Positions 1 through 64,000 of a stretch of DNA of 64,000 nt are shown here, in pieces. The stretch spans positions 1,426,001 through 1,490,000 of the forward strand of contig NZ_CP043661.1 of the NCBI RefSeq assembly GCF_014217565.1, read 5' to 3'. A program made the translations under genes and the position numbers. Source of the DNA: Kribbella qitaiheensis. GTDB lineage: Bacteria > Actinomycetota > Actinomycetes > Propionibacteriales > Kribbellaceae. Numbering within the stretch: the first letter of the stretch is position 1; every line of letters starts with the position of its first letter. The notes below the pieces were generated by a model. That model was not told the DNA's origin. It ran no database searches and saw nothing but the letters and a program-made list of their open reading frames with translations.

Positions 1-182
1 GCGTCGTACGACGCATGCCTGTTGGCGATGCCGAACTTGTCGGCGAAGGTGGTGGCGGAGTCCATGCTTCGGCTGCCGACCGCGACCACCTCGTTGGTGG
101 TCGAGGACGGAACCTGACCTGCGAACCGGGAAGCGATGTTGCCGGTGCCGAGGATTCCCCAGCGGAGCTTGGTGGAAGACAA
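1..182 (-). CDS. Gfo/Idh/MocA-family NAD(P)-dependent oxidoreductase, N-terminal part
   Basis: The gene runs off the left edge, so only about 60 N-terminal residues are present. They start at a TTG (180-182) with an AGGGG ribosome-binding site about nine bases upstream. The reading begins with KLRWGILGTGNIASRF, the Rossmann GxGxxA dinucleotide-binding motif of Gfo/Idh/MocA sugar dehydrogenases, followed by EVVAVGSRS. It lies 46 bases downstream of the MalG-type permease on the same strand and is probably the last visible gene of that importer operon, oxidising an imported sugar or polyol. The substrate cannot be told from this fragment. Confidence 0.8.
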   Translation of the reverse strand, partial: MSSTKLRWGILGTGNIASRFAGQVPSSTTNEVVAVGSRSMDSATTFADKFGIANRHASYD

Positions 183-228
183 GAGGTTGTTCCCCTAAAA
201 GAAGGCGCGGGCAGGGTCAGAACTGCGG

Positions 229-1056
229 TCAGAACTTCATGGCGCCGGCGGCGATGTCGGCGATGAAGTGGCGGCCACCGATGATGAAGACACCGATCAA
301 GGGGATCACGCTCATCAGCGCTCCCGCCATCACCATGCTGTAGTCGGTGCCGTACACACCGTTCAGCTGCTGCAGGGCGACCTGCAGGGTGAGCTTGTTC
401 GGGTCCGTCATCACTATCAACGGCCACAGGTAGTCGTTCCAGACGTTGATGAAGGTGAAGATGCCCAGGAACGCCAGCCCGGGCCGCAGTACGGGGAGTC
501 CGACGGTGAGGTACTGCCGGAAGAAGCCGGCGCCGTCGACCTTGGCGGCGGAGATGAGCTCGTCGGGGATCGCGCCCTTGGCGTACTGGCGCATCCAGAA
601 GATGCCGAACGCGTTCGCGGCGCCCGGGATGATGAGCGCCTTCAGCGACCCGATCCAGCCGAACTCGGCCAGTGTCACGAACTGCGGCACCAGCGCCAGC
701 TGGGTCGGGATCATGAACGTCGCCAGCAGCACCCCGAAGAGCATGTCGCGGCCGGGGAACTCGTACTTCGCGAACGCGAACGCCGCGAGCGAGTCGAAGA
801 AGAGCACCAGCACGGTCACGCCCAGGGACGCGACCAACGTGATCAGCATCGCGCCGAAGAAGTCGATGTTGTCCAGCACGTGCCCCATGTTCTCGAACAG
901 GTGCGAGCCGACCACCAGCTTCGGCGGGTAGGCGAAGATGTCCGGCGTGGTGTTCGAGGCCATCACCAGCATCCAGTAGAACGGGAAGATCGAGACGACC
1001 ACCCCGAACATCAGTACGACATGACCGACGACGGTCCGGACTCGTTCAGTGCGCAT
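229..1056 (-). CDS. Carbohydrate ABC transporter permease, MalG type
   Basis: This is a 275-residue integral membrane protein of the binding-protein-dependent inner-membrane component family. It has an N-terminal membrane segment (about residues 8-30), further segments after residue 70, and the EAA-like cytoplasmic loop near residues 165-185 (ISAAKVDGAGFFRQY) that docks the ATPase. It overlaps the upstream MalF-type permease by 11 bases, so the two are probably translationally coupled and form the heterodimeric channel of a sugar importer. No ATPase is encoded in the cassette. In actinobacteria such importers often share a multitasking MsiK-type ATPase encoded elsewhere, which is an inference here. 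Substrate is unknown. Confidence 0.9.
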   Translation of the reverse strand: MRTERVRTVVGHVVLMFGVVVSIFPFYWMLVMASNTTPDIFAYPPKLVVGSHLFENMGHVLDNIDFFGAMLITLVASLGVTVLVLFFDSLAAFAFAKYEFPGRDMLFGVLLATFMIPTQLALVPQFVTLAEFGWIGSLKALIIPGAANAFGIFWMRQYAKGAIPDELISAAKVDGAGFFRQYLTVGLPVLRPGLAFLGIFTFINVWNDYLWPLIVMTDPNKLTLQVALQQLNGVYGTDYSMVMAGALMSVIPLIGVFIIGGRHFIADIAAGAMKF

Positions 1057-2098
1057 CGGCGTGCTCCTTCCCGGCGGTCTGACTGTCGGCTGCGGCTTTC
1101 TCGGCGGCGATCTTGCGGTTCGCGCGGCGGCGGACCCGGCTGGTGATCCGGTCGTCGTCGCCGCCCCCGATCAGTCGCCAGTTGATCACCGAGAACAGCA
1201 CGATCAGGATGAACAGCGCCCAGCCGATCGCGGCCCCGTAGCCGAACTGGTTCTTGCCGAACGCGCTGTCGTACAGGTAGGAGACGATCGTCAGTCCACC
1301 GTCACCGGGCCCGCCGATCGCGCCGCTGCTGCCGAACAGCACCTGCGACTCGGTGAAGATCTGCAGACCGCCGATCGTCGAGGTGACCGCGGTGAACAGG
1401 ATCACCGGCCGCAGCAACGGCACGGTGATCCGCCAGAACATCTGCCGCGACGAGGCGCCGTCGACCTTGGCCGCCTCGTAGATGTCGGACGAGATGGCCT
1501 GCAGCCCGGCCAGGAAGATGATCGCGTTGTAGCCGGTCCAGCGCCACGCGACGATGCTGGCGATCGCGATCTTGATCCCCCACGGCTGGCTGAGCCATTC
1601 GATCTTGTCCAGCCCGATCGACTGCAGGAACGCGTTCAGCAGGCCGAAGTTGTTGCTGAAGATCGAACCGAAGACCATCGTGACGGCGACCACCGAGGTG
1701 ATGTTCGGGATGAAGTACGCGATCCGGTAGAAGCTGCGGAACCGCGTCGCGTTGTGCAACGCGTTCGCGATCACCAGGGCCAGCAGCAGCATCGGAACGG
1801 TCGAGATCACCCAGATGAGCAGGGTGTTGGTGATCGACTTCCAGAAGCTCGGGTCGGTGAGCAGGTAGCTGTACTGCTCCAGCCCGACCCACTTCAGCTG
1901 GCCGATCCCGTCCCACGAATGGAGCGACAGCCAGATCGAGAACAGCACCGGGAAGGCGCCGAAGATCGCGAACAGGATGAAGAACGGCGAGACGGCGGCG
2001 TACTGCGGCATCGCCTGCCGGAACCGGTTCGGCGGTCCGTCGGGAGTGTTCGCGCTCACATCCGTCGCCGGCCGACCAACTGTCTGACTGACGGCCAT
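1046..2098 (-). CDS. Carbohydrate ABC transporter permease, MalF type
   Basis: A 350-residue permease with a hydrophilic N-terminus of about 35 residues, a first membrane segment near residues 36-57 and six predicted segments overall. The EAA loop is visible near residues 205-225 (IYEAAKVDGASSRQMFWRIT). It lies directly behind the solute-binding protein, one base after that gene's stop, and overlaps the MalG-type permease. Its C-terminal tail is basic and then acidic (about residues 310-350), which is common in actinobacterial MalF homologues. It forms one half of the membrane channel for a sugar or oligosaccharide. Confidence 0.9.
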   Translation of the reverse strand: MAVSQTVGRPATDVSANTPDGPPNRFRQAMPQYAAVSPFFILFAIFGAFPVLFSIWLSLHSWDGIGQLKWVGLEQYSYLLTDPSFWKSITNTLLIWVISTVPMLLLALVIANALHNATRFRSFYRIAYFIPNITSVVAVTMVFGSIFSNNFGLLNAFLQSIGLDKIEWLSQPWGIKIAIASIVAWRWTGYNAIIFLAGLQAISSDIYEAAKVDGASSRQMFWRITVPLLRPVILFTAVTSTIGGLQIFTESQVLFGSSGAIGGPGDGGLTIVSYLYDSAFGKNQFGYGAAIGWALFILIVLFSVINWRLIGGGDDDRITSRVRRRANRKIAAEKAAADSQTAGKEHADAH

Positions 2099-2099
2099 C

Positions 2100-3380
2100 T
2101 CAGATCGCCCCTGCCCTGGTGAGTTCGCGGGTGATCTGGTGCTGCGCGTCCTTCCAGGCCTGATCGGACGACTTGCTGCCGATCTCGACGTTGACCAGTT
2201 CGTTCGACAACGGGTTACCGATGATCGTGTCGTAGGGGCTGAAGTAGGCCCCCGGGTACTTCTTCGCCGACTCGGCGAAGACGTCGACGATCCGCTGGCC
2301 GCCGAAGAACGGGTCGGGCGCGGTCAGCCGGGAGTCTGTGTAGCTGGCCGGGGTGGAGGGGAAGAGCACCGGGTCGAGGAAGGACTCCGCCTGGTTCTTC
2401 GCCGACTCCAGCCAGGTGATGAAAGCGAACGCGGCCTCGGGATCCTTGCAGTACTTGGTGATCGCGAGGAAGGAACCCCCGCGGTTACCGGGACCGCCGG
2501 GCGCCGGCGTGACCCGCCACAGGCCTTTCGTCTTCGGTGCGGCGTTCTTCGGACCCAACTGGGCCCACCAGACCGCCCCGATGAAGGCGACCAGCTTGCC
2601 GTTGGTGACGACGGCGTTGGCGTCGGTGCTGCCCGACTGGGCGTTGGCCGACAGGCCTTCCTTGACGACCCGGACGGCCAGGTCCCAGGCCTGCCTGATG
2701 TGGTCGGCGTCGCCGATGTACTGCCCTGCCGCGGTCATGTAGCGCTTCGGCAACTGGGCCAGCGCGTAGCTGAAGATCGAGGTGATGTTGTCGGTGATGG
2801 CCGAGCCGGGCACCGCCTGCTTGAGCTTCTTGCCGAGCTGGATGTAGCTGTCCCAGTCCGGCGCCGCGGCCGCCACGTCGGCCGGCTCGGTGGGCAGGCC
2901 GGCCTTCTCGAAGATGTCGCGCCGGTAGAACAGCGCGGTCGGGCCGGTGTCCATCGGGAAGGCCAACATCTTGTTCTCGGGGGTGATGCCGAGCTTCCAC
3001 TTCCAGGGCAGGAAGTCGGCCTCCACCTTGTCGGCGCCCAGCTCGCGCAGATCGTGGAACTGGTCCGCGTTCGGGAAGTAGGTGGCGACGTCGTCGTTGA
3101 TCCCGATGATGTCCGGCACCAGCGACTTGCCGGCCAGCGAGGTCAGCACCTTCGTCTTGTAGTCGCCGCCGATCCGGGTCATCGCCAGCTTCTTGCCGGC
3201 GCCCGGGATGCCCTTCTCCGCCGTCGCGATCAGCGAGTCGTTCACCGATCCGGTCCAGCACCACATGCTCAGCTCGTCGGCAGCGCCGAGCGAGCTGCGC
3301 GAGCCGCACCCGGTCAGACCGGCGGCCGCGGCCGCACCTCCTGCGCCGAGGGCCAGGAACTTTCGTCTGCTCACTGCCAT
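2100..3380 (-). CDS. Extracellular solute-binding lipoprotein of sugar ABC transporter
   Basis: About 426 residues, family 1 solute-binding protein. The N-terminus MAVSRRKFLALGAGG carries a twin-arginine motif (SRRKF), then a hydrophobic stretch and a lipobox (LTGCGS), so it is probably a Tat-exported, lipid-anchored sugar receptor. The start at 3380 is preferred over 3392 because GAGG lies about seven bases upstream of it. It is the first gene of a four-gene operon (binding protein, two permeases, dehydrogenase). Two inverted repeats sit in its promoter region (3424-3471). The ligand cannot be inferred from sequence alone. Confidence 0.9.
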   Translation of the reverse strand: MAVSRRKFLALGAGGAAAAAGLTGCGSRSSLGAADELSMWCWTGSVNDSLIATAEKGIPGAGKKLAMTRIGGDYKTKVLTSLAGKSLVPDIIGINDDVATYFPNADQFHDLRELGADKVEADFLPWKWKLGITPENKMLAFPMDTGPTALFYRRDIFEKAGLPTEPADVAAAAPDWDSYIQLGKKLKQAVPGSAITDNITSIFSYALAQLPKRYMTAAGQYIGDADHIRQAWDLAVRVVKEGLSANAQSGSTDANAVVTNGKLVAFIGAVWWAQLGPKNAAPKTKGLWRVTPAPGGPGNRGGSFLAITKYCKDPEAAFAFITWLESAKNQAESFLDPVLFPSTPASYTDSRLTAPDPFFGGQRIVDVFAESAKKYPGAYFSPYDTIIGNPLSNELVNVEIGSKSSDQAWKDAQHQITRELTRAGAI

Positions 3381-3423
3381 GGACTGCCTCACCTACACCT
3401 TCGCACTGCTACCGGGAGGGGCA

Positions 3424-3471
3424 TTTCGCGATGTTCGTTTGCGCGAAAACTTGTCTACAAATGTTCAGACA
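3424..3471. promoter_or_regulatory. Two inverted repeats upstream of the sugar importer operon
   Basis: TTTCGCG (3424-3430) and CGCGAAA (3442-3448) form a perfect 7-bp inverted repeat with an 11-base spacer. Next to it TGTCT (3452-3456) and AGACA (3467-3471) form a second one with a 10-base spacer. Both lie in the AT-richer gap in front of the binding-protein gene and are good candidates for operators. The cognate regulator is not certain; the nearest sugar regulator is the ROK gene at 6006. Confidence 0.5.
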
Positions 3472-3580
3472 TAGATAAGGTAAGCGCATACCAACTGAAC
3501 CGGTCAAGGGCTCGTCTTGCGACCTGACCGCTTCTGGACCATCCCGGTACCTACCAGAGTTCGCCTGATTGGATAGCTGC

Positions 3581-4207
3581 ATGCCGACCCCCGTGATCGA
3601 CACCGTCCTGTTCGATGCCGATGGAGTGATCCAGCGGCCCACGGTCGACTGGCGCATCGAGCTGGCGACCTTCATCCGGCCCGACCAGTCGGCCGAGGAG
3701 TTCATCCTCGACCTGATGGCCGCCGAGCAGCCGTCGATCCGTGGCGAAGGCGACTTCCGCGTGGCAGTGGCCGAAGTACTGGCGCGCTGGGGATCGGCCA
3801 CCCCGATCGAGGACGCCATGCAGCCATGGCGCTGGTTCGAGGCCGAGCCGGTCGTGGTCGACCTGATCCAGCAGCTCCGTAAGGCGGGGATCGGTTGCCA
3901 CCTGGCGACGAACCAGCAGGCCTACCGCCGGATGATCATGCACGACGAGCGGCACTACGGCGACTGGTTCGACCAGACCTTCTACTCCTGCGATCTCGGC
4001 GTGGCCAAGCCGGACCCGGCGTACTTCCACGCGATCCTGGACACCGTCGGCAAGCAGGGCTCGTCCACGCTCTTCATCGACGACAACGAGCGCAACATCA
4101 AAGGCGCCCTGACCGCGGGCCTGCATGCCGAGCTCTACGACCTGTCCGAAGGCACGGACGCCTTGCGTGACCTGTTGGCCCGCTACGGACTCCCGACCTC
4201 AGCCTGA
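3581..4207 (+). CDS. HAD-superfamily hydrolase
   Basis: About 208 residues. Motif I is VLFDADGVI near residues 8-16 with the nucleophile Asp and the +2 Asp; CHLATNQ near residue 108 is motif II; GVAKPDPAYF near 145 gives the motif III Lys; and LFIDDNERN near 166 is the motif IV acid pair. This is the haloacid-dehalogenase-like phosphatase pattern (subfamily IA variant). A TTG twelve bases upstream (3569) is an alternative start. The 3' end overlaps the convergent MFS gene by 25 bases. The likely role is dephosphorylation of a sugar or small metabolite; the substrate is unknown. Confidence 0.8.
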   Translation: MPTPVIDTVLFDADGVIQRPTVDWRIELATFIRPDQSAEEFILDLMAAEQPSIRGEGDFRVAVAEVLARWGSATPIEDAMQPWRWFEAEPVVVDLIQQLRKAGIGCHLATNQQAYRRMIMHDERHYGDWFDQTFYSCDLGVAKPDPAYFHAILDTVGKQGSSTLFIDDNERNIKGALTAGLHAELYDLSEGTDALRDLLARYGLPTSA

Positions 4208-5338
4208 GCTCGTACGGCGGTCTGCGGGCGGGCCGGTCGTAGTGGCCGGCTGATCAGGAACAGCACGAGCAGCAGCGGAAGCGTGATCAGGAAGGCCTTG
4301 CTGAGGTCGACCACCGTTGCCAGCGCGGCCAGGATGGTCGGCGCGGCGAGAATCGCGGTCGCCGAGGCGAGCGCACCCAAGGCCGCCAGCCGGACCGGCC
4401 GGATGCCAGGCGTGGCGACGAGCGCGGCGATGGTCAGCGGGTAGAGCGGCGCGACGCCCAGGCCGGCCAGCAGCAGTCCGGTGACGACAAGTGCGGGCGA
4501 GCCGAACAAGCTCACCAAGAGGCAACCGCTGAGTGCCAGCAACCCGGGCCGGGACCAACGGAGCCCAGCCGCGGAAGTGGATCGGCCCGATCGACCGTCC
4601 GACCGCCATCCCGATCGGGAACGCACTACCCAGCAGGGCCGCGATCGCGATTGCCAGGCCGGCGTCCACCAGCCGGGCCACGGACCACACCACGAAACAG
4701 AACTCGACCGCCACGGCCAGCACCACTCGCGACCAGCCGCGGAACGCACTGAGCCACGGTGACCCCTCCCCCGCCGGGGTCGAATCCAGGCTCTGCCCAG
4801 CTCTCGCCGGGGCCGCGATCACGATCAGAACGAGGAAAGCGGGTACCGCGAGCAGCATCGCCAGACGACCGGTAGGACCGAGCGAGTCGAGCCCGCCGAT
4901 GGCCAGCGGCGCCAGGATGCCCGTCGCACTGCCGACCGCGTTCACCTTCGTCAGCCGAGCCGCTGCTGTCGGCCCACTCAGCAGCAGGGGTGCGAGCAAG
5001 ACCAGCAGCGCTCCACCAAGACCGATCAGCAGTCCACCGGTCACCGCAGTGATGAAGCTGGGCGCCACAGCGACCAGGACCGCTCCCAGCGCGCAGACTA
5101 GGGCGCCACCTCGTAGTACGGCCGTGATCGCGCCGGTGCGGAGCAGGATCGGTCCGAGGAAGGCGATGATCAGCAGACCGAGGGCGAAGGCAGAGGGCAG
5201 CAGGGCGAGCCGGCCGGCTGGCTCGTCGAGGTCACGAGCCAGTACGGCGACGCAGGCGCCGAGGCCGCCCAGTAGGAAGCCCAAGGCCGCTAGCGCCAGG
5301 CCGACCTCCAGCTCGACCCGGCGGGCGCTGCTACTCAT
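4183..5338 (-). CDS. MFS transporter (reading frame interrupted by +1 base)
   Basis: A 384-residue major-facilitator protein when one base is removed. Residues 1 to about 265 read in one frame (hydrophobic segments up to PIHFRGWAPLVPA) and the rest in the next frame (GLLALSGCLLVSLFGSP to the end). The switch falls at a GGCCCGGG run (complement of 4543-4550); reading GGCCGGG restores one protein and the total length minus one is a multiple of three. It overlaps the start of the HAD gene at 5331 by eight bases, so the two are probably one operon. The transported substrate is unknown. Either a sequencing error or a pseudogene. Confidence 0.7.
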
Positions 5339-5957
5339 GGGCTCGTTGGTCGAGCAGTGCGGCGAGTTGGTGCAGGTCGGTGAGATTCACGTCGCCGGAC
5401 AAGCCCTTCAAGGCGGCCGTGATCGCACCTGCGGCCCGTCCCGCCTGCAGTCCGACCTCGGCGTCCTCCACGACCAGACACGAGGTGGGCGAGGTCTCCA
5501 GCAACTCGGCCGCGCGCAGGTAGCCCTCGGGATCGGGCTTGCCCTTGCTGATGTCCTCGACGGTCACCAGGACAGGTGGGTCGATCCCAGCCGCACCGAG
5601 GCGGGCCTTGGCCAACTGGCGGTCCGCGCTGGTCACCACCGCCCAGGGCAGTCCCAGCTGCTTGATGGTGGCGAGCACTTCGGCGGCGCCGGGCGCGGCG
5701 GAGACGTCCGAGAGATCGTCGTACTGGAGTTCCAGTTGGCGGTTCGCGGCCTTGCTGCGGGCGGGCTCCTCGATACCGGGGAGCATCCGGTCGACGGTGG
5801 ACTCGGCCGGGCTGCCGTGCGCGATGGCGAGCACTGCCGTCGCGTCGACGCCGTACTCATGAGCCCAGGTCGTCCAGGCCCGCTCGACCGCCTCGTCCGA
5901 CGTGACCAGCGTGCCGTCCATGTCGAACAACACGGCCCGCACCTGTAGCAGCTCCAT
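5331..5957 (-). CDS. HAD-superfamily phosphatase (beta-phosphoglucomutase-like)
   Basis: About 208 residues from ATG 5957, which has GGAGG five bases upstream; an ATG at 5969 is an alternative. Motif I is AVLFDMDGTLV with the DxD nucleophile pair, WAVVTSA is motif II, KGKPDPEGYL motif III, and CLVVEDAEVGLQAG motif IV. The four-helix cap between motifs I and II fits subfamily IA enzymes such as phosphoglycolate or sugar phosphatases. It is the first gene of a two-gene unit with the MFS transporter and is divergent from the ROK regulator at 6006, which may control it. Confidence 0.82.
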   Translation of the reverse strand: MELLQVRAVLFDMDGTLVTSDEAVERAWTTWAHEYGVDATAVLAIAHGSPAESTVDRMLPGIEEPARSKAANRQLELQYDDLSDVSAAPGAAEVLATIKQLGLPWAVVTSADRQLAKARLGAAGIDPPVLVTVEDISKGKPDPEGYLRAAELLETSPTSCLVVEDAEVGLQAGRAAGAITAALKGLSGDVNLTDLHQLAALLDQRAHE

Positions 5958-6005
5958 CGACTCCTCCATTAAACTCGTTCTCCGAGCATAAGGGAGAAGG
6001 TCCCC

Positions 6006-7184
6006 ATGACGGCAAGAGGCAGCGCTATCTCTTCGCGGCGCGGTCGGTGGCAGACAGCAGCCGAGGTACTGAGCTTAGTGGGACGGCAGCCCGGCATTAC
6101 CCGGGCAGCCGTCGCCCGGGAACTGCGGCTGAGCACCAGTTCGGCGACAGAGGTCACTGCGCGACTCCGGGATCTCCGGTTGCTCACTGAGACACCGGCA
6201 CCGAGCCGTGGCCGCGGTAGGCCGACCACTGTGTTGCTGCCGCACCCAGAAGGTCCTCTGGTTCTGGCAGTGAACCTGCGACAGGGCACATGGCGCTCTG
6301 CGGTCGTCTCGCTCGACGGCGCGCTCCACGAGGTAGTGACGACACCGCACCGGAGTAGACAACCGCAGGCGGTGCTGGCGAGCATCCAAGCAGCCGTGGA
6401 GAACACCAAGACGCAGTACGGCGATCGGCTGCGGGTGGTGAGCCTTGCTGTGGCCGGGACCGTCCGGGAGAACCGCCTGATGCAGGCGTCGACGCTGGGC
6501 TGGGACGAGGTGGAGCTGAGCCCGGTGGTCGGCGAGACCGGGCTGACCCTGCTCGCCGGGAACGACGCGACCCTCAGTGGAGTGGCCGAATCGCGCACCG
6601 GCGCTGCTGCAGGCGCCCGTACTGCGTTGCACCTGATCGTCGAGGTCGGCCTGGGCGGCACGCTCATCCTGGACGGGAATCCGGCCAGTGGGGCGACCGG
6701 GGTGGCCGGCGAATACGGTCACATGCCTTTTGGGGACCGATCTTTGCGGTGTCCGTGCGGCGCCAGCGGTTGCTGGGATCTCGACGTCGACGGTCGAGCC
6801 CTGGCACGGCGACTCGGGGAGGACGAGCCCGACGATCCGTTCACCTATGCCGAGTCCGTGTTGCAGCGCACCGATTCCGCTGCCTCGGCCGCCATTGCGC
6901 TCTCGGCGACCGCGCTCGGGTCGGGGATCGCCGGGCTGGTCAACGCGCACGACCCCGACGTCATCACCCTCGGCGGACTGGCCGTCCCCCTCCGCAAGAG
7001 CGCGCCGGATGCCTTCGACACGGCGTACCGGGATGGCCTGATGAGGTTCCATCGCGGCTCTCCCCCACCGATCCTCGACTCCGCCCACGAAGCCGACGGC
7101 GCCCTCCTCGGGGCCGCCGCCCTAGGCCTCGACCACATCACCACCGAGCCGGCCATCGCCACCTGGGCCGAACCCACCCTCTAG
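6006..7184 (+). CDS. ROK-family transcriptional regulator
   Basis: 392 residues. An N-terminal winged helix-turn-helix (about residues 18-75, with ITRAAVARELRLSTSSATEV) precedes a ROK actin-like fold. The ROK zinc motif is partly visible as CPCGASGCWDLDV near residues 248-260, though the second half of the canonical CxCGxxGCxE motif has Asp instead of Glu. The gene is divergent from the HAD/MFS pair and is probably a sugar-responsive repressor of that pair and perhaps of the importer to the left. No kinase DxGxT phosphate loop is obvious at the N-terminal edge of the ROK domain, so a purely regulatory role is likely. Confidence 0.85.
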   Translation: MTARGSAISSRRGRWQTAAEVLSLVGRQPGITRAAVARELRLSTSSATEVTARLRDLRLLTETPAPSRGRGRPTTVLLPHPEGPLVLAVNLRQGTWRSAVVSLDGALHEVVTTPHRSRQPQAVLASIQAAVENTKTQYGDRLRVVSLAVAGTVRENRLMQASTLGWDEVELSPVVGETGLTLLAGNDATLSGVAESRTGAAAGARTALHLIVEVGLGGTLILDGNPASGATGVAGEYGHMPFGDRSLRCPCGASGCWDLDVDGRALARRLGEDEPDDPFTYAESVLQRTDSAASAAIALSATALGSGIAGLVNAHDPDVITLGGLAVPLRKSAPDAFDTAYRDGLMRFHRGSPPPILDSAHEADGALLGAAALGLDHITTEPAIATWAEPTL

Positions 7185-7191
7185 CAAAGGG

Positions 7192-7995
7192 TCAGGCGGG
7201 CGGCGCGCCGCCGGAAGCTCGCGCGGTATCGCTGCCGCTCGCCCCGGCCGAAGGAGCGGGATCGCCCGCCACTCCTCCGTCACCCGCACCAGCGCTCCCG
7301 GCCGGAAGGCCGGCTTCGCCCGCGGCGCCGGTTGCCCCGCCACCGTCCGAGGGGGCGGAATCACCGACCACGCCTTCCCTGAGCTCGCCGTCTGCGGCCT
7401 CGCTGTCAGTTGTTTCGGGCTCGACGGGCTTCGGGGCGGGGATGATCGGGGGTTCCAGTTTTGCCAGGATGGTGATGATGTCCTGGCGGTGGTGCTGGAT
7501 CTCGTGGGCGGTGTGGCGGATCACCCAGCCGAGTGAGCGGGGCGCGCGGACCGGGTAGTTGTAGAGGCCCAGCTTGCCGAGCTCGACCGGCTTCAGGACC
7601 CGGGCCGCGGCACCGAAGTCCTTGGCGTTCTTCATCAGCGCGGCCGCGACCACCATCGGGTCCTGCTGCTCGTACTTCAGCTCCTTCAGCCGCCCGGTCC
7701 GGTCCATCGGCGCGTACACCGGCCGGTCCTCGGCCAGGCACTGCGCGATCCGCGCCCGCTGCGTCTCGAGCACGTCGCGGACGTGGCAGGCGTACTCGAT
7801 CGCCGACCACACCTCCGGCTCCGGCCGCAGCCGGACCACGTTCACGTCCGGCCCGGCCGCCGCCTTCGTCAGCGCCATGCTGCTCTCCGCCGACTGACGG
7901 ATCAGCGTCGTCACGGTGCCCTGTAGGTCACCCGTGTCGTAGTTGAAGCCGCATTCCTGGCACAGTCCGTCCACCGGTGGGCGGCTCGCGTTCAC
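7192..7995 (-). CDS. DinB-family four-helix protein with low-complexity tail
   Basis: 267 residues. An N-terminal [10 protein letters not shown] segment (possible metal site) precedes a DinB/YfiT-like four-helix bundle. Metal-type histidines appear in [10 protein letters not shown] near residue 70 and [12 protein letters not shown] near residue 170. From about residue 200 the protein becomes a Gly/Ala/Pro/Ser-rich tail unlike a folded domain. The start overlaps the end of thiD by four bases (ATGA), so it is translated with the thiamine genes. DinB-fold proteins include thiol-dependent transferases that use mycothiol in actinobacteria; a specific reaction cannot be assigned. Confidence 0.75.
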
Positions 7996-8798
7996 TGATC
8001 ACTCCTGGTTCGAAACTGCCATCCATGGTCCACCGGCCCGATTCCCCCGCCGAGCGCGAACCCGGCGGCAACCGCCCCGCTGATGTAGTCCTTGGCCGCG
8101 CCGACAGCAGCCGGTACGTCGTACCCGCGGGCCAGGTACGCCGCGATCGCACTGGCCAGCGTGCACCCCGTGCCGTGCGTATGGCGGTTGTCGGCCCGCG
8201 GCGCGCTGTACTCGCGACGCACGCCAGGCCCATGCAGTACGTCGACAGCGACCGGCCCGTCGTCATGCCCGCCCTTCACCAGCACCCAGTCGGCGCCAGC
8301 GTCGAGCAAGAGCTTCGCTGCCAACTCCCGATCCTCACCGTTCGTCCCCGCCACCGGGCCGAGCTCGGTGAGGTTGGGCGTCAGCACGGTCGCGAGCGGC
8401 ACGATCTCCTCCCGGACAGCCGCCATCGCATCGGCGGCCAGCAGTGCATCGCCGTGCTTGGAAACCGACACCGGATCGACCACGATCGGTACGCCGGGCG
8501 GCAGCGTCCGCAGCAAGGACGCAACGACTCGCACCATCGCGGTGGAGGCGAGCATCCCCGTCTTCACCGCGTCGACGCCGATGTCGTCCACCACACTGCG
8601 GAACTGGGCCCGCACCTGCTCCTCGGGCAACTCCCAGGCACCCTGTACGCCGAGGCTGTTCTGCGCGGTGATCGCGGTCAGCACGCTCATCCCGTGGACG
8701 CCGTTGGCCAGCATCGACTTCAGATCAGCCTGGATCCCGGCTCCCCCGCCGGAATCCGATCCGGCAATCGTCAGCACCCGCGGCGGCGCGGCGTTCAT
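7992..8798 (-). CDS. thiD: Bifunctional hydroxymethylpyrimidine / phosphomethylpyrimidine kinase
   Basis: 268 residues, the usual length for ThiD. The ribokinase-fold signature [19 protein letters not shown] is at the N-terminus, LVKGGH near residue 180, and the anion-hole motif [19 protein letters not shown] near residues 210-228 with the catalytic Asp/Cys region. ThiD phosphorylates HMP to HMP-PP for thiamine synthesis. It lies 61 bases downstream of thiL on the same strand; in between is a tiny ORF ([11 protein letters not shown]) whose stop overlaps the thiD ATG and might couple the two genes. Assignment is firm. Confidence 0.95.
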
Positions 8799-8859
8799 GT
8801 CAGCTCCTCACGTCGGCCTGTCACAGCCATTTCCTCACATCGGCCGGGCACGGCCACGG

Positions 8860-9822
8860 TCAGCTCCCGAAGTGGGCGTGCCCCGCGGCGCCGGTGTAGG
8901 CCGTACCGTCCACGGTCACCGTCCCGGCGGGCAGGTTCTCGTTGCCCTCGGCAACCGAACCGATCACGGTCCAGCCCTCCGGTACGTCGGCCGGCTCGAA
9001 CGTCCCGACCAGCGCGTGATCCTCGCCGCCACCGAGCACGAACGTCAGCGCGTCCACCCCGGTCGCGGCCGCGACGGCCTGCAGCGGCTCGGGGATCGCC
9101 AGCGCCTGCGAGCGGATGTCGATCACCACGGCGCTGGCTTCCGCGATATGGCCGAGGTCGGCGATCAGGCCGTCGCTCACATCGCACATCGAGGAGGCGC
9201 CTGCGATCGCGGCGCGCGGGCCCTCGGCGTACGGGGGTTGGGGGCGGCGGTGCGCGTCCACGACGGTCCGGGGCGACCGGAAACCACGGTTCAGTACGGC
9301 GACGCCGGCTTCGGCCCAGCCGAGCCGGCCGATGAAGGCCACCTCGTCGCCGGGGCGCGCGCCGGACCGCAGTACGGGCGGTCGGCCGTCGAGCGAACCG
9401 AAGGCGGTGACCGAGACGACGATCTTGTCGGACTGGACCACGTCACCGCCGACGATGCTGACGCCGAGCAGCTCGGCCTCGTCGGCCAGCCCCTGGTTCA
9501 GCTCGATCGCCCAGGCGGTCGACAGCTCCGCCGGCGCGCCGAAACCGACCACCATCGCGGTCGCCCGGGCGCCCATCGCGACGATGTCGGCCAGGTTCTG
9601 CGCGGCGGCCTTGCGGCCCACGTCGTACGCCGACGACCAGTCCTGCCGGAAGTGCCGGCCTTCGACCAGCATGTCGGTCGTGATCACCATCCGGCCGTCC
9701 GGCACCGCCAGCACGGCCGCGTCGTCGCCGGGCCCGACCAGGACGTCCTCACCCAGGGGCAGTCCTTTGGTGATGGCTTCGATCAAGCCGAACTCACCAG
9801 TACCACCCAACGTCTCTGTCAC
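8860..9822 (-). CDS. thiL: Thiamine-monophosphate kinase
   Basis: 320 residues starting at GTG 9822. It converts thiamine phosphate to thiamine diphosphate using ATP. Visible family marks are GEFGLIEAI at the N-terminus, VGPGDDAAVL (metal-binding Asp pair), TTDMLVEGRHF, the NLADIVAMGA helix, VGGDVVQS, and CDVSDGL near residue 210 followed by GGGEDHALVGT near 268. It heads the thiL-thiD-DinB run and is divergent from the Lrp-domain gene with 115 bases between. This thiL/Lrp/DUF3515/ddl neighbourhood is conserved in Streptomyces. Confidence 0.95.
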   Translation of the reverse strand: MTETLGGTGEFGLIEAITKGLPLGEDVLVGPGDDAAVLAVPDGRMVITTDMLVEGRHFRQDWSSAYDVGRKAAAQNLADIVAMGARATAMVVGFGAPAELSTAWAIELNQGLADEAELLGVSIVGGDVVQSDKIVVSVTAFGSLDGRPPVLRSGARPGDEVAFIGRLGWAEAGVAVLNRGFRSPRTVVDAHRRPQPPYAEGPRAAIAGASSMCDVSDGLIADLGHIAEASAVVIDIRSQALAIPEPLQAVAAATGVDALTFVLGGGEDHALVGTFEPADVPEGWTVIGSVAEGNENLPAGTVTVDGTAYTGAAGHAHFGS

Positions 9823-9937
9823 GTCAGCAGACCTCCCATATCGCTCCGGCGAGTCTAGGCGGTACGGTGACCGGGCAACGAAGAGTACGCCGGGCCGCTC
9901 TGCAGTACCGTGGCCGGATCCAGCTGAGGACGACTGA

Positions 9938-10186
9938 GTGGAGAACGACGTGGTGGTCCAGGCCTACATCCTGATCCAGACCGAGGTCGGCAAGGCGGCC
10001 GATGTCGCACAGCAGATCGCCGAGGTCCAGGGCGTCACCCTGGCGGAAGATGTCACAGGTCCGTACGACGTGATCGTGCGCGCCGAGGCCCGCAACGTCG
10101 ACGAGCTGGGCAAGCTGGTCGTGGCGAAGGTCCAGAACGTGCCCGGCATCACCCGCACGCTGACGTGCCCCGTCGTCCACATCTGA
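9938..10186 (+). CDS. Stand-alone Lrp/AsnC ligand-binding (RAM) domain protein
   Basis: 82 residues from GTG 9938, supported by GAGG eight bases upstream. The whole protein is the regulatory RAM/ACT-like domain of Lrp/AsnC regulators (VVQAYILIQTEVGKAADVAQ, then VTGPYDVIVRAEARN and VPGITRTLTC). The DNA-binding helix-turn-helix is absent. Single-domain versions of this kind bind amino acids and may modulate full-length Lrp proteins. The position between thiL and DUF3515/ddl is a conserved actinobacterial arrangement. The specific effector is unknown. Confidence 0.85.
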   Translation: MENDVVVQAYILIQTEVGKAADVAQQIAEVQGVTLAEDVTGPYDVIVRAEARNVDELGKLVVAKVQNVPGITRTLTCPVVHI

Positions 10187-10242
10187 CCCCGATCAACCGT
10201 TCGTCTGCGGCCACGCGCCAATCAGCGGAGCGGGCCGCTCTC

Positions 10243-10701
10243 GTGATGCGGGCAGCGATCGCGCTTGGCGGCGCGACGCTGCTGATGGCCGGCTGCGGCC
10301 CGGACCCGGTCAAGATCGCCGTGCCGGAGCCTGCGCCGGAGGTCGCGCAGGTGTGTACCGGGTTGATCCAGGCGATGCCTGCCAAGGTGCTCGACGGCAA
10401 ACGGCGCAAGACAGAGCCGTCGAGCGCCTTGACCACGGCGTACGGGGATCCGCCCATCGAGGTGACCTGTGGAGTCACGCCGCCGGCCGGGATGGCCGAG
10501 GCGCAGTCGCAGTGCTTCGAGGTGAACGGCGTGGGCTGGTTCGCCAAGGAGGTCACCAACGGCGTCATCTTCACCACCATCGGCCGCGAGGTCTACCTGG
10601 AGGTGGCGGTGCCCGCGAAGTACACCCCGGAAGCCAACGCCCTCACCGATGTCTCGGACGCCGTCAAGGCCCACAACACCTTGATCACCCCGTGCACCTG
10701 A
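10243..10701 (+). CDS. DUF3515-family lipoprotein
   Basis: About 152 residues from GTG 10243 (ATG at 10246; a GTG at 10165 would add 26 residues). A short hydrophobic N-terminus ends in a lipobox (LLMAGCGP), so it should be a membrane-anchored lipoprotein. The body has Cys residues and the DUF3515 pattern (VCTGLIQAMPAKVLDGKRR, then AYGDPPIEVTCGV and EVNGVGWF). The function is unknown, but the gene is almost always next to ddl or thiL in actinobacteria, hinting at a cell-envelope link. Here YCII and sigma genes separate it from ddl. Confidence 0.8.
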   Translation: MMRAAIALGGATLLMAGCGPDPVKIAVPEPAPEVAQVCTGLIQAMPAKVLDGKRRKTEPSSALTTAYGDPPIEVTCGVTPPAGMAEAQSQCFEVNGVGWFAKEVTNGVIFTTIGREVYLEVAVPAKYTPEANALTDVSDAVKAHNTLITPCT

Positions 10702-10760
10702 CGCGCTCGCCCGGCACCTGACGCGCGTCCCTGCTGCATCGAAAGTTCCTGGTGAGTGCG

Positions 10761-10787
10761 TGTCCGGTTCCGCGCGGGGTCATCGAC
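10761..10787 (+). promoter_or_regulatory. Candidate ECF-type promoter of the YCII/sigma operon
   Basis: TGTCCG (10761-10766) and CGAC (10784-10787) are separated by 17 bases and lie about 50 bases upstream of the YCII start. ECF42-type sigma factors are reported to recognise a TGTCGA-like -35 element in front of DGPF/YCII genes, so this would fit self-activation. The match is partial and made by eye. Confidence 0.3.
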
Positions 10788-10837
10788 GTACCCGGTGAGA
10801 GGCACCAGAGTTGGTGCCCTGACGACGGGAGCATCAG

Positions 10838-11254
10838 ATGAAGTACATGATCCTGACCTACGCCTCGCAGCAGGACTACGACGGGATGGCCGGGAAGGAC
10901 ACCGGCAAACCCGCGTGGACCGGCGAGGACTTCGCCGCGATGGGCGCCTTCATGCAGAAGTTCAACGACGACCTGGCCGAGTCCGGTGAGCTCGTCGAGA
11001 CCAGGGCACTGGCCGCGCCGGTGCTGACCAGGCGGCTCGGCTCGAAGGACGGCGCGGCGGTGGTGACGGACGGCCCGTACGCGGAGACGCAAGAGGTGCT
11101 GGCCGGCTACTGGATCGTCGAGTGTGACAGCTTCGACCGGGCCACCGAGATCGCCGCCAGACTCGCCGACACCCCCGCTCCCGAGTTCGTCCGGGCCACC
11201 GCCTACGCCGACATCCGGCCGCTCGCGGAAGGCCAGGAGGATCTGGTGGGCTGA
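10838..11254 (+). CDS. YCII-family (DGPF-domain) protein
   Basis: 138 residues. It begins MKYMILTYASQQDYD and contains VVTDGPYAETQEVLAGYWIVE, the YCII core with the DGPF-like DGPY signature and a conserved His/Asp-type acid region typical of this small ferredoxin-like fold. Its stop overlaps the start of the sigma gene by one base (TGATG), so the two are translationally coupled. DGPF proteins are the standard partners and main targets of ECF42 sigma factors; their biochemical role is not known. The pair sits between DUF3515 and ddl, where most relatives have nothing. Confidence 0.88.
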   Translation: MKYMILTYASQQDYDGMAGKDTGKPAWTGEDFAAMGAFMQKFNDDLAESGELVETRALAAPVLTRRLGSKDGAAVVTDGPYAETQEVLAGYWIVECDSFDRATEIAARLADTPAPEFVRATAYADIRPLAEGQEDLVG

Positions 11255-12477
11255 TGTCCGAGCCGACGCTGGAGGATCTGCTGCGGGAGCTGGCGCCGCA
11301 GGTCCTCGGCGCGCTGGTCCGCCGGTACGGGCACTTCGACACCGCCGAGGACGCAGTACAAGAGGCGCTGCTTGCTGCGACTCGGCAGTGGCCTTCGCAA
11401 GGACGCCCAGATGACCCGCGAGCCTGGTTGATCACGGTCGCCTCCCGGCGGCTGACCGACCTGCTCCGCAGTGAGCAGGCTCGGCAGCGCCGCGAGGACA
11501 AGGTCTCGCGGTGGCCGCTGGTGCCGACGGAGCCGGTCGGCGACTCCGACGACACCTTGGTCCTGCTCTTCATGTGCTGTCATCCGGCGCTGTCTGCCGC
11601 GTCCCAGATCGCGCTCACCCTCCGAGCGGTAGGCGGTCTCACGACAGCAGAGATCAGCCGTGCCTTCCTGGTGCCGGAGGCGACGATGACGCGCCGGATC
11701 AGCCGTGCCAAGCAGAGTGTGAAGGCAGCCGGGGCCCGGTTCTCGCTGCCGCCTGATCAGGCCGAGCGGCTGGAAGCGGTCCTGAAGGTCAGCTACCTGA
11801 TCTTCAACGAGGGCTACGCCAGTACGACGGGGCCCAGCCTGCAGCGGGTCGAGTTGGCCTCCGAGGGGATCCGGTTGGCCCGGATGCTGCACCGGCTGTT
11901 GCCCGACGACAGCGAGGTGGCAGGGCTGCTCGCCTTGATGCTGTTGACCGATGCGCGGCGCCCGGCACGGACCGGTCCGGGTGGGGAGCTGATCCCGATG
12001 GCCGAGCAGGACCGTGGATCGTGGATCACGGCCGAGATCGCCGAAGGCGTCGAGCTGATCACCAAGGCACTGCCGCAGGGACCGGTCGGGCCGTACCAGT
12101 TGCAGGCGGCGATCGCTGCCGTGCACGACGAAGCGCCTTCCGCCGAGGAGACGGACTGGCCGCAGATCAAGGCGTTGTACGAAGTGCTGCTGCAGCTCAC
12201 CGACAACCCGATGGTCGCGCTGAACCACGTGGTGGCCGTCGCGATGGCTTGCGGTCCGGCCGAGGGGTTGCAGTTGCTCGGGCGGATCGAGGGCGACGAG
12301 CGGATCGTGGCCGACCACAGGCTGTTCGCAGTACGGGCTCATCTGTTGGAGATGTCGGGTGACCGGATCGCGGCACGGGCTGCGTATGTCGAGGCGGCGA
12401 CGCGGACGACGAGTTTGCAGCAGCAGCGCTACCTCAACGCCAAGGCCGCCACGATCGCGCAGACGTCGTCGCCGTGA
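11254..12477 (+). CDS. ECF42-type RNA polymerase sigma factor with C-terminal extension
   Basis: 407 residues, far longer than a minimal ECF sigma factor. Region 2 is near residues 12-75 (HFDTAEDAVQEALLAA), region 4 near 110-160 (QIALTLRAVGGLTTAEISRA, then TMTRRISRAKQSVK). A C-terminal helical extension of about 220 residues (YLIFNEGYASTTGP onward, then NHVVAVAMACG) resembles the TPR-like domain of the ECF42 group. That group lacks an anti-sigma factor and is thought to be controlled through this extension. It is coupled to the upstream YCII gene. Confidence 0.88.
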   Translation: MSEPTLEDLLRELAPQVLGALVRRYGHFDTAEDAVQEALLAATRQWPSQGRPDDPRAWLITVASRRLTDLLRSEQARQRREDKVSRWPLVPTEPVGDSDDTLVLLFMCCHPALSAASQIALTLRAVGGLTTAEISRAFLVPEATMTRRISRAKQSVKAAGARFSLPPDQAERLEAVLKVSYLIFNEGYASTTGPSLQRVELASEGIRLARMLHRLLPDDSEVAGLLALMLLTDARRPARTGPGGELIPMAEQDRGSWITAEIAEGVELITKALPQGPVGPYQLQAAIAAVHDEAPSAEETDWPQIKALYEVLLQLTDNPMVALNHVVAVAMACGPAEGLQLLGRIEGDERIVADHRLFAVRAHLLEMSGDRIAARAAYVEAATRTTSLQQQRYLNAKAATIAQTSSP

Positions 12478-12532
12478 GTTCGTCGCGGAGCTGAGTCGGG
12501 GCGACGCGGATCAGCGCGGCGCGGACGGGGTG

Positions 12533-13654
12533 TCAGCGCAGGCCGGTGGGGCGGGTCAGGGCTAGGGCGAGGAGGTGGTCGACGAGGTCGCTGTAGTTGA
12601 TGCCGGTGGCGGCCCAGACTCGCGGGAACATGCTGTACGGCGTGAAGCCGGGCATCGTGTTGATCTCGTTGATGACGATCCGGCCGTCCTCCTCCAGGAA
12701 GAAGTCGACGCGCGCCAGCCCTTCGCCCTCGATCGCCTCGAACGCGGTGAGCGCCTTGGCCCGGATCTCGTTGGCGACCTCGTCCGGCAGGTCGGCCGGC
12801 ACGCTCAGCGTGGCGAACTCGACCTCGTCCGGCAGGTACTTGGCCTCGAAGTCGTAGAAGTCGTGGCCGCCGCCGATCAGTGCGACCTCTCCACAGACAC
12901 TCGCCGTCGGATCGGCTCCGTCGAGCCCGCCGAGAATGCCGACCTCGATCTCGCGCGGGTTCTTCGCGGCCGCCTCGACGATCACCTTGGGATCGTGTGA
13001 GCGGGCCTCGGCGACGGCACCGTCCAGCTCGTCGAGGGAGTTCACCTTGCTGATGCCGAGGCTCGAACCACCCCGCGAAGGCTTCACGAACACCGGGAAG
13101 CCGAGCCGGCCCACCGCCTCCCGGCACGCCTGCGGGTCGCGGGACCAGTCCCGCTCGCGGATCACGACGTACGGCGTGACCTCGAGCCCGGCCGCTGCCA
13201 GGACGACCTTCATGTAGTGCTTGTCCATCCCGACAGCGCTGGCCAGTACGCCGGAGCCGACGTACCGGATGTCCGACATCTCCAGCAGCCCCTGCAGCGT
13301 GCCGTCCTCGCCGAACGGTCCGTGCAGCAACGGGAAGACCACGTCGACCTCGCCCAGCGTGCTCGGCACCTGGTCGGGTGCCTGCACGATCAGTTCGCGG
13401 CCGGCGCCGAACAGCACCGGCAGCGCGGTCGCGTCCACCTCCGGCAGTTTGCCGTCGGTGATGGAGAGCCGGTCCGGGTCACCGCTCTCCAGCACCCAGT
13501 GGCCGCTGGTGTCGATGCCGATCGGGACCACGTCGTACTTGTCCCGGTCGATCACCTTCAGGACATTTGCCGCGGTGATGCACGAGACCGCGTGCTCGCT
13601 GGACCGGCCGCCGAAGACGATGGCGACGCGAGGTTTGCGCTGTTCTTCACTCAC
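12533..13654 (-). CDS. ddl: D-alanine--D-alanine ligase
   Basis: 373 residues from GTG 13654. The enzyme joins two D-alanines for the peptidoglycan stem peptide in the cytoplasm. Visible are the N-terminal VAIVFGGRSSEHAVSC, LLHGPFGEDGTLQG, the ATP-grasp segment PVFVKPSRGGSSLGISKV, RVDFFLEEDG and the C-terminal VINEINTMPGFTPYSMFP with the metal- and substrate-binding Asn/Glu. Length is normal. It converges with the sigma gene (56 bases apart). In related genomes gpsA follows directly upstream; here about 11.3 kb lies between ddl and gpsA. Confidence 0.96.
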   Translation of the reverse strand: MSEEQRKPRVAIVFGGRSSEHAVSCITAANVLKVIDRDKYDVVPIGIDTSGHWVLESGDPDRLSITDGKLPEVDATALPVLFGAGRELIVQAPDQVPSTLGEVDVVFPLLHGPFGEDGTLQGLLEMSDIRYVGSGVLASAVGMDKHYMKVVLAAAGLEVTPYVVIRERDWSRDPQACREAVGRLGFPVFVKPSRGGSSLGISKVNSLDELDGAVAEARSHDPKVIVEAAAKNPREIEVGILGGLDGADPTASVCGEVALIGGGHDFYDFEAKYLPDEVEFATLSVPADLPDEVANEIRAKALTAFEAIEGEGLARVDFFLEEDGRIVINEINTMPGFTPYSMFPRVWAATGINYSDLVDHLLALALTRPTGLR

Positions 13655-13699
13655 CGCCTCGACGATAGCGGTGTCCGCAGCAGCCGGGCCTGCAGGGTT

Positions 13700-13858
13700 T
13701 CACTCCGTCAGCAGGATGGCCCGGGCCGGGCAGGGCAACGCTGCCTCACGCGTGGCGTCGTACTGGTCGGCCGACGGGTTCTGCAGCAGTACTGCGCCGC
13801 TGTCCTCGTCTCGCTGGTCGAAGACCTCCGGAGCAGCCAGCACGCACTGCCCCGAACG
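13700..13858 (-). pseudogene. Remnant of a [3Fe-4S]/[4Fe-4S] ferredoxin
   Basis: The last 52 or so residues of a P450-associated single-cluster ferredoxin are clear: SGQCVLAAPEVFDQRDEDSG, then ATREAALPCPARAILLTE and a stop. The N-terminus with its first cluster cysteine (normally C-x5-C ahead of VLAAPEVF) is missing; upstream of SGQC the reading has no recognisable family sequence and no start with a ribosome-binding site. No P450 gene is nearby. From 13860 to 14107 I recognise nothing reliable, so this looks like a deletion scar on the edge of the accessory block. Confidence 0.6.
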
Positions 13859-14107
13859 GCTCGTCCTGGAGTTCGTCGAGAGCAGCCTGTTCGGCGCGCT
13901 CGACTGTGCAGACCTGGGTCGACAACCCGGCCGGCATCGACGCCAAAGAACTGGCCCGCGAGGCGATGTGCCTGCTGCGAGGCGGCGGCATCCCCCTCCC
14001 CACCGCCGACCCGAGCGGTCCCGGCAACCCGAGCTGGTCCCCGAGGCTGCCGGCGGATCACCGAGCCCTGCGCTCGCGGCCGGAAGCTGGGTTGGGAGAA
14101 TCCAGGT

Positions 14108-15214
14108 ATGAGCCCTGACCTGGATCCCTCGACCGTCGTCGTGCACGCCGGGCGGCCCGCCCGTGTTCCGGATGCGCCGCTCGGTGAGTCGCCCGTCTTC
14201 AGCTCGACCTACATCGCCGGGGGGAACCGTGGCTACGGCCGGTTCGACAACGACGCGTGGGCGGCGCTCGAGACGACCCTGGGTCAGCTGGAAGGCGGTC
14301 GCGGGCTGACCTTCGCCTCCGGGATGGCTGCCGCCGCGGCCGTCATCGACCTCGTACCGGTCGGCGGCCGGGTCGTCGCACCCGCGCACGCCTACAGCGG
14401 AGTACTGGCTCTGCTCGATCAGCAAGCCGCGACCGGACGCCTCACGGTCGAACGGGTCGACATCGCCGACAACGACGCCGTGGCCGCCGCGGTCGCCGGC
14501 GCGGACATGTTGTGGATCGAGTCGCCGACCAACCCGGCGATGGAGGTCGCGGACCTCCCCGCGATCTGCGCCGCCGCCCACGCGGCCGGCGCCACCGCGG
14601 TCGTCGACAACACCTTCGCGACGCCGCTACTCCAGCAGCCGTTGAGCTTGGGCGCGGACATCGTGATGCATTCGGCCACCAAGTTCATCGCGGGCCACTC
14701 GGACGTCCTGCTCGGTGCGGTGATCACCGCGGACGACTCGCTCTGGACGGCCCTCGAACTCAGGCGTCGCAGCCTCGGCGCGATCCCCGGCCCGATGGAA
14801 GCGTGGCTGGCTTTGCGCGGTTTACGAACCCTGGCCCTGCGACTTGACCGCGCCCAGTCGAACGCGGCCTTCCTCGCCACTCGATTGCTCGACCACCCGC
14901 GAGTCAGCCGGGTCCGCTACCCAGGCCTGCCCGACGATCCCGGTCACTCTCGCGCGGCCGCCCAGATGTCCGGCTTCGGCGCGATCCTCTCGATCGAGCT
15001 CGGTGGCGACGCGGAAGGCGCCCAGCGAGTCTGCGAAAGCACCTCGCTCTGGGTCCACGCCACCAGCCTCGGCGGCGTCGAGTCGATGCTGGAACGCCGC
15101 CGCCGCTGGGCGATCGAAGTACCCACCATTCCCGACGATCTGATCCGCCTGTCGGTCGGCATCGAGCACCCGGACGACCTCTGGAACGACCTCTCCGAAG
15201 CCCTCAAAGCATGA
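14108..15214 (+). CDS. Cys/Met metabolism PLP-dependent enzyme (cystathionine gamma-lyase/synthase family)
   Basis: 368 residues from ATG 14108. It is a fold-type I PLP enzyme: FASGMAAAAAVIDLV binds the PLP phosphate, WIESPTNPAMEVADL follows, the cofactor Asp/Asn is in VVDNTFATPLLQQP, and the Schiff-base lysine is in MHSATKFIAGHSDVLLGA near residue 190. C-terminal PGLPDDPGHSRAAAQMSGFG and SLGGVESMLERRRRW also match the family. It could act on cystathionine, O-acetylhomoserine or methionine; sequence alone does not decide. The stop overlaps an ATG of the deaminase gene (ATGA). Confidence 0.88.
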   Translation: MSPDLDPSTVVVHAGRPARVPDAPLGESPVFSSTYIAGGNRGYGRFDNDAWAALETTLGQLEGGRGLTFASGMAAAAAVIDLVPVGGRVVAPAHAYSGVLALLDQQAATGRLTVERVDIADNDAVAAAVAGADMLWIESPTNPAMEVADLPAICAAAHAAGATAVVDNTFATPLLQQPLSLGADIVMHSATKFIAGHSDVLLGAVITADDSLWTALELRRRSLGAIPGPMEAWLALRGLRTLALRLDRAQSNAAFLATRLLDHPRVSRVRYPGLPDDPGHSRAAAQMSGFGAILSIELGGDAEGAQRVCESTSLWVHATSLGGVESMLERRRRWAIEVPTIPDDLIRLSVGIEHPDDLWNDLSEALKA

Positions 15215-15801
15215 TCTGACCCCAGGTTTTCGAACTCGCCCGGGAGTCGCTGCAGGCAAAGAGCTACCCGGTCGGCGCCGTCCTGGTGGACCCGGCCGGC
15301 TCGATCGCGTACTCCGGCCGCAACCGGGCCGCCGATGAATCCGCGCCGCCTGGCCGCCTCGTCGGTACTACGCTCGCCCACGCCGAACTCGACGTCCTCG
15401 GTCAACTGGCGCCCTCGGAGTACGACGACTGGACTCTCCACACGTCGCTGCAGCCGTGCTTGTTCTGCCTCAGCGCGATCCGGCTGGCTCGCGTGGGGCA
15501 CGTCGTCTATGCGGGCGCGGATCCGGTCTGGGATGCCTCCGCGCGGGTCCCTTCGATATTACCGGCGGCGATCTCGGCTCGCTGGCCCCGCAGTACCGGA
15601 CCGGCCGCTGGATTCGACGGCGTGTGGGGGTCGTTGCTGCCGGCGATGTGGCTGGTCGTCTATCAGCCCGAGTCGGTCGCGGAGCCGTCGGAGTTGATGC
15701 CTTGGGCAACGGTTGAACGCGCGCGGCGGTGCGTTGCGGGCGGCGTCCTGGAGTGCGGATCGATGGCCGAGGCCTACGAGCTTGCGTCTTCCTTGTCCTG
15801 A
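15211..15801 (+). pseudogene. Nucleoside/cytidine deaminase-like protein with TGA at codon 3
   Basis: The reading frame opens with ATG 15211 in an ATGA overlap with the preceding gene, then ATC and a TGA (15217-15219), then continues in the same frame as PQVFELARESLQAKSYPVGA. The deaminase zinc motif is intact: LAHAELDVLGQL (HAE) and TSLQPCLFCLSAI (PCxxC). No ATG, GTG or TTG occurs in frame between the TGA and GTG 15286, and starting there would remove the first beta strand. A CGA-to-TGA change would explain this. So it is a fresh pseudogene, a sequence error, or uses an unusual start. The 3' end overlaps the convergent MFS gene by 28 bases. Confidence 0.65.
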
Positions 15802-16988
15802 CCGGGTTTCAGCACGTCGGCGGCCAGGACGGTAACGATGCAGAGGAGGACCGGGAGGGCGAAGGCGACGTTGAGGGGGACCCAGTGGGTCAGGCCGCCG
15901 ATCACGGCTGGACCGGCGAGCAGTCCGACGTAGCCGAGGCCGACCACCTTCGCCATCAGGGCGCCTGACGCTCGGCGGTCGAGGTTGCCGGCGGCGGTGA
16001 AGAGCTGCGGTACGCCGCCCGACAAGCCGAGTCCGAACAGTGCCCAGCCGATCAGGCCGACCGGGACCCATGGCACGAAGATCACCGTGGTCAGGCCGAT
16101 CGCGGCGAGCGCCGCGCCGTACCGGACGATCGCCGCCGGGCCGATCAGCGCCGCGACCCGGTCGGTCGCGAACCGCCCGACCGTCATGGCGACTGCGAAC
16201 GCGCCGTACGCGTAGGCAGCCGTGCTGGTCGAAGTACCGATGACGTCCCGGAACTGCAGGGCGGCCCAGTCGTTGGCGACCCCTTCGGCGAGCATCAGGC
16301 CGAACGCGAGCGCGCCGAGCTGCCAGACCAGCTTCGCCGGCGGCTTCTGGGCCGGGACCTCAGCCATTGCCTCGACCGGCTCCTCGGTGCCGGCTTCGAT
16401 CAGGAAGCGGGCGGCAAGGAGAGAGACGACGATGCAGAGGAGGCCACAGGCGCTGAGGGTGATCGCGGTGTCGACACCGCCCCGGAGCGCCGCGGCGCCG
16501 ATCAACGCCGCGAAGGCGCCGCCGATCGACCACATCGCGTGGAACGCGGCCATGATCGGCCGCGGGTAGGCGCGTTCGACCACGACGGCATGCGAGTTCA
16601 TCGCGACGTCGATCGAACCGTTGCCGAAACCGAAGAGCATCAGCGTGAGGCCGAGCGTCCACCAGTTGCCGGCCAGGCCGGGGCCGAACAGCGACAGGCC
16701 GAGGAAGATGCCGGCGGCAGGCAGCAGGCGACGTTGGCCGATACGGTCGGCCAGCGGGCCCGCGACCTGCATACCGAGGAAGGCGGCGCCGCCGAGGATC
16801 AGCAGCAGGAGGCCGAGGGTGGTGTGCGAGATGTTGGTCGCCCGCTCGACGTTCGGGATGTGGACGACCCACATGCCGACCGCGAAGCCGTTCAGGCCGA
16901 AGTAGACCCAGGTCGCGATCCGCGCGGCACGCGGTGGTCCCTGCTGGGTGGTGGAGTTTGCGTTCGCGGTCGCGGGCGCGGCGGTCAA
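15774..16988 (-). CDS. MFS transporter (YbjJ-like)
   Basis: 404 residues from TTG 16988, which overlaps the DeoR stop (TTGA) and has AGGAG about eight bases upstream. Twelve hydrophobic segments are readable; AGPLADRIGQRRLL is the loop 2-3 motif of the major facilitator superfamily and GSIDVAMNSHAVVVE and HAMWSIGGAF are shared with the MFS gene at 17931, so the two are paralogues of the YbjJ/fucose-permease-like group. It is coupled to the DeoR regulator and likely exports or imports a sugar-like compound under its control. Substrate unknown. Confidence 0.82.
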   Translation of the reverse strand: MTAAPATANANSTTQQGPPRAARIATWVYFGLNGFAVGMWVVHIPNVERATNISHTTLGLLLLILGGAAFLGMQVAGPLADRIGQRRLLPAAGIFLGLSLFGPGLAGNWWTLGLTLMLFGFGNGSIDVAMNSHAVVVERAYPRPIMAAFHAMWSIGGAFAALIGAAALRGGVDTAITLSACGLLCIVVSLLAARFLIEAGTEEPVEAMAEVPAQKPPAKLVWQLGALAFGLMLAEGVANDWAALQFRDVIGTSTSTAAYAYGAFAVAMTVGRFATDRVAALIGPAAIVRYGAALAAIGLTTVIFVPWVPVGLIGWALFGLGLSGGVPQLFTAAGNLDRRASGALMAKVVGLGYVGLLAGPAVIGGLTHWVPLNVAFALPVLLCIVTVLAADVLKPGQDKEDASS

Positions 16989-17819
16989 GAGAGAGACTCC
17001 TGAAGATCGTTGGCCTTCGTGCTGTTGATTTCGACGCGGTCGCCTTCGGTACTGTTCGTTTCGGCGACCTGGATGAGCACGCCGCGTTGGGCCAGTACGG
17101 CGCGGTCGGCCTCGGGCGCGGTCGCGTCGGTGATGATCAGGTCGGGCCGATCGGCCGGGCAGATGTAGGCGAGCGCAGCGCGATCCCACTTGGCGCCGTC
17201 GACCAGCACCATCGACCGCGTGGACACCGCCAGCGCCTGCAGCTTCACCTCGGCATCCCCCAGATCGAACGCGGTCATCCCGGCTTCCAGGCTGAACGCG
17301 CAGGGGCTGAGCACGGCAACGTCGAATCGCAGCGAACGAAGCGAGGCCAGCGTCAGCGGACCCACCATCGCCAACTCCCCCGGCCCGTGGCTCACCACCC
17401 GGCAGCAGCAACCGGACGCCAGGCGCGCCGATCAACTCCTGCGCGACGTGGAGCGACAGCGGCATCACCGTCACCACGCGATCTCTGAGCAGCCGGGCGA
17501 CCTCCAACGCCGTGGTACCGCTGTCCAGTACGACGGTTTCGCCATCGCGGATCTGGGCCACAGCCGCAGCCGCGATTGCCTGCTTCGCCTCGGTCTCGGC
17601 GATGGAGCGCGTGGCGTACGGCGGCTCGACTCCGGACTGCATCGCGGACACAGCGCCGCCATGGACGCGCTTGAGCACGCCCTGTGCCGCGAGATAGTCG
17701 AGATCGCGGCGAACGGTCATGTCCGAGGCACCGGTGGCCGTCACCAATTCGGCGACCGCGACCCGGCCGGACCCCTGGAGTTGGTCGATGATGACCCGTT
17801 GACGCTCTGAGCTTCGCAC
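16985..17819 (-). CDS. DeoR-family transcriptional regulator (reading frame interrupted by +1 base)
   Basis: About 277 residues when one base is removed. The N-terminal DeoR helix-turn-helix is plain (RQRVIIDQLQGSGRVAVAEL, then SDMTVRRDLDYLAAQGVLKR), followed by the phosphosugar-binding DeoRC domain (VVLDSGTTALEVARLL). The frame changes within CGGGCCGGGGGAG (complement of 17377-17387); shortening one run gives PGGEPRPGELAMVGPLTLAS, exactly the DeoR core, and then DGAKWDRAAL. It is coupled to the downstream MFS gene and faces a second MFS gene across a palindromic operator. Confidence 0.75.
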
Positions 17820-17839
17820 TGTGAAAAGCTAACACTGTC

Positions 17840-17880
17840 CTGAGTGATCAAACAAATTTCTTGTTGATTTGTTTACTCAG
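17840..17880. promoter_or_regulatory. Nested palindrome, probable DeoR operator
   Basis: CTGAGT (17840-17845) pairs with ACTCAG (17875-17880), and inside it AAACAAAT (17850-17857) pairs with ATTTGTTT (17867-17874). The element sits in the divergent gap between the DeoR gene and the MFS gene at 17931 and is strikingly AT-rich in a GC-rich region. TTTGTTT-type repeats are typical of DeoR operators, so it probably controls both directions. Confidence 0.65.
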
Positions 17881-17930
17881 GGTGTTCAATTGCACAGGTC
17901 AGCTAGGGCTTGAGTGAGGGGTTTCTGTTC

Positions 17931-19103
17931 GTGGTCGACGACATGCAAGCGATCCAGGATCGCCAGCTGGTCCGCCGGTCCCGGATCGCGGTGGCGGCGA
18001 TCTTCTGTGTCCACGGCTCGGTGACCGGCTCCTTCGCGACCCGGGTGCCGTGGATCCAGGAGCACGCCTCCGTCAGCGCCGGGCAGCTCGGGCTCGCGCT
18101 GGCCTTCCCGGCGATCGGCGCCTCGCTGTCGATGCCGCTCGCCGCCCGGATCAGCCATCGCTTCGGCACTCGCGCCGCCCAGCGATTCCTGATCGCCCTC
18201 TGGACCCTCGCGCTGATCCTCCCGTCGCTCGCCACCAACCTGCTGACGCTTTGCGCCGCCTTGTTCGTTTACGGCGCGACCGCGGGAATGGCGGATGTGG
18301 CGATGAACGCGCTCGGCGTCGAGATCGAACATCGGCTGGGCAAATCGATCATGTCCGGCCTGCACGGGATGTGGAGCGTCGGTGCGCTGCTCGGTTCCGG
18401 CGTCGGCACCATCGCGGCGCACCTCGACATCAGCGCCCAACTCCACCACCTGGTAGCCGCGGGTGTCTTGACGGTGCTCGGGGCGGTTGCCTCGCAGTAC
18501 GTGCTGAACCTCCATCCGGCCGAGGACGAGGAAGCGCCGCCACGGTTCGCGCTGCCGCCGAAGTCCGCCTTGCTGATCGGTGCGGTCGGGTTCTGCGCGG
18601 TGTTCGCCGAGGGCGCCAGCCTCGACTGGTCGGCTGTCTATCTGCGCGACATCCTGACCACCTCGGCCGGCGTCGCCGCGGGTGCGACCACCGGGTTCGC
18701 GCTGACGATGGCGATCGCGCGCATCGCCGGCGATGCGGTCGTGAACCGCTGGGGCCCGGTCCGTACTGTGCGCGTGAGCGGGATCATCGCGACCCTCGGC
18801 GGCATCCTGGTCGTGATCGCGTCGAACCCGCTCGTGGCGATGGTGGGGTTCGGCCTGCTCGGGCTGGGCATCGCGGTCGTAGTACCGCTGGCTTTCGCCG
18901 CCGCGGGGCACGCCGGCCCGAACAAGAGCCAGGCCATCGCCGGCGTGGCAACCGTCACCTACGCCTCCGGCCTGGTCGCCCCGTCCATCATCGGAGGCAT
19001 CGCCCAGGCCTCCAACCTCACCATCTCCTTCATCGTCGTCACAGCGCTAACGGTCGGCCTCGCGATCTTCGCCCCCGTACTACGCCCACGCGCGTCGCTC
19101 TAG
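17931..19103 (+). CDS. MFS transporter (YbjJ-like), paralogue of the 15774-16988 gene
   Basis: About 390 residues from GTG 17931, chosen because GAGGGG lies nine bases upstream; TTG 17910 and ATG 17943 are alternatives. Twelve membrane segments are readable. AARISHRFGTRAAQ is the MFS loop 2-3 motif, and GMADVAMNALGVEIE and HGMWSVGALLG are shared with the MFS gene on the other side of the DeoR regulator. The similarity and divergent placement suggest an old duplication under one operator. Substrate is unknown. Confidence 0.82.
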   Translation: MVDDMQAIQDRQLVRRSRIAVAAIFCVHGSVTGSFATRVPWIQEHASVSAGQLGLALAFPAIGASLSMPLAARISHRFGTRAAQRFLIALWTLALILPSLATNLLTLCAALFVYGATAGMADVAMNALGVEIEHRLGKSIMSGLHGMWSVGALLGSGVGTIAAHLDISAQLHHLVAAGVLTVLGAVASQYVLNLHPAEDEEAPPRFALPPKSALLIGAVGFCAVFAEGASLDWSAVYLRDILTTSAGVAAGATTGFALTMAIARIAGDAVVNRWGPVRTVRVSGIIATLGGILVVIASNPLVAMVGFGLLGLGIAVVVPLAFAAAGHAGPNKSQAIAGVATVTYASGLVAPSIIGGIAQASNLTISFIVVTALTVGLAIFAPVLRPRASL

Positions 19104-19151
19104 CCGGCACGCCACCTTCAGCGCCGTACTACGCCCGCGTACCGCGGGGTC

Positions 19152-19173
19152 TGAGGGCGACCCGGCGCCCTCA
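19152..19173. terminator. Hairpin between convergent MFS and SMP-30 genes
   Basis: TGAGGGCG (19152-19159) pairs perfectly with CGCCCTCA (19166-19173). It overlaps the stop codon of the SMP-30 gene on the minus strand. There is no T-tract, so it may be a weak or Rho-assisted bidirectional terminator. Confidence 0.4.
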
Positions 19174-19998
19174 GGGGCGGCCCGCGTGTGGGGCTGGGGC
19201 GGGAGTGGTGAGGAGTTGGCCGGTGCGAGCCGGGGTGAACATGTTCTCGAAGCCACTCCACTCGGCCGCGAGGATGTAGAGCGCGGCGCCGTCCTCGCCA
19301 CCCAGCATGCAGGCGAAAGCACCCCGGTCGAGTTCGACCTTCTGCAACACCTCACCGCCCTCCCGCACCCGGACGCACTGCTGATTGGGCACATCGGCGT
19401 ACCAGACAGCTCCCTCGGCATCCAGACAGATCCCATCCGGATGCTGCCCCTCGCCGAGGTCCGCCCACACCCGCCGATTCGCAAGGCTGCCGTCCGCGCC
19501 GATGTCGAAGGCGCTCAACCGGCACCCGTACGACTCCGCGACGATCAGCGTCGTCCCGTCCTCGCTCACCGCCATCCCGTTCCCGAACGCGATCCCATCG
19601 GCGACCTGCCGGACCTCCCCTTCGGGAGTGACGACAACGATCACCCCCGGCTTCGAGAAGTCGAACCACCCACCGTTGACGAAGGTGTACCCGCGCCGAT
19701 CGACCACGATCTCGTTGAACATGTCCGCGACCCCACTCAGGTCGGCATGCTCGACCAGCGCCCCGTCCCGCTCTTGCCGCAACAACCGCACCCCCGCGAC
19801 GACGATCAACCGCCCATCCGGCAACCAGTCGATCGAGAACGGCAACGTCTCCGGCGGAACGCTCGCCATCAGCTCGCTCTTGCCCTCGGCATCAACCGCG
19901 AGAATCTCGCCGGTCCCCCAGTTCGAGAACCACAACCGCCCCTCCCGCCACCGCGGCGACTCCCCGAACGCCAACCCGCCCAGCACCAACTCCACCAT
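19171..19998 (-). CDS. SMP-30/gluconolactonase/LRE-family protein
   Basis: 275 residues from ATG 19998. The six-bladed beta-propeller begins with LAFGESPRWREGRLWFSNW, where the Glu is the first metal ligand. FNEIVVDRRGYTFVN gives the Asn/Asp region near residue 95 and GQHPDGICLDAEGAVWYA the catalytic Asp near residue 190. The family hydrolyses sugar lactones such as gluconolactone, or arabino- and xylono-lactones, with a divalent metal. It is monocistronic here, so the sugar is not clear from context. Confidence 0.85.
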   Translation of the reverse strand: MVELVLGGLAFGESPRWREGRLWFSNWGTGEILAVDAEGKSELMASVPPETLPFSIDWLPDGRLIVVAGVRLLRQERDGALVEHADLSGVADMFNEIVVDRRGYTFVNGGWFDFSKPGVIVVVTPEGEVRQVADGIAFGNGMAVSEDGTTLIVAESYGCRLSAFDIGADGSLANRRVWADLGEGQHPDGICLDAEGAVWYADVPNQQCVRVREGGEVLQKVELDRGAFACMLGGEDGAALYILAAEWSGFENMFTPARTGQLLTTPAPAPHAGRP

Positions 19999-20183
19999 CA
20001 CAACTCCCAACCTCCGGCGTCCCCTCTGAACGCCCTCACCCGTAGTACGAACCCACCCCCACCTTTTCGACACCCACCAACAAACCGCTGTCGCGGGCCG
20101 TGAGGCTGGCCGGACGGGAGGTTGGCGCGGGCGATGAGGCTGGGCTGGGAGCTTGGGCGCGGGTGGTGAGGGTGGGCGGGAGG

Positions 20184-21041
20184 TTAGGCGCGGCGGGCGG
20201 TGGCGACGGTGTAGTGGGCGGTGATGCGGTAGCCCTCGGGGTCTTCGTTGACCGACTGGGCGGCTGCGAGTAGCCGGGACTTGAGTTCGGCGCGCAACTC
20301 TGCGGCATCGGGCCGCTGGGAGAGTGCCGCATCGGCGCTGACCGCCATCGGGTGCTGTGCCGAGTGCGCCAGATACTCCTCCGCAGACGCATTGTCGAAT
20401 ACCAAGCTCTTACGAAGTACTTCGACGGTGAACCCGTACGGCGCAAACGCCGCGTGCAAAGCCTCCGGATCATGCCAGGCAAGCGACTTCGGCTTGTCAG
20501 CAGCGTCACGCGGTTGAGCCGGCCCATCTCCTCCGCCGAAGACCTCACCCATGAACTTGGCGGCGGTCCCGTTCACAACCGTCAACGGCCCACCAGGAAG
20601 CCAATCCGTGACGACAATCCGCCCGTCCGGCGCAACCACTCGCACCATCTCCGCGACCGCAGCCGCCGGGTCCGGCGAGAAGATCACCCCGAACACCGAC
20701 ATCACCAGCTCAACGGACTGATCCTTCACCGGAATCCCCGCCGCATCCCCAACGACGAACTCGGCATCAAGCCCCTGCGCAGCAGCCCGACCCCGAGCAA
20801 CCTCCAGCAACCTGCCCGCCGGATCCACCCCAGTCACCACCGCACCCCGAGCCGCAGCAGCCAATGCGGCGTTCCCGGTCCCACACCCCAGATCCAATAC
20901 GGGCCGCCCCGCCAACGGCCCAACCAACCCGACCACAACCTCAGACACCGGCGCGAGCAACTCCCCCGTCGCCTCATACCTACCAACACCCCAGTCGATC
21001 CCCACGCCAAAACCTCCCACTCGCCGGAGGCCCATCATCAC
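20184..21041 (-). CDS. Class I SAM-dependent methyltransferase
   Basis: 285 residues. VLDLGCGTGNAALAAAARGA (near residues 47-67) is motif I for S-adenosylmethionine binding; VTGVDPAGRLLEVAR is motif II, FVVGDAAGIPVKDQSVELV motif III, and VAPDGRIVVTDW the post-motif strand. It matches the UbiE/Methyltransf_11 group. The first residues (MMMGLRR) contain several possible starts. The target cannot be predicted. It stands alone between the SMP-30 gene and a 590-base repeat-bearing gap. Confidence 0.85.
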   Translation of the reverse strand: MMMGLRRVGGFGVGIDWGVGRYEATGELLAPVSEVVVGLVGPLAGRPVLDLGCGTGNAALAAAARGAVVTGVDPAGRLLEVARGRAAAQGLDAEFVVGDAAGIPVKDQSVELVMSVFGVIFSPDPAAAVAEMVRVVAPDGRIVVTDWLPGGPLTVVNGTAAKFMGEVFGGGDGPAQPRDAADKPKSLAWHDPEALHAAFAPYGFTVEVLRKSLVFDNASAEEYLAHSAQHPMAVSADAALSQRPDAAELRAELKSRLLAAAQSVNEDPEGYRITAHYTVATARRA

Positions 21042-21241
21042 CCCAACGGACCCCAGCGACCACCCCGCCAGATTCCGACCCGACGTCGACGCGATCGCGC
21101 GACCTTGTGCACGAGATCAGCAATCTGCGGCCCGGAAGCACTCAAGCCATGCACAAAGTCGCCCCAAACCGACCGACGCCGCGTACCACTCCGCCGACAC
21201 GCTGCTTAGCCTGCTCGGCGAGTGCGGGTCTGGGAAGTCGA

Positions 21242-21291
21242 GCTGCCGGGTTTTTCGTCCGCTGCCGGGTTTTTCGTCCGCTGCCGGGTTT
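21242..21291. repeat. 19-bp tandem repeat, 2.6 copies
   Basis: The unit GCTGCCGGGTTTTTCGTCC occurs at 21242-21260 and 21261-21279 without mismatch, followed by the first 12 bases of a third copy. It lies in the gene-free stretch 21042-21627 downstream of the isomerase and upstream of the methyltransferase start. No ORF or promoter is clearly associated with it. Confidence 0.85.
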
Positions 21292-21403
21292 ATAGCGCGC
21301 TATCGGCCGAGCATCGTGCCAGCGGACCCGATCCCTGGCCCACCCGCACCCCGGGGAACCAGGCGGCGGCGAACCATGGTGGGCAGCACCAACCAGCGCC
21401 CGA

Positions 21404-21581
21404 CGTAGGAGCCGCGTGGGCGCCTTGACCAGCCGGCACCGTAGGAGCCGCGTGGGCGCCTTTACCAGCCGGCGCCGTAGGAGCCGCGTGGGCGCCTTAC
21501 CAGCCGGCGCCGTAGGAGCCGCGTGGGCGCCTTACCAGCCGGCGACGCAGGAGCCGCGTGGGCGCCTTGACCAGCCGGCGA
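21404..21581. repeat. 35-36-bp tandem repeat, five copies plus a partial sixth
   Basis: The unit begins CGTAGGAGCCGCGTGGGCGC and ends in CCAGCCGGC plus two or three variable bases. Successive copies are 36, 36, 35, 35 and 36 bases and differ at only a few positions; a degenerate sixth copy starts at 21582. The array ends about 45 bases after the stop of the sugar isomerase gene (minus strand). The stretch 21042-21627 otherwise holds no gene that I can support. It could be a minisatellite-type array, a transcription-termination zone or a protein-binding array. Confidence 0.85.
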
Positions 21582-21627
21582 CGCAGGAGCGGCGCCCCGG
21601 CGTGGGCGGGACGAGCGGAGTACGGAG

Positions 21628-22636
21628 CTACTTGTCCGTGGCGAAGGCGTCGTCGAAGGAGCCTTCTGGTTTGTCGAAGGCGAGGGCTCGGATGGTGTTG
21701 ACGGCTTCGGCGGCGCCGACCTTGCGCTCCATGCCTGCGTCTTCCCATTCGACCGAGATCGGGCCGTCGTAGCCGATCGAGTTGAGGACGCGGAAGCAGT
21801 CCTCCCAGTTCACGTCGCCGTGGCCGGTCGAGTAGAAGTCCCAGCCGCGGCGCGGGTCGCCCCACGGCAGGTGGGAGCCGAGGCGGCCGTTGCGTCCGCC
21901 GCCGACCCGCATCCGGGTGTCCTTGCAGTCGACGTGGTAGATCCGGTCCTTGAAGTCCCAGAGGAACGCGGGCCGGGTCGATGTCCTGCCAGACCATGTG
22001 GCTGGGGTCCCAGTTCAGCCCGAAGGCCTCGCGGTGCCCGATCGCCTCCAGCGTCAGCACGGTGGTCCAGTAGTCGTACGCGATCTCCGACGGGTGCACC
22101 TCGTGCGCGAACCGCACACCGACCTCGTCGAAGACGTCCAGGATCGGGTTCCACCGATCCGCGAAGTCCTTGTACCCCGCTTCGATCGCCGAAGCCGGCA
22201 CCGGCGGGAACATCGCGACGTACTGCCAGATCGACGACCCGGTGAAGCCGATCACCGTCTTCACGCCGAGCTTCGCGGCAGCCCGCGCGGTGTTCTTCAT
22301 GTCCTCGGCGGCCCGCTGCCGCACGCCTTCCGGCGTACCGTCGCCCCACACCCGCGACGGCAGGATCGCCTGGTGCCGGAAGTCGATCGGGTTGTCGCAG
22401 ATCGCCTGGCCGACGAGGTGGTTCGAGATCGCGAAGACCTGAAGCCCGTGCCGCTCGAGGATCTCCTTGCGGCCGGCGATGTAGTTCTCGTCGTCGATGG
22501 CCTGCTGTACGTCGAAGTGATCCCCCGAGCAGGCGATCTCGACGCCGTCGTACCCCCAGGAAGCAGCGAGACCGCAGACCTCTTCGAACGGCAGGTCGGC
22601 CCACTGGCCGGTGAACAGAGTGATCGGGCGTGGCAT
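21628..22636 (-). CDS. Sugar phosphate isomerase/epimerase, TIM barrel (reading frame interrupted by +1 base)
   Basis: 335 residues when repaired. It reads from ATG 22636 ([20 protein letters not shown]) through [14 protein letters not shown] and [14 protein letters not shown] to [15 protein letters not shown]. An extra base in GGCCCGCG (complement of 21970-21974) then shifts the frame. Removing it gives [20 protein letters not shown] and then the conserved [16 protein letters not shown] and [10 protein letters not shown]. Glu, Asp, His and Glu metal ligands of the AP-endonuclease-2/xylose-isomerase-like family are visible. It is 10 bases downstream of the Gfo/Idh/MocA gene, so the pair probably handles an inositol or keto-sugar. 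Confidence 0.75.
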
Positions 22637-22646
22637 GCGCTGGCTC

Positions 22647-23741
22647 CTAAAGAGAATCGACGGTGGTCCAGGCGCCGTCGGCTGCGGCTGACCGCAGTAC
22701 GGCGTCGACGATGCGGGTGGAACGTGCGCCGGCGGCGAAGTCGGGCAAGCCGTCCGGGCGATCGCCCTGGGCTGCCGCGTAGCTGTCGGCGACGAACGAG
22801 TCGAAGGCGTCCTGGTAGCCCTGGGCATGACCGGCCGGCAGCCGGTTCACCCTCGCGGCGGGCGGGCTCAGGGTGTCGGGATCGCGGGTCAGCAACTCAC
22901 TGGCGACCCGGCGACCGACCCACAGCCGATCCGGGTCTTCCTGGTCGAAACCGAAGCTCGACTCGGTCCCGGAGACTTCGAGGTACAGCCTGTTCTTCCG
23001 GCCGGCGGCGACCTGGCTGACCACGACCGTGCCCACGACGCCGGCGGCGGTCCGGAACTGGGCCGTCGCAAGATCCTCGGTCCGTACTTCGACGCCGCCG
23101 CGGGTGCCCCTGATCGTCCGCGTCTGCGCGCTGATCTCGGCGATCCGGTCGCCGGTGACGAATTCGGTCAGGTCGCACCAGTGCGACCCGATGTCGGCGA
23201 ACGCCCGCGACGGACCGCCGGCCTGGTCGTCCACCCGCCAGTTGTCGTCGTCGGCCTCGGCCAGCCAGTCCTGCAGGTAGCTCCCGTGCAGGCTGGTGAT
23301 CTGACCCGCGTCACCGGCGGCGATCCTGGTCCGCAACTCGCGGACCATCGGGTGGTACCGGTAGACGAACGGGACCGTCCCGATCCGGCCCGCCTCCTCG
23401 GCTGCGGCGAGCAACCCGGTGGCGTCCTTCGCGGAGGTGGCCAGCGGCTTCTCGCAGATGACGTGCTTGCCCGCGTCGAGCGCTCGCAGGGCCACCGGCA
23501 GATGCGTGTTGTTCGGCGTACAGACGTGAATCAGATCGACGTCGGAGGCTAAAAGCTCATCGAGAGTCGCGAAACCCTGGTCGGCGCCAGTGGCCTCGGC
23601 CGCGGCCCCCGCGCGATCCGGGCCGGAGCCGACCGCGCCGACCACCTGCGCGCCTGAGACCAACGCGGACCGACCGTGCACCCGACCCATGAAGCCGCCG
23701 CCGACGATCCCGACTCTGAGCTTGCGCGCACCGGTGGACAT
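22647..23741 (-). CDS. Gfo/Idh/MocA-family oxidoreductase
   Basis: 364 residues. The N-terminal Rossmann motif is [47 protein letters not shown] contains the family's catalytic-lysine EKP motif near residue 98. The C-terminal alpha/beta domain has [16 protein letters not shown] with the substrate-binding Asp and His. It pairs with the isomerase gene downstream and is divergent from a ROK regulator (70-base gap with an inverted repeat). Likely role: NAD-dependent oxidation of a cyclitol or sugar. The exact substrate is unknown. Confidence 0.88.
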
Positions 23742-23761
23742 GCCTGCGACGCTATGTGAAG

Positions 23762-23785
23762 CTTTTGTTCCCCGTCAAGCAAAAG
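23762..23785. promoter_or_regulatory. Inverted repeat in the dehydrogenase/ROK divergent promoter
   Basis: CTTTTG (23762-23767) and CAAAAG (23780-23785) form a perfect 6-bp inverted repeat with a 12-base spacer, midway between the two divergent starts. It is probably the operator of the ROK regulator. Confidence 0.5.
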
Positions 23786-23811
23786 TCCACCGACGAACGG
23801 CGGAAGTCCCG

Positions 23812-24942
23812 ATGGCCAACGAAAGCGCACCAGCCGCGGAGCCGGATCCGCTGCTGCGGTTGCTGCTGGACGGCGAGCCCCGGACCCGCAACCAGCTGAT
23901 GGATCTCACCGGCCTGGCCCGGTCGACCGTGACCGGGCGACTGGAGGTCCTGCTCGCCCAGGAGTACGTCGCGCCCTACGAAGCGGCCGAGTCGACCGGC
24001 GGCCGGCCGCCGGCGCGCTTCAGGTTCAACCCGTCGGCCCGGCAGGTGCTCGCCGCGGATGTCGGCGCGACCCACCTGACCGTCGCGCTCACCGACCTCA
24101 GCGGGCTGATCATCGACAGCGTCACGACTCCCCACAACATCGCCGAGGGCCCGGAGACCGTGCTGGCCGAGCTCGCCGCACACGGGCACCGACTGCTCGG
24201 CAACGGGCGACTGGCCGGTACCGGCGTCGGGCTGCCGGGACCGGTCGAGCACCTCACCGGCCGGCCGAACCATCCACCGATCATGCCGGGCTGGGACTCG
24301 TACGACGTCGTCGGCCGGCTGTCCCGCGAATTCGCCGGCCCCGTGCTCGTCGACAACGACGTCAACCTGATGGCCCTCGGCGAGCACACCGGCCGGTACG
24401 CCGAGGTCGAGCACCTGTTGTTCGTCAAAGTTGCCACCGGCATCGGCGCCGGCGTGATCAGCGGCGGCCGGCTGCACCGCGGCGCACAAGGCGCGGCCGG
24501 CGACATCGGGCACATCCAGGCCCCCGGCCACACCGAGCTGTGTCGCTGCGGCAATACCGGTTGCCTGGAAGCGATCGCCTCCGCGGCGGCCATCGCAGCC
24601 CGACTCCGCGCAGCGGGCCTCCCTGCGGAGACCAGCCAGGACGTGGTGGAACTCATCCGCGCCGGCAACCCCATCGCGACCCAGGCGGTTCGTCAGGCAG
24701 GCCGCGAGATCGGGACCGTCCTGGCCGCCTGCGTCAGCCTACTGAACCCGTCCGTCATCGTGATCGGCGGCTCGTTGTCCCAGGCCGGCGACAGCCTGCT
24801 GGCCGGGATCCGCGAAGCGATCTATGCCAGATCCTTGCCCTTGGCCACTACCGCGCTCCAGGTCGTTGCTTCCGGCACCGGCCGGGACGCCCCGCTACGA
24901 GGCGCCGCGGCAATGGTCCAGCAGTACGTCCTCGGGCTGTGA
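23812..24942 (+). CDS. ROK-family transcriptional regulator
   Basis: 376 residues from ATG 23812. A winged helix-turn-helix (RNQLMDLTGLARSTVTGRLE) occupies about residues 20-60. The ROK domain follows with VLAADVGATHLTVAL, GTGVGLPGPVE, VLVDNDVNLMALGE and the zinc motif CRCGNTGCLE near residue 243. The DVGATH loop retains the ATP-binding-like residues, but the helix-turn-helix marks it as a regulator. It is divergent from the dehydrogenase-isomerase pair and presumably represses it until the sugar binds. Confidence 0.88.
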   Translation: MANESAPAAEPDPLLRLLLDGEPRTRNQLMDLTGLARSTVTGRLEVLLAQEYVAPYEAAESTGGRPPARFRFNPSARQVLAADVGATHLTVALTDLSGLIIDSVTTPHNIAEGPETVLAELAAHGHRLLGNGRLAGTGVGLPGPVEHLTGRPNHPPIMPGWDSYDVVGRLSREFAGPVLVDNDVNLMALGEHTGRYAEVEHLLFVKVATGIGAGVISGGRLHRGAQGAAGDIGHIQAPGHTELCRCGNTGCLEAIASAAAIAARLRAAGLPAETSQDVVELIRAGNPIATQAVRQAGREIGTVLAACVSLLNPSVIVIGGSLSQAGDSLLAGIREAIYARSLPLATTALQVVASGTGRDAPLRGAAAMVQQYVLGL

Positions 24943-24956
24943 AGCCGAGACGCCGG

Positions 24957-25962
24957 TCAGCCCCAGCGTTCGGACTTCGCTGACCTCGAGACCAGGCTGA
25001 AGAGCATGTCCTTGGGTGTCATCTCACCGGCGACGACCTTGGTGACATGCTCCGCGATCGGCATCTCGACGTCGTGGTGATGCGCCAACTCGGAGATGGA
25101 CGAGCAGGACTTCACGCCCTCAGCCACCTGGCGGGTAGCGCCGGCGATCTCGGCCACGGTCATCCCCTGGCCGAGCTTCTCGCCGAAGGTCCGGTTCCGC
25201 GACAACGGCGACGAACAGGTCGCCACCAAGTCACCAAGACCGGCCAGGCCGGAGAACGTGTGCTCGTCCGCGCCCAACGCAGTACCGAGCCGGGCTGTCT
25301 CCACCAACCCGCGCGTGATCACCGAGGCCCGGGCGTTGTCCCCGAAGCCGAGACCGACAGCCATCCCGACGGCCAACGCGATCACGTTCTTGGTCGCGCC
25401 GCCGAGCTCGCAGCCGATCACGTCGTTGTTCGTGTACGGGCGGAACGTCGGCGAGTGGCACAGCTTCTGCAGCCGCGCCGCCGTCCCTTCATCAGCACAC
25501 GCCACCACGGCAGCGGCCGGTTGCCCTTCAGCGATCTCGCGAGCAAGGTTCGGCCCCGACACCACGGCGATCCGCTCGGGACCGGCCCCGGTGAGCTCGG
25601 CGATCACCTCGCTCATCCGCTTCGTCGTACCGACCTCGACGCCCTTCATAAGACTGACCAGCGGTACTGCGGCCGGCAGCACGTCGGCCCAGTCGCGCAG
25701 GTTGTCCCGCAACGACTGCGAAGGAACGGCGAGCACGATCGCCTCGGAACCCTCGGCCGCCTGTGCCGGGTCATGCGTTGCGGTGATGGCGTCCGGCAGC
25801 CGCAGCCCGGGCAGGTAGTCCGGGTTCTCGTGCCGGCTGTTGATCGCCTCGCAGAGCGATTCGCGGCGACCCCACAGCGACACCTGGTTCCCGGGCCTGC
25901 GCGAGCACAATGGCGAAGGCCGTCCCCCACGAGCCGGCACCGAACACCGCGACTTTGGTCAT
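24957..25962 (-). CDS. gpsA: Glycerol-3-phosphate dehydrogenase [NAD(P)+] (reading frame interrupted by +1 base)
   Basis: 334 residues when repaired. It reads MTKVAVFGAGSWGTAFAIVL in one frame, then an extra base in AGGCCCGGG (complement of 25893-25897) moves to the frame GNQVSLWGRRESLCEAINSR and onward. Family motifs follow: VPSQSLRDNL, SLMKGVEVGT, VVSGPNLAREIAEGQP, GGATKNVIALAVG with the catalytic lysine, and GLGDLVATCSSPLSRNRTFG. The enzyme makes sn-glycerol-3-phosphate for phospholipids and is normally essential, so a real inactivation is unlikely. Its start overlaps the plsC stop by four bases. Confidence 0.85.
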
Positions 25963-26747
25963 CGAGTCTCCTCATCCTCAGGCTGGTTCCGCGGGTCGAA
26001 CAATTCCTTGGGCGGGGTCTCACCGCGCAGTACGCCGAGCTCGCCGGCGACCCGGTTCATGATCGCCTCGGTTGCCTCGTGCAACAGCTCGGTGGTGATC
26101 GGGCGGCCCTGGAACGCGCTCAGGTCGACCGGCTCGCCGGCCAGCACCCGCATCGTCTTGCGAGGCAGCAGCCGGATCCGCATGCTGCCGTACGACGCGA
26201 ACACCTCTTGCGCGCCCCAGTTCGCGATCGGGATCACCGGGCAGCCGGTCAGCAACGCGATCCTTGCGGCACCGGTCTTGCCGGTCATCGGCCACAGCTC
26301 CTGGTCGCGCGTGATCGTGCCCTCGGGATAGACGCCGACGCACTCGCCCTTCTCCACCGCCGCAACCGCCGCGCGGAACGCATCCGCGGCCTCGGCAGAA
26401 TCGCGATAGACGGGGATCTGCCCGGCGCTGGTGATGATCCGGCCGGCGATCGGCAGCTTGAACAGCGACGCCTTGCCGAGCAGCCGCGGGATCCGCCGGC
26501 ACTCCCAGATATAGAGGCCGAGGACGAACGGGTCGAAGTGCGAGATGTGGTTCGTCACGAACACCATGCCGCCGGTCCGGGGCAGGTTCTGCATGCCGCG
26601 GAAGTCCCGCTTGGTCCAGAACAGCATGAACGGTTTGACGATGACGACCACCAGGCCGAACCAGAAACCACGGCGCGGCCGGGGTCCCTCGGTCCTGCGC
26701 TGGCCGTTCACTTCGGCCTCCTGGTCGTCGTACGAGCCGTCGGTCAT
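25959..26747 (-). CDS. plsC: 1-acyl-sn-glycerol-3-phosphate acyltransferase
   Basis: 262 residues. After a basic N-terminus and a hydrophobic segment (about residues 28-45) come the PlsC motifs: FVTNHISHFDPFV (HX4D-type catalytic box, with Asn-His and Asp), VYRDSAEAADAFRAA, GVYPEGTITRDQ and PVIPIANWGAQE. The enzyme acylates lysophosphatidate at the membrane. It is translationally coupled to gpsA, which supplies its precursor. Its start is only 16 bases from the divergent cofC start. Confidence 0.9.
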   Translation of the reverse strand: MTDGSYDDQEAEVNGQRRTEGPRPRRGFWFGLVVVIVKPFMLFWTKRDFRGMQNLPRTGGMVFVTNHISHFDPFVLGLYIWECRRIPRLLGKASLFKLPIAGRIITSAGQIPVYRDSAEAADAFRAAVAAVEKGECVGVYPEGTITRDQELWPMTGKTGAARIALLTGCPVIPIANWGAQEVFASYGSMRIRLLPRKTMRVLAGEPVDLSAFQGRPITTELLHEATEAIMNRVAGELGVLRGETPPKELFDPRNQPEDEETR

Positions 26748-26763
26748 GGGAGAATCCTGCCTG

Positions 26764-27435
26764 ATGTCAGACGTAGAGGTCGCGTCCTGGATCCTGGTGA
26801 TCCCGGTGAAGCGTACGGCGATCGCGAAGAGCCGGCTCGCTGCCGCCTACCCGCAGCACCGTCCGGAGCTGGCGCATGCCTTCGCTGTCGACACTACTGC
26901 CGCTGCGCTCGACTCTCCCCTGGTGCACGCCGTCCTGGTCGTCACCGATGATCCAGTGGTCGCAGCGGACGTCACAGCGGTCGGCGCGCGCGTAGTACCG
27001 GACCTGCCTGGAGTGGGACTCAACGAGGCGCTGGAGCATGGCGCAGCGATCGCTGCCGCGGACTACCCAGGCATGGGTGTCGCTGCGCTCTCGGCGGATC
27101 TACCAGCGCTACGGCCAGCTGAGCTGTCTGCTGCGCTGGCTGCTTCCACAGCAGACCGCAGCTTCGTGATCGACCAGCCAGGAACCGGTACGACGATGCT
27201 TGCCGCCGGCCCCGGCGTTCCGCTCGACCCGCGCTTCGGCGTCGGTTCCGCACTAGCCCACCAGGCATCCGGTGCGCACCCGATCGAACTGACGTCCATC
27301 GACTCGGTACGCCGCGACGTCGACACCGCAGCGGACCTGGCGCACGCAGTACAGCTAGGCGTCGGACCGCGGACTGCTGACGTGATGTCACTTGTCCTCG
27401 GCGCTGCCACAGGGTCCGAAGGACTGGCTTGCTGA
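26764..27435 (+). CDS. cofC: 2-phospholactate/phosphoenolpyruvate guanylyltransferase (F420 synthesis)
   Basis: 223 residues from ATG 26764 with GGGAG upstream. The nucleotidyltransferase fold starts WILVIPVKRTAIAKSRLA, followed by VLVVTDDPVVAADV, GVAALSADLPALRPAEL with the metal-binding Asp, and PRFGVGSALAHQASGAHP near residue 165. In actinobacteria this enzyme (FbiD) activates phosphoenolpyruvate with GTP for coenzyme F420 side-chain assembly. It is divergent from plsC with a 16-base gap. The small cold-shock-like gene follows 14 bases later. Confidence 0.9.
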   Translation: MSDVEVASWILVIPVKRTAIAKSRLAAAYPQHRPELAHAFAVDTTAAALDSPLVHAVLVVTDDPVVAADVTAVGARVVPDLPGVGLNEALEHGAAIAAADYPGMGVAALSADLPALRPAELSAALAASTADRSFVIDQPGTGTTMLAAGPGVPLDPRFGVGSALAHQASGAHPIELTSIDSVRRDVDTAADLAHAVQLGVGPRTADVMSLVLGAATGSEGLAC

Positions 27436-27449
27436 GCTAGTGTCCTCAC

Positions 27450-27656
27450 ATGCAAGCGACTGTGAGCCGCTACGACGCTGCGACAGGATCCGGCGCAGTG
27501 TTGACCGATGCCGGTGTCGAACTGTCCTTTGCCGCCGACGCCTTGGCCCGTACTCCGGTGCGCCTGCTACGCCTCGGTCAGCGCGTCCGCCTCGACACCA
27601 CCGGCTCCGGCGCCGACCTCGCGATCACCGCGGTGCATTTCATCACCATCAACTAG
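27450..27656 (+). CDS. Small cold-shock-domain-like protein
   Basis: 68 residues. ATVSRYDAATGSGAVLTDAG resembles the start of an OB-fold cold-shock domain (normally GxVKWFxxxKGxGFI), and LGQRVRLDTTGSGADLAITAV its later strands. The aromatic RNA-binding residues of true CspA proteins are missing. It is 14 bases downstream of cofC and ends just before a strong terminator, so it is the last gene of that transcript. Its function is unknown. Confidence 0.7.
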   Translation: MQATVSRYDAATGSGAVLTDAGVELSFAADALARTPVRLLRLGQRVRLDTTGSGADLAITAVHFITIN

Positions 27657-27668
27657 TACCCCGGCACG

Positions 27669-27710
27669 GCGAAGGCCGGTCGCCCCTGGAGTGGGGTGAC
27701 CGGCCTTCGC
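27669..27710. terminator. Strong bidirectional hairpin between cofC unit and HU gene
   Basis: GCGAAGGCCGGTC (27669-27681) pairs without mismatch with GACCGGCCTTCGC (27698-27710). It lies between the convergent cold-shock-like and HU genes. There is no long T-tract on either side. Confidence 0.75.
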
Positions 27711-27734
27711 TGGTGTAGCTGCAGGTACCGAAGG

Positions 27735-28313
27735 TCAGCGTGCTGCTGCGCGCTTCGCCGGTGCCTTCTTGGCGGGGGCCTTCTTGGCCGGCGCCTTCTT
27801 GGCAACGACGGCCTTCTTTGCCGGAGCCTTCTTGGCAACGGCCTTGGTGGCCGGAGCCTTCTTGGCCGGGGCCTTCTTGGCAACCGTCTTGGTGGCGGAT
27901 GCCTTCTTGGCCGGGGCCTTCTTGGCGGCGGCGGCCGTCTTGGTCGCGGCGGCCTTCACCGGCGCGGCCTTCTTGGCCGGGGCTGCTGCCTTGGTGGCGG
28001 CCGGCTTCGGCGCGACCAGCTTCGGCAGCTTCTTCGCACCGGCGACGACGGCCTTCAGCTCCGCACCAGCGCGGAACTTCGGCACGACCGTCTTCTTGGC
28101 CCGCTTGACCTCACCGGTCCGCGGGTTGCGGACCATCCGGGCCCCGCGCTCGATGGCCTCGAAGGCACCGAACCCGGTAATGGCAACCTTGCCGCCCTTC
28201 TTGGTCAGCTCGCGCTGGACGGTGTCGATCACCGACTCCAGGGCGTGCTGGGCCGAACGGCGATTTCCGTCGAAGTGCACTGCGAGCGCTTCGACCAACT
28301 GGCTCTTGTTCAC
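27735..28313 (-). CDS. HU-family DNA-binding protein with lysine/alanine-rich tail
   Basis: 192 residues from GTG 28313. The first 90 residues are a standard HU domain ([16 protein letters not shown], then [24 protein letters not shown], the DNA-binding beta arm). The remaining hundred are repeats of [14 protein letters not shown] and similar, a histone-H1-like basic tail. The same architecture is known in Streptomyces HupS and mycobacterial HupB/Hlp, where the tail helps compact DNA, especially in spores. This is a nucleoid-associated protein. The A/C-rich repeats in the tail generate many spurious ORFs on the other strand. Confidence 0.95.
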
Positions 28314-28537
28314 TGTCTTCCCTCCGTGAACTCCTGCGTCGAGCACAGCGCTCGATCTTCCGTGAACGTTATGGACTCCGCACGCTATGCACAAACACCA
28401 ACGCGGCAATTCGGCCTTGTTTTAGGCGATTTGGGCCACTTTTCTTCCCGAACCACCCCTAAAGGCCACTTCGAATCCCTTCAGAGCAACGATCCGGCGA
28501 CCATCGGTGACACCCGCCAGAGCCGCCCGAGCCGGGT

Positions 28538-28723
28538 TCAGCGCCGCTTTCCGCGCAGTGTCCGGACGCCCGACCGGGCCGTATCGAGGCCTCTGGTGAC
28601 GGCCGATTCGCCCTTCCGGGCCCGGAGCTCCTGGCTCACCTTGCCCAACAGCCACTCCAGCAAGGGCACAGCGATCGCCAGCACGACCCACATGATCAGT
28701 CGTCGCCGCAGGAACAACCACAT
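28538..28723 (-). CDS. Small basic membrane protein, function unknown
   Basis: 61 residues. A strong AGGAGG lies ten bases upstream of the ATG. The N-terminus [20 protein letters not shown] is positively charged and then hydrophobic, predicting one membrane segment, and the C-terminal half is basic ([11 protein letters not shown]). I do not recognise a family. The gene sits alone between the HU and corA genes on the same strand, about 60 bases downstream of the corA stop. Confidence 0.65.
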
Positions 28724-28782
28724 AGTCTTCCGCCTCCTTGGTTCGTTGCCGGAAGACTAGTTCCCGTAGCCCAAACCAGCCC

Positions 28783-29949
28783 TCAGAGCCAGCCGCGACG
28801 CTTGAAGATCAGGTGCAGACCGCCACAGACCAAGGCCATCATCCCGACCGCGAACGGGTAGCCGAACTGCCAGTGCAGCTCCGGCATCTTGTCGAAGTTC
28901 ATCCCGTAGACGGTGCCGATCAGGGTCGGCGCGAACAGGATCGCCGCCCATGCGGAGATCCGCTTCACCTCTTCGTTCTGCGCGTTGCTGGCAACGGTGA
29001 GGGACTTCATCTCCTCGTTCTGCTGCTGCGCGACCAGCGTCGCGTTCACCGTCAGGATGTCGCGGAGCAGTTCGCGGAAAGCGTCCACCCGCTCCACCAC
29101 CTGGGTGACGTGGTCGGCCACATCGCGCAGCGAGCGCTGCAGTTCCTCGTCCACGCCGTACTTGTCGAAGCCGGCCCGCAGCGAGTCGAGGATGCCGATC
29201 AGCGGCCGGGTCGCGCGCTGGAACTCGATCACCTCACGGGACAACTCGTAGATGCGCCGCGACACCTTCGGGTCGCCGCGGAACACCTCGGTCTCGATCT
29301 CGTCGATGTCGTTCTCGAGGCCGGCGACCACCGGCGCGTAGCCGTCGACGACCTTGTCCATGATCGCGTAGAGAACAGCCTCGGTCCCCCGCCGCAGCAA
29401 CTCGGGATCGCGTTCCACCCGGCGGCGGACGGCGGCCAGGTTCGGCGCCTCGGCGTGCCGGACCGTCACCACGAAGTCCGGGCCGACGAACAGGTGCACC
29501 TCGCCGAACTCGACCTCCTCGGTCTCGTCCCGGTAGCGTGCGGCCTTCAGTACGACGAACAGCGTGTCGCCGTACCGCTCGAGCTTCGGCCGCTGATGGG
29601 CCTGGATGGCGTCCTCGATCGCCAGCTCGTGCAGGTCGAACTCCTTGGCCAGCGAGTTCAGTTCACGCCGGTCCGGCCGGTACAGGCCGATCCAGGCAAG
29701 GCTGTGCGGCGACTCGTGCAGCTCCTGATAGGTGTCTGCCAACGATTCCGGCGAAGCGACCCTGCTGCCGTTGCAGTAGATCGCGCTGTCCACAACGCTG
29801 TGCCCCTTGGGCTTGGCGCCCGGCGACGGGGCCGGCTTCTGCTCCAGCGGAGCAGGCTCGACCACACCGGCGGCGTACCGGCGGGCGGCGGCGCGGAGCG
29901 AAGGGGTGCGGCTGAACGCACGAAGGGTACGGATGCGCAGGTCGGACAT
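28783..29949 (-). CDS. corA: CorA-type magnesium/cobalt transport protein
   Basis: 388 residues from ATG 29949 with TGGAGGA upstream. A large N-terminal cytoplasmic domain (about residues 40-320) with a long helix ending VASNAQNEEVKRIS leads to the two C-terminal membrane segments. The pore signature YGMNFDKMPEL, with the GMN motif, lies between them near residue 352. It forms a pentameric channel for Mg2+ in the membrane. Upstream are an unusual leader with a tiny ORF, a hairpin and two repeats (30031-30197), which may regulate it. Confidence 0.93.
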   Translation of the reverse strand: MSDLRIRTLRAFSRTPSLRAAARRYAAGVVEPAPLEQKPAPSPGAKPKGHSVVDSAIYCNGSRVASPESLADTYQELHESPHSLAWIGLYRPDRRELNSLAKEFDLHELAIEDAIQAHQRPKLERYGDTLFVVLKAARYRDETEEVEFGEVHLFVGPDFVVTVRHAEAPNLAAVRRRVERDPELLRRGTEAVLYAIMDKVVDGYAPVVAGLENDIDEIETEVFRGDPKVSRRIYELSREVIEFQRATRPLIGILDSLRAGFDKYGVDEELQRSLRDVADHVTQVVERVDAFRELLRDILTVNATLVAQQQNEEMKSLTVASNAQNEEVKRISAWAAILFAPTLIGTVYGMNFDKMPELHWQFGYPFAVGMMALVCGGLHLIFKRRGWL

Positions 29950-30030
29950 GAGTCCTCCAGGAAAAGCCAGAAGCGGAAGTGTGCGGCAGCTTCTGCCCGA
30001 CCTCCGCGGCCCCGTTGCCGCGCGCCACAA

Positions 30031-30059
30031 CACACCCCTGGCGATCGCGCCGGGGTGTG
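30031..30059 (-). promoter_or_regulatory. Stable hairpin in the corA 5' leader
   Basis: CACACCCC (30031-30038) pairs with GGGGTGTG (30052-30059), with further GC pairing inside. It lies between the tiny leader ORF and the corA start on the minus strand. It has no T-tract, so it could be a translational or RNA-stability element rather than a terminator. Confidence 0.5.
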
Positions 30060-30081
30060 ACCTGGAAGAGGATTCAGTCCC

Positions 30082-30126
30082 TCAAGGCCGAGCGAGATCG
30101 ATATGTCTGGAGGGTTCGCTGCTCAT
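30082..30126 (-). CDS. Possible 14-residue leader peptide upstream of corA
   Basis: ATG 30126 is preceded by GGAGG about nine to ten bases away, a good ribosome-binding site. The frame encodes MSSEPSRHIDLARP and a TGA, 130 bases ahead of corA. Short ORFs in the leaders of Mg2+ transporter genes can sense Mg2+ or amino acids in enteric bacteria; whether this one does is inference. It may also be chance. Confidence 0.35.
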   Translation of the reverse strand: MSSEPSRHIDLARP

Positions 30127-30153
30127 GGCGCCCCACCTCCAAAATCTCGCAAG

Positions 30154-30197
30154 CCTTGTTCTGACAACCCCGGCTGTCCTTGTTCTGAACAACCCCG
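30154..30197 (-). repeat. Two direct repeats with internal palindromes in the corA leader
   Basis: CCTTGTTCTGACAACCCCG (30154-30172) and CCTTGTTCTGAACAACCCCG (30178-30197) are near-identical. The second holds a perfect TTGTTC-A-GAACAA palindrome on the minus strand and the first a shorter one. They lie just upstream of the leader ORF and could be operator sites or tandem RNA hairpins. The rest of the 455-base corA-leuD gap (29950-30403) holds the leuCD terminator and nothing else that I recognise. Confidence 0.6.
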
Positions 30198-30294
30198 TCA
30201 GCCTAACACCGGGTGTATCGGCATAAGTGTGCGATTCGTTACGCCGAAGTTTCCGGCAACTGTCTGGTGGGTACTGCGAACGCTCCGCACCCAC

Positions 30295-30340
30295 GAAAAA
30301 GCGGCCGCGACCGGGGACACCACCCCAGCCACAGCCGCTT
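30295..30340 (-). terminator. Rho-independent terminator of leuCD
   Basis: On the minus strand AAGCGGC (30340-30334) and GCCGCTT (30305-30299) form the outer stem, with an inner GGGG/CCCC pairing, followed by TTTTT. It lies about 65 bases downstream of the leuD stop. Confidence 0.7.
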
Positions 30341-30403
30341 CGAAGTACCCACCCTCTCGCTTTTCCCTGACCTCAGCCACCCACGGCCTTGGTGCGGAGC
30401 TTT

Positions 30404-31003
30404 TTACGCCTTTACCGGAAGGGTTGCGGGCTTGAAGGCGGGCCGGGTGGCCTCGTACGCCGTGATGTCGGCCTCGTGGGACAAGGTGATGCCGACGTCG
30501 TCGAGCCCGTTCAGCAGCCGGTAACGCGTGTAGTCGTCGATCTCGAACGGAGCCGACACCTCACCGGCCGAGATCGTCTTGTTCTCCAGGTCGACCGTGA
30601 CCTTGGTGCCCGGGTCCGTCTCGATCGTTGCCCACAGCTGCTCGACCACGTCCTGCTCGACGAGGGCCGCGAGCAGCCCGGCCTTGCCGGAGTTGCCCCG
30701 GAAGATGTCGCCGAACCGCGAACACACGACGACCCGGAACCCGTAGTCCATCAGGGCCCAGACCGCGTGCTCACGCGACGATCCGGTGCCGAAGTCCGGC
30801 CCGGCGACGAGCACCGAGACGCCGTCGTACTCCGGCTGGTTCAGCACGAACGAAGGATCGTTGCGCCAGGCAGCGAACAGCCCGTCCTCGAACCCGGTCC
30901 GGGTGACCCGCTTCAGGTAGACGGCCGGGATGATCTGGTCGGTGTCGACATTGCTGCGCCGCAGCGGGACCGCGGTGCCGATGTGCTGGGTGAAGGCTTC
31001 CAT
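30404..31003 (-). CDS. leuD: 3-isopropylmalate dehydratase small subunit
   Basis: 199 residues, normal length. It reads [29 protein letters not shown], the LeuD swivel-domain start, then [19 protein letters not shown] with the substrate-binding GSSRE motif, and a C-terminal [17 protein letters not shown]. With LeuC it isomerises 2-isopropylmalate to 3-isopropylmalate in leucine synthesis. It follows leuC after 13 bases in one operon and ends before a terminator. Confidence 0.96.
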
Positions 31004-31016
31004 GATTCCTTTGTCC

Positions 31017-32447
31017 TCAGACGTTCTCGGTTATGGCGACATCCAGCGGCTCCAGGTCCGCAGGAGCGGCCAGAGTTCCGGTGACGGCGGTGGCGGCGGC
31101 AACCAACGGCGAGACCAGGTGCGTCCGGCCGCCCTTGCCCTGGCGTCCTTCGAAGTTGCGGTTGGAGGTCGAGGCGCTGCGCTCGCCCGGTGCCAGCTGG
31201 TCCGGGTTCATCCCCAGACACATCGAGCAGCCCGCGCCACGCCATTCGGCGCCGGCGTCCTTGAAGATCTGGTCCAGACCCTCGGACTCGGCCTGCAGCC
31301 GGACCCGGCCGGATCCCGGTACCACGAGCATGCGGGTGCCGTCGGCAACCTTCCGGCCGGCCAGTACGCCGGCGGCCGCGCGGAGATCCTCGATCCGGCC
31401 GTTCGTGCACGACCCCAGGAAGACGGTGTCCACCTTGACCTCGCGCAGCGGCGTACCGGCGGTGAGGCCCATGTAGGTCAGTGCGCGCTCGGCGGCGATC
31501 TTGTCGTTCTCGTTGTCGAAGTCGTCCGGCGAGGGCACGTTGGCCGACAGCGGGACGCCCTGGCCCGGGTTGGTTCCCCAGGTGACGAACGGGGCGATGT
31601 CCTCGGCCCGCAGTACGAGCTCGCGGTCGAACTTCGCGTCGTCGTCGGTGGCCAGGCTGTTCCAGTACTCGACCGCGGCTTCCCAGTCGACGCCCTGCGG
31701 AGCGTGCGGCTTGTCCTTCAGGTACGCGTACGTCGTCTCGTCCGGCGCGATCATGCCGGCCTTCGCGCCCCACTCGATCGACATGTTGCAGATCGTCATC
31801 CGGGCTTCCATCGTCAGCGCGCGGATCGCCTCACCGCGGTACTCGACGATGTAGCCCTGGCCGCCGCCGGTGCCGACCTGCGCGATCAGCGCGAGCACCA
31901 GGTCCTTGGCGGAGACGCCATCGGGCAGTACGCCGTCGACGGTGACCGCCATCGTCTTCGGGCGGGCCTGCATCAGGGTCTGGGTGGCGAGCACGTGCTC
32001 GACCTCGCTGGTCCCGATGCCGAAGGCGATCGCGCCGAACGCGCCGTGCGTGGAGGTGTGGCTGTCACCACAGACCACGGTCATCGCCGGCTGGGTCAGG
32101 CCGAGCTGCGGGCCGATGACGTGGACGACGCCCTGGTCGGGATCGCCGAGGGTGTGGATCCGGACGCCGAACTCCTTGGCGTTCTTGCGCAGCGTGTCCA
32201 CCTGGGTACGCGACACCAGGTCGGCGATCGGCTTGTCCACGTCCAGCGTCGGGACGTTGTGGTCCTCGGTGGCGATCGTCAGATCCGGGCGGCGGACCGG
32301 CCGGCCGGCCAGCCGGAGGCCGTCGAAGGCCTGCGGACTGGTCACCTCGTGCACCAGGTGGAGGTCGATGTAAAGGAGGTCGGGCTCTCCGTCGGCATGG
32401 CGCACAACATGCGCATCCCAGACCTTTTCCGACAGCGTCCTACCCAT
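31017..32447 (-). CDS. leuC: 3-isopropylmalate dehydratase large subunit
   Basis: 476 residues from ATG 32447, with AAGGAG seven bases upstream. Aconitase-family marks are [38 protein letters not shown] with the first [4Fe-4S] cysteine, and [20 protein letters not shown] with the CxxC pair for the cluster. It carries the iron-sulfur active site of the LeuCD heterodimer. It is divergent from ndgR with a 110-base gap, the conserved actinobacterial arrangement, and NdgR is known to activate or repress leuCD in Streptomyces. Confidence 0.96.
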
Positions 32448-32522
32448 CAGACTTCTCCTTAGAGGTTTGCTGGTTGTGTGCCGCAACAGCCACAGTGCTC
32501 CGGTGGTGACCTGTTCTGCGAC

Positions 32523-32557
32523 TTGCGTTCCACGATTCGAGACGGCAATATCGTCTC
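32523..32557 (+). promoter_or_regulatory. ndgR promoter with palindrome over the -10 box; leaderless start
   Basis: TTGCGT (32523-32528) and CAATAT (32546-32551) are 17 bases apart, an ideal -35/-10 pair. A start seven bases later would fall on the ndgR ATG (32558), so the mRNA is probably leaderless, and no Shine-Dalgarno sequence is present. GAGACG (32539-32544) and CGTCTC (32552-32557) form a perfect inverted repeat around the -10 box, a likely NdgR operator controlling both directions. Confidence 0.6.
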
Positions 32558-33278
32558 ATGGACAACTCTAGCGGAGTCGGCGTTCTCGACAAAGCAGCTC
32601 TCGTTCTGTCCGCACTCGAGTCCGGACCGGCGACCCTGGCCGGACTCGTAGCGGCCACGGGGCTGGCCCGGCCGACGGCACACCGGCTCGCGGTCGCGCT
32701 CGAACACCACCGGCTGGTGGGCCGCGACATGCAGGGACGGTTCGTGCTCGGGCCGCGACTCAGCGAGTTGGCCTCCGCCGCCGGTGAGGACCGGCTGCTG
32801 GCGACGGCCCGGACCGGTGCTGGCGCGACTGCGCGACATCACCGGCGAATCGGCCCAGCTGTTCCGGCGCCAGGGCGAGTACCGCGTCTGCGTCGCCGCC
32901 GCCGAGCGCCCGTCCGGTCTGCGCGACACCGTGCCGGTCGGCAGTCAGCTGACGATGGCCGCTGGATCCGCCGCTCAAATACTGCTTGCCTGGGAGGACC
33001 CGGAGCGGATGCACCGCGGCCTCCACAACGCGACCTTCAACGCGGCGGCACTGGCCGGCGTACGGCGTCGCGGCTGGGCGCACTCGGTCGGCGAGCGCGA
33101 GCAAGGGGTCGCGTCGGTCTCCGCCCCGGTCCGCTCCCCCTCCGGCAAGGTGATCGCCGCGGTGTCGGTCTCCGGCCCGATCGAGCGCCTCTCCCGTCAG
33201 CCCGGCCGGATGCACGCCCCCGCCGTGATGGCCGCCGCCGAACGCCTCTCCGAAGCCCTCCGCCGCGCCTCCGAGTAG
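32558..33278 (+). CDS. ndgR: IclR-family regulator NdgR (reading frame interrupted by +1 base)
   Basis: 239 residues when repaired. The helix-turn-helix part reads VLDKAALVLSALESGPATLA and TGLARPTAHRLAVALEHHRL in one frame. An extra base in ACGGCCCGGACC (32806-32812) then shifts it; removing one C gives ATAGPVLARLRDITGESAQL and the IclR effector domain (VPVGSQLTMAAGSAAQILLA, then GVASVSAPVRSPSGKVIAAV). The place divergent from leuCD identifies NdgR, a regulator of leucine and other amino-acid genes in Streptomyces. The damage is probably a sequence error. Confidence 0.82.
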
Positions 33279-33326
33279 TCCCCTACTTCTTCACCGAAGA
33301 GCCCGTCGCCGCTGATCCTTGGCACC

Positions 33327-33575
33327 GTGGGCAACGCGGCTTTCACCATGGTGATGTTGATGGTCCTCGTCGCCAGCGGCGGACGCTGGCCCCTGACCGC
33401 ACTCTGGCACGCGACCCTTAACGCCATCGGTAGCGCATTCCTCTTCACGATGGTGACCGGCCCGGACGACGCCCGGCTCGGCTACCTGCTCGCCGCCGCC
33501 TACGCGGTTGTCGCCGTCGTCAGGTACTTCGTCGTGCGGTCGCGGCACCCGAAGGCCGGCCGGATCACCTTGTAA
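33327..33575 (+). pseudogene. C-terminal remnant of a CPBP-family membrane protease
   Basis: 82 residues with three hydrophobic segments. ALWHATLNAIGSAFLF matches the third CPBP motif (HxxxN in a membrane helix), but the EExxxR and FxxxH motifs are absent. In-frame sequence continues upstream to the ndgR stop without a clear start, so the N-terminal half is missing. A complete CPBP protease lies 400 bases further right on the other strand. A short intact membrane protein is the alternative. Confidence 0.5.
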
Positions 33576-33614
33576 AGAAGGGGCCTGCTGGTCGAGAGAG
33601 TCCGGAAACGACGA

Positions 33615-33646
33615 GCGCCTCTCACCTGACGGTGAGAGGCGCTTTT
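33615..33646 (+). terminator. Rho-independent terminator
   Basis: GCGCCTCTCACC (33615-33626), a TGAC loop and GGTGAGAGGCGC (33631-33642) form a perfect 12-bp stem followed by TTTTCT on the plus strand. It ends the ndgR/remnant transcript and lies just downstream of the two minus-strand tRNA genes, which it may also insulate. Confidence 0.85.
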
Positions 33647-33652
33647 CTCTGG

Positions 33653-33725
33653 TAGCCCCGACGGGATTCGAACCCGCGCTACCGCCTTGAGAGGGCGGCG
33701 TGCTAGGCCGCTACACAACGGGGCC
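33653..33725 (-). tRNA. tRNA-Glu (CTC anticodon)
   Basis: 73 nt on the minus strand. The acceptor stem pairs GGCCCCG with CGGGGCT, the T arm contains GGTTCGAATCC, and the anticodon loop CTCTCAA between CCGCC and GGCGG carries CTC, which reads GAG. The discriminator base is A, followed by CC rather than a full encoded CCA. It pairs with tRNA-Gln 80 bases upstream, as in other actinobacteria near gltX. Confidence 0.93.
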
Positions 33726-33804
33726 AGAGGTTGTCACTCGATCTTTCGGACCGGGCAACGAGGAAGAACTCTACCGATTTTCACCGGGCGGGTCCAATCA
33801 CTCG

Positions 33805-33876
33805 CTGGGGTACTAGGACTCGAACCTAGACTAACTGGACCAGAACCAGTCGGGCTGCCAATTACCCCATACCCCA
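33805..33876 (-). tRNA. tRNA-Gln (CTG anticodon)
   Basis: 72 nt on the minus strand. The acceptor stem TGGGGTA pairs with TACCCCA, the T arm has GGTTCGAGTCC, and the anticodon arm ACTGG-TTCTGGT-CCAGT carries CTG, which reads CAG. It precedes tRNA-Glu and both lie close to gltX, which charges Glu and, in organisms without GlnRS, also mischarges tRNA-Gln before GatCAB amidation. Confidence 0.93.
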
Positions 33877-33992
33877 AAGCTTTTACTGCGATTGTGAGAG
33901 TGTTTTGCGCCCTCACAACCTGGCCCGCTGAGCCTACCTGAGCACTGCCCCAGAAACCAAAACGGGATCGGTCGCAGCGATTGTCACTCGCG

Positions 33993-34940
33993 TCACACCA
34001 GTCTCTTCCCCGGTTCGACGGGCGGTGCGACCAGCGGCAGGTTGCAGGTGGTCGCCAGCTTCTGCCGACGGGCCAGCAGCACGGCCACGACGCCGAACGC
34101 GACGAACTTCGCGACGTCGAGAAGGACCAGCGACCAGGGCGCGTCCTTGGCCCCCAGGCTGTCCCCCACGCTGTTGGTCAGCGCCGCATAGATGAACGTC
34201 ACCACGTTGTTCGCAGCATGCGCAGCGATCGACGCCTCCAGCCCACCGGTCCGTACGACGAGCAGCCCGGCCACCACACCGAACGCGAACCGGTCGAGGA
34301 ACAACGCCGGGCTCTCCCAGGGCCAGATCCCGTGCGCCATCGTGAAGATCACCGCGGTCACCAGTACTGCGACCACCCGGCTCCGCACCAGCGCGCCGAC
34401 CGTCTGCATCAGGTACCCGCGGAAGAAGTACTCCTCCCCCGCGGCCTGGAACGTCGACGTCAGCAACGTCACCGCGATCACCGCGGCGGCGTCCTTCGCG
34501 ACCCCGCTGTGCTCCGAGCTGAGGACGTCGACGCCGCCGAACTCGACGAAGACCAGCGCGACCAACTCCAGCGCGACAGCGGCAATCGAGAACCACACCA
34601 ACGGCCGCCAGCGGATCCTGCCCGCCACCGAGGACAGCAGCCCCGGCGTCTGCTGGTTCAGCCGGGTCGCGACCAGCATGCAGAGCGGGATCAGCACGAT
34701 CAGCGACAGGTTCGTCGCGAGCAGCCCGAGCCACGAGACGGTGCCCTCGGGGTCCTTCCGGATCGACTGCTGGATGCTCAGGATGATCAGGCTGGCGAAC
34801 ATCCAGCCGGCCAGGACTGCGAAGGCACCGACGAGCACGGTCCACGACTGAGTGACCTGGTTCCGCAGCAAGCGGTGATAGGGCTGCGGACCCGCGTCCC
34901 GGACCTCGTCTCCGGGACGCGGCGCAACGTCGTACGGCAT
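33993..34940 (-). CDS. CPBP-family intramembrane glutamic endopeptidase
   Basis: 315 residues with about eight membrane segments. All CPBP motifs are present: AAGEEYFFRGYLMQ (EExxxR) near residue 167, IFTMAHGIWPW (FxxxH) near 198, and IAAHAANNVVTFI (HxxxN/B) near 240. These enzymes are membrane proteases related to Rce1, often linked to self-immunity or prenyl processing. It lies just downstream of gltX (four bases), so it is probably co-transcribed. The substrate is unknown. Confidence 0.88.
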   Translation of the reverse strand: MPYDVAPRPGDEVRDAGPQPYHRLLRNQVTQSWTVLVGAFAVLAGWMFASLIILSIQQSIRKDPEGTVSWLGLLATNLSLIVLIPLCMLVATRLNQQTPGLLSSVAGRIRWRPLVWFSIAAVALELVALVFVEFGGVDVLSSEHSGVAKDAAAVIAVTLLTSTFQAAGEEYFFRGYLMQTVGALVRSRVVAVLVTAVIFTMAHGIWPWESPALFLDRFAFGVVAGLLVVRTGGLEASIAAHAANNVVTFIYAALTNSVGDSLGAKDAPWSLVLLDVAKFVAFGVVAVLLARRQKLATTCNLPLVAPPVEPGKRLV

Positions 34941-34944
34941 CAGT

Positions 34945-36483
34945 TCAGTCCGTGGCGACGGCCGCCCGGGCCGCCGCGACCCGGCCGAGCGAACGGTCCC
35001 GGCCGAGCAGCTCCAGCGACTCGAACAGCGGCGGCGAGATCCGGCGACCGGAGATCGCCACCCGGACCGGGCCGAACGCGTTCTTCGGCTTCAGCCCGAG
35101 CCCCTCGATCAGCGATGCGCGCATCGCCTGCTCGATCGCCTCGGTGGTCCAGTCGGACACCTCCGCGAGCGCCTTCGAGGTGGCCTCCAGTACTGCGCCG
35201 GCGTCGCCGGTCAGCACCTTGGCGCCCGCGTCCGGGTCGATCGAGAACTCCGACTCGTCGACGAACAGGAAGCCGAGCATCTCCGGCGCCTCGGAGAACG
35301 TGTTCATCCGCTCCTGCACGTGCGGCACGGCCGCGTTCAGCAGTGCGAGCTGCTCCTCCGAAGGCTCGGCCGGCAGCACGCCCGCCTTCGCCAGGAAGGG
35401 CAGCGCGCGCCTCGCCCAGTCGGCCGGCTCGAGCAGCCGCATGTGCGAAGCGTTGATCGCCTCACACTTCTTCGGGTCGAAGCGGGCCGCGTTCGCGTTC
35501 ACCTTGCGGATGTCGAACGCCTTGATCATCTCGTCCATGGTGAAGACGTCGCGATCGTCGGCGATCGACCAGCCGAGCAGGGCCAGATAGTTCAGCAGGC
35601 CCTCGGGCAGGAAGCCGCGCTCCATGTACTCGCCGAGCCCGGCGCCCGGGTCGCGCTTGGACAGCTTCTTGTTGCCCTCGCCCATCACGAACGGCAGGTG
35701 CCCGAACTTCGGCGTCCGGCCGGCGCCGATACCGATCTCGGCCAGCGCCTCGTAGAGCGCGATCTGCCGTGGCGTCGACGGCAGCAGGTCCTCGCCACGC
35801 AGTACGTGGGTGATCTCCATCAGCGCGTCGTCGACCGGGTTCACCAGCGGGTAGAGCGGGTAGCCGTTCGCCCGGACCAGCACGTAGTCGCCCAGGTTCT
35901 CCGGCAGGAAGGTGATCTCGCCGCGGACCAGGTCGTCGAACGTGATCGGCCGGTCGGGCATCCGCAGCCGTACGACGGGACGCCGGCCGTCGTCGAGGTA
36001 GGCCTGCACCTGCTCCGGCGTCAGCGCGCGGCAGTGGCCGTCGTACCCGCTGTGCTGACCGGCGGAACGAGCTGCCTCGCGGCGCTGGTCTAGCTCCTCC
36101 TGCGAGCAGTAGCAGTGGTACGCCTTCCCTGCGGCGAGCAGCTTCGCCACCACATCGGCGTAGATGTCCATCCGCTCGGACTGCAGGTACGGACCGAACT
36201 CGCCGCCGACCTCGGGGCCCTCGTCCCAGTTCAGGCCGAGCCAGCTCAGCGAGTCCAGCGTGTACTGCAGCGCCTCGGGGGTGTTCCGCGCCTTGTCGGT
36301 GTCCTCGATCCGCAGTACCAGCTTGCCGCCGTAGTGCCGGGCGAAGGCCCAGTTGAACAGCGCGCTGCGGATGTTGCCGACCGTCAGCAGCCCGGTGGGC
36401 GACGGTGGGAAGCGGACCCGCACCTGGTTCGGCTCCAAGCCGCCGAGGACGCTTTCGTCGGTCGGGGCAGGCTTGTCAGTCAC
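34945..36483 (-). CDS. gltX: Glutamate--tRNA ligase
   Basis: 512 residues, normal for a class I GluRS. FPPSPTGLLTVGNIRSALFN is the HIGH region, RIEDTDKARN follows, NPVDDALMEITHVLRGEDLL is in the catalytic core, and KKLSKRDPGA is the KMSKS loop. In the HIGH region the first histidine (for example PHVG in Mycobacterium) is replaced by Thr 34 (TVGN), which is unusual. The enzyme charges tRNA-Glu; the tRNA genes for Glu and Gln lie about 1.2 kb away. Its start overlaps the FAH gene's stop by eight bases. Confidence 0.95.
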   Translation of the reverse strand: MTDKPAPTDESVLGGLEPNQVRVRFPPSPTGLLTVGNIRSALFNWAFARHYGGKLVLRIEDTDKARNTPEALQYTLDSLSWLGLNWDEGPEVGGEFGPYLQSERMDIYADVVAKLLAAGKAYHCYCSQEELDQRREAARSAGQHSGYDGHCRALTPEQVQAYLDDGRRPVVRLRMPDRPITFDDLVRGEITFLPENLGDYVLVRANGYPLYPLVNPVDDALMEITHVLRGEDLLPSTPRQIALYEALAEIGIGAGRTPKFGHLPFVMGEGNKKLSKRDPGAGLGEYMERGFLPEGLLNYLALLGWSIADDRDVFTMDEMIKAFDIRKVNANAARFDPKKCEAINASHMRLLEPADWARRALPFLAKAGVLPAEPSEEQLALLNAAVPHVQERMNTFSEAPEMLGFLFVDESEFSIDPDAGAKVLTGDAGAVLEATSKALAEVSDWTTEAIEQAMRASLIEGLGLKPKNAFGPVRVAISGRRISPPLFESLELLGRDRSLGRVAAARAAVATD

Positions 36484-37264
36484 GCACGATCACCTTGTTC
36501 GTCAGAGTTCCGAGTCCTTCGATGCTGATCGCGACCTCGTCGCCGGGCAGCATCGGGCCGACCCCCGCAGGGGTGCCCGTGAGCACCACGTCGCCAGGCA
36601 GCAGCGTGGTGAACGAGGTGATGTAGGCCAGCACCTCGGGAATGTCGAAGATGAACTGCGAGGTCCGGCCGTCCTGCTTCGGCTCGCCGTTCAGCGTGGT
36701 GGAGACGCGCAGATCGGACACGTCGAGCTCGGTGCTGATCCACGGGCCGAGCGGGCAGAACGTGTCGTACCCCTTCGCCCGGGCCCACTGGCCGTCGCTC
36801 TTCTGCAGGTCGCGCGCGGTCACGTCGTTGGCGATCGTGTAGCCGAAGATCACCTCGTTGACGCGTTCCTTCGGCAGGTCGCGGCAGATCCGGCCGATCA
36901 CGATCGCCAGCTCGCCCTCGAAGTGCAGATCGTTGGTCTGCTCGGGGTAGACGATGCCGTCCCGCGGGCCGACCACGCTCGTGTTCGGCTTGAGGAAGAT
37001 CAGCGGCTCCTTCGGCACCTCGTTGCCGAGCTCCTCCGCGTGGGCTTGGTAGTTCCGCCCGACGCAGACCACCTTGCTGCGCGGGATCACCGGGGCCAGC
37101 AGCCGGACGTCCGCCAGTTGCAGTTGCTCGCCGGTGAACTGGACGGGCCGGTACAGCGGGTCCGAGTCGAGTACGGCGACGGTGCCGACGAGCCCCTCGG
37201 GGTCATCGGTCTCGACGACGCCGTACTTCGGCTCGTCGTCGACGGAGAATCTGGCGATACGCAC
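36476..37264 (-). CDS. Fumarylacetoacetate hydrolase family protein
   Basis: 262 residues. The FAH fold shows VCVGRNYQAHAEELGNEVPK, PLIFLKPNTSVVGPRDGI, the metal-binding LHFEGELAIVIG (ExE), DVTARDLQKSDGQWARAKG and VVLTGTPAGVGPMLPGDEV. Members hydrolyse or decarboxylate C-C bonds in acylpyruvates, oxaloacetate or aromatic catabolites. It lies directly upstream of and overlaps gltX, as in many actinobacteria, yet no functional link is known. The substrate cannot be specified. Confidence 0.92.
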   Translation of the reverse strand: MRIARFSVDDEPKYGVVETDDPEGLVGTVAVLDSDPLYRPVQFTGEQLQLADVRLLAPVIPRSKVVCVGRNYQAHAEELGNEVPKEPLIFLKPNTSVVGPRDGIVYPEQTNDLHFEGELAIVIGRICRDLPKERVNEVIFGYTIANDVTARDLQKSDGQWARAKGYDTFCPLGPWISTELDVSDLRVSTTLNGEPKQDGRTSQFIFDIPEVLAYITSFTTLLPGDVVLTGTPAGVGPMLPGDEVAISIEGLGTLTNKVIVRD

Positions 37265-37340
37265 GGGTTGTAGCCTTCGCGGTGGTTCCGGGAATGAATG
37301 GCCCGAGCCTACCGCCGGGCCGGGGTGAGACAGTTATCCG

Positions 37341-37880
37341 GTGACGACTGACATCCGGCTGGCGCTTCCCGCCGAGTACGACGCGGTCGGCGAACTCACC
37401 GCCACGGCGTACGCGAGCGACGGCTTCATCCCCGAAGGCTCCGACTACGGCCGGACGCTACAAGCCGCCGCGGACCGTGCGGCCAAGGCGGAACTCTGGG
37501 TCGCGGTACGCAACGGCACCGACCTCGCCGGGGGCGGAACGGCCACGGAGTCGCGGGAGTTTGCAGCGGAGTTGCTGGGCACGGTGACGTTCTGTCCTGT
37601 CGGGTCCGTCTATCGCGAGATCGGCCGCGACGACGAGGGCGAGTTCCGGATGCTCGGCGTCTCCCCCGAGGCCCGCGGTCTCGGCATCGGCACCTTGCTC
37701 ACGGAGCACTGCATCCAGCGCTCCCGCGACCTCGGCTTCACCCGGGTAGTGATGAGCAGCGCCCGACCCATGAAACCGGCACACCGCATCTACGAACGCC
37801 TCGGCTTCACCCGCCTCCCCGAACGCGACTGGTCCCCCCGCCCCGGCGTCGACCTGTTCGCCTTCACCTTGGACCTGTGA
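37341..37880 (+). CDS. GNAT-family N-acetyltransferase
   Basis: 179 residues from GTG 37341. The acetyl-CoA site is EFRMLGVSPEARGLGIGTLL (motif A with the Q/RxxGxG/A signature) near residues 96-115, followed by MSSARPMKPAHRIYERLGF (motif B). The stop overlaps the next gene by four bases (GTGA). The amine substrate is unknown; the coupling to a DNA-glycosylase-like gene is of uncertain meaning. Confidence 0.88.
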   Translation: MTTDIRLALPAEYDAVGELTATAYASDGFIPEGSDYGRTLQAAADRAAKAELWVAVRNGTDLAGGGTATESREFAAELLGTVTFCPVGSVYREIGRDDEGEFRMLGVSPEARGLGIGTLLTEHCIQRSRDLGFTRVVMSSARPMKPAHRIYERLGFTRLPERDWSPRPGVDLFAFTLDL

Positions 37881-38728
37881 CCACTCTCTTCGAGCGTGCT
37901 GACTGGGAACCGCTGGCGGCCGCCCACGCGGCGCGCGTCGACACCCTCCTCGCCGATCACCTGGCCCGCCGCCAACGCCGCGAGAAACACCCGGTAGAGG
38001 ACTTCCTCTTCACCTACTACCCAACGCGCCCCAACCAACTCCGCGTCTGGCACCCCGGCCCCGGCATCCGGCTACGCGGCGGCACGCAGTACAAGGAAAA
38101 GAAGGGCTACCGGTACTCCGAGGACGTCGCCGACCTGGACCCGGACGAGATCGCCCGCCGCACGGACTCCATCACCTGGATCCACCAGTTGCTATCAGCA
38201 ACGGCCGGCCGCCAGCCCCAATTCGGCTGCTTCGGCCTCCACGAATGGGCCATGGTCTACCGCACCGCGGACATCCGCCACGACTGGCCCCTCCGCCTGG
38301 GCTCGACAGGCACCGACCAGGTAGTCGAATCCCACAAGATCGCCTGCTCCCACTACGACGCCTTCCGCTTCTTCACCACCCCCGCGCGCCCCTTGAACCT
38401 CCTGCAACCCACCCGCGAGGCTCAACCCTCGCTCGAGCAGGGCGGCTGCCTACACGCCAACATGGACCTCTACAAATGGTCCACCAAGCTGATGCCCTTC
38501 ACCCCAAGCTCGCTGGTCCTCGACTGCTTCGAACTGGCCCGAGACATCCGCACCCTAGACATGCGCGCATCGCCGTACGACTTCACCGCGTTGGGCTACT
38601 CCCCCATCGAAATCGAGACCCCCACCGGCAAAGCGACCTACGCCGCAGCCCAACGAGCCTTCGCCGACCGCGCCGGTCCCCTCCGCCTCCAACTCGCCAC
38701 CCTCTGCGAGCAGCTCCTCACCACCTGA
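37877..38728 (+). CDS. Uncharacterised protein annotated in relatives as 3-methyladenine DNA glycosylase-like
   Basis: 283 residues from GTG 37877. It starts with ADWEPLAAAHAARVDTLLAD, then EKHPVEDFLFTYYPTRPNQL, then RVWHPGPGIRLRG. Later segments are FGCFGLHEWAMVYR, a His/Cys-rich SHKIACSHYDAFRFFTTPAR and GCLHANMDLYKWSTKLMPFT. This family in actinobacteria is often named 3-methyladenine DNA glycosylase, but I see no helix-hairpin-helix or MPG-type motif, so the name should be treated with care. It is coupled to the GNAT gene and ends before a terminator. Confidence 0.65.
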   Translation: MTTLFERADWEPLAAAHAARVDTLLADHLARRQRREKHPVEDFLFTYYPTRPNQLRVWHPGPGIRLRGGTQYKEKKGYRYSEDVADLDPDEIARRTDSITWIHQLLSATAGRQPQFGCFGLHEWAMVYRTADIRHDWPLRLGSTGTDQVVESHKIACSHYDAFRFFTTPARPLNLLQPTREAQPSLEQGGCLHANMDLYKWSTKLMPFTPSSLVLDCFELARDIRTLDMRASPYDFTALGYSPIEIETPTGKATYAAAQRAFADRAGPLRLQLATLCEQLLTT

Positions 38729-38804
38729 CCCTCGTACGCCGCCCCGAATCGAGCCGGTGATCGGTAGCCAGGCAGCCAATTCCCCAGGGCCTTGCAATCT
38801 GGGC

Positions 38805-38833
38805 GAAGGCCTCGTGCCGGTCGGCAGGCCTTC
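38805..38833. terminator. Hairpin between convergent genes
   Basis: GAAGGCCT (38805-38812) and AGGCCTTC (38826-38833) pair perfectly, with a short T/C-rich tail on the plus strand. It separates the convergent glycosylase-like and methyltransferase genes. Confidence 0.6.
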
Positions 38834-38850
38834 TTCCCGACCAGTAGTGA

Positions 38851-39678
38851 CTAGTCCGGCCTGGTCGCCTTGAGGGCGAAGAGGAGCGGGATTCGTGGGG
38901 CGTCGGCTGGGAGGCGGTACCAGCCTTCGGGGGTTTGGTCCATGGTGGGCCAGCGAGGCCATTGGAGTACTTCGGATTCGCGGAGGCTGGTGAGGTGGAA
39001 GCCGGTGGTGGCGAGGGTGGTGATGAGTTCGCCTAGGCCGTGCATCCACTCGTAGCTGCGTTGGCGGCCCGGGACCTGGTCGCCGGTGTAGGTGAAGGTG
39101 GAGTCGAGGGCGATCGAGCCGCGGCCTTCGAGGTAGTCCTTGCGAATGGTCAGGGCGCCGGTGTCGCCGGGTTGCGCGACCGGGCCGAGTGCGTTCAGCA
39201 GCGGGTGAAATTCGACGATGTAGAGCGATCCGCCTGGCTTCAGCAGAGCGTGGACGACCTCGGCCCACGAGCGGAGATCCGGGAGGTAGCAGAGCGCGCC
39301 CTTGCCGGTGTAGACGACGTCGAACTGCCTTCCCTGCAGCGCCTCCGCCGCGTCGTACACGTTGGCGTACACATACTCGACGTCCACCTCCGCAGCAGCC
39401 GCGATCCGGCGAGCTTCTTCCAGCGACTTCGCCGACAGATCGAGGCCCACGGTCCGCGCGCCTCGTCGAGCGAAGGCGATCGTCTCGGTGCCGAGATGAC
39501 ACTGCAGGTGTACTATGTCGCGCCCCTCCAGCTCGCCGAGGTCTTCCCACTCGTACTCGGCGAACCAGAAGTCCGCCGGCCGGTCGTAGAACTCACTGGC
39601 CGCGTGCAACGCCGCCCGCGCGTCCCAGTCCGCCTCGTTGGCCGCCACCATCCGCAGTACATCCGCTTCCAGTCCCAC
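38851..39678 (-). CDS. Class I SAM-dependent methyltransferase
   Basis: 275 residues. DIVHLQCHLGTETIAFARRG (near residues 54-73) is motif I in the variant HLQCHLGTET seen in a group of actinobacterial methyltransferases. VGLDLSAKSLEEARR is motif II, FDVVYTGKGALCYLPD motif III and LLKPGGSLYIVEFHP the next strand. The N-terminal NEADWDARAALHAASEFYD is also typical of this group. The target is not known. It has no obvious operon partner. Confidence 0.85.
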   Translation of the reverse strand: MGLEADVLRMVAANEADWDARAALHAASEFYDRPADFWFAEYEWEDLGELEGRDIVHLQCHLGTETIAFARRGARTVGLDLSAKSLEEARRIAAAAEVDVEYVYANVYDAAEALQGRQFDVVYTGKGALCYLPDLRSWAEVVHALLKPGGSLYIVEFHPLLNALGPVAQPGDTGALTIRKDYLEGRGSIALDSTFTYTGDQVPGRQRSYEWMHGLGELITTLATTGFHLTSLRESEVLQWPRWPTMDQTPEGWYRLPADAPRIPLLFALKATRPD

Positions 39679-39798
39679 CGAACCGCCTCCTCGTCACGCT
39701 GAGAAACCAGTCTCTCCAGCGCGGGGTGCAGCGGCCGGAGTTCTCACTGCCTGTGAGCGAGCCGGCGGGAGACCCTGCTACCGATCTCCCGCCCGCTG

Positions 39799-40353
39799 TC
39801 AGAAGGTCGCTTCGGCGGTGATCTTCGCGTACGCCGTACTGAATTTCCCATCCGGAACGCAGTTCATGACAGCTGTCTGCCCTGGCTCCAGGTCGCTGCT
39901 ATTGCAGTCGACATTCCCCAGGACTTCACCGTCCTTGGTCAGGAACTTGAAATGCAGGAAGGCCGTGGACGTCGCGTCGCTGACGTTCTTCACCTTGCCG
40001 GTGATCGAGAACATGCCGAGCTCGTTCTTGACCGCCCAGCCGGCCAGCGTCTCGTGCTTGCCGATCGAGAAGGCCTGGCCGGCCTTCACATCGCGCGGTG
40101 CGTTGCGGGCCGTGGTGTCGTCGATCCCCTTCGAGATGTCATCCGCGGCCTTCCCCAGGAAGGCCACACAGCCGCCGACTCCGAGCACCGCCAAAGTCAG
40201 CAGCACCAGGAACACGTTCCTGACGGTGTGCTTCTTCTTCGGCGGCTGGAAATATGGCGGCTGAAACTGCCCCGGCTGCTGGTATTGACCAGGCGGTGGC
40301 ATTTGTCCAGGCGGCTGGAATTGGGCAGGCTGCTGCTGCGAGTCATGCGTCAC
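39799..40353 (-). CDS. Secreted/membrane-anchored protein with proline-glutamine-rich N-terminus and FxLYD-like domain
   Basis: 184 residues from GTG 40353, which has GAGGGG eight bases upstream. The first 45 residues are rich in Q, P and G (a cytoplasmic low-complexity tail), followed by KKKHTVRNVFLVLLTLAVLG, a single membrane anchor. The outside domain (about residues 95-184) resembles FxLYD/DUF4352 immunoglobulin-like domains (GMFSITGKVKNVSDATST, then LEPGQTAVMNCVPDGKFSTA). Such proteins are common in actinobacteria and unassigned in function. Confidence 0.7.
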   Translation of the reverse strand: MTHDSQQQPAQFQPPGQMPPPGQYQQPGQFQPPYFQPPKKKHTVRNVFLVLLTLAVLGVGGCVAFLGKAADDISKGIDDTTARNAPRDVKAGQAFSIGKHETLAGWAVKNELGMFSITGKVKNVSDATSTAFLHFKFLTKDGEVLGNVDCNSSDLEPGQTAVMNCVPDGKFSTAYAKITAEATF

Positions 40354-40510
40354 GAGTTCCCCCTCATGCAATGGACAGTGCGCTCCGGGCCGCGACCAGA
40401 AGTCGTTCCCCCGGCCCGTTCACTGCAGGCGACCATACGCCTGATCGCCACGCTGGGTAATCACGATTCGGTCTCACTGATTGAGTGCACAGCATTTGCC
40501 GAGGTACTTC

Positions 40511-40541
40511 TTGTTCAAGGTTGCCACTTAACCTTGAACAA
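40511..40541. promoter_or_regulatory. Perfect 12-bp inverted repeat upstream of fic
   Basis: TTGTTCAAGGTT (40511-40522) and AACCTTGAACAA (40530-40541) are exact complements with a 7-base spacer. The element ends 15 bases before the Fic ATG and is much more AT-rich than its surroundings. The Fic protein has a C-terminal winged helix, so an autoregulatory operator is likely. Confidence 0.7.
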
Positions 40542-40556
40542 CGGATACTCGGGTTC

Positions 40557-41826
40557 ATGGCTCGGGTGGAGTTGCATCGGTGGCCGGGGCACCCGGATGG
40601 GTTCACCCGGGCTGAACGGCTGGGCGGGTCGTACGAGTTGTACTTTCCGGATCCGCTGGTTGGGCGGGAGTTCGATCTCGACGACGAGGTGCTGGCAGCG
40701 TTGGAGGATGCGGCCGGGGATCTTGCGCGGCTGGATGCGACGGCCGCGGTACTGACCAATAGTGAAGCGTTGGCGCGGTTGTTGTTGCGGGCCGAGGCGG
40801 TTGGGTCGTCGCAGATCGAAGGGCTTGTGGTTGGGGCGCGGCGGTTGCTCAAGGGCCGAGGCGCTGAGGGGTGATGCTCGGCATCACGATGTCACCGCCG
40901 ACGAGGTGCTCGGCGCAGTCGATGCGATGACCTGGGTGACCGAGTCCGTGGAGACCGGCGACAAGCTCGAGGTGGAGCATCTGCTCGAAGCGCATCGGCG
41001 ATTGATGGCGCATTCGCCGACGCCGGAGTACGGCGGTGAGGTGCGTTTCCTGCAGAACTGGATCGGTGGCCGCTCCCCCGCCGAGGCGTACTACGTTCCA
41101 CCGCCCGCGCAGCTGGTACCTGAACTGCTGGCGGACCTGATGGCGTTCATCCGCGAGTCGCGGTTGCCCGTGCTGGCGAAGGCGGGGATCGCGCATGCCC
41201 AGTTCGAGACGATCCATCCCTTTGCCGATGGCAACGGTCGTACCGGGCGCGCGCTGATCCACCTGATCCTGCGCGCCGAGGGACTCGTCGAACGGACCGT
41301 TCCACCGGTCTCACTATCGCTGGCGACCCACGCCACGCAGTACGTCGAAGCGCTCACCGCGTTCCGGCACACGGGAAAGGCGACAAATCCACGAGCCCGT
41401 ACTGCGGCCAACCGGTGGCTACTCATGTTCGCCATCGCGTGCAGTCATGCGACAGCCGAGGCTGCCCGCTTCGAGCGAACCGCCTCGGAGCTCAAGTCCG
41501 CTTGGCGGGAGAGAGCAGCTCCGGTACGAGCCGGGTCCGCCGCTGACCTGCTCATCAACACGTTGCCGGCAGCCCCTGTTCTCACCCTCGCGGCAGCAGC
41601 CCGGCTGATCGACAGATCTCAGCAGGCCGCCAACCAGGCCCTCACCCGATTGACCGCCGCCGGCGTACTGCGCGAGGTCACCGACGCGCGCCGCAACCGC
41701 GTCTACGAAGCCCCCGAACTCATCGATGCATTCACCCTCCTGGAACGCCGTTTCGCCAGCCCCGCCGCCGACACCCGCATCGAACCTCCGAACCGTCCAG
41801 TGCCATCAAGCCCCAACCGGCCCTGA
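40557..41826 (+). CDS. Fic-domain AMPylase with N-terminal inhibitory helix and winged helix (reading frame interrupted by +1 base)
   Basis: 422 residues when repaired. Residues 1-102 read ARVELHRWPGHPDGF and then VGSSQIEGLVVGARRLLK, where SSQIEG fits the (S/T)xxxE(G/N) inhibitory motif of class II Fic proteins. An extra G in AAGGGCCGAG (40851-40860) shifts the frame; without it the text continues AEALRGDARHHDVTADEVLG. The catalytic HPFADGNGRTGR is at about residue 222. A C-terminal winged helix (LIDRSQQAANQALTRL) suggests DNA binding. Fic proteins transfer AMP to Ser, Thr or Tyr; the target is unknown. Confidence 0.8.
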
Positions 41827-42008
41827 CCCGCGTGGACCGGCCCATCGCCGCCTCCTCTTCGCACAGCAAACTGCCGCGCGATCGACTAGCAGATCGCGTG
41901 GCCGGGCGCCACGACCGACACACCTTCGTGAGTTGACTTCCGCTCGTCGGTCGAGGTTCAATTCGAACATACGTTCGAAGCTCGATCAAACGGGGAGTGT
42001 GAGGAACT

Positions 42009-42594
42009 GTGATGCCGGAGCCGTTCGACTGGGACATCCTGCAGCGACCGTCCGCGATGGCGATGGTGCGGGGACAGCTCGGCTTCAGCTGGATGGTGTT
42101 GTCCGGGCGGCTCGCCGCGCTGACCGACGAGCAGTACTTCTGGCGCCCGAGCAGCCAGGCATTGACCGTCGTACGACGGCAGTACGCCGGGCGCTTCAGA
42201 TCGATGGGGTCCGGCGAGTGGGTCGCGCAGTGGCCGGACGAGCCGGATCACCGCGGACCGCGGACCATCGCCTGGCTGATCGCCCATCTGACCGAGACCT
42301 TCTTCGAGCGCTGGGAGTGGACCTTCGGCGCCAGCAGGCAGGGGCCGGGCCGACATCACCCTGCACGGCAACGCCCAGGACGCGGTCGCCTGGCTCGCGC
42401 ACTGGGTCGATGCCTGGCAGGAGTCGATTGCCGGACTGGACGAGGAGCAGGCGATGACGGTCGGCATCAGCCAGGCAACCGAACTCGACGCTTCCGAGCC
42501 GTTCGGCCATGTCGTCCTACGCCTCAACCGCGAACTCATCCACCACGGCTCCGAGATCATGACCCTGCAGGACCTCCATGCCCTCGCCGCCTAA
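42009..42594 (+). CDS. DinB-like four-helix protein (reading frame interrupted by +1 base)
   Basis: 194 residues when repaired. It begins at GTG 42009 or ATG 42012 (GAGG upstream) with PEPFDWDILQRPSAMAMVRG, then WLIAHLTETFFERWEWTFG. An extra G in GGGGCCGGGCC (42341-42351) shifts the frame; removing it gives ADITLHGNAQDAVAWLAHWV and FGHVVLRLNRELIHHGSEIM. The three histidines expected for the DinB metal site (HLTE, a central one, and HHGSEI) are present. Function unknown; such proteins are often thiol-dependent enzymes. Confidence 0.7.
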
Positions 42595-42914
42595 CCAGCG
42601 CCGGACCAACCAGCACGGGACCGACCATCGCCGACCTGAGCTACCTCGGCGACTTGACCTGCCCCGGCAGCCTGACCTGCACCGCTTGTCCGACCCGTCC
42701 CGGCGATCTGAGCCGCCTCGACAGTCCCACTCGTTCCGGCAGCCCGATCCGCTCGGGCTTCCGGACCAGAACGCCTGGCCGCCAGGGCGCGGATTCTCCA
42801 ACCACCGCTCAGGAGAGCGTCTTGGTGGCCAGGTCCCATCTTGACATCGCGGCGTGCTGAGATGATTTCCACAAGATGTGCGACACGCGGCGCGTCGCGG
42901 CACTACATGTGGGG
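42595..42914. other. Gap of about 320 bases with no supported gene
   Basis: Between the DinB-like gene and the cobalamin riboswitch lies GC-rich sequence with loosely repeated CCTGACCTG and GACC-type words. Open frames exist on both strands but give low-complexity Ala/Gly/Thr translations without a ribosome-binding site. The nrdA promoter probably lies near its right end. Confidence 0.5.
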
Positions 42915-43045
42915 GTTCTGTGGCTAAAGTCTCTACTACTGGCGAACAGGGGAATCCGGTGGAAATCCGAAGCTGCCCCGCAGCGGTAAGCGGGGAATGT
43001 GCTCCGTGAGCCCGAATACCTGTCGCCGGTGCGTGTGCCGCCGGC
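42915..43045 (+). ncRNA. Cobalamin (adenosylcobalamin) riboswitch upstream of nrdAB
   Basis: The conserved core is visible as AGGGGAATCCGGTGGAAATC followed by GCTGCCCCGCAGCGGTAAG, with the B12-box-like GAGCCCGAATACCTGTC at about 43008-43024. These correspond to the standard cobalamin riboswitch elements. A 9-bp stem GCGTGTGCC/GGCGCACGC follows at about 43031-43051. It lies some 230 bases ahead of nrdA. In Streptomyces a B12 riboswitch shuts off the class Ia nrdABS operon when B12 supports the class II enzyme; the same logic is expected here. The exact borders are estimates. Confidence 0.9.
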
Positions 43046-43275
43046 GCACGCTGTCCGAGGCCTCGAGGGCGGGCCGCAGGGCGTGACAGCAGAAGATCAG
43101 CAAGATGGTGGGCAGCAGCCCCGGACCGGGTCGTAAGACGCGGGTCGGCACCTAGCACCCCATCGGGTCGTGAGCACCCCAGGCCGGGGTGCCGCGCGCG
43201 CTGATCGACCCTGTCCCGTCGTGCGCTCCACTCCCGGGTCCCGGTCGTCAAAAGACTCGCGTGGAGAGAGCGCTT

Positions 43276-46258
43276 GTGACCATCGTTTCGCCATCCCAAC
43301 CGACCATCGGCCAACCGGCCAGCGGCCAGCCGACCAATGGCGCACCCGGTCAGTCGGCACCGAACCAGCTGACCGTCGTACGCCGTGACGGCAGCAGCGC
43401 CGCGTTCGACCCGACCAAGATCTCGGTCGCCCTGAGCAAAGCCTTCCTGGCCGTCGAGGGCACCGAGGCCGGCAGCAGCCATCGGGTCCGCGATCTCGTC
43501 ACCGACCTGACCGACCGCGTTGTCACCACCCTCACCAGCCGCGGCGACGCGCGGCGCAGCGTGCAGGTCGAGGACATCCAGGACCAGGTCGAGCTCGCCC
43601 TGATGCGGGCCGGCGAGCACCAGGTCGCCCGCGCCTACGTGCTGTACCGCGAGGAGCGCACCAAAGCCCGGACGCCCGACACAGCGGCCGAGCTCAGCAC
43701 CAAGCCGGTCATCAACGTCCGCGCGGCCGACGGCACCAGCGCACCGCTCGACGTCGAGCGCCTGCGCGTGATCGTCGCCGAGGCAGCGGCGGGTCTCGGA
43801 TCGGTCGACGCCGAGCTGATCCTGAACGAGACGCTCGGCTCTTGCTACGACGGCATCGCCCAGCACGAGGTCGAGCTCGCCCTGGTGATGGCGGCCCGCG
43901 GCTACGTCGAGACCGAGCCGGAGTACAGCTTCGCCGCCTCCCGGTTGCTGCTCGACCAGATTCGTCGCGAGACGCTCGGCCGCGTGCACGGTGAGCCGCG
44001 GCAGGCGAGCCAGGCCCGACATGGCCACGGCGTACGTCGACTACTTCCCGCTCTACATCCAGACCGGGATCGAGGCCGGGCTGCTCGACCCCGAGCTGGC
44101 CACCTTCGATCTGGCCAGGCTGGCCGCGGCGATCAAGCCGGAGCGCGACCTCGACTTCGCCTTCCTCGGCCTGCAGACCCTCTACGACCGCTATCTCCTG
44201 CACATCGACAAAACAAGGTTCGAGCTGCCGCAGGCCTTCTTCCTCCGGGTCGCGATGGGGATCTCCTTGAAGGAAGAGAACCGCGAGGAGCGCGCGCTCG
44301 AGTTCTATGAGCTGCTCAGCTCGTTCCGGTTCATGTCCTCGACGCCGACCCTGTTCAACTCCGGAACGACGCGGCCGCAACTGTCGTCCTGCTTCCTGAC
44401 CACGGTCGACGACGACCTGTCCGGCATCTTCGCCGGCATCCGCAACAACGCGCTGCTCGCCAAGTACTCCGGTGGACTCGGCAACGACTGGACCCCGGTC
44501 CGCGGCATCGGCGCCAAGATCCGCGGCACCAACGGCGAGTCGCAGGGCGTCGTACCGTTCCTCAAGATCGCCAACGACACCGCCGTCGCGGTCAACCAGG
44601 GAGGTAAGCGCAAGGGTGCGGTCTGCGCGTACCTCGAAACCTGGCACATGGACATCGAGGAGTTCCTCGACCTCCGCAAGAACACCGGCGACGAGCGCCG
44701 TCGTACCCATGACATGAACACCGCGAACTGGGTGCCCGACCTGTTCCTGCAGCGGGTCGAGGCCGGTGGCGACTGGACCCTGTTCTCCCCCGACGAGGTC
44801 CCGGACCTGCACGACCTGTACGGCGCGGCCTTCGCCACGGCGTACGAGAGCTACGAGCGGGCAGCGGATCGCGGCGAGATCCGGGTGTTCCGCCGGGTCA
44901 AGGCCGTCGACCTGTGGCGCCGGATGCTGACCGTGCTGTTCGAGACCGGTCACCCGTGGATCACCTTCAAGGACGCGTGCAACCTGCGCTCGCCGCAGCA
45001 GCACGACGGCGTGGTCCACTCGTCGAACCTGTGCACCGAGATCACCCTGAACACCACCGTCGACGAGACCGCGGTCTGCAACCTGGGCTCGGTCAACCTG
45101 GTCGCGCACCTGACCGGGACCGGCCTCACAGCCGCTGGTTTGGATGGCGAACTCCTCCGCGACACCGTGAAGACGGCAGTCCGGATGCTCGACAACGTGA
45201 TCGACGTGAACTTCTACACCACGCCGGAGTCGGAGCGCGCGAACCAGCGGCACCGTCCGGTCGGCCTCGGCCTGATGGGCTTCGCCGACGCGCTCTTCGC
45301 GCTGCGCATCCCCTACAGCTCCGACGCCGCCGTCGCGTTCGCCGACAGCTCGATGGAGCAGATCAGCTACCACGCGATCGAGGCCTCGAGCGACCTGGCC
45401 GCCGAGCGCGGCCGATACCAGACGTACGACGGATCACTGTGGAGCCAGGGCATCCTGCCGATCGACTCGCTGGAGCTGCTGCGGCAGGCCCGCAACGGCG
45501 ATCTGACCGTCGACACCGGCAAGGAGCTCGATTGGGACGTACTGCGGGTGAAGGTGCTCCGCGACGGCATGCGCAACTCGAACGTGCTGGCGATCGCGCC
45601 GACCGCGACGATCTCCAACATCTGCGGCGTGAGCCAGTCGATCGAGCCGATCTACCGCAACCTGTTCGTCAAGTCGAACATGTCGGGCGAGTTCACCGTC
45701 GCCAACCCGTACCTGGTCGCCGACCTGAAGGCGCGGGGGTTGTGGGACGCGGTGATGGTGTCGGACCTGAAGTACCACGACGGCATCCTGTCCCAGATCG
45801 ATCGCGTCCCGGCCGATCTGCGGGAGCTGTACGCGACGGCCTTCGAGATGGACCCGATGTGGCTGATCAAGGCGGCATCGCGTCGGCAGAAGTGGCTCGA
45901 CCAAGCCCAGTCGCTGAACCTCTACATGTCGGCTCCGTCCGGCAAGGCGCTCGACGAGCTCTACCGTTCAGCCTGGCGCTACGGGCTGAAGACGACCTAC
46001 TACCTGCGCTCGCAGTCGGCCACCCACGTGGAGAAGTCCACCCTGCAAGGGACGGACGGCCGGCTCAACGCAGTACCGGTCGCAGCCGCACCGGTCGCGG
46101 CAACTCCAACGCCGGCTCCCGTCGCATCGCCGATCACGACCAGCGCAGTACCGGCCACTCCCCCGGCGCCGGCGCCCGAAGTACCGATGGACGATTCATT
46201 GCTCGATGCACCTGCCGTCTGCCTGATCGACGACCCCGACTGCGAGGCCTGCCAATGA
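43276..46258 (+). CDS. nrdA: Ribonucleoside-diphosphate reductase alpha subunit, class I (reading frame interrupted by +1 base)
   Basis: 993 residues when repaired, from GTG 43276 (GGAGAG upstream). Two ATP-cone-like domains lie at the N-terminus ([20 protein letters not shown] and [20 protein letters not shown]). An extra C in CAGGCCCGACAT (44011-44022) shifts the frame; without it [20 protein letters not shown] follows. Catalytic marks are intact: [21 protein letters not shown] (NxCxE), [30 protein letters not shown] with the tyrosine pair, and the C-terminal CEAC. It reduces nucleoside diphosphates with NrdB. The stop overlaps nrdB. Confidence 0.88.
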
Positions 46259-47334
46259 CCACCACCAGCAACGTGACCGGACTCGGTTCGATCGCCGTCG
46301 GCGCTTCCCGGATCGAGGTCGCCGACAAGGCGATGATCAACGCCCGCGCGGACGTGAATCAACTGCTGCCGTTGAAGTACCAGTGGGCCTGGGAAAAATA
46401 TCTTGCCGGGTGCAACAACCACTGGATGCCGACCGAGGTCTCGATGCAGGCCGACATCGCGCTGTGGCAGCGTCCGACAGGGGCCAAGGACGGCCTGACC
46501 GAGGACGAGCGGCTGATGCTGAAGCGCAACCTCGGCTTCTTCGCCACCGCGGAGTCGCTGGTCGCGAACAACATCGTGCTCGCGGTCTACCGCCAGCTCA
46601 CCAACCCCGAATGCCGTCAGTACCTGCTCCGCCAGGCGTTCGAAGAGGCCGTGCACACGCACACCTTCCAGTACATCTGCACGTCGCTCGGGCTGGACGA
46701 GGGTGAGCTGTTCAACATGTACCGCGAGGTGCCGTCGATCTCCGACAAGGATGCCTGGGCGCTCAAGTACACCCAGCACCTGGAGGATCCCGACTTCAAG
46801 ACCGGTACGCCGGAGACCGACACCGACTTCCTCCGCGATCTGATCGCGTTCTACGTGGTCTTCGAGGGGATGTGGTTCTACACCGGCTTCGCGCAGATCC
46901 TGTCGCTCGGCCGGCGGAACAAGATGGTCGGTATCGCCGAGCAGTACCAGTACATCCTGCGCGATGAGTCGATCCATCTGAACTTCGGCATCGACTGCAT
47001 CAACCAGATCAAGCTGGAGAACCCGCACCTGTGGACCGAGGCGTTCCAGGCCGAGGTGCGCCAGATGCTCACCGAGGCCTGCGAACTCGAGGTCGCCTAC
47101 GGCCGCGCCACGATGCCGAACGGCATGCTCGGCCTCACCGCCGACCTGTGCGAGCAGTACATGCACTTCGTCACCGATCGCCGCGCCGAGCAGATCGGCA
47201 TCAAGCCCATCTTCGGCGAAACCCGCAACCCCTTCGGCTGGATGTCCGAAGTGATGGACCTCAAGAAGGAGAAGAACTTCTTCGAGACCCGAGTCATCGA
47301 ATACCAATCCGGCGGCGGCCTCAGCTGGGACTGA
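46255..47334 (+). CDS. nrdB: Ribonucleoside-diphosphate reductase beta subunit, class Ic type (Phe at the radical Tyr site)
   Basis: 359 residues, ATGA-coupled to nrdA. It reads [16 protein letters not shown], then [17 protein letters not shown], then [14 protein letters not shown]. The metal ligands are Glu 100, Glu 131, His 134 and the later Glu and ExxH. The position of the radical tyrosine of class Ia/Ib (Y122 in E. coli) is Phe 138 in EEAVHTHTF. This and the first-ligand Glu match the Chlamydia trachomatis class Ic R2, which uses a Mn(IV)/Fe(III) cofactor. It ends before a strong palindromic terminator. Confidence 0.9.
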
Positions 47335-47355
47335 AGTAGCTGCCGAAGGACTCAG

Positions 47356-47403
47356 TTGCGTCCGAAGGGCCGGGGGTCCTGCCCCTCGGTCCTTCGGACG
47401 CAA
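47356..47403. terminator. Palindromic terminator after nrdB
   Basis: TTGCGTCCGAAGG (47356-47368) and CCTTCGGACGCAA (47391-47403) pair perfectly, with an inner GC-rich pairing. It sits 21 bases after the nrdB stop, between convergent genes. The stem core GTCCGAAG recurs in the terminator at 61187. The stretch 47404-47585 holds nothing further that I recognise. Confidence 0.75.
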
Positions 47404-47585
47404 GTGCGCCGGTTGGTTCTCGCGTTAGCTGGAGACCTCTTGTCAACATCGAGGCCCGATCCCACCCCGGACCACTGCCTGGCTGAACGTCCGGTCTCCC
47501 CGCCCGAGGCCGGCAGACCCAGCTGACCAACCGCGTCCAGGCGTCCGTCCTCGCGCAGCACGCCGGCCACACCTGAGCGCAGGGG

Positions 47586-47858
47586 TCAGCTGTAGGTGAC
47601 GTCCAGGACTCCGATGACCTTGTCCAGGCGGGCGGCGACTCGGCCGGCGTCGAAGCCGGCGCCTTCGACGACGATGTGGAGGGTGCAGGTTTCCAGGCAG
47701 AGTTTGAGTTCGCGGACGTCGTAGGGGTTCAGCTGGACGGCGATTCGGGCCAGTAGGCCGCGCGTCTCTACTACATCTGCGGTGAACGTGGTCAGGACGC
47801 GCTCCGGTACTGCGTACGTAGGCGCAGCCTCCGCCGTACGACTGTCGACCATCGTCAT
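47586..47858 (-). CDS. Small ACT-domain-like protein coupled to cimA
   Basis: 90 residues. Residues 18-88 fit an ACT beta-alpha-beta-beta-alpha-beta pattern (VLTTFTADVVETRGLLARIA, then TLHIVVEGAGFDAGRVAARL and VIGVLDVTY), similar to the IlvN regulatory fold. Its ATG overlaps the cimA stop (ATGA). This suggests a separate regulatory subunit for citramalate synthase, or a small amino-acid sensor. I do not recognise a named family, so the role is inference. Confidence 0.6.
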   Translation of the reverse strand: MTMVDSRTAEAAPTYAVPERVLTTFTADVVETRGLLARIAVQLNPYDVRELKLCLETCTLHIVVEGAGFDAGRVAARLDKVIGVLDVTYS

Positions 47859-49453
47859 CGGACGTCCTCCTTGTGGCGAAGCAGGCCGAAGGTGACGCCG
47901 TCGACCAGCGCCTCCCAGGAAGCCTCGACGATGTTGTGCCCGACCCCGACCGTCACCCAGGAACCTTCCCCGTCGGCCGTCTCGATCAGAACTCTGATGA
48001 CCGCGTCCGTGCCATGACCCTGGTCGAGGATCCGGACCTTGTAGTCACGCAGGTCGAACTTGTTCACCACCGGGTAGGCGCGTTCGATCGCGGACCGCAA
48101 GGCGTGGTCGAGCGCATTCACGGGGCCATTCCCCTCGCCGGTGACGATCTCGCGATCCCCACCCGCCACCAGCTTCACCGTCGCCTCGGAGACGGCTTCA
48201 CCCTCGGCGCGCGATTCGGTGATCACCCGCCACGACTCGACATCGAAGAAGCTCGGCCGGGCACCGGCGACCTCCTCGGTCAGCAGCAGTTCGAACGACG
48301 CGTCGGCGGCCTCGAACGTGTACCCGCGCGACTCCATCTCTTTCACCCGGTCCGTCACCCGGCTGACCAGTTCACGGTCGTTGCCGAGGTCGAAGCCGAG
48401 TTCGCGGCCCTTCAACTCGACACTCGCCCGGCCGGCCATCTCCGAGACGAGCATCCTCATGTCGTTGCCCACCAAGGCCGGATCCGTGTGCTGGTAGAGA
48501 TCGGGATCCACCTTGATGGCGCTGGCGTGCAGGCCCGCCTTGTGGGCAAACGCTGACACCCCGACGTACGGCTGCCGGTTCGACGGCGGCACGTTCGTCA
48601 CTTCGGCGATCGCATGCGCGATCCGATACGACTCGGCCAGCCGGCCGGGCGGAAGGAGTTGCATCCCGCGCTTGAGTTCGAGGTTGGCGACGACCGCGAG
48701 CAGGTCCGCGTTGCCGGTGCGTTCGCCGTACCCGTTGATCGTGCCCTGGACGTGCGTGCAGCCGGCCTCGACCGCGGCGATCGAGTTCGCGACCGCGCAG
48801 CCGCCGTCGTTGTGGGCGTGGATGCCGAGCCGGGCACCCGTCGACTCCAGTACGTCGCGGACGATGTCCTGCAGTTCGCGCGGCAGCGTGCCACCGTTCG
48901 TGTCGCACAAAGCGACCACATCGGCGCCCGCCTCGGCCGCGACCCGTACTACTTCCAGCGCGTACGCCCGGTTGGCCCGATACCCGTCGAAGAAGTGCTC
49001 TGTGTCGAGAAAGACCCGCTGCCCACTCGACCGCAGGTGCCGCACGGTCTCGCCGACCATCCGCAGGTTCTCGTCCAAGGTTGTCCGCAGCGCCCGCTCG
49101 ACATGCGCATCGTGGCTCTTGGCAACCAATGTGACCACCGACGCACCGGACTCGCGAAGGGCCGCGACCTGAGCGTCGTCGGCGGCTACCGAACCCGGCT
49201 TGCAGGTCGCACCGAAGGCAGCGAAGGTCGCGTGCCGCAGGTGCAATTCAGTCCTCGCCCGGGAGAAGAACTCGGTGTCCTTCGGTACTGCGCCTGGCCA
49301 CCCGCCCTCGATGAAGCCCACTCCGAGGTCGTCCAGGTGCTGCGCAATGGCGATCTTGTCCGCCACGGACAGCGCCAGACCCTCCTGCTGCGCACCGTCG
49401 CGCAGAGTCGTGTCATAGACGTGGAACTCATCGGCCTCGGCGGGTGTGCTCAC
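47855..49453 (-). CDS. cimA: Citramalate synthase
   Basis: 532 residues from GTG 49453 with GGAAGG upstream. The DRE-TIM metallolyase signature is YDTTLRDGAQQEGLALSVAD, followed by CDTNGGTLP, GIHAHNDGGCAVANSIAAVE and NGYGERTGNADLLAVV. A C-terminal LeuA-type allosteric domain (about residues 400-530) is present. It condenses pyruvate and acetyl-CoA to citramalate for isoleucine; the YVGVSAFAHKAGLHASAI segment is typical of CimA/homocitrate-type members. Behind a leader-peptide attenuator, and coupled to an ACT-domain gene. Confidence 0.9.
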   Translation of the reverse strand: MSTPAEADEFHVYDTTLRDGAQQEGLALSVADKIAIAQHLDDLGVGFIEGGWPGAVPKDTEFFSRARTELHLRHATFAAFGATCKPGSVAADDAQVAALRESGASVVTLVAKSHDAHVERALRTTLDENLRMVGETVRHLRSSGQRVFLDTEHFFDGYRANRAYALEVVRVAAEAGADVVALCDTNGGTLPRELQDIVRDVLESTGARLGIHAHNDGGCAVANSIAAVEAGCTHVQGTINGYGERTGNADLLAVVANLELKRGMQLLPPGRLAESYRIAHAIAEVTNVPPSNRQPYVGVSAFAHKAGLHASAIKVDPDLYQHTDPALVGNDMRMLVSEMAGRASVELKGRELGFDLGNDRELVSRVTDRVKEMESRGYTFEAADASFELLLTEEVAGARPSFFDVESWRVITESRAEGEAVSEATVKLVAGGDREIVTGEGNGPVNALDHALRSAIERAYPVVNKFDLRDYKVRILDQGHGTDAVIRVLIETADGEGSWVTVGVGHNIVEASWEALVDGVTFGLLRHKEDVR

Positions 49454-49497
49454 GATGTCGCCTTCCGTGGACAAAAAGGTCGGTGCTGCAGGCAAAC

Positions 49498-49525
49498 AAA
49501 AAACCTCCCGCAGGGTGCGAGAGGT
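49498..49525 (-). terminator. Attenuator terminator in the cimA leader
   Basis: On the minus strand ACCTCTCGCA, a CCC loop and TGCGGGAGGT form a 10-bp stem followed at once by TTTTTT. It is 45 bases ahead of the cimA start and within its leader, the layout of a transcription attenuator rather than an end-of-gene terminator. Confidence 0.85.
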
Positions 49526-49527
49526 TT

Positions 49528-49557
49528 GCGCGCTCAGGTACTGCCTGCTGAGCGCGC
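49528..49557 (-). promoter_or_regulatory. Pause or antiterminator hairpin in the cimA leader
   Basis: GCGCGCTCAG (49528-49537) and CTGAGCGCGC (49548-49557) pair perfectly over ten bases. The stem begins at the base after the leader-peptide stop codon, so a ribosome stalled in the peptide would prevent it from forming. Confidence 0.75.
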
Positions 49558-49584
49558 TCAAGTAATAATGTTCTGGGTCTTCAT
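49558..49584 (-). CDS. 8-residue leader peptide (MKTQNIIT) of cimA
   Basis: ATG 49584 to TGA 49560-49558 encodes M-K-T-Q-N-I-I-T. The Ile-Ile-Thr end fits control by isoleucine and its precursor threonine, and citramalate feeds isoleucine synthesis. The stop abuts the first hairpin and a terminator follows. No Shine-Dalgarno sequence is evident, so the transcript may be leaderless. It is too short for most gene finders. Confidence 0.65.
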   Translation of the reverse strand: MKTQNIIT

Positions 49585-49689
49585 AACGATTTGAGTGTGC
49601 CACAGCTCGTCCGAGGTACGGCGGATTGTCTCGGAAAGCGGACATCCGGTACGCCGATCAGTACTGCGGCGCTGCCCCCAGTCCAGATT

Positions 49690-50739
49690 TCAGGTGGAGT
49701 AAGGGCCGGTTGACTCTCTGATGACCAATTCCGGGCGCATCAGCAGGGATTGGCCGTGCATCGGGGTGCCGCTTTCGATTCCGGTCCGGAGGTTGGCGAA
49801 GGCGGCTGCGGCCATCTCTGCCAGTGGCTGGCGGATCGTGGTGAGGGGCGGGGAGGCCAGGTCGGCCAGGACGATGTCGTCGAAGCCGATGACCGATACG
49901 TCCGAGGCGATCCGTAGGCCGGCGTCGCGGATGCCGGCGCAGACACCGAGGGCGCACATGTCGTTGATGGCGACGATCGCGGTGGGCGGGTCCGGCTCGG
50001 CGAGCAGCTCCGCCGCGGCGGTCCGGCCGAGGCCGGCCACGTCGAGGTCGCCGTAGCTGTGGTCTGCCCCGCCGGACCACACCAGCGCATCGGCCGGATC
50101 GAGCCCGGCATCCTCCAGTGCGTCCGAGAAGCCGCGGAAGCGTTCGCGGCGGTTCACGCTGCCGAGCGCTCCCGAGACGAAGGCGAGCCGTCGGTGCCCA
50201 AGTTCGATCAGATGACGAGCCGCCAACCGGGCGCCCAGAACGTTGTCCAGGCTGATGTTGACCAGGCTCTCGTGGTCGCCGACCTGCGCAGTGCGGTCAA
50301 AGGCGACCAGGCTGAGGCCTTCGCCGACCATCGGCATCATGTGCTCCAGCGAAGGCAGCGAGGAGCACAGCACCACGCCGCCGATCCCGTCCGACCAGAG
50401 CTCTTCGACATACCTGCGCTCGCGCTCCGGATCACGCTCGGAGTTGCAGAGCAGCACGTGGTACCCGGCTTCCAGCGCGGCTGCCTCCAGGTGCCGGGCG
50501 AAAGTCCCCCAGAACGGGTTCGCGACCGATGGAACCACCAGGCCGATCACCTGGTTGCGCCCGGTGCGGAGCTGGCGGGCGGCGCGGTTCGGCCGGTAAC
50601 CGAGCTGCTCGATGGCGGTCTCGACCCGGCGCCGGGTGGCCGGCAGCATCCGGCCCGCGCGGCCGTTGAGCAGGTTCGACACCGTGCTCGGCGACACCCC
50701 CGCCTCCGCGGCAACCTGGTAGATCGTCACACCAGCCAT
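49690..50739 (-). CDS. LacI-family transcriptional regulator
   Basis: 349 residues from ATG 50739. The helix-turn-helix is TIYQVAAEAGVSPSTVSNLL with the hinge YRPNRAARQLRTGRNQVIG. The periplasmic-binding-like domain follows (LVVPSVANPFWGTFARHLEA, DGIGGVVLCSS, VIGFDDIVLADLASPPLTTI). It is divergent from the oligosaccharide importer and the following lyase genes and probably represses them until an oligo-uronate inducer binds. Direct repeats at 50835 are candidate operators. Confidence 0.9.
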   Translation of the reverse strand: MAGVTIYQVAAEAGVSPSTVSNLLNGRAGRMLPATRRRVETAIEQLGYRPNRAARQLRTGRNQVIGLVVPSVANPFWGTFARHLEAAALEAGYHVLLCNSERDPERERRYVEELWSDGIGGVVLCSSLPSLEHMMPMVGEGLSLVAFDRTAQVGDHESLVNISLDNVLGARLAARHLIELGHRRLAFVSGALGSVNRRERFRGFSDALEDAGLDPADALVWSGGADHSYGDLDVAGLGRTAAAELLAEPDPPTAIVAINDMCALGVCAGIRDAGLRIASDVSVIGFDDIVLADLASPPLTTIRQPLAEMAAAAFANLRTGIESGTPMHGQSLLMRPELVIRESTGPYST

Positions 50740-50834
50740 TCCGTACCCCTCCCGGTCATCCCCTGAGCGTAGCGGCCAAGCCCACCGAGGGCCAGCCATT
50801 GACAATCCGGAAGTGTCCCCTCGATTATCGCTAG

Positions 50835-50859
50835 ATCGATGCACCGGTAAATCGATGCA
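50835..50859. promoter_or_regulatory. Direct repeats, probable LacI operator
   Basis: ATCGATGCA occurs at 50835-50843 and again at 50851-50859, 16 bases apart, in the gap between the LacI gene and the binding-protein gene. Each copy contains the self-complementary ATCGAT. The spacing puts both copies on the same helix face less than two turns apart. Confidence 0.6.
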
Positions 50860-50886
50860 TCACTACTCCCGGAGGGGATGAGGTCG

Positions 50887-52200
50887 ATGGACCGGCAGCC
50901 AGCGGGCAGCACAAGGCGACAATTCGGTCAGCGGGCAGGCCTGGCGATGCTCGGGCTGGTGGCGGTCGGCTGCGGTGGGCCCGCACCGGCCAAGCCCGGC
51001 CAGAGCGACAAGGTGACCGGCGAGATCCGGATGATCACCCCGATCTTCGAAGGCTCGGACGGCGCCAAGGTGCTGTCGGGCCTGATGGCCGACTTCACCA
51101 AGCAGTACCCGGACGTGAAGATCGTCCCGGACTACACGACGTACGCGAAGCTCAACGAGAAGCTGACCACCTCGCTGGCCAGCGGACGCCCGTACGACGT
51201 GATGCTGATGGGCGTCGGCTGGATTCCCCCGTTCGCGGCGAAGGGGGTGCTCGCCGACCTCGGTGAGAGCGAGAGCGCGCTGACCAGTCTGTACAGCGAG
51301 CGCGTGGTCGCACCAGGCGTGTACGACGGCAAGGTCTACGCCCGGCCGATCATGCTGGACACCCGGTACGGCTACTACCGCAAGGATCTGTTCAAGCAGG
51401 CCGGGCTCGATCCGGAGAAGCCGCCGACGACCTTCGCGGAGATCCGCGACTACGCGCGCAAGCTGACCGTCCGCGACGGCAGCGGCAAACTGACCCGGGC
51501 CGGGATCGACATCCTCGGCATCGATCTGCGGCAGGGGTTCGAGACGCTGATGTGGGCGGCCGGTGGTGATCTGTTCACGCCGGACGGAAAGGTGGCGTTC
51601 AACTCCCCCAAGGCGGTCAGCGCGCTGCAGTTGATGACGGACATCATCCGCACCGACAAGTCCGAGGACTTCGGCTTCACCGAGCCGGGCGCGGCGACCG
51701 GCGTACCGATCGTGCAGGGTCGCGCCGCGATGATGCTCGGCCACAACAACACCTGGCAGGAGTTCGAGCAGAACGCGCCGAACCTGGTCAAGGACGGCCA
51801 GGTCGGGTTCTTCGTGGTCACCGGCGAGCGGCCGGCGCTGTTCCAGGGCGGCACGATCGGCGCGGTGTCGGCGAAGTCCAAGCAGCAGGCGGCAGCCAAG
51901 GAATGGGTCAAGTACCTCGCCTCCGCACAGCCGTCGTTGCGGGCGAACCAGCAACGCGGCAATGTGCCGGCGCTGAAGAGCCTCGTGTCGTCGGAGTACG
52001 TGCAGAAGAACCCGGCGGTCCAGTTCGCGATGAAGAACCTCGATCACGCGTACTCCGAGGGTGGCGTGCCAGCCTGGCTCCAGATTCGGGGCGATTTCAA
52101 GGCGGCGATCGAGTCGGCGCTGCTGGGCAAGACGACCCCGCAGCAGGCGCTGGACGACCTGGCCAAGAAGGCCGAAGCCGCGATCGCCTCCGGTAAATGA
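50887..52200 (+). CDS. Extracellular solute-binding lipoprotein, oligosaccharide ABC transporter
   Basis: About 437 residues from ATG 50887 (GAGGGG nine bases upstream; ATG 50878 is too close to it). STRRQFGQRAG is a twin-arginine-like start and LVAVGCGG the lipobox, so the protein should be lipid-anchored outside. The body is a family 1 binding protein (DYTTYAKLNEKLTTSLASGR, then FKQAGLDPEKPPTTFAEIRD and AWLQIRGDFKAAIESALLGK). Context with alginate-type lyases suggests unsaturated uronate oligomers as ligand. It is the first gene of the locus. Confidence 0.88.
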   Translation: MDRQPAGSTRRQFGQRAGLAMLGLVAVGCGGPAPAKPGQSDKVTGEIRMITPIFEGSDGAKVLSGLMADFTKQYPDVKIVPDYTTYAKLNEKLTTSLASGRPYDVMLMGVGWIPPFAAKGVLADLGESESALTSLYSERVVAPGVYDGKVYARPIMLDTRYGYYRKDLFKQAGLDPEKPPTTFAEIRDYARKLTVRDGSGKLTRAGIDILGIDLRQGFETLMWAAGGDLFTPDGKVAFNSPKAVSALQLMTDIIRTDKSEDFGFTEPGAATGVPIVQGRAAMMLGHNNTWQEFEQNAPNLVKDGQVGFFVVTGERPALFQGGTIGAVSAKSKQQAAAKEWVKYLASAQPSLRANQQRGNVPALKSLVSSEYVQKNPAVQFAMKNLDHAYSEGGVPAWLQIRGDFKAAIESALLGKTTPQQALDDLAKKAEAAIASGK

Positions 52201-53168
52201 CCGGTCCCATGACGACAACCGCAGTACGCCGTACCGAGACCGCCGTTGCCGAGGCTGCCCCGGCCAAGCCGCCTCGGAGGGGCAGGCGACTCGGTTGGGA
52301 GCGGCGGCGGGCCGCAGTACTGATGGTGGCACCGGCCGTGATCCTCCTGACCTGGTGGATCGGCATCCCGACGATCGCCAGCCTGGTGCTCGCCTTCACC
52401 CATTACGACGTCCTGGCCGGGACCATCTCCTGGGCCGGGCTGGGCAACTTCCGCGACATCTTCGCCGACCCGATCTGGAACCGCTCGATCTGGCACACGG
52501 TGGTCTACACCTTCTTCACCGTGCCGGTCGCGATGGCCATCGCCGTCGCGATCGCGGTCCTGCTGAACAGCAAGCTGCGCGGGCGGGCGTGGTACCGGGC
52601 GGCGTACTTCCTGCCCCACATCACCGCCACGGTGGCGATCGCGCTGGTCTGGATGTGGATGTTCGAGCCGAACATCGGACTCTTCAACGCCGTACTCGGT
52701 CAGGTCGGGATCCAAGGCCCGGCTTGGCTGTCCGATCCGGCCTGGGCGATGCCCGCGGTGATCGTCGTCAGCGTCTGGAAGGGCATCGGCCTGAAGATGC
52801 TGATCTACCTGGCCGCGCTGCAGTCGATCCCGCCCGAGCTGTACGAAGCTGCCGATGTGGACGGCGCAACTCCCAGGCGGAAGTTCTTCGCGATCACGCT
52901 TCCGTTGTTGCGGCCGGCAACGTTCTTTGTGTTCATCGTGTCGCTGATCGACTCGTTCCAGGTATTCGAGCAGGTCTACGTGCTGACGCCGGACGGCGGT
53001 CCGGCGAACGCCACCACAGTGATGACGCTGGAGATCTATCGCAGCGCGTTCGGCAAGTTCGACATGAGCCGGGCCTGCGCGCAGAGCATGGTGCTGTTCG
53101 TCTTCCTGCTCGTACTCACGGTGATCAGCCGGCGGCTGACCGGAAAGGACAGCGATGCGGAGCTCTAA
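52197..53168 (+). CDS. Carbohydrate ABC transporter permease, MalF type
   Basis: 323 residues overlapping the binding-protein stop by four bases (ATGA). After a basic N-terminus come six membrane segments, with the EAA loop YEAADVDGATPRRKFFAITL near residue 220. It pairs with the next permease. No ATPase is encoded in the locus, as in the importer at the left edge, so a shared ATPase elsewhere is probable. Confidence 0.9.
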   Translation: MTGPMTTTAVRRTETAVAEAAPAKPPRRGRRLGWERRRAAVLMVAPAVILLTWWIGIPTIASLVLAFTHYDVLAGTISWAGLGNFRDIFADPIWNRSIWHTVVYTFFTVPVAMAIAVAIAVLLNSKLRGRAWYRAAYFLPHITATVAIALVWMWMFEPNIGLFNAVLGQVGIQGPAWLSDPAWAMPAVIVVSVWKGIGLKMLIYLAALQSIPPELYEAADVDGATPRRKFFAITLPLLRPATFFVFIVSLIDSFQVFEQVYVLTPDGGPANATTVMTLEIYRSAFGKFDMSRACAQSMVLFVFLLVLTVISRRLTGKDSDAEL

Positions 53169-54015
53169 GAGCGAAGTCGTCCTGCACCTCGTACTGGCGA
53201 TCGGCGCGCTGTTGATGATCGTGCCGTTCGTCTGGATGGTGCTCTCGTCACTGAAGAGCCACACCGAGATCACCTCTTATCCGCCGACCTGGCTGCCCCG
53301 GCACTGGGACTTCGGCAACTACCCCGAGGCGCTCAAGTTCGCGCCGTTCGGGACCTACTTCCGCAACAGCCTGATCATCGCGACCGGCCATACCGTGCTG
53401 AACGTGGCACTGGCCTCGATGGCCGGCTACTCGCTGGCCCGGGTCCCGTTCCGCGGCCGGAGCGCGCTGTTCGTCGCGATGCTGGCCACGATGATGATCC
53501 CGACGTACACCAAGATCGTTCCGCAGTACCTGATCGCCAAGGCGATGCCGTTCTTCGGCGGCAACGACTACCTCGGCCGCGGCGGCTCCGGCTGGCTGGA
53601 CTCCTGGTGGGCGCTGATCGTGCCCGGTGCGCTGACCCCGCTCGCGATCTTCCTGTTCCGCCAGTTCTACCTGTCGCTGCCGCGGGAACTCGAGGAGGCG
53701 GCCCGGATCGACGGGATGGGTGAGTTCGGGATCTACGCCAAGGTGATGACGCCGCTGATCAAGCCGGCCATCGCGACCGTCGCGCTGATCACCTTCGAGA
53801 ACAGCTGGAACAACTTCCTCTGGCCGCTGATCGTGACCACCCGCGACGACCTGCGGGTGATCCAGGTCGGCCTCGCCGCGTTCCAGCAGAGCGAGCGCAC
53901 CTACTGGGAGTACCTGATGGCCGGTACGACGCTCGCGACGCTGCCGATGATCGTGTTGTTCCTGCTCACCCAGCGGTACTTCGTTCAGGGATTCGCCAAC
54001 AGTGGCATCAAGTGA
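53155..54015 (+). CDS. Carbohydrate ABC transporter permease, MalG type
   Basis: 286 residues, overlapping the previous permease by 14 bases. Membrane segments at about residues 8-30 and 75-280, the EAA-type loop ELEEAARIDGMGEFGIYAKV near residue 180, and the C-terminal LLTQRYFVQGFANSGIK typical of MalG homologues. It completes the importer of the uronate-oligomer locus. Confidence 0.9.
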   Translation: MRSSKSEVVLHLVLAIGALLMIVPFVWMVLSSLKSHTEITSYPPTWLPRHWDFGNYPEALKFAPFGTYFRNSLIIATGHTVLNVALASMAGYSLARVPFRGRSALFVAMLATMMIPTYTKIVPQYLIAKAMPFFGGNDYLGRGGSGWLDSWWALIVPGALTPLAIFLFRQFYLSLPRELEEAARIDGMGEFGIYAKVMTPLIKPAIATVALITFENSWNNFLWPLIVTTRDDLRVIQVGLAAFQQSERTYWEYLMAGTTLATLPMIVLFLLTQRYFVQGFANSGIK

Positions 54016-54025
54016 AGGAGCCGAG

Positions 54026-54793
54026 ATGACGTACGAACTCACCGGTCGCCGTGCCCTCGTCACCGGTGCCGGCGCCGGAATCGGGGCCGCGATCGCGGTC
54101 GCTCTGGCCGGCGCGGGCGCCGATGTGGCCGTCCACTACGCGCACTCCGCCGACGGAGCGGCCGAGGTGACGCGGCGGATCGAGCGGGCCGGTCGCAAAG
54201 CCGTTGCCATCGGCGCCGATCTGAGAGTCAGCGCGGACGCGGACCGGCTGGTAGCCGAGTCGGTCGCGTTCTTGGGTGGGCTGGACATCGTGGTCTGCAA
54301 CGCCGGTCACCTGGTCGGGCGTTCCTCGGTCGCCGAGATGTCCGACGAGCACTTCGAGCAGGTTCTCGACCTCAACCTCGGGACGACGTTCCGCACCATC
54401 CGGGCCGCCATCCCGCAGCTACGCCAAGCCGGTACGAACGGTCGCGTGGTGACGATGTCCTCGCTGGCCGCGCACAACGGCGGCGGCGCTGGTTCAGCCG
54501 TGTACTCCGCCGCGAAGGCAGGTATCCGCGGCCTCACCAAGGGCCTGGCCAAGGAACTCGCCGACACCGGTACGACGGTCAACGCGCTCGCGCCGGGCTT
54601 CATCGGGCAGACCGCGTTCCACGACACTTTTACTCCCCCGGAGGTCCAGCAGAACATCGTCGCCGGTACACCGTTGAAGCGCGCCGGGACCGTCGAGGAG
54701 GTCGCGGCCGCCGCGGTCTGGCTCTGCTCGGACGGCGCCGGCTACATCACCGGCTCGACCATCGACATCGACGGTGGAGCCTGGTTCCGGTGA
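54026..54793 (+). CDS. SDR-family oxidoreductase, possible DEH reductase
   Basis: 255 residues from ATG 54026 with GGAG upstream. The classical short-chain dehydrogenase signatures are RRALVTGAGAGIGAAIAVAL (TGxxxGxG), the NAG element VVCNAGHLVG, catalytic Ser (VVTMSSLAAHNG), YxxxK (VYSAAKAGIRG) and the C-terminal GYITGSTIDIDGGAWF. The NADP- or NAD-preference is unclear. In alginate loci such enzymes reduce 4-deoxy-5-hexulose uronate (DEH) to 2-keto-3-deoxygluconate; that role is inferred from neighbours. Confidence 0.85.
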   Translation: MTYELTGRRALVTGAGAGIGAAIAVALAGAGADVAVHYAHSADGAAEVTRRIERAGRKAVAIGADLRVSADADRLVAESVAFLGGLDIVVCNAGHLVGRSSVAEMSDEHFEQVLDLNLGTTFRTIRAAIPQLRQAGTNGRVVTMSSLAAHNGGGAGSAVYSAAKAGIRGLTKGLAKELADTGTTVNALAPGFIGQTAFHDTFTPPEVQQNIVAGTPLKRAGTVEEVAAAAVWLCSDGAGYITGSTIDIDGGAWFR

Positions 54794-56259
54794 TGATTCC
54801 CAGCGAGCGGGGCGGCTGGTGGCACGCCTACGTGTGCCCCACCCACGGCGTCGAACTCGACCACGTCGACCTGCTCACCGGTCACTTCCCTGCCGAAGGT
54901 GCACCTTGCCGGTACGGCTGCCGTCTCGACACCCCAGCTGTCCGTGGTGCCTGGACGGTCCTCGCCCATCAGGCCTGCGCGGCCGACCTCCTGCGGATGG
55001 CTCGGGGCGGTGAGGACATCACTCCTCAGTTGGAGGAGTACGCGTCTTTGTACGCCACTGGCGGAGCTGATCCGGAGCCGTGGATGCTCGGCGGTGTCCT
55101 GTTCCAGCAAGCGCTGACCGAGGCGATCTGGGCGGTCACGATCGCCCGGGCAGCCTGGGCAATGCCAACCCGCAGTACTGCTGTTGCCGGGTTGCTCGAC
55201 GCCTTGGCCTCGGCTGCTGGCAGGGCTCGCGGCAAACTGCTTGCTGAGGGCAAGTTCACCTCGAACTACGTCGCCTGGCTAGACGCCGCCGGTTACCTCT
55301 GCTCGCGCGACCCGGAGTGGCTCGAAGGCGAGCACGGCCTCTACGAGCACCTGCTGGCCGCGACCTACGATGACGGCTGGCAGTGGGAGGCGAGCACCTA
55401 CTACCACTCCTTCGTACTCCGTGCCGCCGTGCTCGCGACGGAAGGTTTGTCCGTGCCCGCGAAGGTTGCCGAGCGCATGCATTCCATGGCCGGTGTGCTC
55501 ACCAACCTGCGCTTCGGCCCACATCTGGCCGCTCTCCACGATGGTCCGTACAGCCGAGTGCCGTACGACGCGGAGCTTGCCGAGCTGGCTGAGTTCCCCG
55601 CTCCCCCGGCACGCCTCGGCGTCACGGTCTACGAGCACGCCGGGTACGCCGTACTGCGGTCCGCCGAGTTGCTCGCGATCGTCGACTTCGGGCCGCACGG
55701 CGGGTCGCACGGTCATCGGGACAAACTCGCGCTCTACCTCTACGGCCAGGACGCGTGGCAGCCGGATCCGGGGCAGGTCCCCTACGGCCACCAAGGCTGG
55801 CGCCGGTACTACGCGAGCACGGCCGCGCATCCCGCGTTCCGCATCGACGATTCGGAGCAGGCCGAGTGCAGTGGTCGGCTGGTCTCGGCGGACAGCAAAT
55901 CGGTCGTCGTTGCCTGCGACACTGCCTACCCAGGCGTGACCGCCAGGAGGCAGGTGACGCTGCACAATGATGGGCAGCTGACTGATGAGCTGGTTGTCGA
56001 GTGCAACGAACCATACAAGATCACGGCGCAACTGCGACCCGCAGTACCGGTGTCTGTGCGTGGAACCACCAGCTATTGGGACAAGTCGCTCGTCGGATCG
56101 CATGTCGGGCCGGCTGAGTTCTTGCTTCGGCCCGGGCCTGGTCCCGCTGACGATCCGCAGCGAGTTGCCGATCAGGTCGACTGGTCGGCCTACGACGCGA
56201 CCAGCGCCACCTTCCGTTCGACGTACCGTGCGATCCCGGAGGTGCAGGCATGCTCCTGA
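54790..56259 (+). CDS. Heparinase II/III-family polysaccharide lyase (PL15/PL17-like)
   Basis: 489 residues, coupled to the SDR (ATGA). The N-terminus has a Cys-rich WWHAYVCPTHGVELDH and CRYGCRLDTPAVRGAW, followed by an alpha/alpha toroid (about residues 90-290, with WQWEASTYYHSFVLRA) and a beta-sandwich domain with FGPHGGSHGHRDKLALYLYG. No signal peptide is seen, so it should act in the cytoplasm on imported oligomers. By neighbourhood it would be an exo-type oligoalginate lyase; exact family needs a profile search. Confidence 0.8.
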   Translation: MMIPSERGGWWHAYVCPTHGVELDHVDLLTGHFPAEGAPCRYGCRLDTPAVRGAWTVLAHQACAADLLRMARGGEDITPQLEEYASLYATGGADPEPWMLGGVLFQQALTEAIWAVTIARAAWAMPTRSTAVAGLLDALASAAGRARGKLLAEGKFTSNYVAWLDAAGYLCSRDPEWLEGEHGLYEHLLAATYDDGWQWEASTYYHSFVLRAAVLATEGLSVPAKVAERMHSMAGVLTNLRFGPHLAALHDGPYSRVPYDAELAELAEFPAPPARLGVTVYEHAGYAVLRSAELLAIVDFGPHGGSHGHRDKLALYLYGQDAWQPDPGQVPYGHQGWRRYYASTAAHPAFRIDDSEQAECSGRLVSADSKSVVVACDTAYPGVTARRQVTLHNDGQLTDELVVECNEPYKITAQLRPAVPVSVRGTTSYWDKSLVGSHVGPAEFLLRPGPGPADDPQRVADQVDWSAYDATSATFRSTYRAIPEVQACS

Positions 56260-58241
56260 TCAACGATCTCGATGCTTTGCGAGCCTCGCTGTCCACTACC
56301 CATCAGGCACAGTGGCGCCGGTTGTACGAGCAGTGCGAGACGTATCGACAGCGGGTGCCGCCGGCTGAGCACCCGACCGCCAGCATCACGTACTTCGGGC
56401 CGGCCGCCGCGAATCTCGCCCTCGCATTCCGGCTGACCGGCCAGCGGCACTACCTGGAAGAGGCGTGGCGCTGGATCTCGACCTGCATCGCCTATCCGCA
56501 CTGGGGCAAGGCGAAGCTGCCCGACCATGACCTGGATGCCGGGTGGTTGTTGCACGGATTGTCCTTGGCCTACAGCTGGCTGGGTTCGGATCTCGAGCCA
56601 CACCGGGCCGCCGAGTTGCGAGCGAAGCTGGAGCTACAAGGGCAGCGCTTGTACGACTTCGCCGTCGAAACCGAGGGGCGATGGTGGTCGTCGAGCTACT
56701 GGCAGAACCACAACTGGATTTGCTACGCCGGACTCGCGACCGCCGGCTATGCGCTAAATCAGCCGGACTGGACGAAGCGGGCCCGCGAAAACTTCGAGAC
56801 GGTCCTGTCGCTGCTCCCGGCTGACGGGTCGGATGCCGAGGGCGTCGTCTACTGGCGGTACGGCGTACCGTGGCTGGCCGTTTATGCAGACCTGCTGCAG
56901 CGCACCGAAGGCGTCGATCTGTGGGCGGGCTGCGACTTCCTCGCCAACACCTTCCGGTGGCGGCTGCATCAGTCGGCGCCGGGCTTCGAGGAGAACATCG
57001 ACCATGGCGACTGCCACGATCGGCGCAGCGGGCACTCGGTTGCCCTCTATTACCGATTGGCTTCGGCCTATCGCCATGGGCAGGCGCAGTGGTTGGCTCA
57101 GCGGGTCGCGGATCGCTACTTCTGGCGGGAGGCCTACGCGTCGGGGGTGAAGCCGGGCGTGATGCCGGAGGCGTTCTACGAGCTGCTCTGGTTCGATCCG
57201 TCGGTGCAGCCCGTCGAGCCCGATGCCGAGCCGACTACCGCGTACTTCCCCGATCTCGGCCAGGTGGTGAGTCGCACCTCCTGGGCGGACGGCGCGACGA
57301 CGGTGTCGTTCAAGTCGGCTCCCGGTGGCGGCAACGGCGCCTGGGATGCCGCCGAACGGCATCGCCGCGAACTGGGCTGGGACACCTTGAACGCCGGCCA
57401 CCATCACCCCGACGCCGGCAGCTTCGTGCTGATCTCGCACGGCGCGTTCCTCGCGGTCGACGACGGCTACTGCAATCGCAAACGCGCTCGCTACCACAAC
57501 CTCATCCTCGTCGACGGCCAAGGCTGGAAGGGCGAAGATCGCTATCACGGCTACAAGGACCTCCCGTACGACGCTCGTCCGACCATGAGCGACGTCCTTG
57601 CCGAGGAGGGGTTCGTGCATGCGATCGCGTCGACGGCGGCGATGTTCGACGCGGACCTCGGCGTACGGCAGGTCGATCGGACGATGGTCGTCACGCCACG
57701 CGGGCGGCTGGTGATCCGGGACTCGCTGGCCGCCGCCCAGCCGCGAACGTGGACCTGGCTATTGCACTCCGACTGGCCGTCCGAACAGGTCTCCAGTCGC
57801 CTGCACGTACTCCGATCCGGCCCGGCCCAGGCGTGGGTGACCCGACTCGGCCCCAACGGCATCGCGGCGACGACAGCCCGAAGCACCATCGAGGCCAACC
57901 CGACCGCGTCGACCCCCGCCCTGTCGATCACCAAGAACCTCGAAGCCCTGCAATGGACCACGCCTCGTTTGATCAGCACCGAGTTCCTCGCCGCGATCGA
58001 ACCGACCTCGGCACTCGACCCGACACCACCAACAGCCACCAAGATGCCTGGCACCGGGGTCGCCTTCGACGACGAACAGGTCCACTTCGGCCCGCTCATC
58101 GAGGCACCGGGCCTCTCGGCCGACGCCCTCGCAGTAATCCGCAGCGGCAACCGGGTGGCAGTGGTCGGCGCAACCCGCGTCACCGTGTCCGGCCGCACCC
58201 TGCACGAGTCGGCTACTCCCTTCACCGGCGTACTGCGATGA
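56250..58241 (+). CDS. Heparinase II/III domain-containing protein, large
   Basis: 663 residues from ATG 56250 with GGAGG seven bases upstream, overlapping the preceding gene by ten bases. The N-terminal half is a helical toroid (EEAWRWISTCIAYPHW, then WWSSSYWQNHNWICYAGLA). The C-terminal half is the beta-sheet heparinase II/III domain (LGWDTLNAGHHHPDAGSFVL, then DDGYCNRKRARYHNLILVDG). No signal peptide is visible, suggesting cytoplasmic breakdown of imported uronate oligomers. Which PL family it belongs to is unclear from eye inspection. Confidence 0.78.
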   Translation: MLLINDLDALRASLSTTHQAQWRRLYEQCETYRQRVPPAEHPTASITYFGPAAANLALAFRLTGQRHYLEEAWRWISTCIAYPHWGKAKLPDHDLDAGWLLHGLSLAYSWLGSDLEPHRAAELRAKLELQGQRLYDFAVETEGRWWSSSYWQNHNWICYAGLATAGYALNQPDWTKRARENFETVLSLLPADGSDAEGVVYWRYGVPWLAVYADLLQRTEGVDLWAGCDFLANTFRWRLHQSAPGFEENIDHGDCHDRRSGHSVALYYRLASAYRHGQAQWLAQRVADRYFWREAYASGVKPGVMPEAFYELLWFDPSVQPVEPDAEPTTAYFPDLGQVVSRTSWADGATTVSFKSAPGGGNGAWDAAERHRRELGWDTLNAGHHHPDAGSFVLISHGAFLAVDDGYCNRKRARYHNLILVDGQGWKGEDRYHGYKDLPYDARPTMSDVLAEEGFVHAIASTAAMFDADLGVRQVDRTMVVTPRGRLVIRDSLAAAQPRTWTWLLHSDWPSEQVSSRLHVLRSGPAQAWVTRLGPNGIAATTARSTIEANPTASTPALSITKNLEALQWTTPRLISTEFLAAIEPTSALDPTPPTATKMPGTGVAFDDEQVHFGPLIEAPGLSADALAVIRSGNRVAVVGATRVTVSGRTLHESATPFTGVLR

Positions 58242-58927
58242 GCTGGCGGATCGACCGAAAGCAGGCGGTGCTGCCGGGGCGGTTGGCAGGGGGTGCTGTC
58301 ACGCCGCGGGGGCGGTCGGGAGCGGGCGGTGCTGCGATGAGCTCCAGGGTTGGTTGGGAGCAGGTCGCCTTGCGGTGGTTGCAGTGGATCTCTGTTCCTG
58401 CGTCGGCTGGGCTTGCCTTCTGTTGCTTGAGCCTCGGGGCGGTCACGTGGTTGCCAGCCCTCGCCGCGACCGCCCAGGTCCTTCACCGCTGGCGTGAAGA
58501 CGGTGACGAACGCGCCTTCCTCGGCGTCTTCGCCGACTTCCGCAACCACTGGCGCCGGCTCTGGCGACACAGCCTCATCTCCACCGCGATCGGCGCGGTC
58601 CTCACGGCCAACCTGGTCTTCCTGCTCGGTAGAGGCGCAGTTGGCTTCGTGCTCCTGGCAGTCCAACTCGGCCTTGCTGCCGCGTTCATCGTCTACCACT
58701 TGGCTTTTGCGGCGGCCATCGGCCACCGGCCCACCGCCTCACTGTCCAGCCGCCGGCACGCGGCGATCCACCTCGCGTTCGGCTCCTGGCGCGGCGCATT
58801 GTTGCTCCTGGCAACTGTTCTCGTCATAGCCCTGACCGCCCCCCTCGGCATCGGTCCCCTGCTCTTCGGCCCCTCAGTCCCTCTCCTGGCAGCCCTGTCC
58901 CTCCAGTCCCGCCTCGAACAATCGTGA
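58238..58927 (+). CDS. YesL/DUF624-family membrane protein
   Basis: 229 residues if ATG 58238 (ATGA overlap with the lyase) is used; ATG 58337 would give 196, closer to the family start (SSRVGWEQVALRWLQWISVP). Four to five membrane segments are visible (ASAGLAFCCLSLGAVTWLPA, LTANLVFLLGRGAVGFVLLA, LLLLATVLVIALTAPLGIG). YesL-type proteins usually accompany oligosaccharide ABC importers such as those for rhamnogalacturonan, as here. Its exact role in uptake is unknown. Confidence 0.75.
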   Translation: MSWRIDRKQAVLPGRLAGGAVTPRGRSGAGGAAMSSRVGWEQVALRWLQWISVPASAGLAFCCLSLGAVTWLPALAATAQVLHRWREDGDERAFLGVFADFRNHWRRLWRHSLISTAIGAVLTANLVFLLGRGAVGFVLLAVQLGLAAAFIVYHLAFAAAIGHRPTASLSSRRHAAIHLAFGSWRGALLLLATVLVIALTAPLGIGPLLFGPSVPLLAALSLQSRLEQS

Positions 58928-58934
58928 GGACACC

Positions 58935-59993
58935 ATGCGCACCCCAACCATCTTGTTCGCCACCTGCCTACTGGGCGCCGCCATCGCCCTCCCCGCGCAG
59001 GCCAACCCCAGCCAGTACTACGTAAGCCCGGTCGGCAGCGACTCCAGCACCGGCAGCACCCCATCGGCCCCCTTCGCCACGCTGCAGAAGGCACTCGACG
59101 TCGCACCGACCGGCTCAACCATCCACCTTGCCGCCGGCCGCTATCTCCAAGACGCCATCACCCGCCAGGACGGCGTCACCGTCACCGGACCGGCCGACGC
59201 CGTCCTGCTCGGTGCAGGCGGCAGCCGCATCCTCCAGGTCCGCAACGACCACGTGACGCTGACCGGCTTCACCGTCGACGGTCTGGCCGGTTCGCCCGAC
59301 AGCCCAGACGGCTATCGCGGCAAGTTGGTCTACGTCATGAGCACCACCCCAGGCGACGGCGTGACCGGCCTGCGGATCCGTGGCATGCACTTACGCAATG
59401 CCGGCGACGAGTGCGTCCGGCTGCGCTACCTGATCACCGACGCGGACCTCTCGGCAAACCAGATCGGCCCCTGCGGCGTACACGACTTCGTCTTCGGAGG
59501 CGGCGGCAAGAACGGCGAAGGCATCTATCTCGGCACCGCACCCGAGCAGCAAGGCGCCAACGGCGCACCCGACGCACGGCCGGACGTCAGCACCGGCAAC
59601 CGCATCCACGACAACCTGATCAACACCCGCGGCAACGAGTGCGTCGACATCAAGGAGAACTCGACTGCGAACGTCGTCGAACGCAACGTCTGTACCGGCC
59701 AGCAGGACCCGCGATCGGCCGGGTTCGACTCACGAGGTAGCGGCAACGTGGTCCGGTACAACGTTGCCGTCGACAACGTCGGAGCGGGCATCCGCTTCGG
59801 CGGCGACACTCCTGCTGATGGCGTGAATAACGATGCCTACAGCAACGTCATCGCGCGCAACGCCGGTGGCGGGATCAAGTTCCAGGCGACGCCGCAGGGA
59901 CGCCTCTGCGGCAACGCGATGACCGGCAACACCGGCGGCGATGCAGTCGGCACCTACGCCGCGCAGTACCAACCGTCCCAACCCTGTCAATGA
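58935..59993 (+). CDS. Secreted right-handed beta-helix protein (polysaccharide lyase candidate)
   Basis: 352 residues with a Sec signal peptide ending near AQANPSQ (residues 1-24). YYVSPVGSDSSTGSTPSAPF and the ATLQKALDVAPTGSTIHLAAG start are the typical opening of parallel beta-helix enzymes, followed by many PbH1 repeats (GLRIRGMHLRNAGDECV, NRIHDNLINTRGNECVDIKE, VVRYNVAVDNVGAGIRFGG). It sits between YesL and the PL7 lyase, so it probably cuts or binds the same polymer outside the cell. PL6-type alginate or chondroitin lyases share this fold but the catalytic residues cannot be assigned by eye. Confidence 0.75.
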   Translation: MRTPTILFATCLLGAAIALPAQANPSQYYVSPVGSDSSTGSTPSAPFATLQKALDVAPTGSTIHLAAGRYLQDAITRQDGVTVTGPADAVLLGAGGSRILQVRNDHVTLTGFTVDGLAGSPDSPDGYRGKLVYVMSTTPGDGVTGLRIRGMHLRNAGDECVRLRYLITDADLSANQIGPCGVHDFVFGGGGKNGEGIYLGTAPEQQGANGAPDARPDVSTGNRIHDNLINTRGNECVDIKENSTANVVERNVCTGQQDPRSAGFDSRGSGNVVRYNVAVDNVGAGIRFGGDTPADGVNNDAYSNVIARNAGGGIKFQATPQGRLCGNAMTGNTGGDAVGTYAAQYQPSQPCQ

Positions 59994-60002
59994 GAGGCCC
60001 TC

Positions 60003-61181
60003 ATGAAGAAGCTCAGAATTCTGCTGGTGACAGCCCTTGCCGCGGCGGCGGCAGGGATCGCGGCCGCGGCGATCGCGGCCGCGCCCGCCAGCGCCGCGAA
60101 CGTGGAGATCACCCCGGGCGCGAGCTCGGTCACCGCGAGCACGAGCGACAGCAACGTCGCGGCCAATGCGGTCGACAAGAACTACTCCACCCGCTGGTCC
60201 GGTGATGGTGACGGCGCCAGCTTGCAACTCGACCTGGGCAGTTCCAAGACCGTCAGCCACATCAAGGTGGCTGTTTACAAGGGCAACGAGCGGCGCAACG
60301 ACTTCGAGCTGCAACTGTGGAACGGCTCCGCCTGGGCGACCGTGTTCGACGGCCTGAGCAGCGGCAGCACGACCGGGTTGCAGACCTTCGACTTCACCGA
60401 CCAGGCCGCTTCCAAGGTCCGGTACGTCGGGCACGGGTACCAGGTGAACGCCGGTGGAACGGGCACCTGGAACAGCATCACCGAGGTGGAGGTCTGGGGC
60501 CCCGACGGCGGGTCGCCGGGCGGCGGCGTACCGGCTGATGTTCTCGACCTGACCAACTGGAAGGTCACCCTGCCGACCGGTTCGGCCGGTAGCCCGACCG
60601 AGATCAAGCAGCCGGCCCTCGCCACCTTCTCGGTCGACCCGTACTTCACCGTGGTCGGGGACGCGGTCCAGTTCCGCGCTCCGGTCAACGGGGTCACCAC
60701 CAGCGGATCGAGCTACCCGCGGTCCGAACTGCGCGAGATGACCAGCAACGGCAGCGCCAACGCGAGCTGGTCGTCGACGTCAGGAACCCACACGTTGGTG
60801 GTGAGCGAGTCCTTCGACCACCTGCCGGCCGGCAAACCGCAGCTGGTCGGCGCGCAGATTCACGACGCCGCTGACGACATCACCGTGTTCCGGCTGGAGG
60901 GCAGCAGCCTCTACATCACCAACGGGAACACCACTCACTACAAGCTGGTCACCAGCTCGTACACGCTCGGCACTGTCTACGAAGCCAAGTTCGTGGTGAG
61001 TGGCGGGCAGGTGAAGGCCTACTACAACGGTGTCCTGCAGACCACGATCAGCAAGAGCTTCTCCGGCGCCTACTTCAAGGCCGGCGCCTACACCCAGGCC
61101 AACTGCACCAACTCGTCACCCTGCGCGGAGTCGAACTACGGCCAGACCACAATCCACAACGTGACGGTCACCCACTCCTAA
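60003..61181 (+). CDS. Secreted PL7 alginate lyase with N-terminal F5/8-type C (discoidin-like) binding domain
   Basis: 392 residues. A signal peptide (residues 1 to about 32, ending APASAAN) precedes a carbohydrate-binding discoidin-like domain (residues 35-165; ITPGASSVTASTSDSNVAAN, then YSTRWSGDGDGASLQLDLG). The PL7 domain follows (residues 178-392) with all three signature motifs: YPRSELREM (RxELR), AQIHDA (QIH) and YFKAGAYTQ. In the PL7 family QIH is associated with guluronate-containing blocks. It is the clearest evidence for alginate degradation. Confidence 0.93.
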   Translation: MKKLRILLVTALAAAAAGIAAAAIAAAPASAANVEITPGASSVTASTSDSNVAANAVDKNYSTRWSGDGDGASLQLDLGSSKTVSHIKVAVYKGNERRNDFELQLWNGSAWATVFDGLSSGSTTGLQTFDFTDQAASKVRYVGHGYQVNAGGTGTWNSITEVEVWGPDGGSPGGGVPADVLDLTNWKVTLPTGSAGSPTEIKQPALATFSVDPYFTVVGDAVQFRAPVNGVTTSGSSYPRSELREMTSNGSANASWSSTSGTHTLVVSESFDHLPAGKPQLVGAQIHDAADDITVFRLEGSSLYITNGNTTHYKLVTSSYTLGTVYEAKFVVSGGQVKAYYNGVLQTTISKSFSGAYFKAGAYTQANCTNSSPCAESNYGQTTIHNVTVTHS

Positions 61182-61186
61182 AACAG

Positions 61187-61235
61187 TTACGTCCGAAGAA
61201 CCGGAGTACACGTACCTCCGGTTCTTCGGACGTAA
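61187..61235. terminator. Perfect 20-bp stem terminator between PL7 and ilvE
   Basis: TTACGTCCGAAGAACCGGAG (61187-61206) and CTCCGGTTCTTCGGACGTAA (61216-61235) pair without mismatch around a 9-base loop. It sits between two convergent genes, six bases after the PL7 stop. The lower stem GTCCGAAG is the same as in the nrdB terminator. Confidence 0.85.
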
Positions 61236-61251
61236 GGAGTTGTTGGGACCC

Positions 61252-62343
61252 TCAGCAGACCTTTGTCATCCAGTTATGTGTGTCTTTGGTACGGCCGTAC
61301 TGGACGTCGAGGAGAGCCGACCGGATTGCGCCGGTGATGGGGCCCCCGTTGCCGTCGGCCACCTGGACCTCGCCGTCCTTCCACTTCAGCGACGCGACCG
61401 GGGTGATCACCGCGGCCGTACCGCAGGCGAAGACCTCGCGGATCTTGCCGGAGGCGGCACCGTCGCGCCACTCGTCGATCGAGATCTTCCGCTCGGCGAC
61501 GGAGTAGCCGAGGTCGGTGACCAGCTTCAGGATCGAGTCACGGGTGATCCCCTCGAGGATCGTGCCGGACAGCTCCGGCGTGACCACCGAGTTGTCGTCG
61601 AGGACGAAGTACAGGTTCATCCCGCCGAGCTCTTCGATCCACTTCTTCTCGACCGCGTCGAGGAAGGCGACCTGGTCGCAACCCTGCTCGGTCGCCTCGG
61701 CCTGGGCCAGCAGCGACGAGGCGTAGTTGCCACCCGTCTTGGCCGCGCCGGTGCCACCGGGGGCCGCGCGGGTGTACTCCTCGCTCAGCCAGATCCGGAC
61801 CGGCTTGACGCCCTTGGCGAAGTACGAGCCGGCGGGCGACGCGATCGCGCAGTACGTGACCTGGGCCGACGGGCGGACGCCGAGGAACGGGTCCGAGCCG
61901 AACATGAACGGTCGCAGGTACAGCGAGGTCTCGCCACCGGCGGGCACCCAGGCCTTGTCGAGCTCGACCAGCTTGTGCAACGAGTCCAGGAACGCGGCCT
62001 CGGGCAGCTCCGGCAGCGCGAGCCGGTGCGCGGAGCGGTTGAACCGCGCCGCGTTGGCCTCGGGCCGGAACAGGTGGATCGAGTCGTCGGGGTGCCGGTA
62101 GGCCTTCATCCCCTCGAAGATGGTCTGGGCGTAGTGGAACACCGAGGTCGCCGGAGAAAGCTCCAGCGGCCCGAAGGCGGTGATCCTCGCGTCGTGCCAG
62201 CCGTTGTCCCGGGTCCACGTGGCGATCGCCATGTGGTCGGAGAACTGTTGCCCGAATCCTGGGTTCGCCAGGATCTGGGCGCGCTGGTCGTCGCTGGCCG
62301 GTTGGGTGTTTGGCTCAACGGAGAACTGCAGATCGGCGCTCAT
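61252..62343 (-). CDS. ilvE: Branched-chain amino-acid aminotransferase
   Basis: 363 residues, fold-type IV PLP enzyme. Visible are FHYAQTIFEGMKAYRHPDDS, NRSAHRLALPELPE, YLRPFMFGSDPFLGVRPSAQ and TGGNYASSLLAQAEATEQG with the catalytic lysine region, then EVFACGTAAVITPVASLKWK. It adds the amino group to the keto-acids of leucine, isoleucine and valine. It lies 206 bases downstream of leuB on the same strand with a hairpin between, so it may be transcribed separately. Confidence 0.95.
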   Translation of the reverse strand: MSADLQFSVEPNTQPASDDQRAQILANPGFGQQFSDHMAIATWTRDNGWHDARITAFGPLELSPATSVFHYAQTIFEGMKAYRHPDDSIHLFRPEANAARFNRSAHRLALPELPEAAFLDSLHKLVELDKAWVPAGGETSLYLRPFMFGSDPFLGVRPSAQVTYCAIASPAGSYFAKGVKPVRIWLSEEYTRAAPGGTGAAKTGGNYASSLLAQAEATEQGCDQVAFLDAVEKKWIEELGGMNLYFVLDDNSVVTPELSGTILEGITRDSILKLVTDLGYSVAERKISIDEWRDGAASGKIREVFACGTAAVITPVASLKWKDGEVQVADGNGGPITGAIRSALLDVQYGRTKDTHNWMTKVC

Positions 62344-62504
62344 GCCGGCACCTCGCTGGCGCTCGGTTTCGGCATGAGCGCAGAGGCGGCAGTGTTGTCT
62401 GATCGCTCGCTACGCTCACTCATAGCGGCACCGTACCTCTAGGCGAACTGGTCAGGCGAGCAAACGAGCGCCCCGCCACCCGGCCACGGGCAGCGTGGCT
62501 CCCG

Positions 62505-62527
62505 CGCCCGGCCGTGCAGGCCGGGCG
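62505..62527 (-). terminator. GC-rich hairpin between leuB and ilvE
   Basis: CGCCCGGCC (62505-62513) and GGCCGGGCG (62519-62527) form a perfect 9-bp stem with a 5-base loop, 23 bases after the leuB stop. There is no T-tract, so it may pause or partly terminate transcription. Confidence 0.5.
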
Positions 62528-62549
62528 AGCGGAGTACGGAAACATCGGA

Positions 62550-63614
62550 TCACCCGGCCGCGCGCTTGGCGATCGCGTCACCGATCTCCGAGGTGGTCCG
62601 TGCGTCGCCGGTGCGCTCCTCGATATCCGCGGTCACGGCCGCCTCGATCGCTGCCGCAGCCTCGGTCAGGCCGAGGTGGTCGCAGAGCAGTGCGGTGGAC
62701 AGGATCGCCGCCGTCGGGTCGGCTTTCTGCTGGCCGGCGATGTCCGGAGCGGAGCCGTGCACCGGCTCGAACATGCTCGGCGCGGTCTTGTCTGGGTTGA
62801 TGTTGCCGCTCGCGGCCAGCCCGATCCCACCGCTGATCGCGGCGGCCAGGTCGGTGATGATGTCGCCGAACAGGTTGTCGGTGACGATCACGTCGAACCG
62901 GGCCGGGTCGGTGACCATGAAGATGGTCGCCGCGTCCACGTGCAGGTAGTCGACGGTGATGTCGGGGAAGTCCTTCTTCACCGCGTCGACGGTCCGGGTC
63001 CAGAGGTGACCGGCGTACACGAGCACGTTGTTCTTGTGCACCAGGGTCAGCTTCTTGCGCGGCCGCGCCTGCGCCCGGGCGAACGCGTCGCGGACGACCC
63101 GCTCCACGCCGTACGCCGTGTTGACGCTGACCTCGGTCGCGATCTCGGCCGGGGTGCCGACGCGGAGGGCGCCGCCGTTGCCGACGTACGGGCCTTCGGT
63201 GCCTTCCCGGACGACGACGAAGTCGACCTGGCCCGGGTTCGCCAGCGGCGAGCCGACCGACGGGTAGACCTTCGAGGGGCGCAGGTTCACGTAGTGGTCG
63301 AGGGCGAAGCGGAGCTTGAGGAGCAGGCCACGCTCCAGTACGCCGGACGGGACCGTCGGGTCGCCGACCGCGCCGAGCAGGATCGCGTCGTGCTTGCGGA
63401 TCTCCTCGAGCTCGGCATCCGGCAGGGTCTCCCCGGTCGCGTGCCAGCGCTTCGCGCCGAGGTCGTACTCCGTGCGCTCGAACGTGACGCCGTAGTTCGC
63501 GCTGACCGCGTCGAGGACCTTGAGCGCCTCGGCGGTGACCTCGGGACCGATCCCGTCGCCACCTACCACTGCCAGCTTGAACGCCGTCTTGGCTGGGCGC
63601 TGTTGCGTGCTCAC
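62550..63614 (-). CDS. leuB: 3-isopropylmalate dehydrogenase
   Basis: 354 residues from GTG 63614, overlapping the stop of the 50-residue ORF (GTGA). It reads [100 protein letters not shown] and [20 protein letters not shown], all family signatures with the metal-binding aspartates. It oxidises 3-isopropylmalate in leucine synthesis. The nested start suggests that translation depends on the small ORF. Confidence 0.96.
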
Positions 63615-63763
63615 TTCTTGGGTTCTCCCCCGTTGTCGCGGCGGTTCATGGCCTCTTGGACTGGCTGGGTCTCGGCCTGGCGTGGTGCGGGGCGGCGACG
63701 GCGGGCGGCCTTGCGCTCGCGTCCGTCGACGACCTTCCAGTTGGCCGGATACATGTCGTACAT
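63611..63763 (-). CDS. 50-residue basic protein translationally coupled to leuB
   Basis: ATG 63763 has GGGAGAG six bases upstream. The protein starts [20 protein letters not shown] and is strongly basic ([10 protein letters not shown]) before a C-terminal [11 protein letters not shown]. The TGA overlaps the leuB GTG. The reading shows good codon bias (G or C at most third positions), unlike a random frame. I do not recognise a family. It could be a small regulator, a coupling leader or an RNA- or DNA-binding peptide. Confidence 0.65.
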
Positions 63764-64000
63764 GCTGCTCTCCCGTTTGGTCTCGTGCTTGTCACAAACG
63801 GCCGACGACTGGCACTACCGGGCGGGAAGTACGCCGAAACCCGCGCCCGATAGCTTCACCGCGGTCGACCTTAGCGGACCCCGGTGCGGCAGCGGTCCCA
63901 TGCGGTGTACCACGAACTGCATGATGGGTCCGAAGATACTCTGGCGTCCGACTAATTCGCCACCATGCGGGCAGACTGTCCCGAGATGTGAGATGCCAGT
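63764..64000. other. Upstream region of the leuB unit, no gene recognised
   Basis: The last 237 bases show no supported ORF on either strand. On the minus strand TAAGGT near 63875 could serve as a -10 box for leuB. At the right edge the minus strand carries a repeated ATCTC (ATCTCACATCTCGGGAC), a possible regulator site. This part is cut by the window edge. Confidence 0.4.

Follow-up and report, generated by a model that had tools for sequence, protein, structure and literature searches.

In the alginate-assimilation clusters described so far, for example those of Flavobacterium UMI-01 (PMC5334617) and of Vibrio with its PL17 pair (PMC12336832), the available parts of the reports place an endolyase outside the cell and two oligo-lyase-like enzymes inside it. 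The same plan is found in the locus analyzed here, which lies in a 64,000-nucleotide stretch of the Kribbella qitaiheensis genome (the window), and its gene set for alginate feeding is of an already known type. An SDR reductase candidate is also common to both, as are candidates for KDG kinase and aldolase in the genome or in the loci of relatives. As far as these partial sources go, the window locus differs from the known clusters in having an ABC importer with LacI and YesL, in a second inner enzyme that resembles dermatan-sulfate epimerase 1 (DS-epi1) where the known clusters have a plain PL15 or PL17, and in being without its own kinase and aldolase. Overall, the locus is probably a LacI-controlled alginate-utilisation operon.

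The genes named in the first-pass annotation are all present at their places and on their strands, and the plus-strand genes run one way from the divergent lacI on the minus strand. The genes had been described as overlapping throughout and the chain from uptake to degradation as complete, and both statements go too far. Five of the eight plus-strand junctions overlap (SBP-permease A, permease A-permease B, SDR-HepA, HepA-HepB and, if YesL starts at 58238, HepB-YesL), whereas gaps of 13, 7 and 9 bases separate permease B from the SDR (ATG start), YesL from the beta-helix gene and the latter from PL7. An ABC ATP-binding subunit was not found by Pfam among the ten proteins of the locus. The importer consists of a solute-binding lipoprotein (SBP; 50878..52200, plus strand; SBP_bac_1, 157.5 bits; lipobox by eye), permease A (52197..53168, plus strand) and permease B (53155..54015, plus strand), both with BPD_transp_1 by Pfam and, at scores below cut-off, UgpA-like and UgpE-like respectively. 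Pfam cut-offs were passed by LacI, SBP, the permeases, the SDR, HepA, HepB and PL7. The YesL/DUF624-like membrane protein (58238..58927, plus strand) is present as annotated, with DUF624 just below its cut-off (23.7 against 24.2 bits) in a scan that started at the in-frame position 58322 inside the gene; its start is either 58238 (ATGA overlap) or 58337, and its match to the MusI family is weak. Secretion and cytoplasmic location were assigned by eye for all locus proteins. Outside the locus, the minus-strand ORFs at 47855..49645 and 61252..62343 are presumably a cimA-like gene and ilvE; ilvE is followed within 1.5 kb by a match to the cimA-like gene in 20 of 23 congener loci, and an ilvE orthologue was found in 39/39 relatives.

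The LacI-family repressor (49690..50739, minus strand; Pfam LacI and Peripla_BP_3 above cut-off) has a homologue in 71/71 long homologous loci, drawn divergent from the operon. Control of the operon by LacI is suggested by this gene order and by a palindrome upstream of SBP, which recurs in many relatives, though not in all. The operator pattern RTRHATCGATDYAY was built from the lacI-SBP gaps of relatives and points to a putative operator, GTAAATCGATGCAT, at 50847..50860 (no strand assigned), with a second copy of ATCGATGCA 16 bases upstream. In the 8.16 Mb genome the pattern occurs at two sites, one of them at the locus, against none for the reversed-pattern control; with one mismatch allowed, 23 of 100 shuffled versions of the window likewise contained a site. 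The other genomic site (2,869,221), at a gene named by eye as subtilisin-like, was taken as chance, and no operator-like site was found near the KDPGA-KDGK pair or the second KDPGA gene of this genome. The reading that the motif is common to all relatives was rejected: the stretch scanned is without the ATCGAT core in several Kribbella, Salinibacterium and others.

Alginate, the polymer proposed in the first-pass annotation, is well supported because the catalytic domain of the secreted CBM32-PL7 protein, a candidate endo-alginate lyase (60003..61181, plus strand; signal peptide by eye), is identical to the polyguluronate lyase 1uai at 152 of 217 residues (70%, E 3.4e-98). Alginate_lyase2 scores 136.2 against a curated cut-off of 29.7 bits, and the PL7 motifs that had been pointed out are borne out as YPRSELREM, GAQIHD and AYFKAGAYTQ, aligned with the same letters of 1uai; the window protein has an extra N-terminal CBM32 (F5_F8_type_C, 42.5 bits) in comparison to 1uai. 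The HepA and HepB profiles, which reach PL17 and PL15 alginate lyases, also help the alginate reading, as do genes of the KDG-kinase-like and KDPG-aldolase kinds that occur in the loci of some relatives and elsewhere in the genome itself. Glucuronan was considered and rejected, the PL7 glucuronan lyase 7nde being a weak match (E 3.6e-8 vs 3.4e-98 for 1uai). The beta-helix protein (58935..59993, plus strand; DUF1565, 25.4 against 20.3 bits) is present as annotated, its signal peptide being likewise assigned by eye. Six of its residues (E235, D238, K240, E241, D265 and R267) are invariant in 20 aligned members, and a Glu-x4-Lys...Arg arrangement resembling the PL6 pattern was seen by eye. A lyase role, considered for it, drew no clear support: most of what its profile matched were N-terminal repeats in other beta-helix proteins. 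No informative PDB match was obtained with this profile: the first was rhamnogalacturonan lyase 5olq over 48 residues, C5-epimerases appeared at E >1 only and no PL6 titles occurred among the 19 matches listed at E <=5.

Two heparinase-II/III-like proteins without a visible signal peptide are encoded, as first annotated, but they had been treated as alike and are in fact different: HepA sits between PL17 and PL12, and HepB is closest to DS-epi1. HepA (54790..56259, plus strand; Hepar_II_III_C, 64.6 bits) is a candidate oligo-uronate lyase whose family profile matches PL17 8bdd best (E 2e-16). Foldseek places PL12 and PL17 level, and VIA-align of the HepA model (pLDDT 93.4) gives Z 30.1 to PL12 and 25.9 to PL17, heparinase III (PL12) being the best match with rows at Z 29.5-30.1. 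PL17 enzymes pair an N-terminal Alginate_lyase domain (PF05426) with Hepar_II_III; PF05426 is absent from HepA, in which Hepar_II_III_C is the sole domain at E 0.001. Asn159-Tyr160 is found in 39/39 HepA members where PL17 has Asn-His, a pair conserved in PL17 according to the accessible part of one report (PMC12336832). Both this replacement and the closeness to heparinase III by VIA-align speak against the alginate pathway.

In the pathway proposed here, the CBM32-PL7 lyase would cut alginate extracellularly into oligo-uronates, with G-rich parts probably preferred in view of the identity to polyguluronate lyase. SBP and the two permeases would import the oligo-uronates, with an ATPase presumably encoded elsewhere and YesL as a likely accessory. 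HepA and HepB may form a cytoplasmic exolytic oligo-uronate lyase pair yielding the unsaturated monomer and then DEH, which the SDR oxidoreductase (54029..54793, plus strand; adh_short_C2 by Pfam), a candidate DEH reductase, would convert to KDG. PDB matches of the SDR include the DEH reductases 4w7i and 3afm, ranked below FabG-like enzymes, from which it is inseparable by sequence search. KDG kinase and aldolase lie outside the window, as had been claimed, and a candidate KDPG aldolase (123.8 bits) adjoins a KDGK-like gene (44% identity) at about 2.064 Mb, both with NCBIfam matches below cut-offs; this pair could complete the path, its substrates and its link to the locus being presumed. The overlap of the SDR with FabG-like enzymes, the sub-cut-off NCBIfam matches, the missing operator-like site at this pair and the missing ABC ATPase in the locus count against the pathway. 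One genome would then hold candidates, as judged from sequence, for endolyase, oligo-lyase, DEH reductase, KDG kinase and KDPG aldolase.

Homologous loci were chosen by HepB, and the best 80 of 174 relatives were retained. A core of seven genes is shared by 70 of the 71 loci of >=19 kb, and this recurrence among HepB-chosen loci argues that the gene set is not due to chance. Relatives' genes were called by codon composition, and tblastn was added to the locus counts because these calls seemed at times wrong-stranded (clusters u10, u36, u38 and u73). PL7, counted at >=55% identity and 150 bits with weaker matches to the query (30-42%; in many cases to the CBM32 portion or to an additional PL7) left out, is present in 14 of 81 loci and PL8 with acetyl esterase in 31, never together; AXE1 accompanies 31/31 PL8 loci and 0/14 PL7 loci. 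A KDGK-like cluster is present in 15 and a KDPG-aldolase cluster in 10 of the 81 loci, and the cluster names (PL8, AXE1, GDSL, KDGK, KDPGA) come from one member each compared with Pfam or NCBIfam. PL7 lies <=10 kb from HepB in Micromonospora, Catellatospora, Allokutzneria, Streptomyces, Nocardiopsis and Phytoactinopolyspora; on a Streptomyces plasmid, lacI, importer, SDR and both Hep genes are followed by two annotated PL7 genes. In Ilyobacter, a 41% HepB orthologue adjoins a heparinase II/III protein, a cupin, an SDR and kduD.

It is a real possibility, though short of probable, that the core (importer, SDR, HepA and HepB) serves several polymers and that the swapped secreted lyase picks which. 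PL7 would then stand for alginate here, compatible with an alginate operon in the window. In Streptomyces and other Kribbella, PL8 with acetyl esterases would serve a different acetylated polyuronate or else acetylated bacterial alginate. The first-pass annotation suggested that the locus may serve in feeding on bacterial exopolymer; acetylated bacterial alginate would require acetyl esterases, and none was found by Pfam among the ten locus proteins. The constant core and the mutually exclusive, AXE1-linked endolyases agree with such an exchange, as do the only two PL7/PL8 changes on a HepB tree of 45 labelled rows and the SBP identities to the window (51-69% for 12 PL7 loci, 43-46% for 29 PL8 loci). 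PL8 stands beside the same core in 31 of 81 loci, and the single PL8 examined resembles xanthan lyase 1j0m most closely, so that the core could act on several polymers; this counts against the alginate pathway proposed above. On the other hand, the tabulated active-site residues of HepA (39/39) and His154, Tyr201, His384 and Tyr407 of HepB (36/36) are the same whatever the endolyase type, PL8 can be mannuronate-specific (7r2x, a weak match) so that both types possibly act on alginate, and endolyase type is confounded with lineage.

HepB (56250..58241, plus strand; DUF4962 and Hepar_II_III_C) has human DS-epi1 (6hzn) as its nearest solved structure, both by sequence (E 1.2e-18 in the HepB search, 1.4e-27 with the family profile) and by VIA-align (Z 34.8 against 31.2 for the next; rmsd 3.1, 614 aligned, 20% identity in the structural alignment). 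The second profile match is the PL15 oligo-alginate lyase Atu3025 (3a0o, E 7e-20), which is equally close by Foldseek (2.5e-27 vs 3.9e-27 for 6hzn) and has a HepB-like fold (Z 28.2), but aligns only from its residue 142 onward, HepB being without its N-terminal part. The PL35 GAGases 8khv and 8khw also share the fold (Z 28.8 and 28.4) with lower sequence similarity (profile E 1e-14 to 3e-13, GAGases about 3e-13). GAGase III, in which His stands where relatives have Asn, also cuts polyM according to the part of the report available (PMC12088678); the corresponding residues of HepB are Asn-His-Asn. His205, Tyr261 and His450 of DS-epi1 align with HepB His154, Tyr201 and His384; in the profile alignment, Tyr473 falls on Tyr407 (by eye; one column off in a single-sequence alignment). 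These four residues are invariant in 36/36 members. The relatives were picked by the peptide patterns [YF]WQNHNW and DHGDCHD, so the conservation of residues within these patterns is partly due to selection. DUF4962 matches 32 of the 36 aligned members (E <=0.01), and the family is mostly actinobacterial. At the place of the DS-epi1 metal site (His452, Glu470, Asn481; PMC8006597, seen in part), HepB has a possible metal site of His386, Asp404 and His416 or Asn417.

This likeness and the shared catalytic residues would fit HepB being a uronate C5-epimerase that turns an end or inner residue (M to G or the reverse) for cutting by HepA, a role that we consider unlikely. Heparinase II, a lyase, has the same catalytic residues as DS-epi1 (available part of PMC8006597), so the His/double-Tyr motif cannot separate epimerase from lyase. 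Moreover, the PL15 exolyase is equally close by Foldseek, Tyr473/Tyr407 shifts with the alignment method, and the surroundings of HepB are catabolic; a pair of oligo-lyases is usual there, and elimination is more likely than epimerisation. HepB also differs from DS-epi1 in being bacterial and in showing no signal peptide by eye. Its most likely role is that of an exolyase on oligo-uronates.

In the reverse direction, a 356-residue piece of human DS-epi1, cut from its own alignment with HepB, matched 3 of 396 Actinomycetota genomes, in each case HepB in such an operon, and gave only two significant matches in 72,556 plasmid records, both HepB orthologues; other phyla were sampled via plasmids only, and the PL15 and PL35 comparators were partial sequences. 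The direct HepB and profile searches that find 6hzn best are free of the query-cut and partial-comparator faults. An AU test was made on a quick tree after that tree had been seen; in it, the terminal branch of the window row is long. It is doubtful that HepB is a uronate C5-epimerase of the DS-epi1 type, or a lyase with epimerase activity, and that its family, which occurs in oligo-uronate operons of actinobacteria and fusobacteria, is the bacterial side of the animal epimerase's parent branch.

Glycosaminoglycan breakdown would require an unsaturated glucuronyl hydrolase. Another polyuronate (glucuronan, oligogalacturonate or a glycosaminoglycan) with PL7 as an incidental gene is improbable: the HepA fold is near heparinase III and HepB near DS-epi1, heparinase II and PL35 glycosaminoglycan lyases, but that hydrolase is absent among the ten locus proteins, PL7 is close to polyguluronate lyase and far from glucuronan PL7, and PL7 stays near HepB in the six further genera.

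In the published work available in part (PMC11848413), the relation of animal DS-epi1 to bacterial lyases is described as real but unclear, and low identity is said to restrict its phylogeny. A conserved actinobacterial polyuronate operon with an exchanged endolyase was not found described in our literature search, and the present locus exemplifies such an operon. HepB is more similar to an animal enzyme that remodels sugars of connective tissue than to any bacterial enzyme of known structure, and it may help to trace the origin of that animal enzyme. The HepB family combines plain similarity to DS-epi1 with a clear metabolic setting, and this makes both the origin and the switch between lyase and epimerase testable.

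The window covers positions 1,426,001-1,490,000 of one 8.16 Mb contig. The locus was found to consist of nine plus-strand genes with lacI divergent from them on the minus strand, the whole set being enclosed by genes which we take to be a cimA-like gene and ilvE. Its parts were identified with Pfam and NCBIfam, and the single PL7 match and both Hepar_II_III_C matches of the source genome, every one above cut-off, lie inside it. The identification as an alginate utilisation locus in the first-pass annotation was good, and the three motifs it had named are present in the PL7 domain, encoded by the last of the nine genes (CBM32-PL7). This domain is identical at 152 of 217 positions to 1uai, a polyguluronate lyase by its PDB name, and matches the PL7 glucuronan lyase 7nde far more weakly; the likeness to 1uai is the strongest evidence that the polymer would be alginate. 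A putative operator, GTAAATCGATGCAT, is located at 50847-50860 in the lacI-SBP gap. The same gap in many relatives, not all, contains palindromes such as AGTAAATCGATGCACT or AGTGCATCGATTTACC, and across the source genome the degenerate palindrome matches at two places, the reversed pattern at none. At the other end, lacI stops 44 bases (49646-49689) upstream of the cimA-like gene on the same strand, so cimA expression may be changed by the insert.

Six HepB rows labelled as of the same genus are identical to rows of named Kribbella, which groups the organism with that genus. HepB was found in 15 of the 38 genomes of the family, the source genome counted. The other 14 proteins are 63-68% identical to that of the window (two with one in-frame stop), and those of Catellatospora and Pseudonocardia reach 71-72%. 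In the HepB tree all 14 rows lie inside the Kribbella clade, and the window row, on a long end branch (0.38), is placed beside PL7-type Micromonosporaceae and Pseudonocardia rows; a single clade of window and Kribbella was rejected (p-AU 0.011, from a quick tree and for a group picked after viewing it). When ilvE loci of congeners were taken with flanks of 1.5 kb, two of the 23 had PL7 directly beside ilvE (79% and 83% identical). In longer stretches a lone CBM32-PL7 gene occupies the ilvE-cimA gap of these two congeners, G399 and G415 ( L165:15202-16356 and L166:2255-3499), where the gap gave no importer or inner-lyase match and the genomes no HepB match, and in three further congeners examined the gap holds neither PL7 nor core genes. 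The site would thus have one of two histories: arrival of the complete set, with subsequent trimming in some, or growth around a lone PL7. A 682 kb Streptomyces plasmid carries the operon, which shows that it can reside on a plasmid.

For the comparison of homologous loci, a single scan found 174 relatives, of which the best 80 loci were kept, giving 81 tabulated loci with L021. The seven core genes are all present in 70 of the 71 loci of at least 19 kb in this set, the exception (L043) being without SBP and permeases. HepB is rare in the class (6 of 394 genomes at E 1e-10, the source genome counted), and one of the six, G360, has merely a distant 28% DUF4962/Hepar protein. PL7 was found in 14 of the 81 loci, PL8 in 31 and both together in none, with the beta-helix gene in 41; AXE1 is present in all 31 PL8 loci and in none of the 14 with PL7. 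Since the PL7/PL8 state changes just twice over the 45 labelled rows of the HepB tree, lyase type and lineage are confounded.

In L021 (1773-6424) and 30 more loci, PL8 and AXE1, often with a GDSL esterase, replace PL7 in the same operon; the L021 PL8, the sole one compared with the PDB, was most like xanthan lyase. L022 (3354-7319) encodes after YesL an fn3-bearing protein of about 1,320 residues, with the same cluster in L054, L056 and L067; Pfam showed no lyase domain in the L022 protein, though one part is weakly HepB-like. L025:7580-11305 encodes a DUF4962/Hepar_II_III_C protein that also carries CBM32 and CBM96 domains, other sugar-importer genes being close by. In two genomes of another genus (L173:6197-7957, L174:11714-12250) a sequence matching the CBM32 part of PL7 separates HepA from HepB; in L173 a weak beta-helix match follows it. 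L067 has a similar extra gene at this place. In Pseudonocardia (L052:2215-3306, L103:2216-3304) the beta-helix gene is on the opposite side of lacI, and YesL is followed by a regulator-like gene on the opposite strand and then a DHDPS-like gene (both named by eye), the latter perhaps a KDG-splitting aldolase.

For the later steps, a KDGK-like gene was found in 15 and a KDPG aldolase in 10 of the 81 loci. In the source genome, at about 2.064 Mb, a KDPG aldolase (PF01081, 123.8 bits) adjoins a KDG-kinase-like gene 44% identical to a relative's; we infer the substrates of this pair, since both NCBIfam scores fall under the curated cut-offs. In stretch L116 (5074-6891) a gene for a secreted protein, judged by eye to be sialidase-like, is found upstream of the KDPGA-KDGK pair in divergent orientation.

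HepA (54790-56259, plus strand) and HepB (56250-58241, plus strand) are differing enzymes. The HepA profile (39 family members) placed PL17 8bdd on top (E 2e-16), with PL12 heparinase III at about 3e-10. For its predicted model (pLDDT 93.4), PL12 was the top VIA-align match (Z 30.1 versus 25.9 for PL17), and Foldseek put PL17 (1.2e-17) and PL12 (1.3e-17) level. All 39 members have Asn-Tyr at the PL17 Asn-His position, where His is reported to be conserved across several alginate lyase families and to be required for alginate activity in GAGase III (PMC12088678). The alginate activity of HepA is thus less sure than its setting suggests.

The closest likeness of HepB by sequence is to human dermatan-sulfate epimerase 1 (DS-epi1, 6hzn), which was top in phmmer of the single sequence against PDB sequences (E 1.2e-18; PL35 8khw next, 7.3e-12) and with a 36-member profile (1.4e-27; PL15 3a0o 7e-20, PL35 9o3q 1e-14). 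The predicted model (pLDDT 88.6) aligned with 6hzn at Z 34.8 (rmsd 3.1, 614 aligned; VIA-align), heparinase II being next at Z 31.2; Foldseek E-values were level (3a0o 2.5e-27, 6hzn 3.9e-27), with TM-scores of 0.68/0.60 for 3a0o and 0.79/0.71 for 6hzn. In reverse, a 356-residue DS-epi1 piece, cut out of its HepB alignment, matched all 98 HepB rows, at a median of 58.6 bits and up to 82.9, with 19.7 for partial PL15, 14.4 for the L025 DUF4962 protein and 11.3 for partial PL35, and no matches to HepA, PL8, shuffled or reversed sequences in the same set. This search covered Actinomycetota genomes, further phyla being reached through plasmid records only. Three of 396 genomes had a match at E <=0.001: the source genome, by HepB itself, and two with HepB orthologues (56% identical) flanked by SBP, permease, SDR, HepA and YesL matches. 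Among 72,556 plasmid records there were four matches at E <=10. Two reached significance, and both are orthologues of HepB: one from Ilyobacter (7e-11), 41% identical to the protein of the window, and one from a Streptomyces (2e-7), 63% identical. The others are two Agrobacterium 'alginate lyases' (E 0.06 and 0.6). A search of open-licence literature found neither this operon nor a bacterial family named DS-epi1-like by sequence.

DS-epi1 His205, Tyr261 and His450 align with HepB His154, Tyr201 and His384, and Tyr473 shares a column with Tyr407 in the profile alignment (by eye), one column off in the single-sequence alignment. These four HepB residues are invariant in the 36 members; for residues within the HepB peptide patterns by which the loci were picked, conservation stems partly from that selection. 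His386, Asp404 and His416 or Asn417 are possible counterparts of the DS-epi1 manganese ligands, given as His452, Glu470 and Asn481 in a study that also describes the catalytic residues as common to DS-epi1 and heparinase II, a lyase (PMC8006597). As a lyase has them too, these residues cannot decide between lyase and epimerase for HepB. In Ilyobacter polytropus (Fusobacteriota), HepB is found among a sodium:solute symporter, a heparinase II/III protein, a cupin which we take to be a candidate for the KdgF role, an SDR and kduD; the heparinase II/III protein matches the NCBIfam oligo-alginate lyase model weakly (61 bits, cut-off 1400) and HepA by a short 23% match only. This setting favours a path in which HepB would act as a lyase leading to KDG. 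The locus in the window is of an ordinary kind, and its one component of broader interest is HepB.
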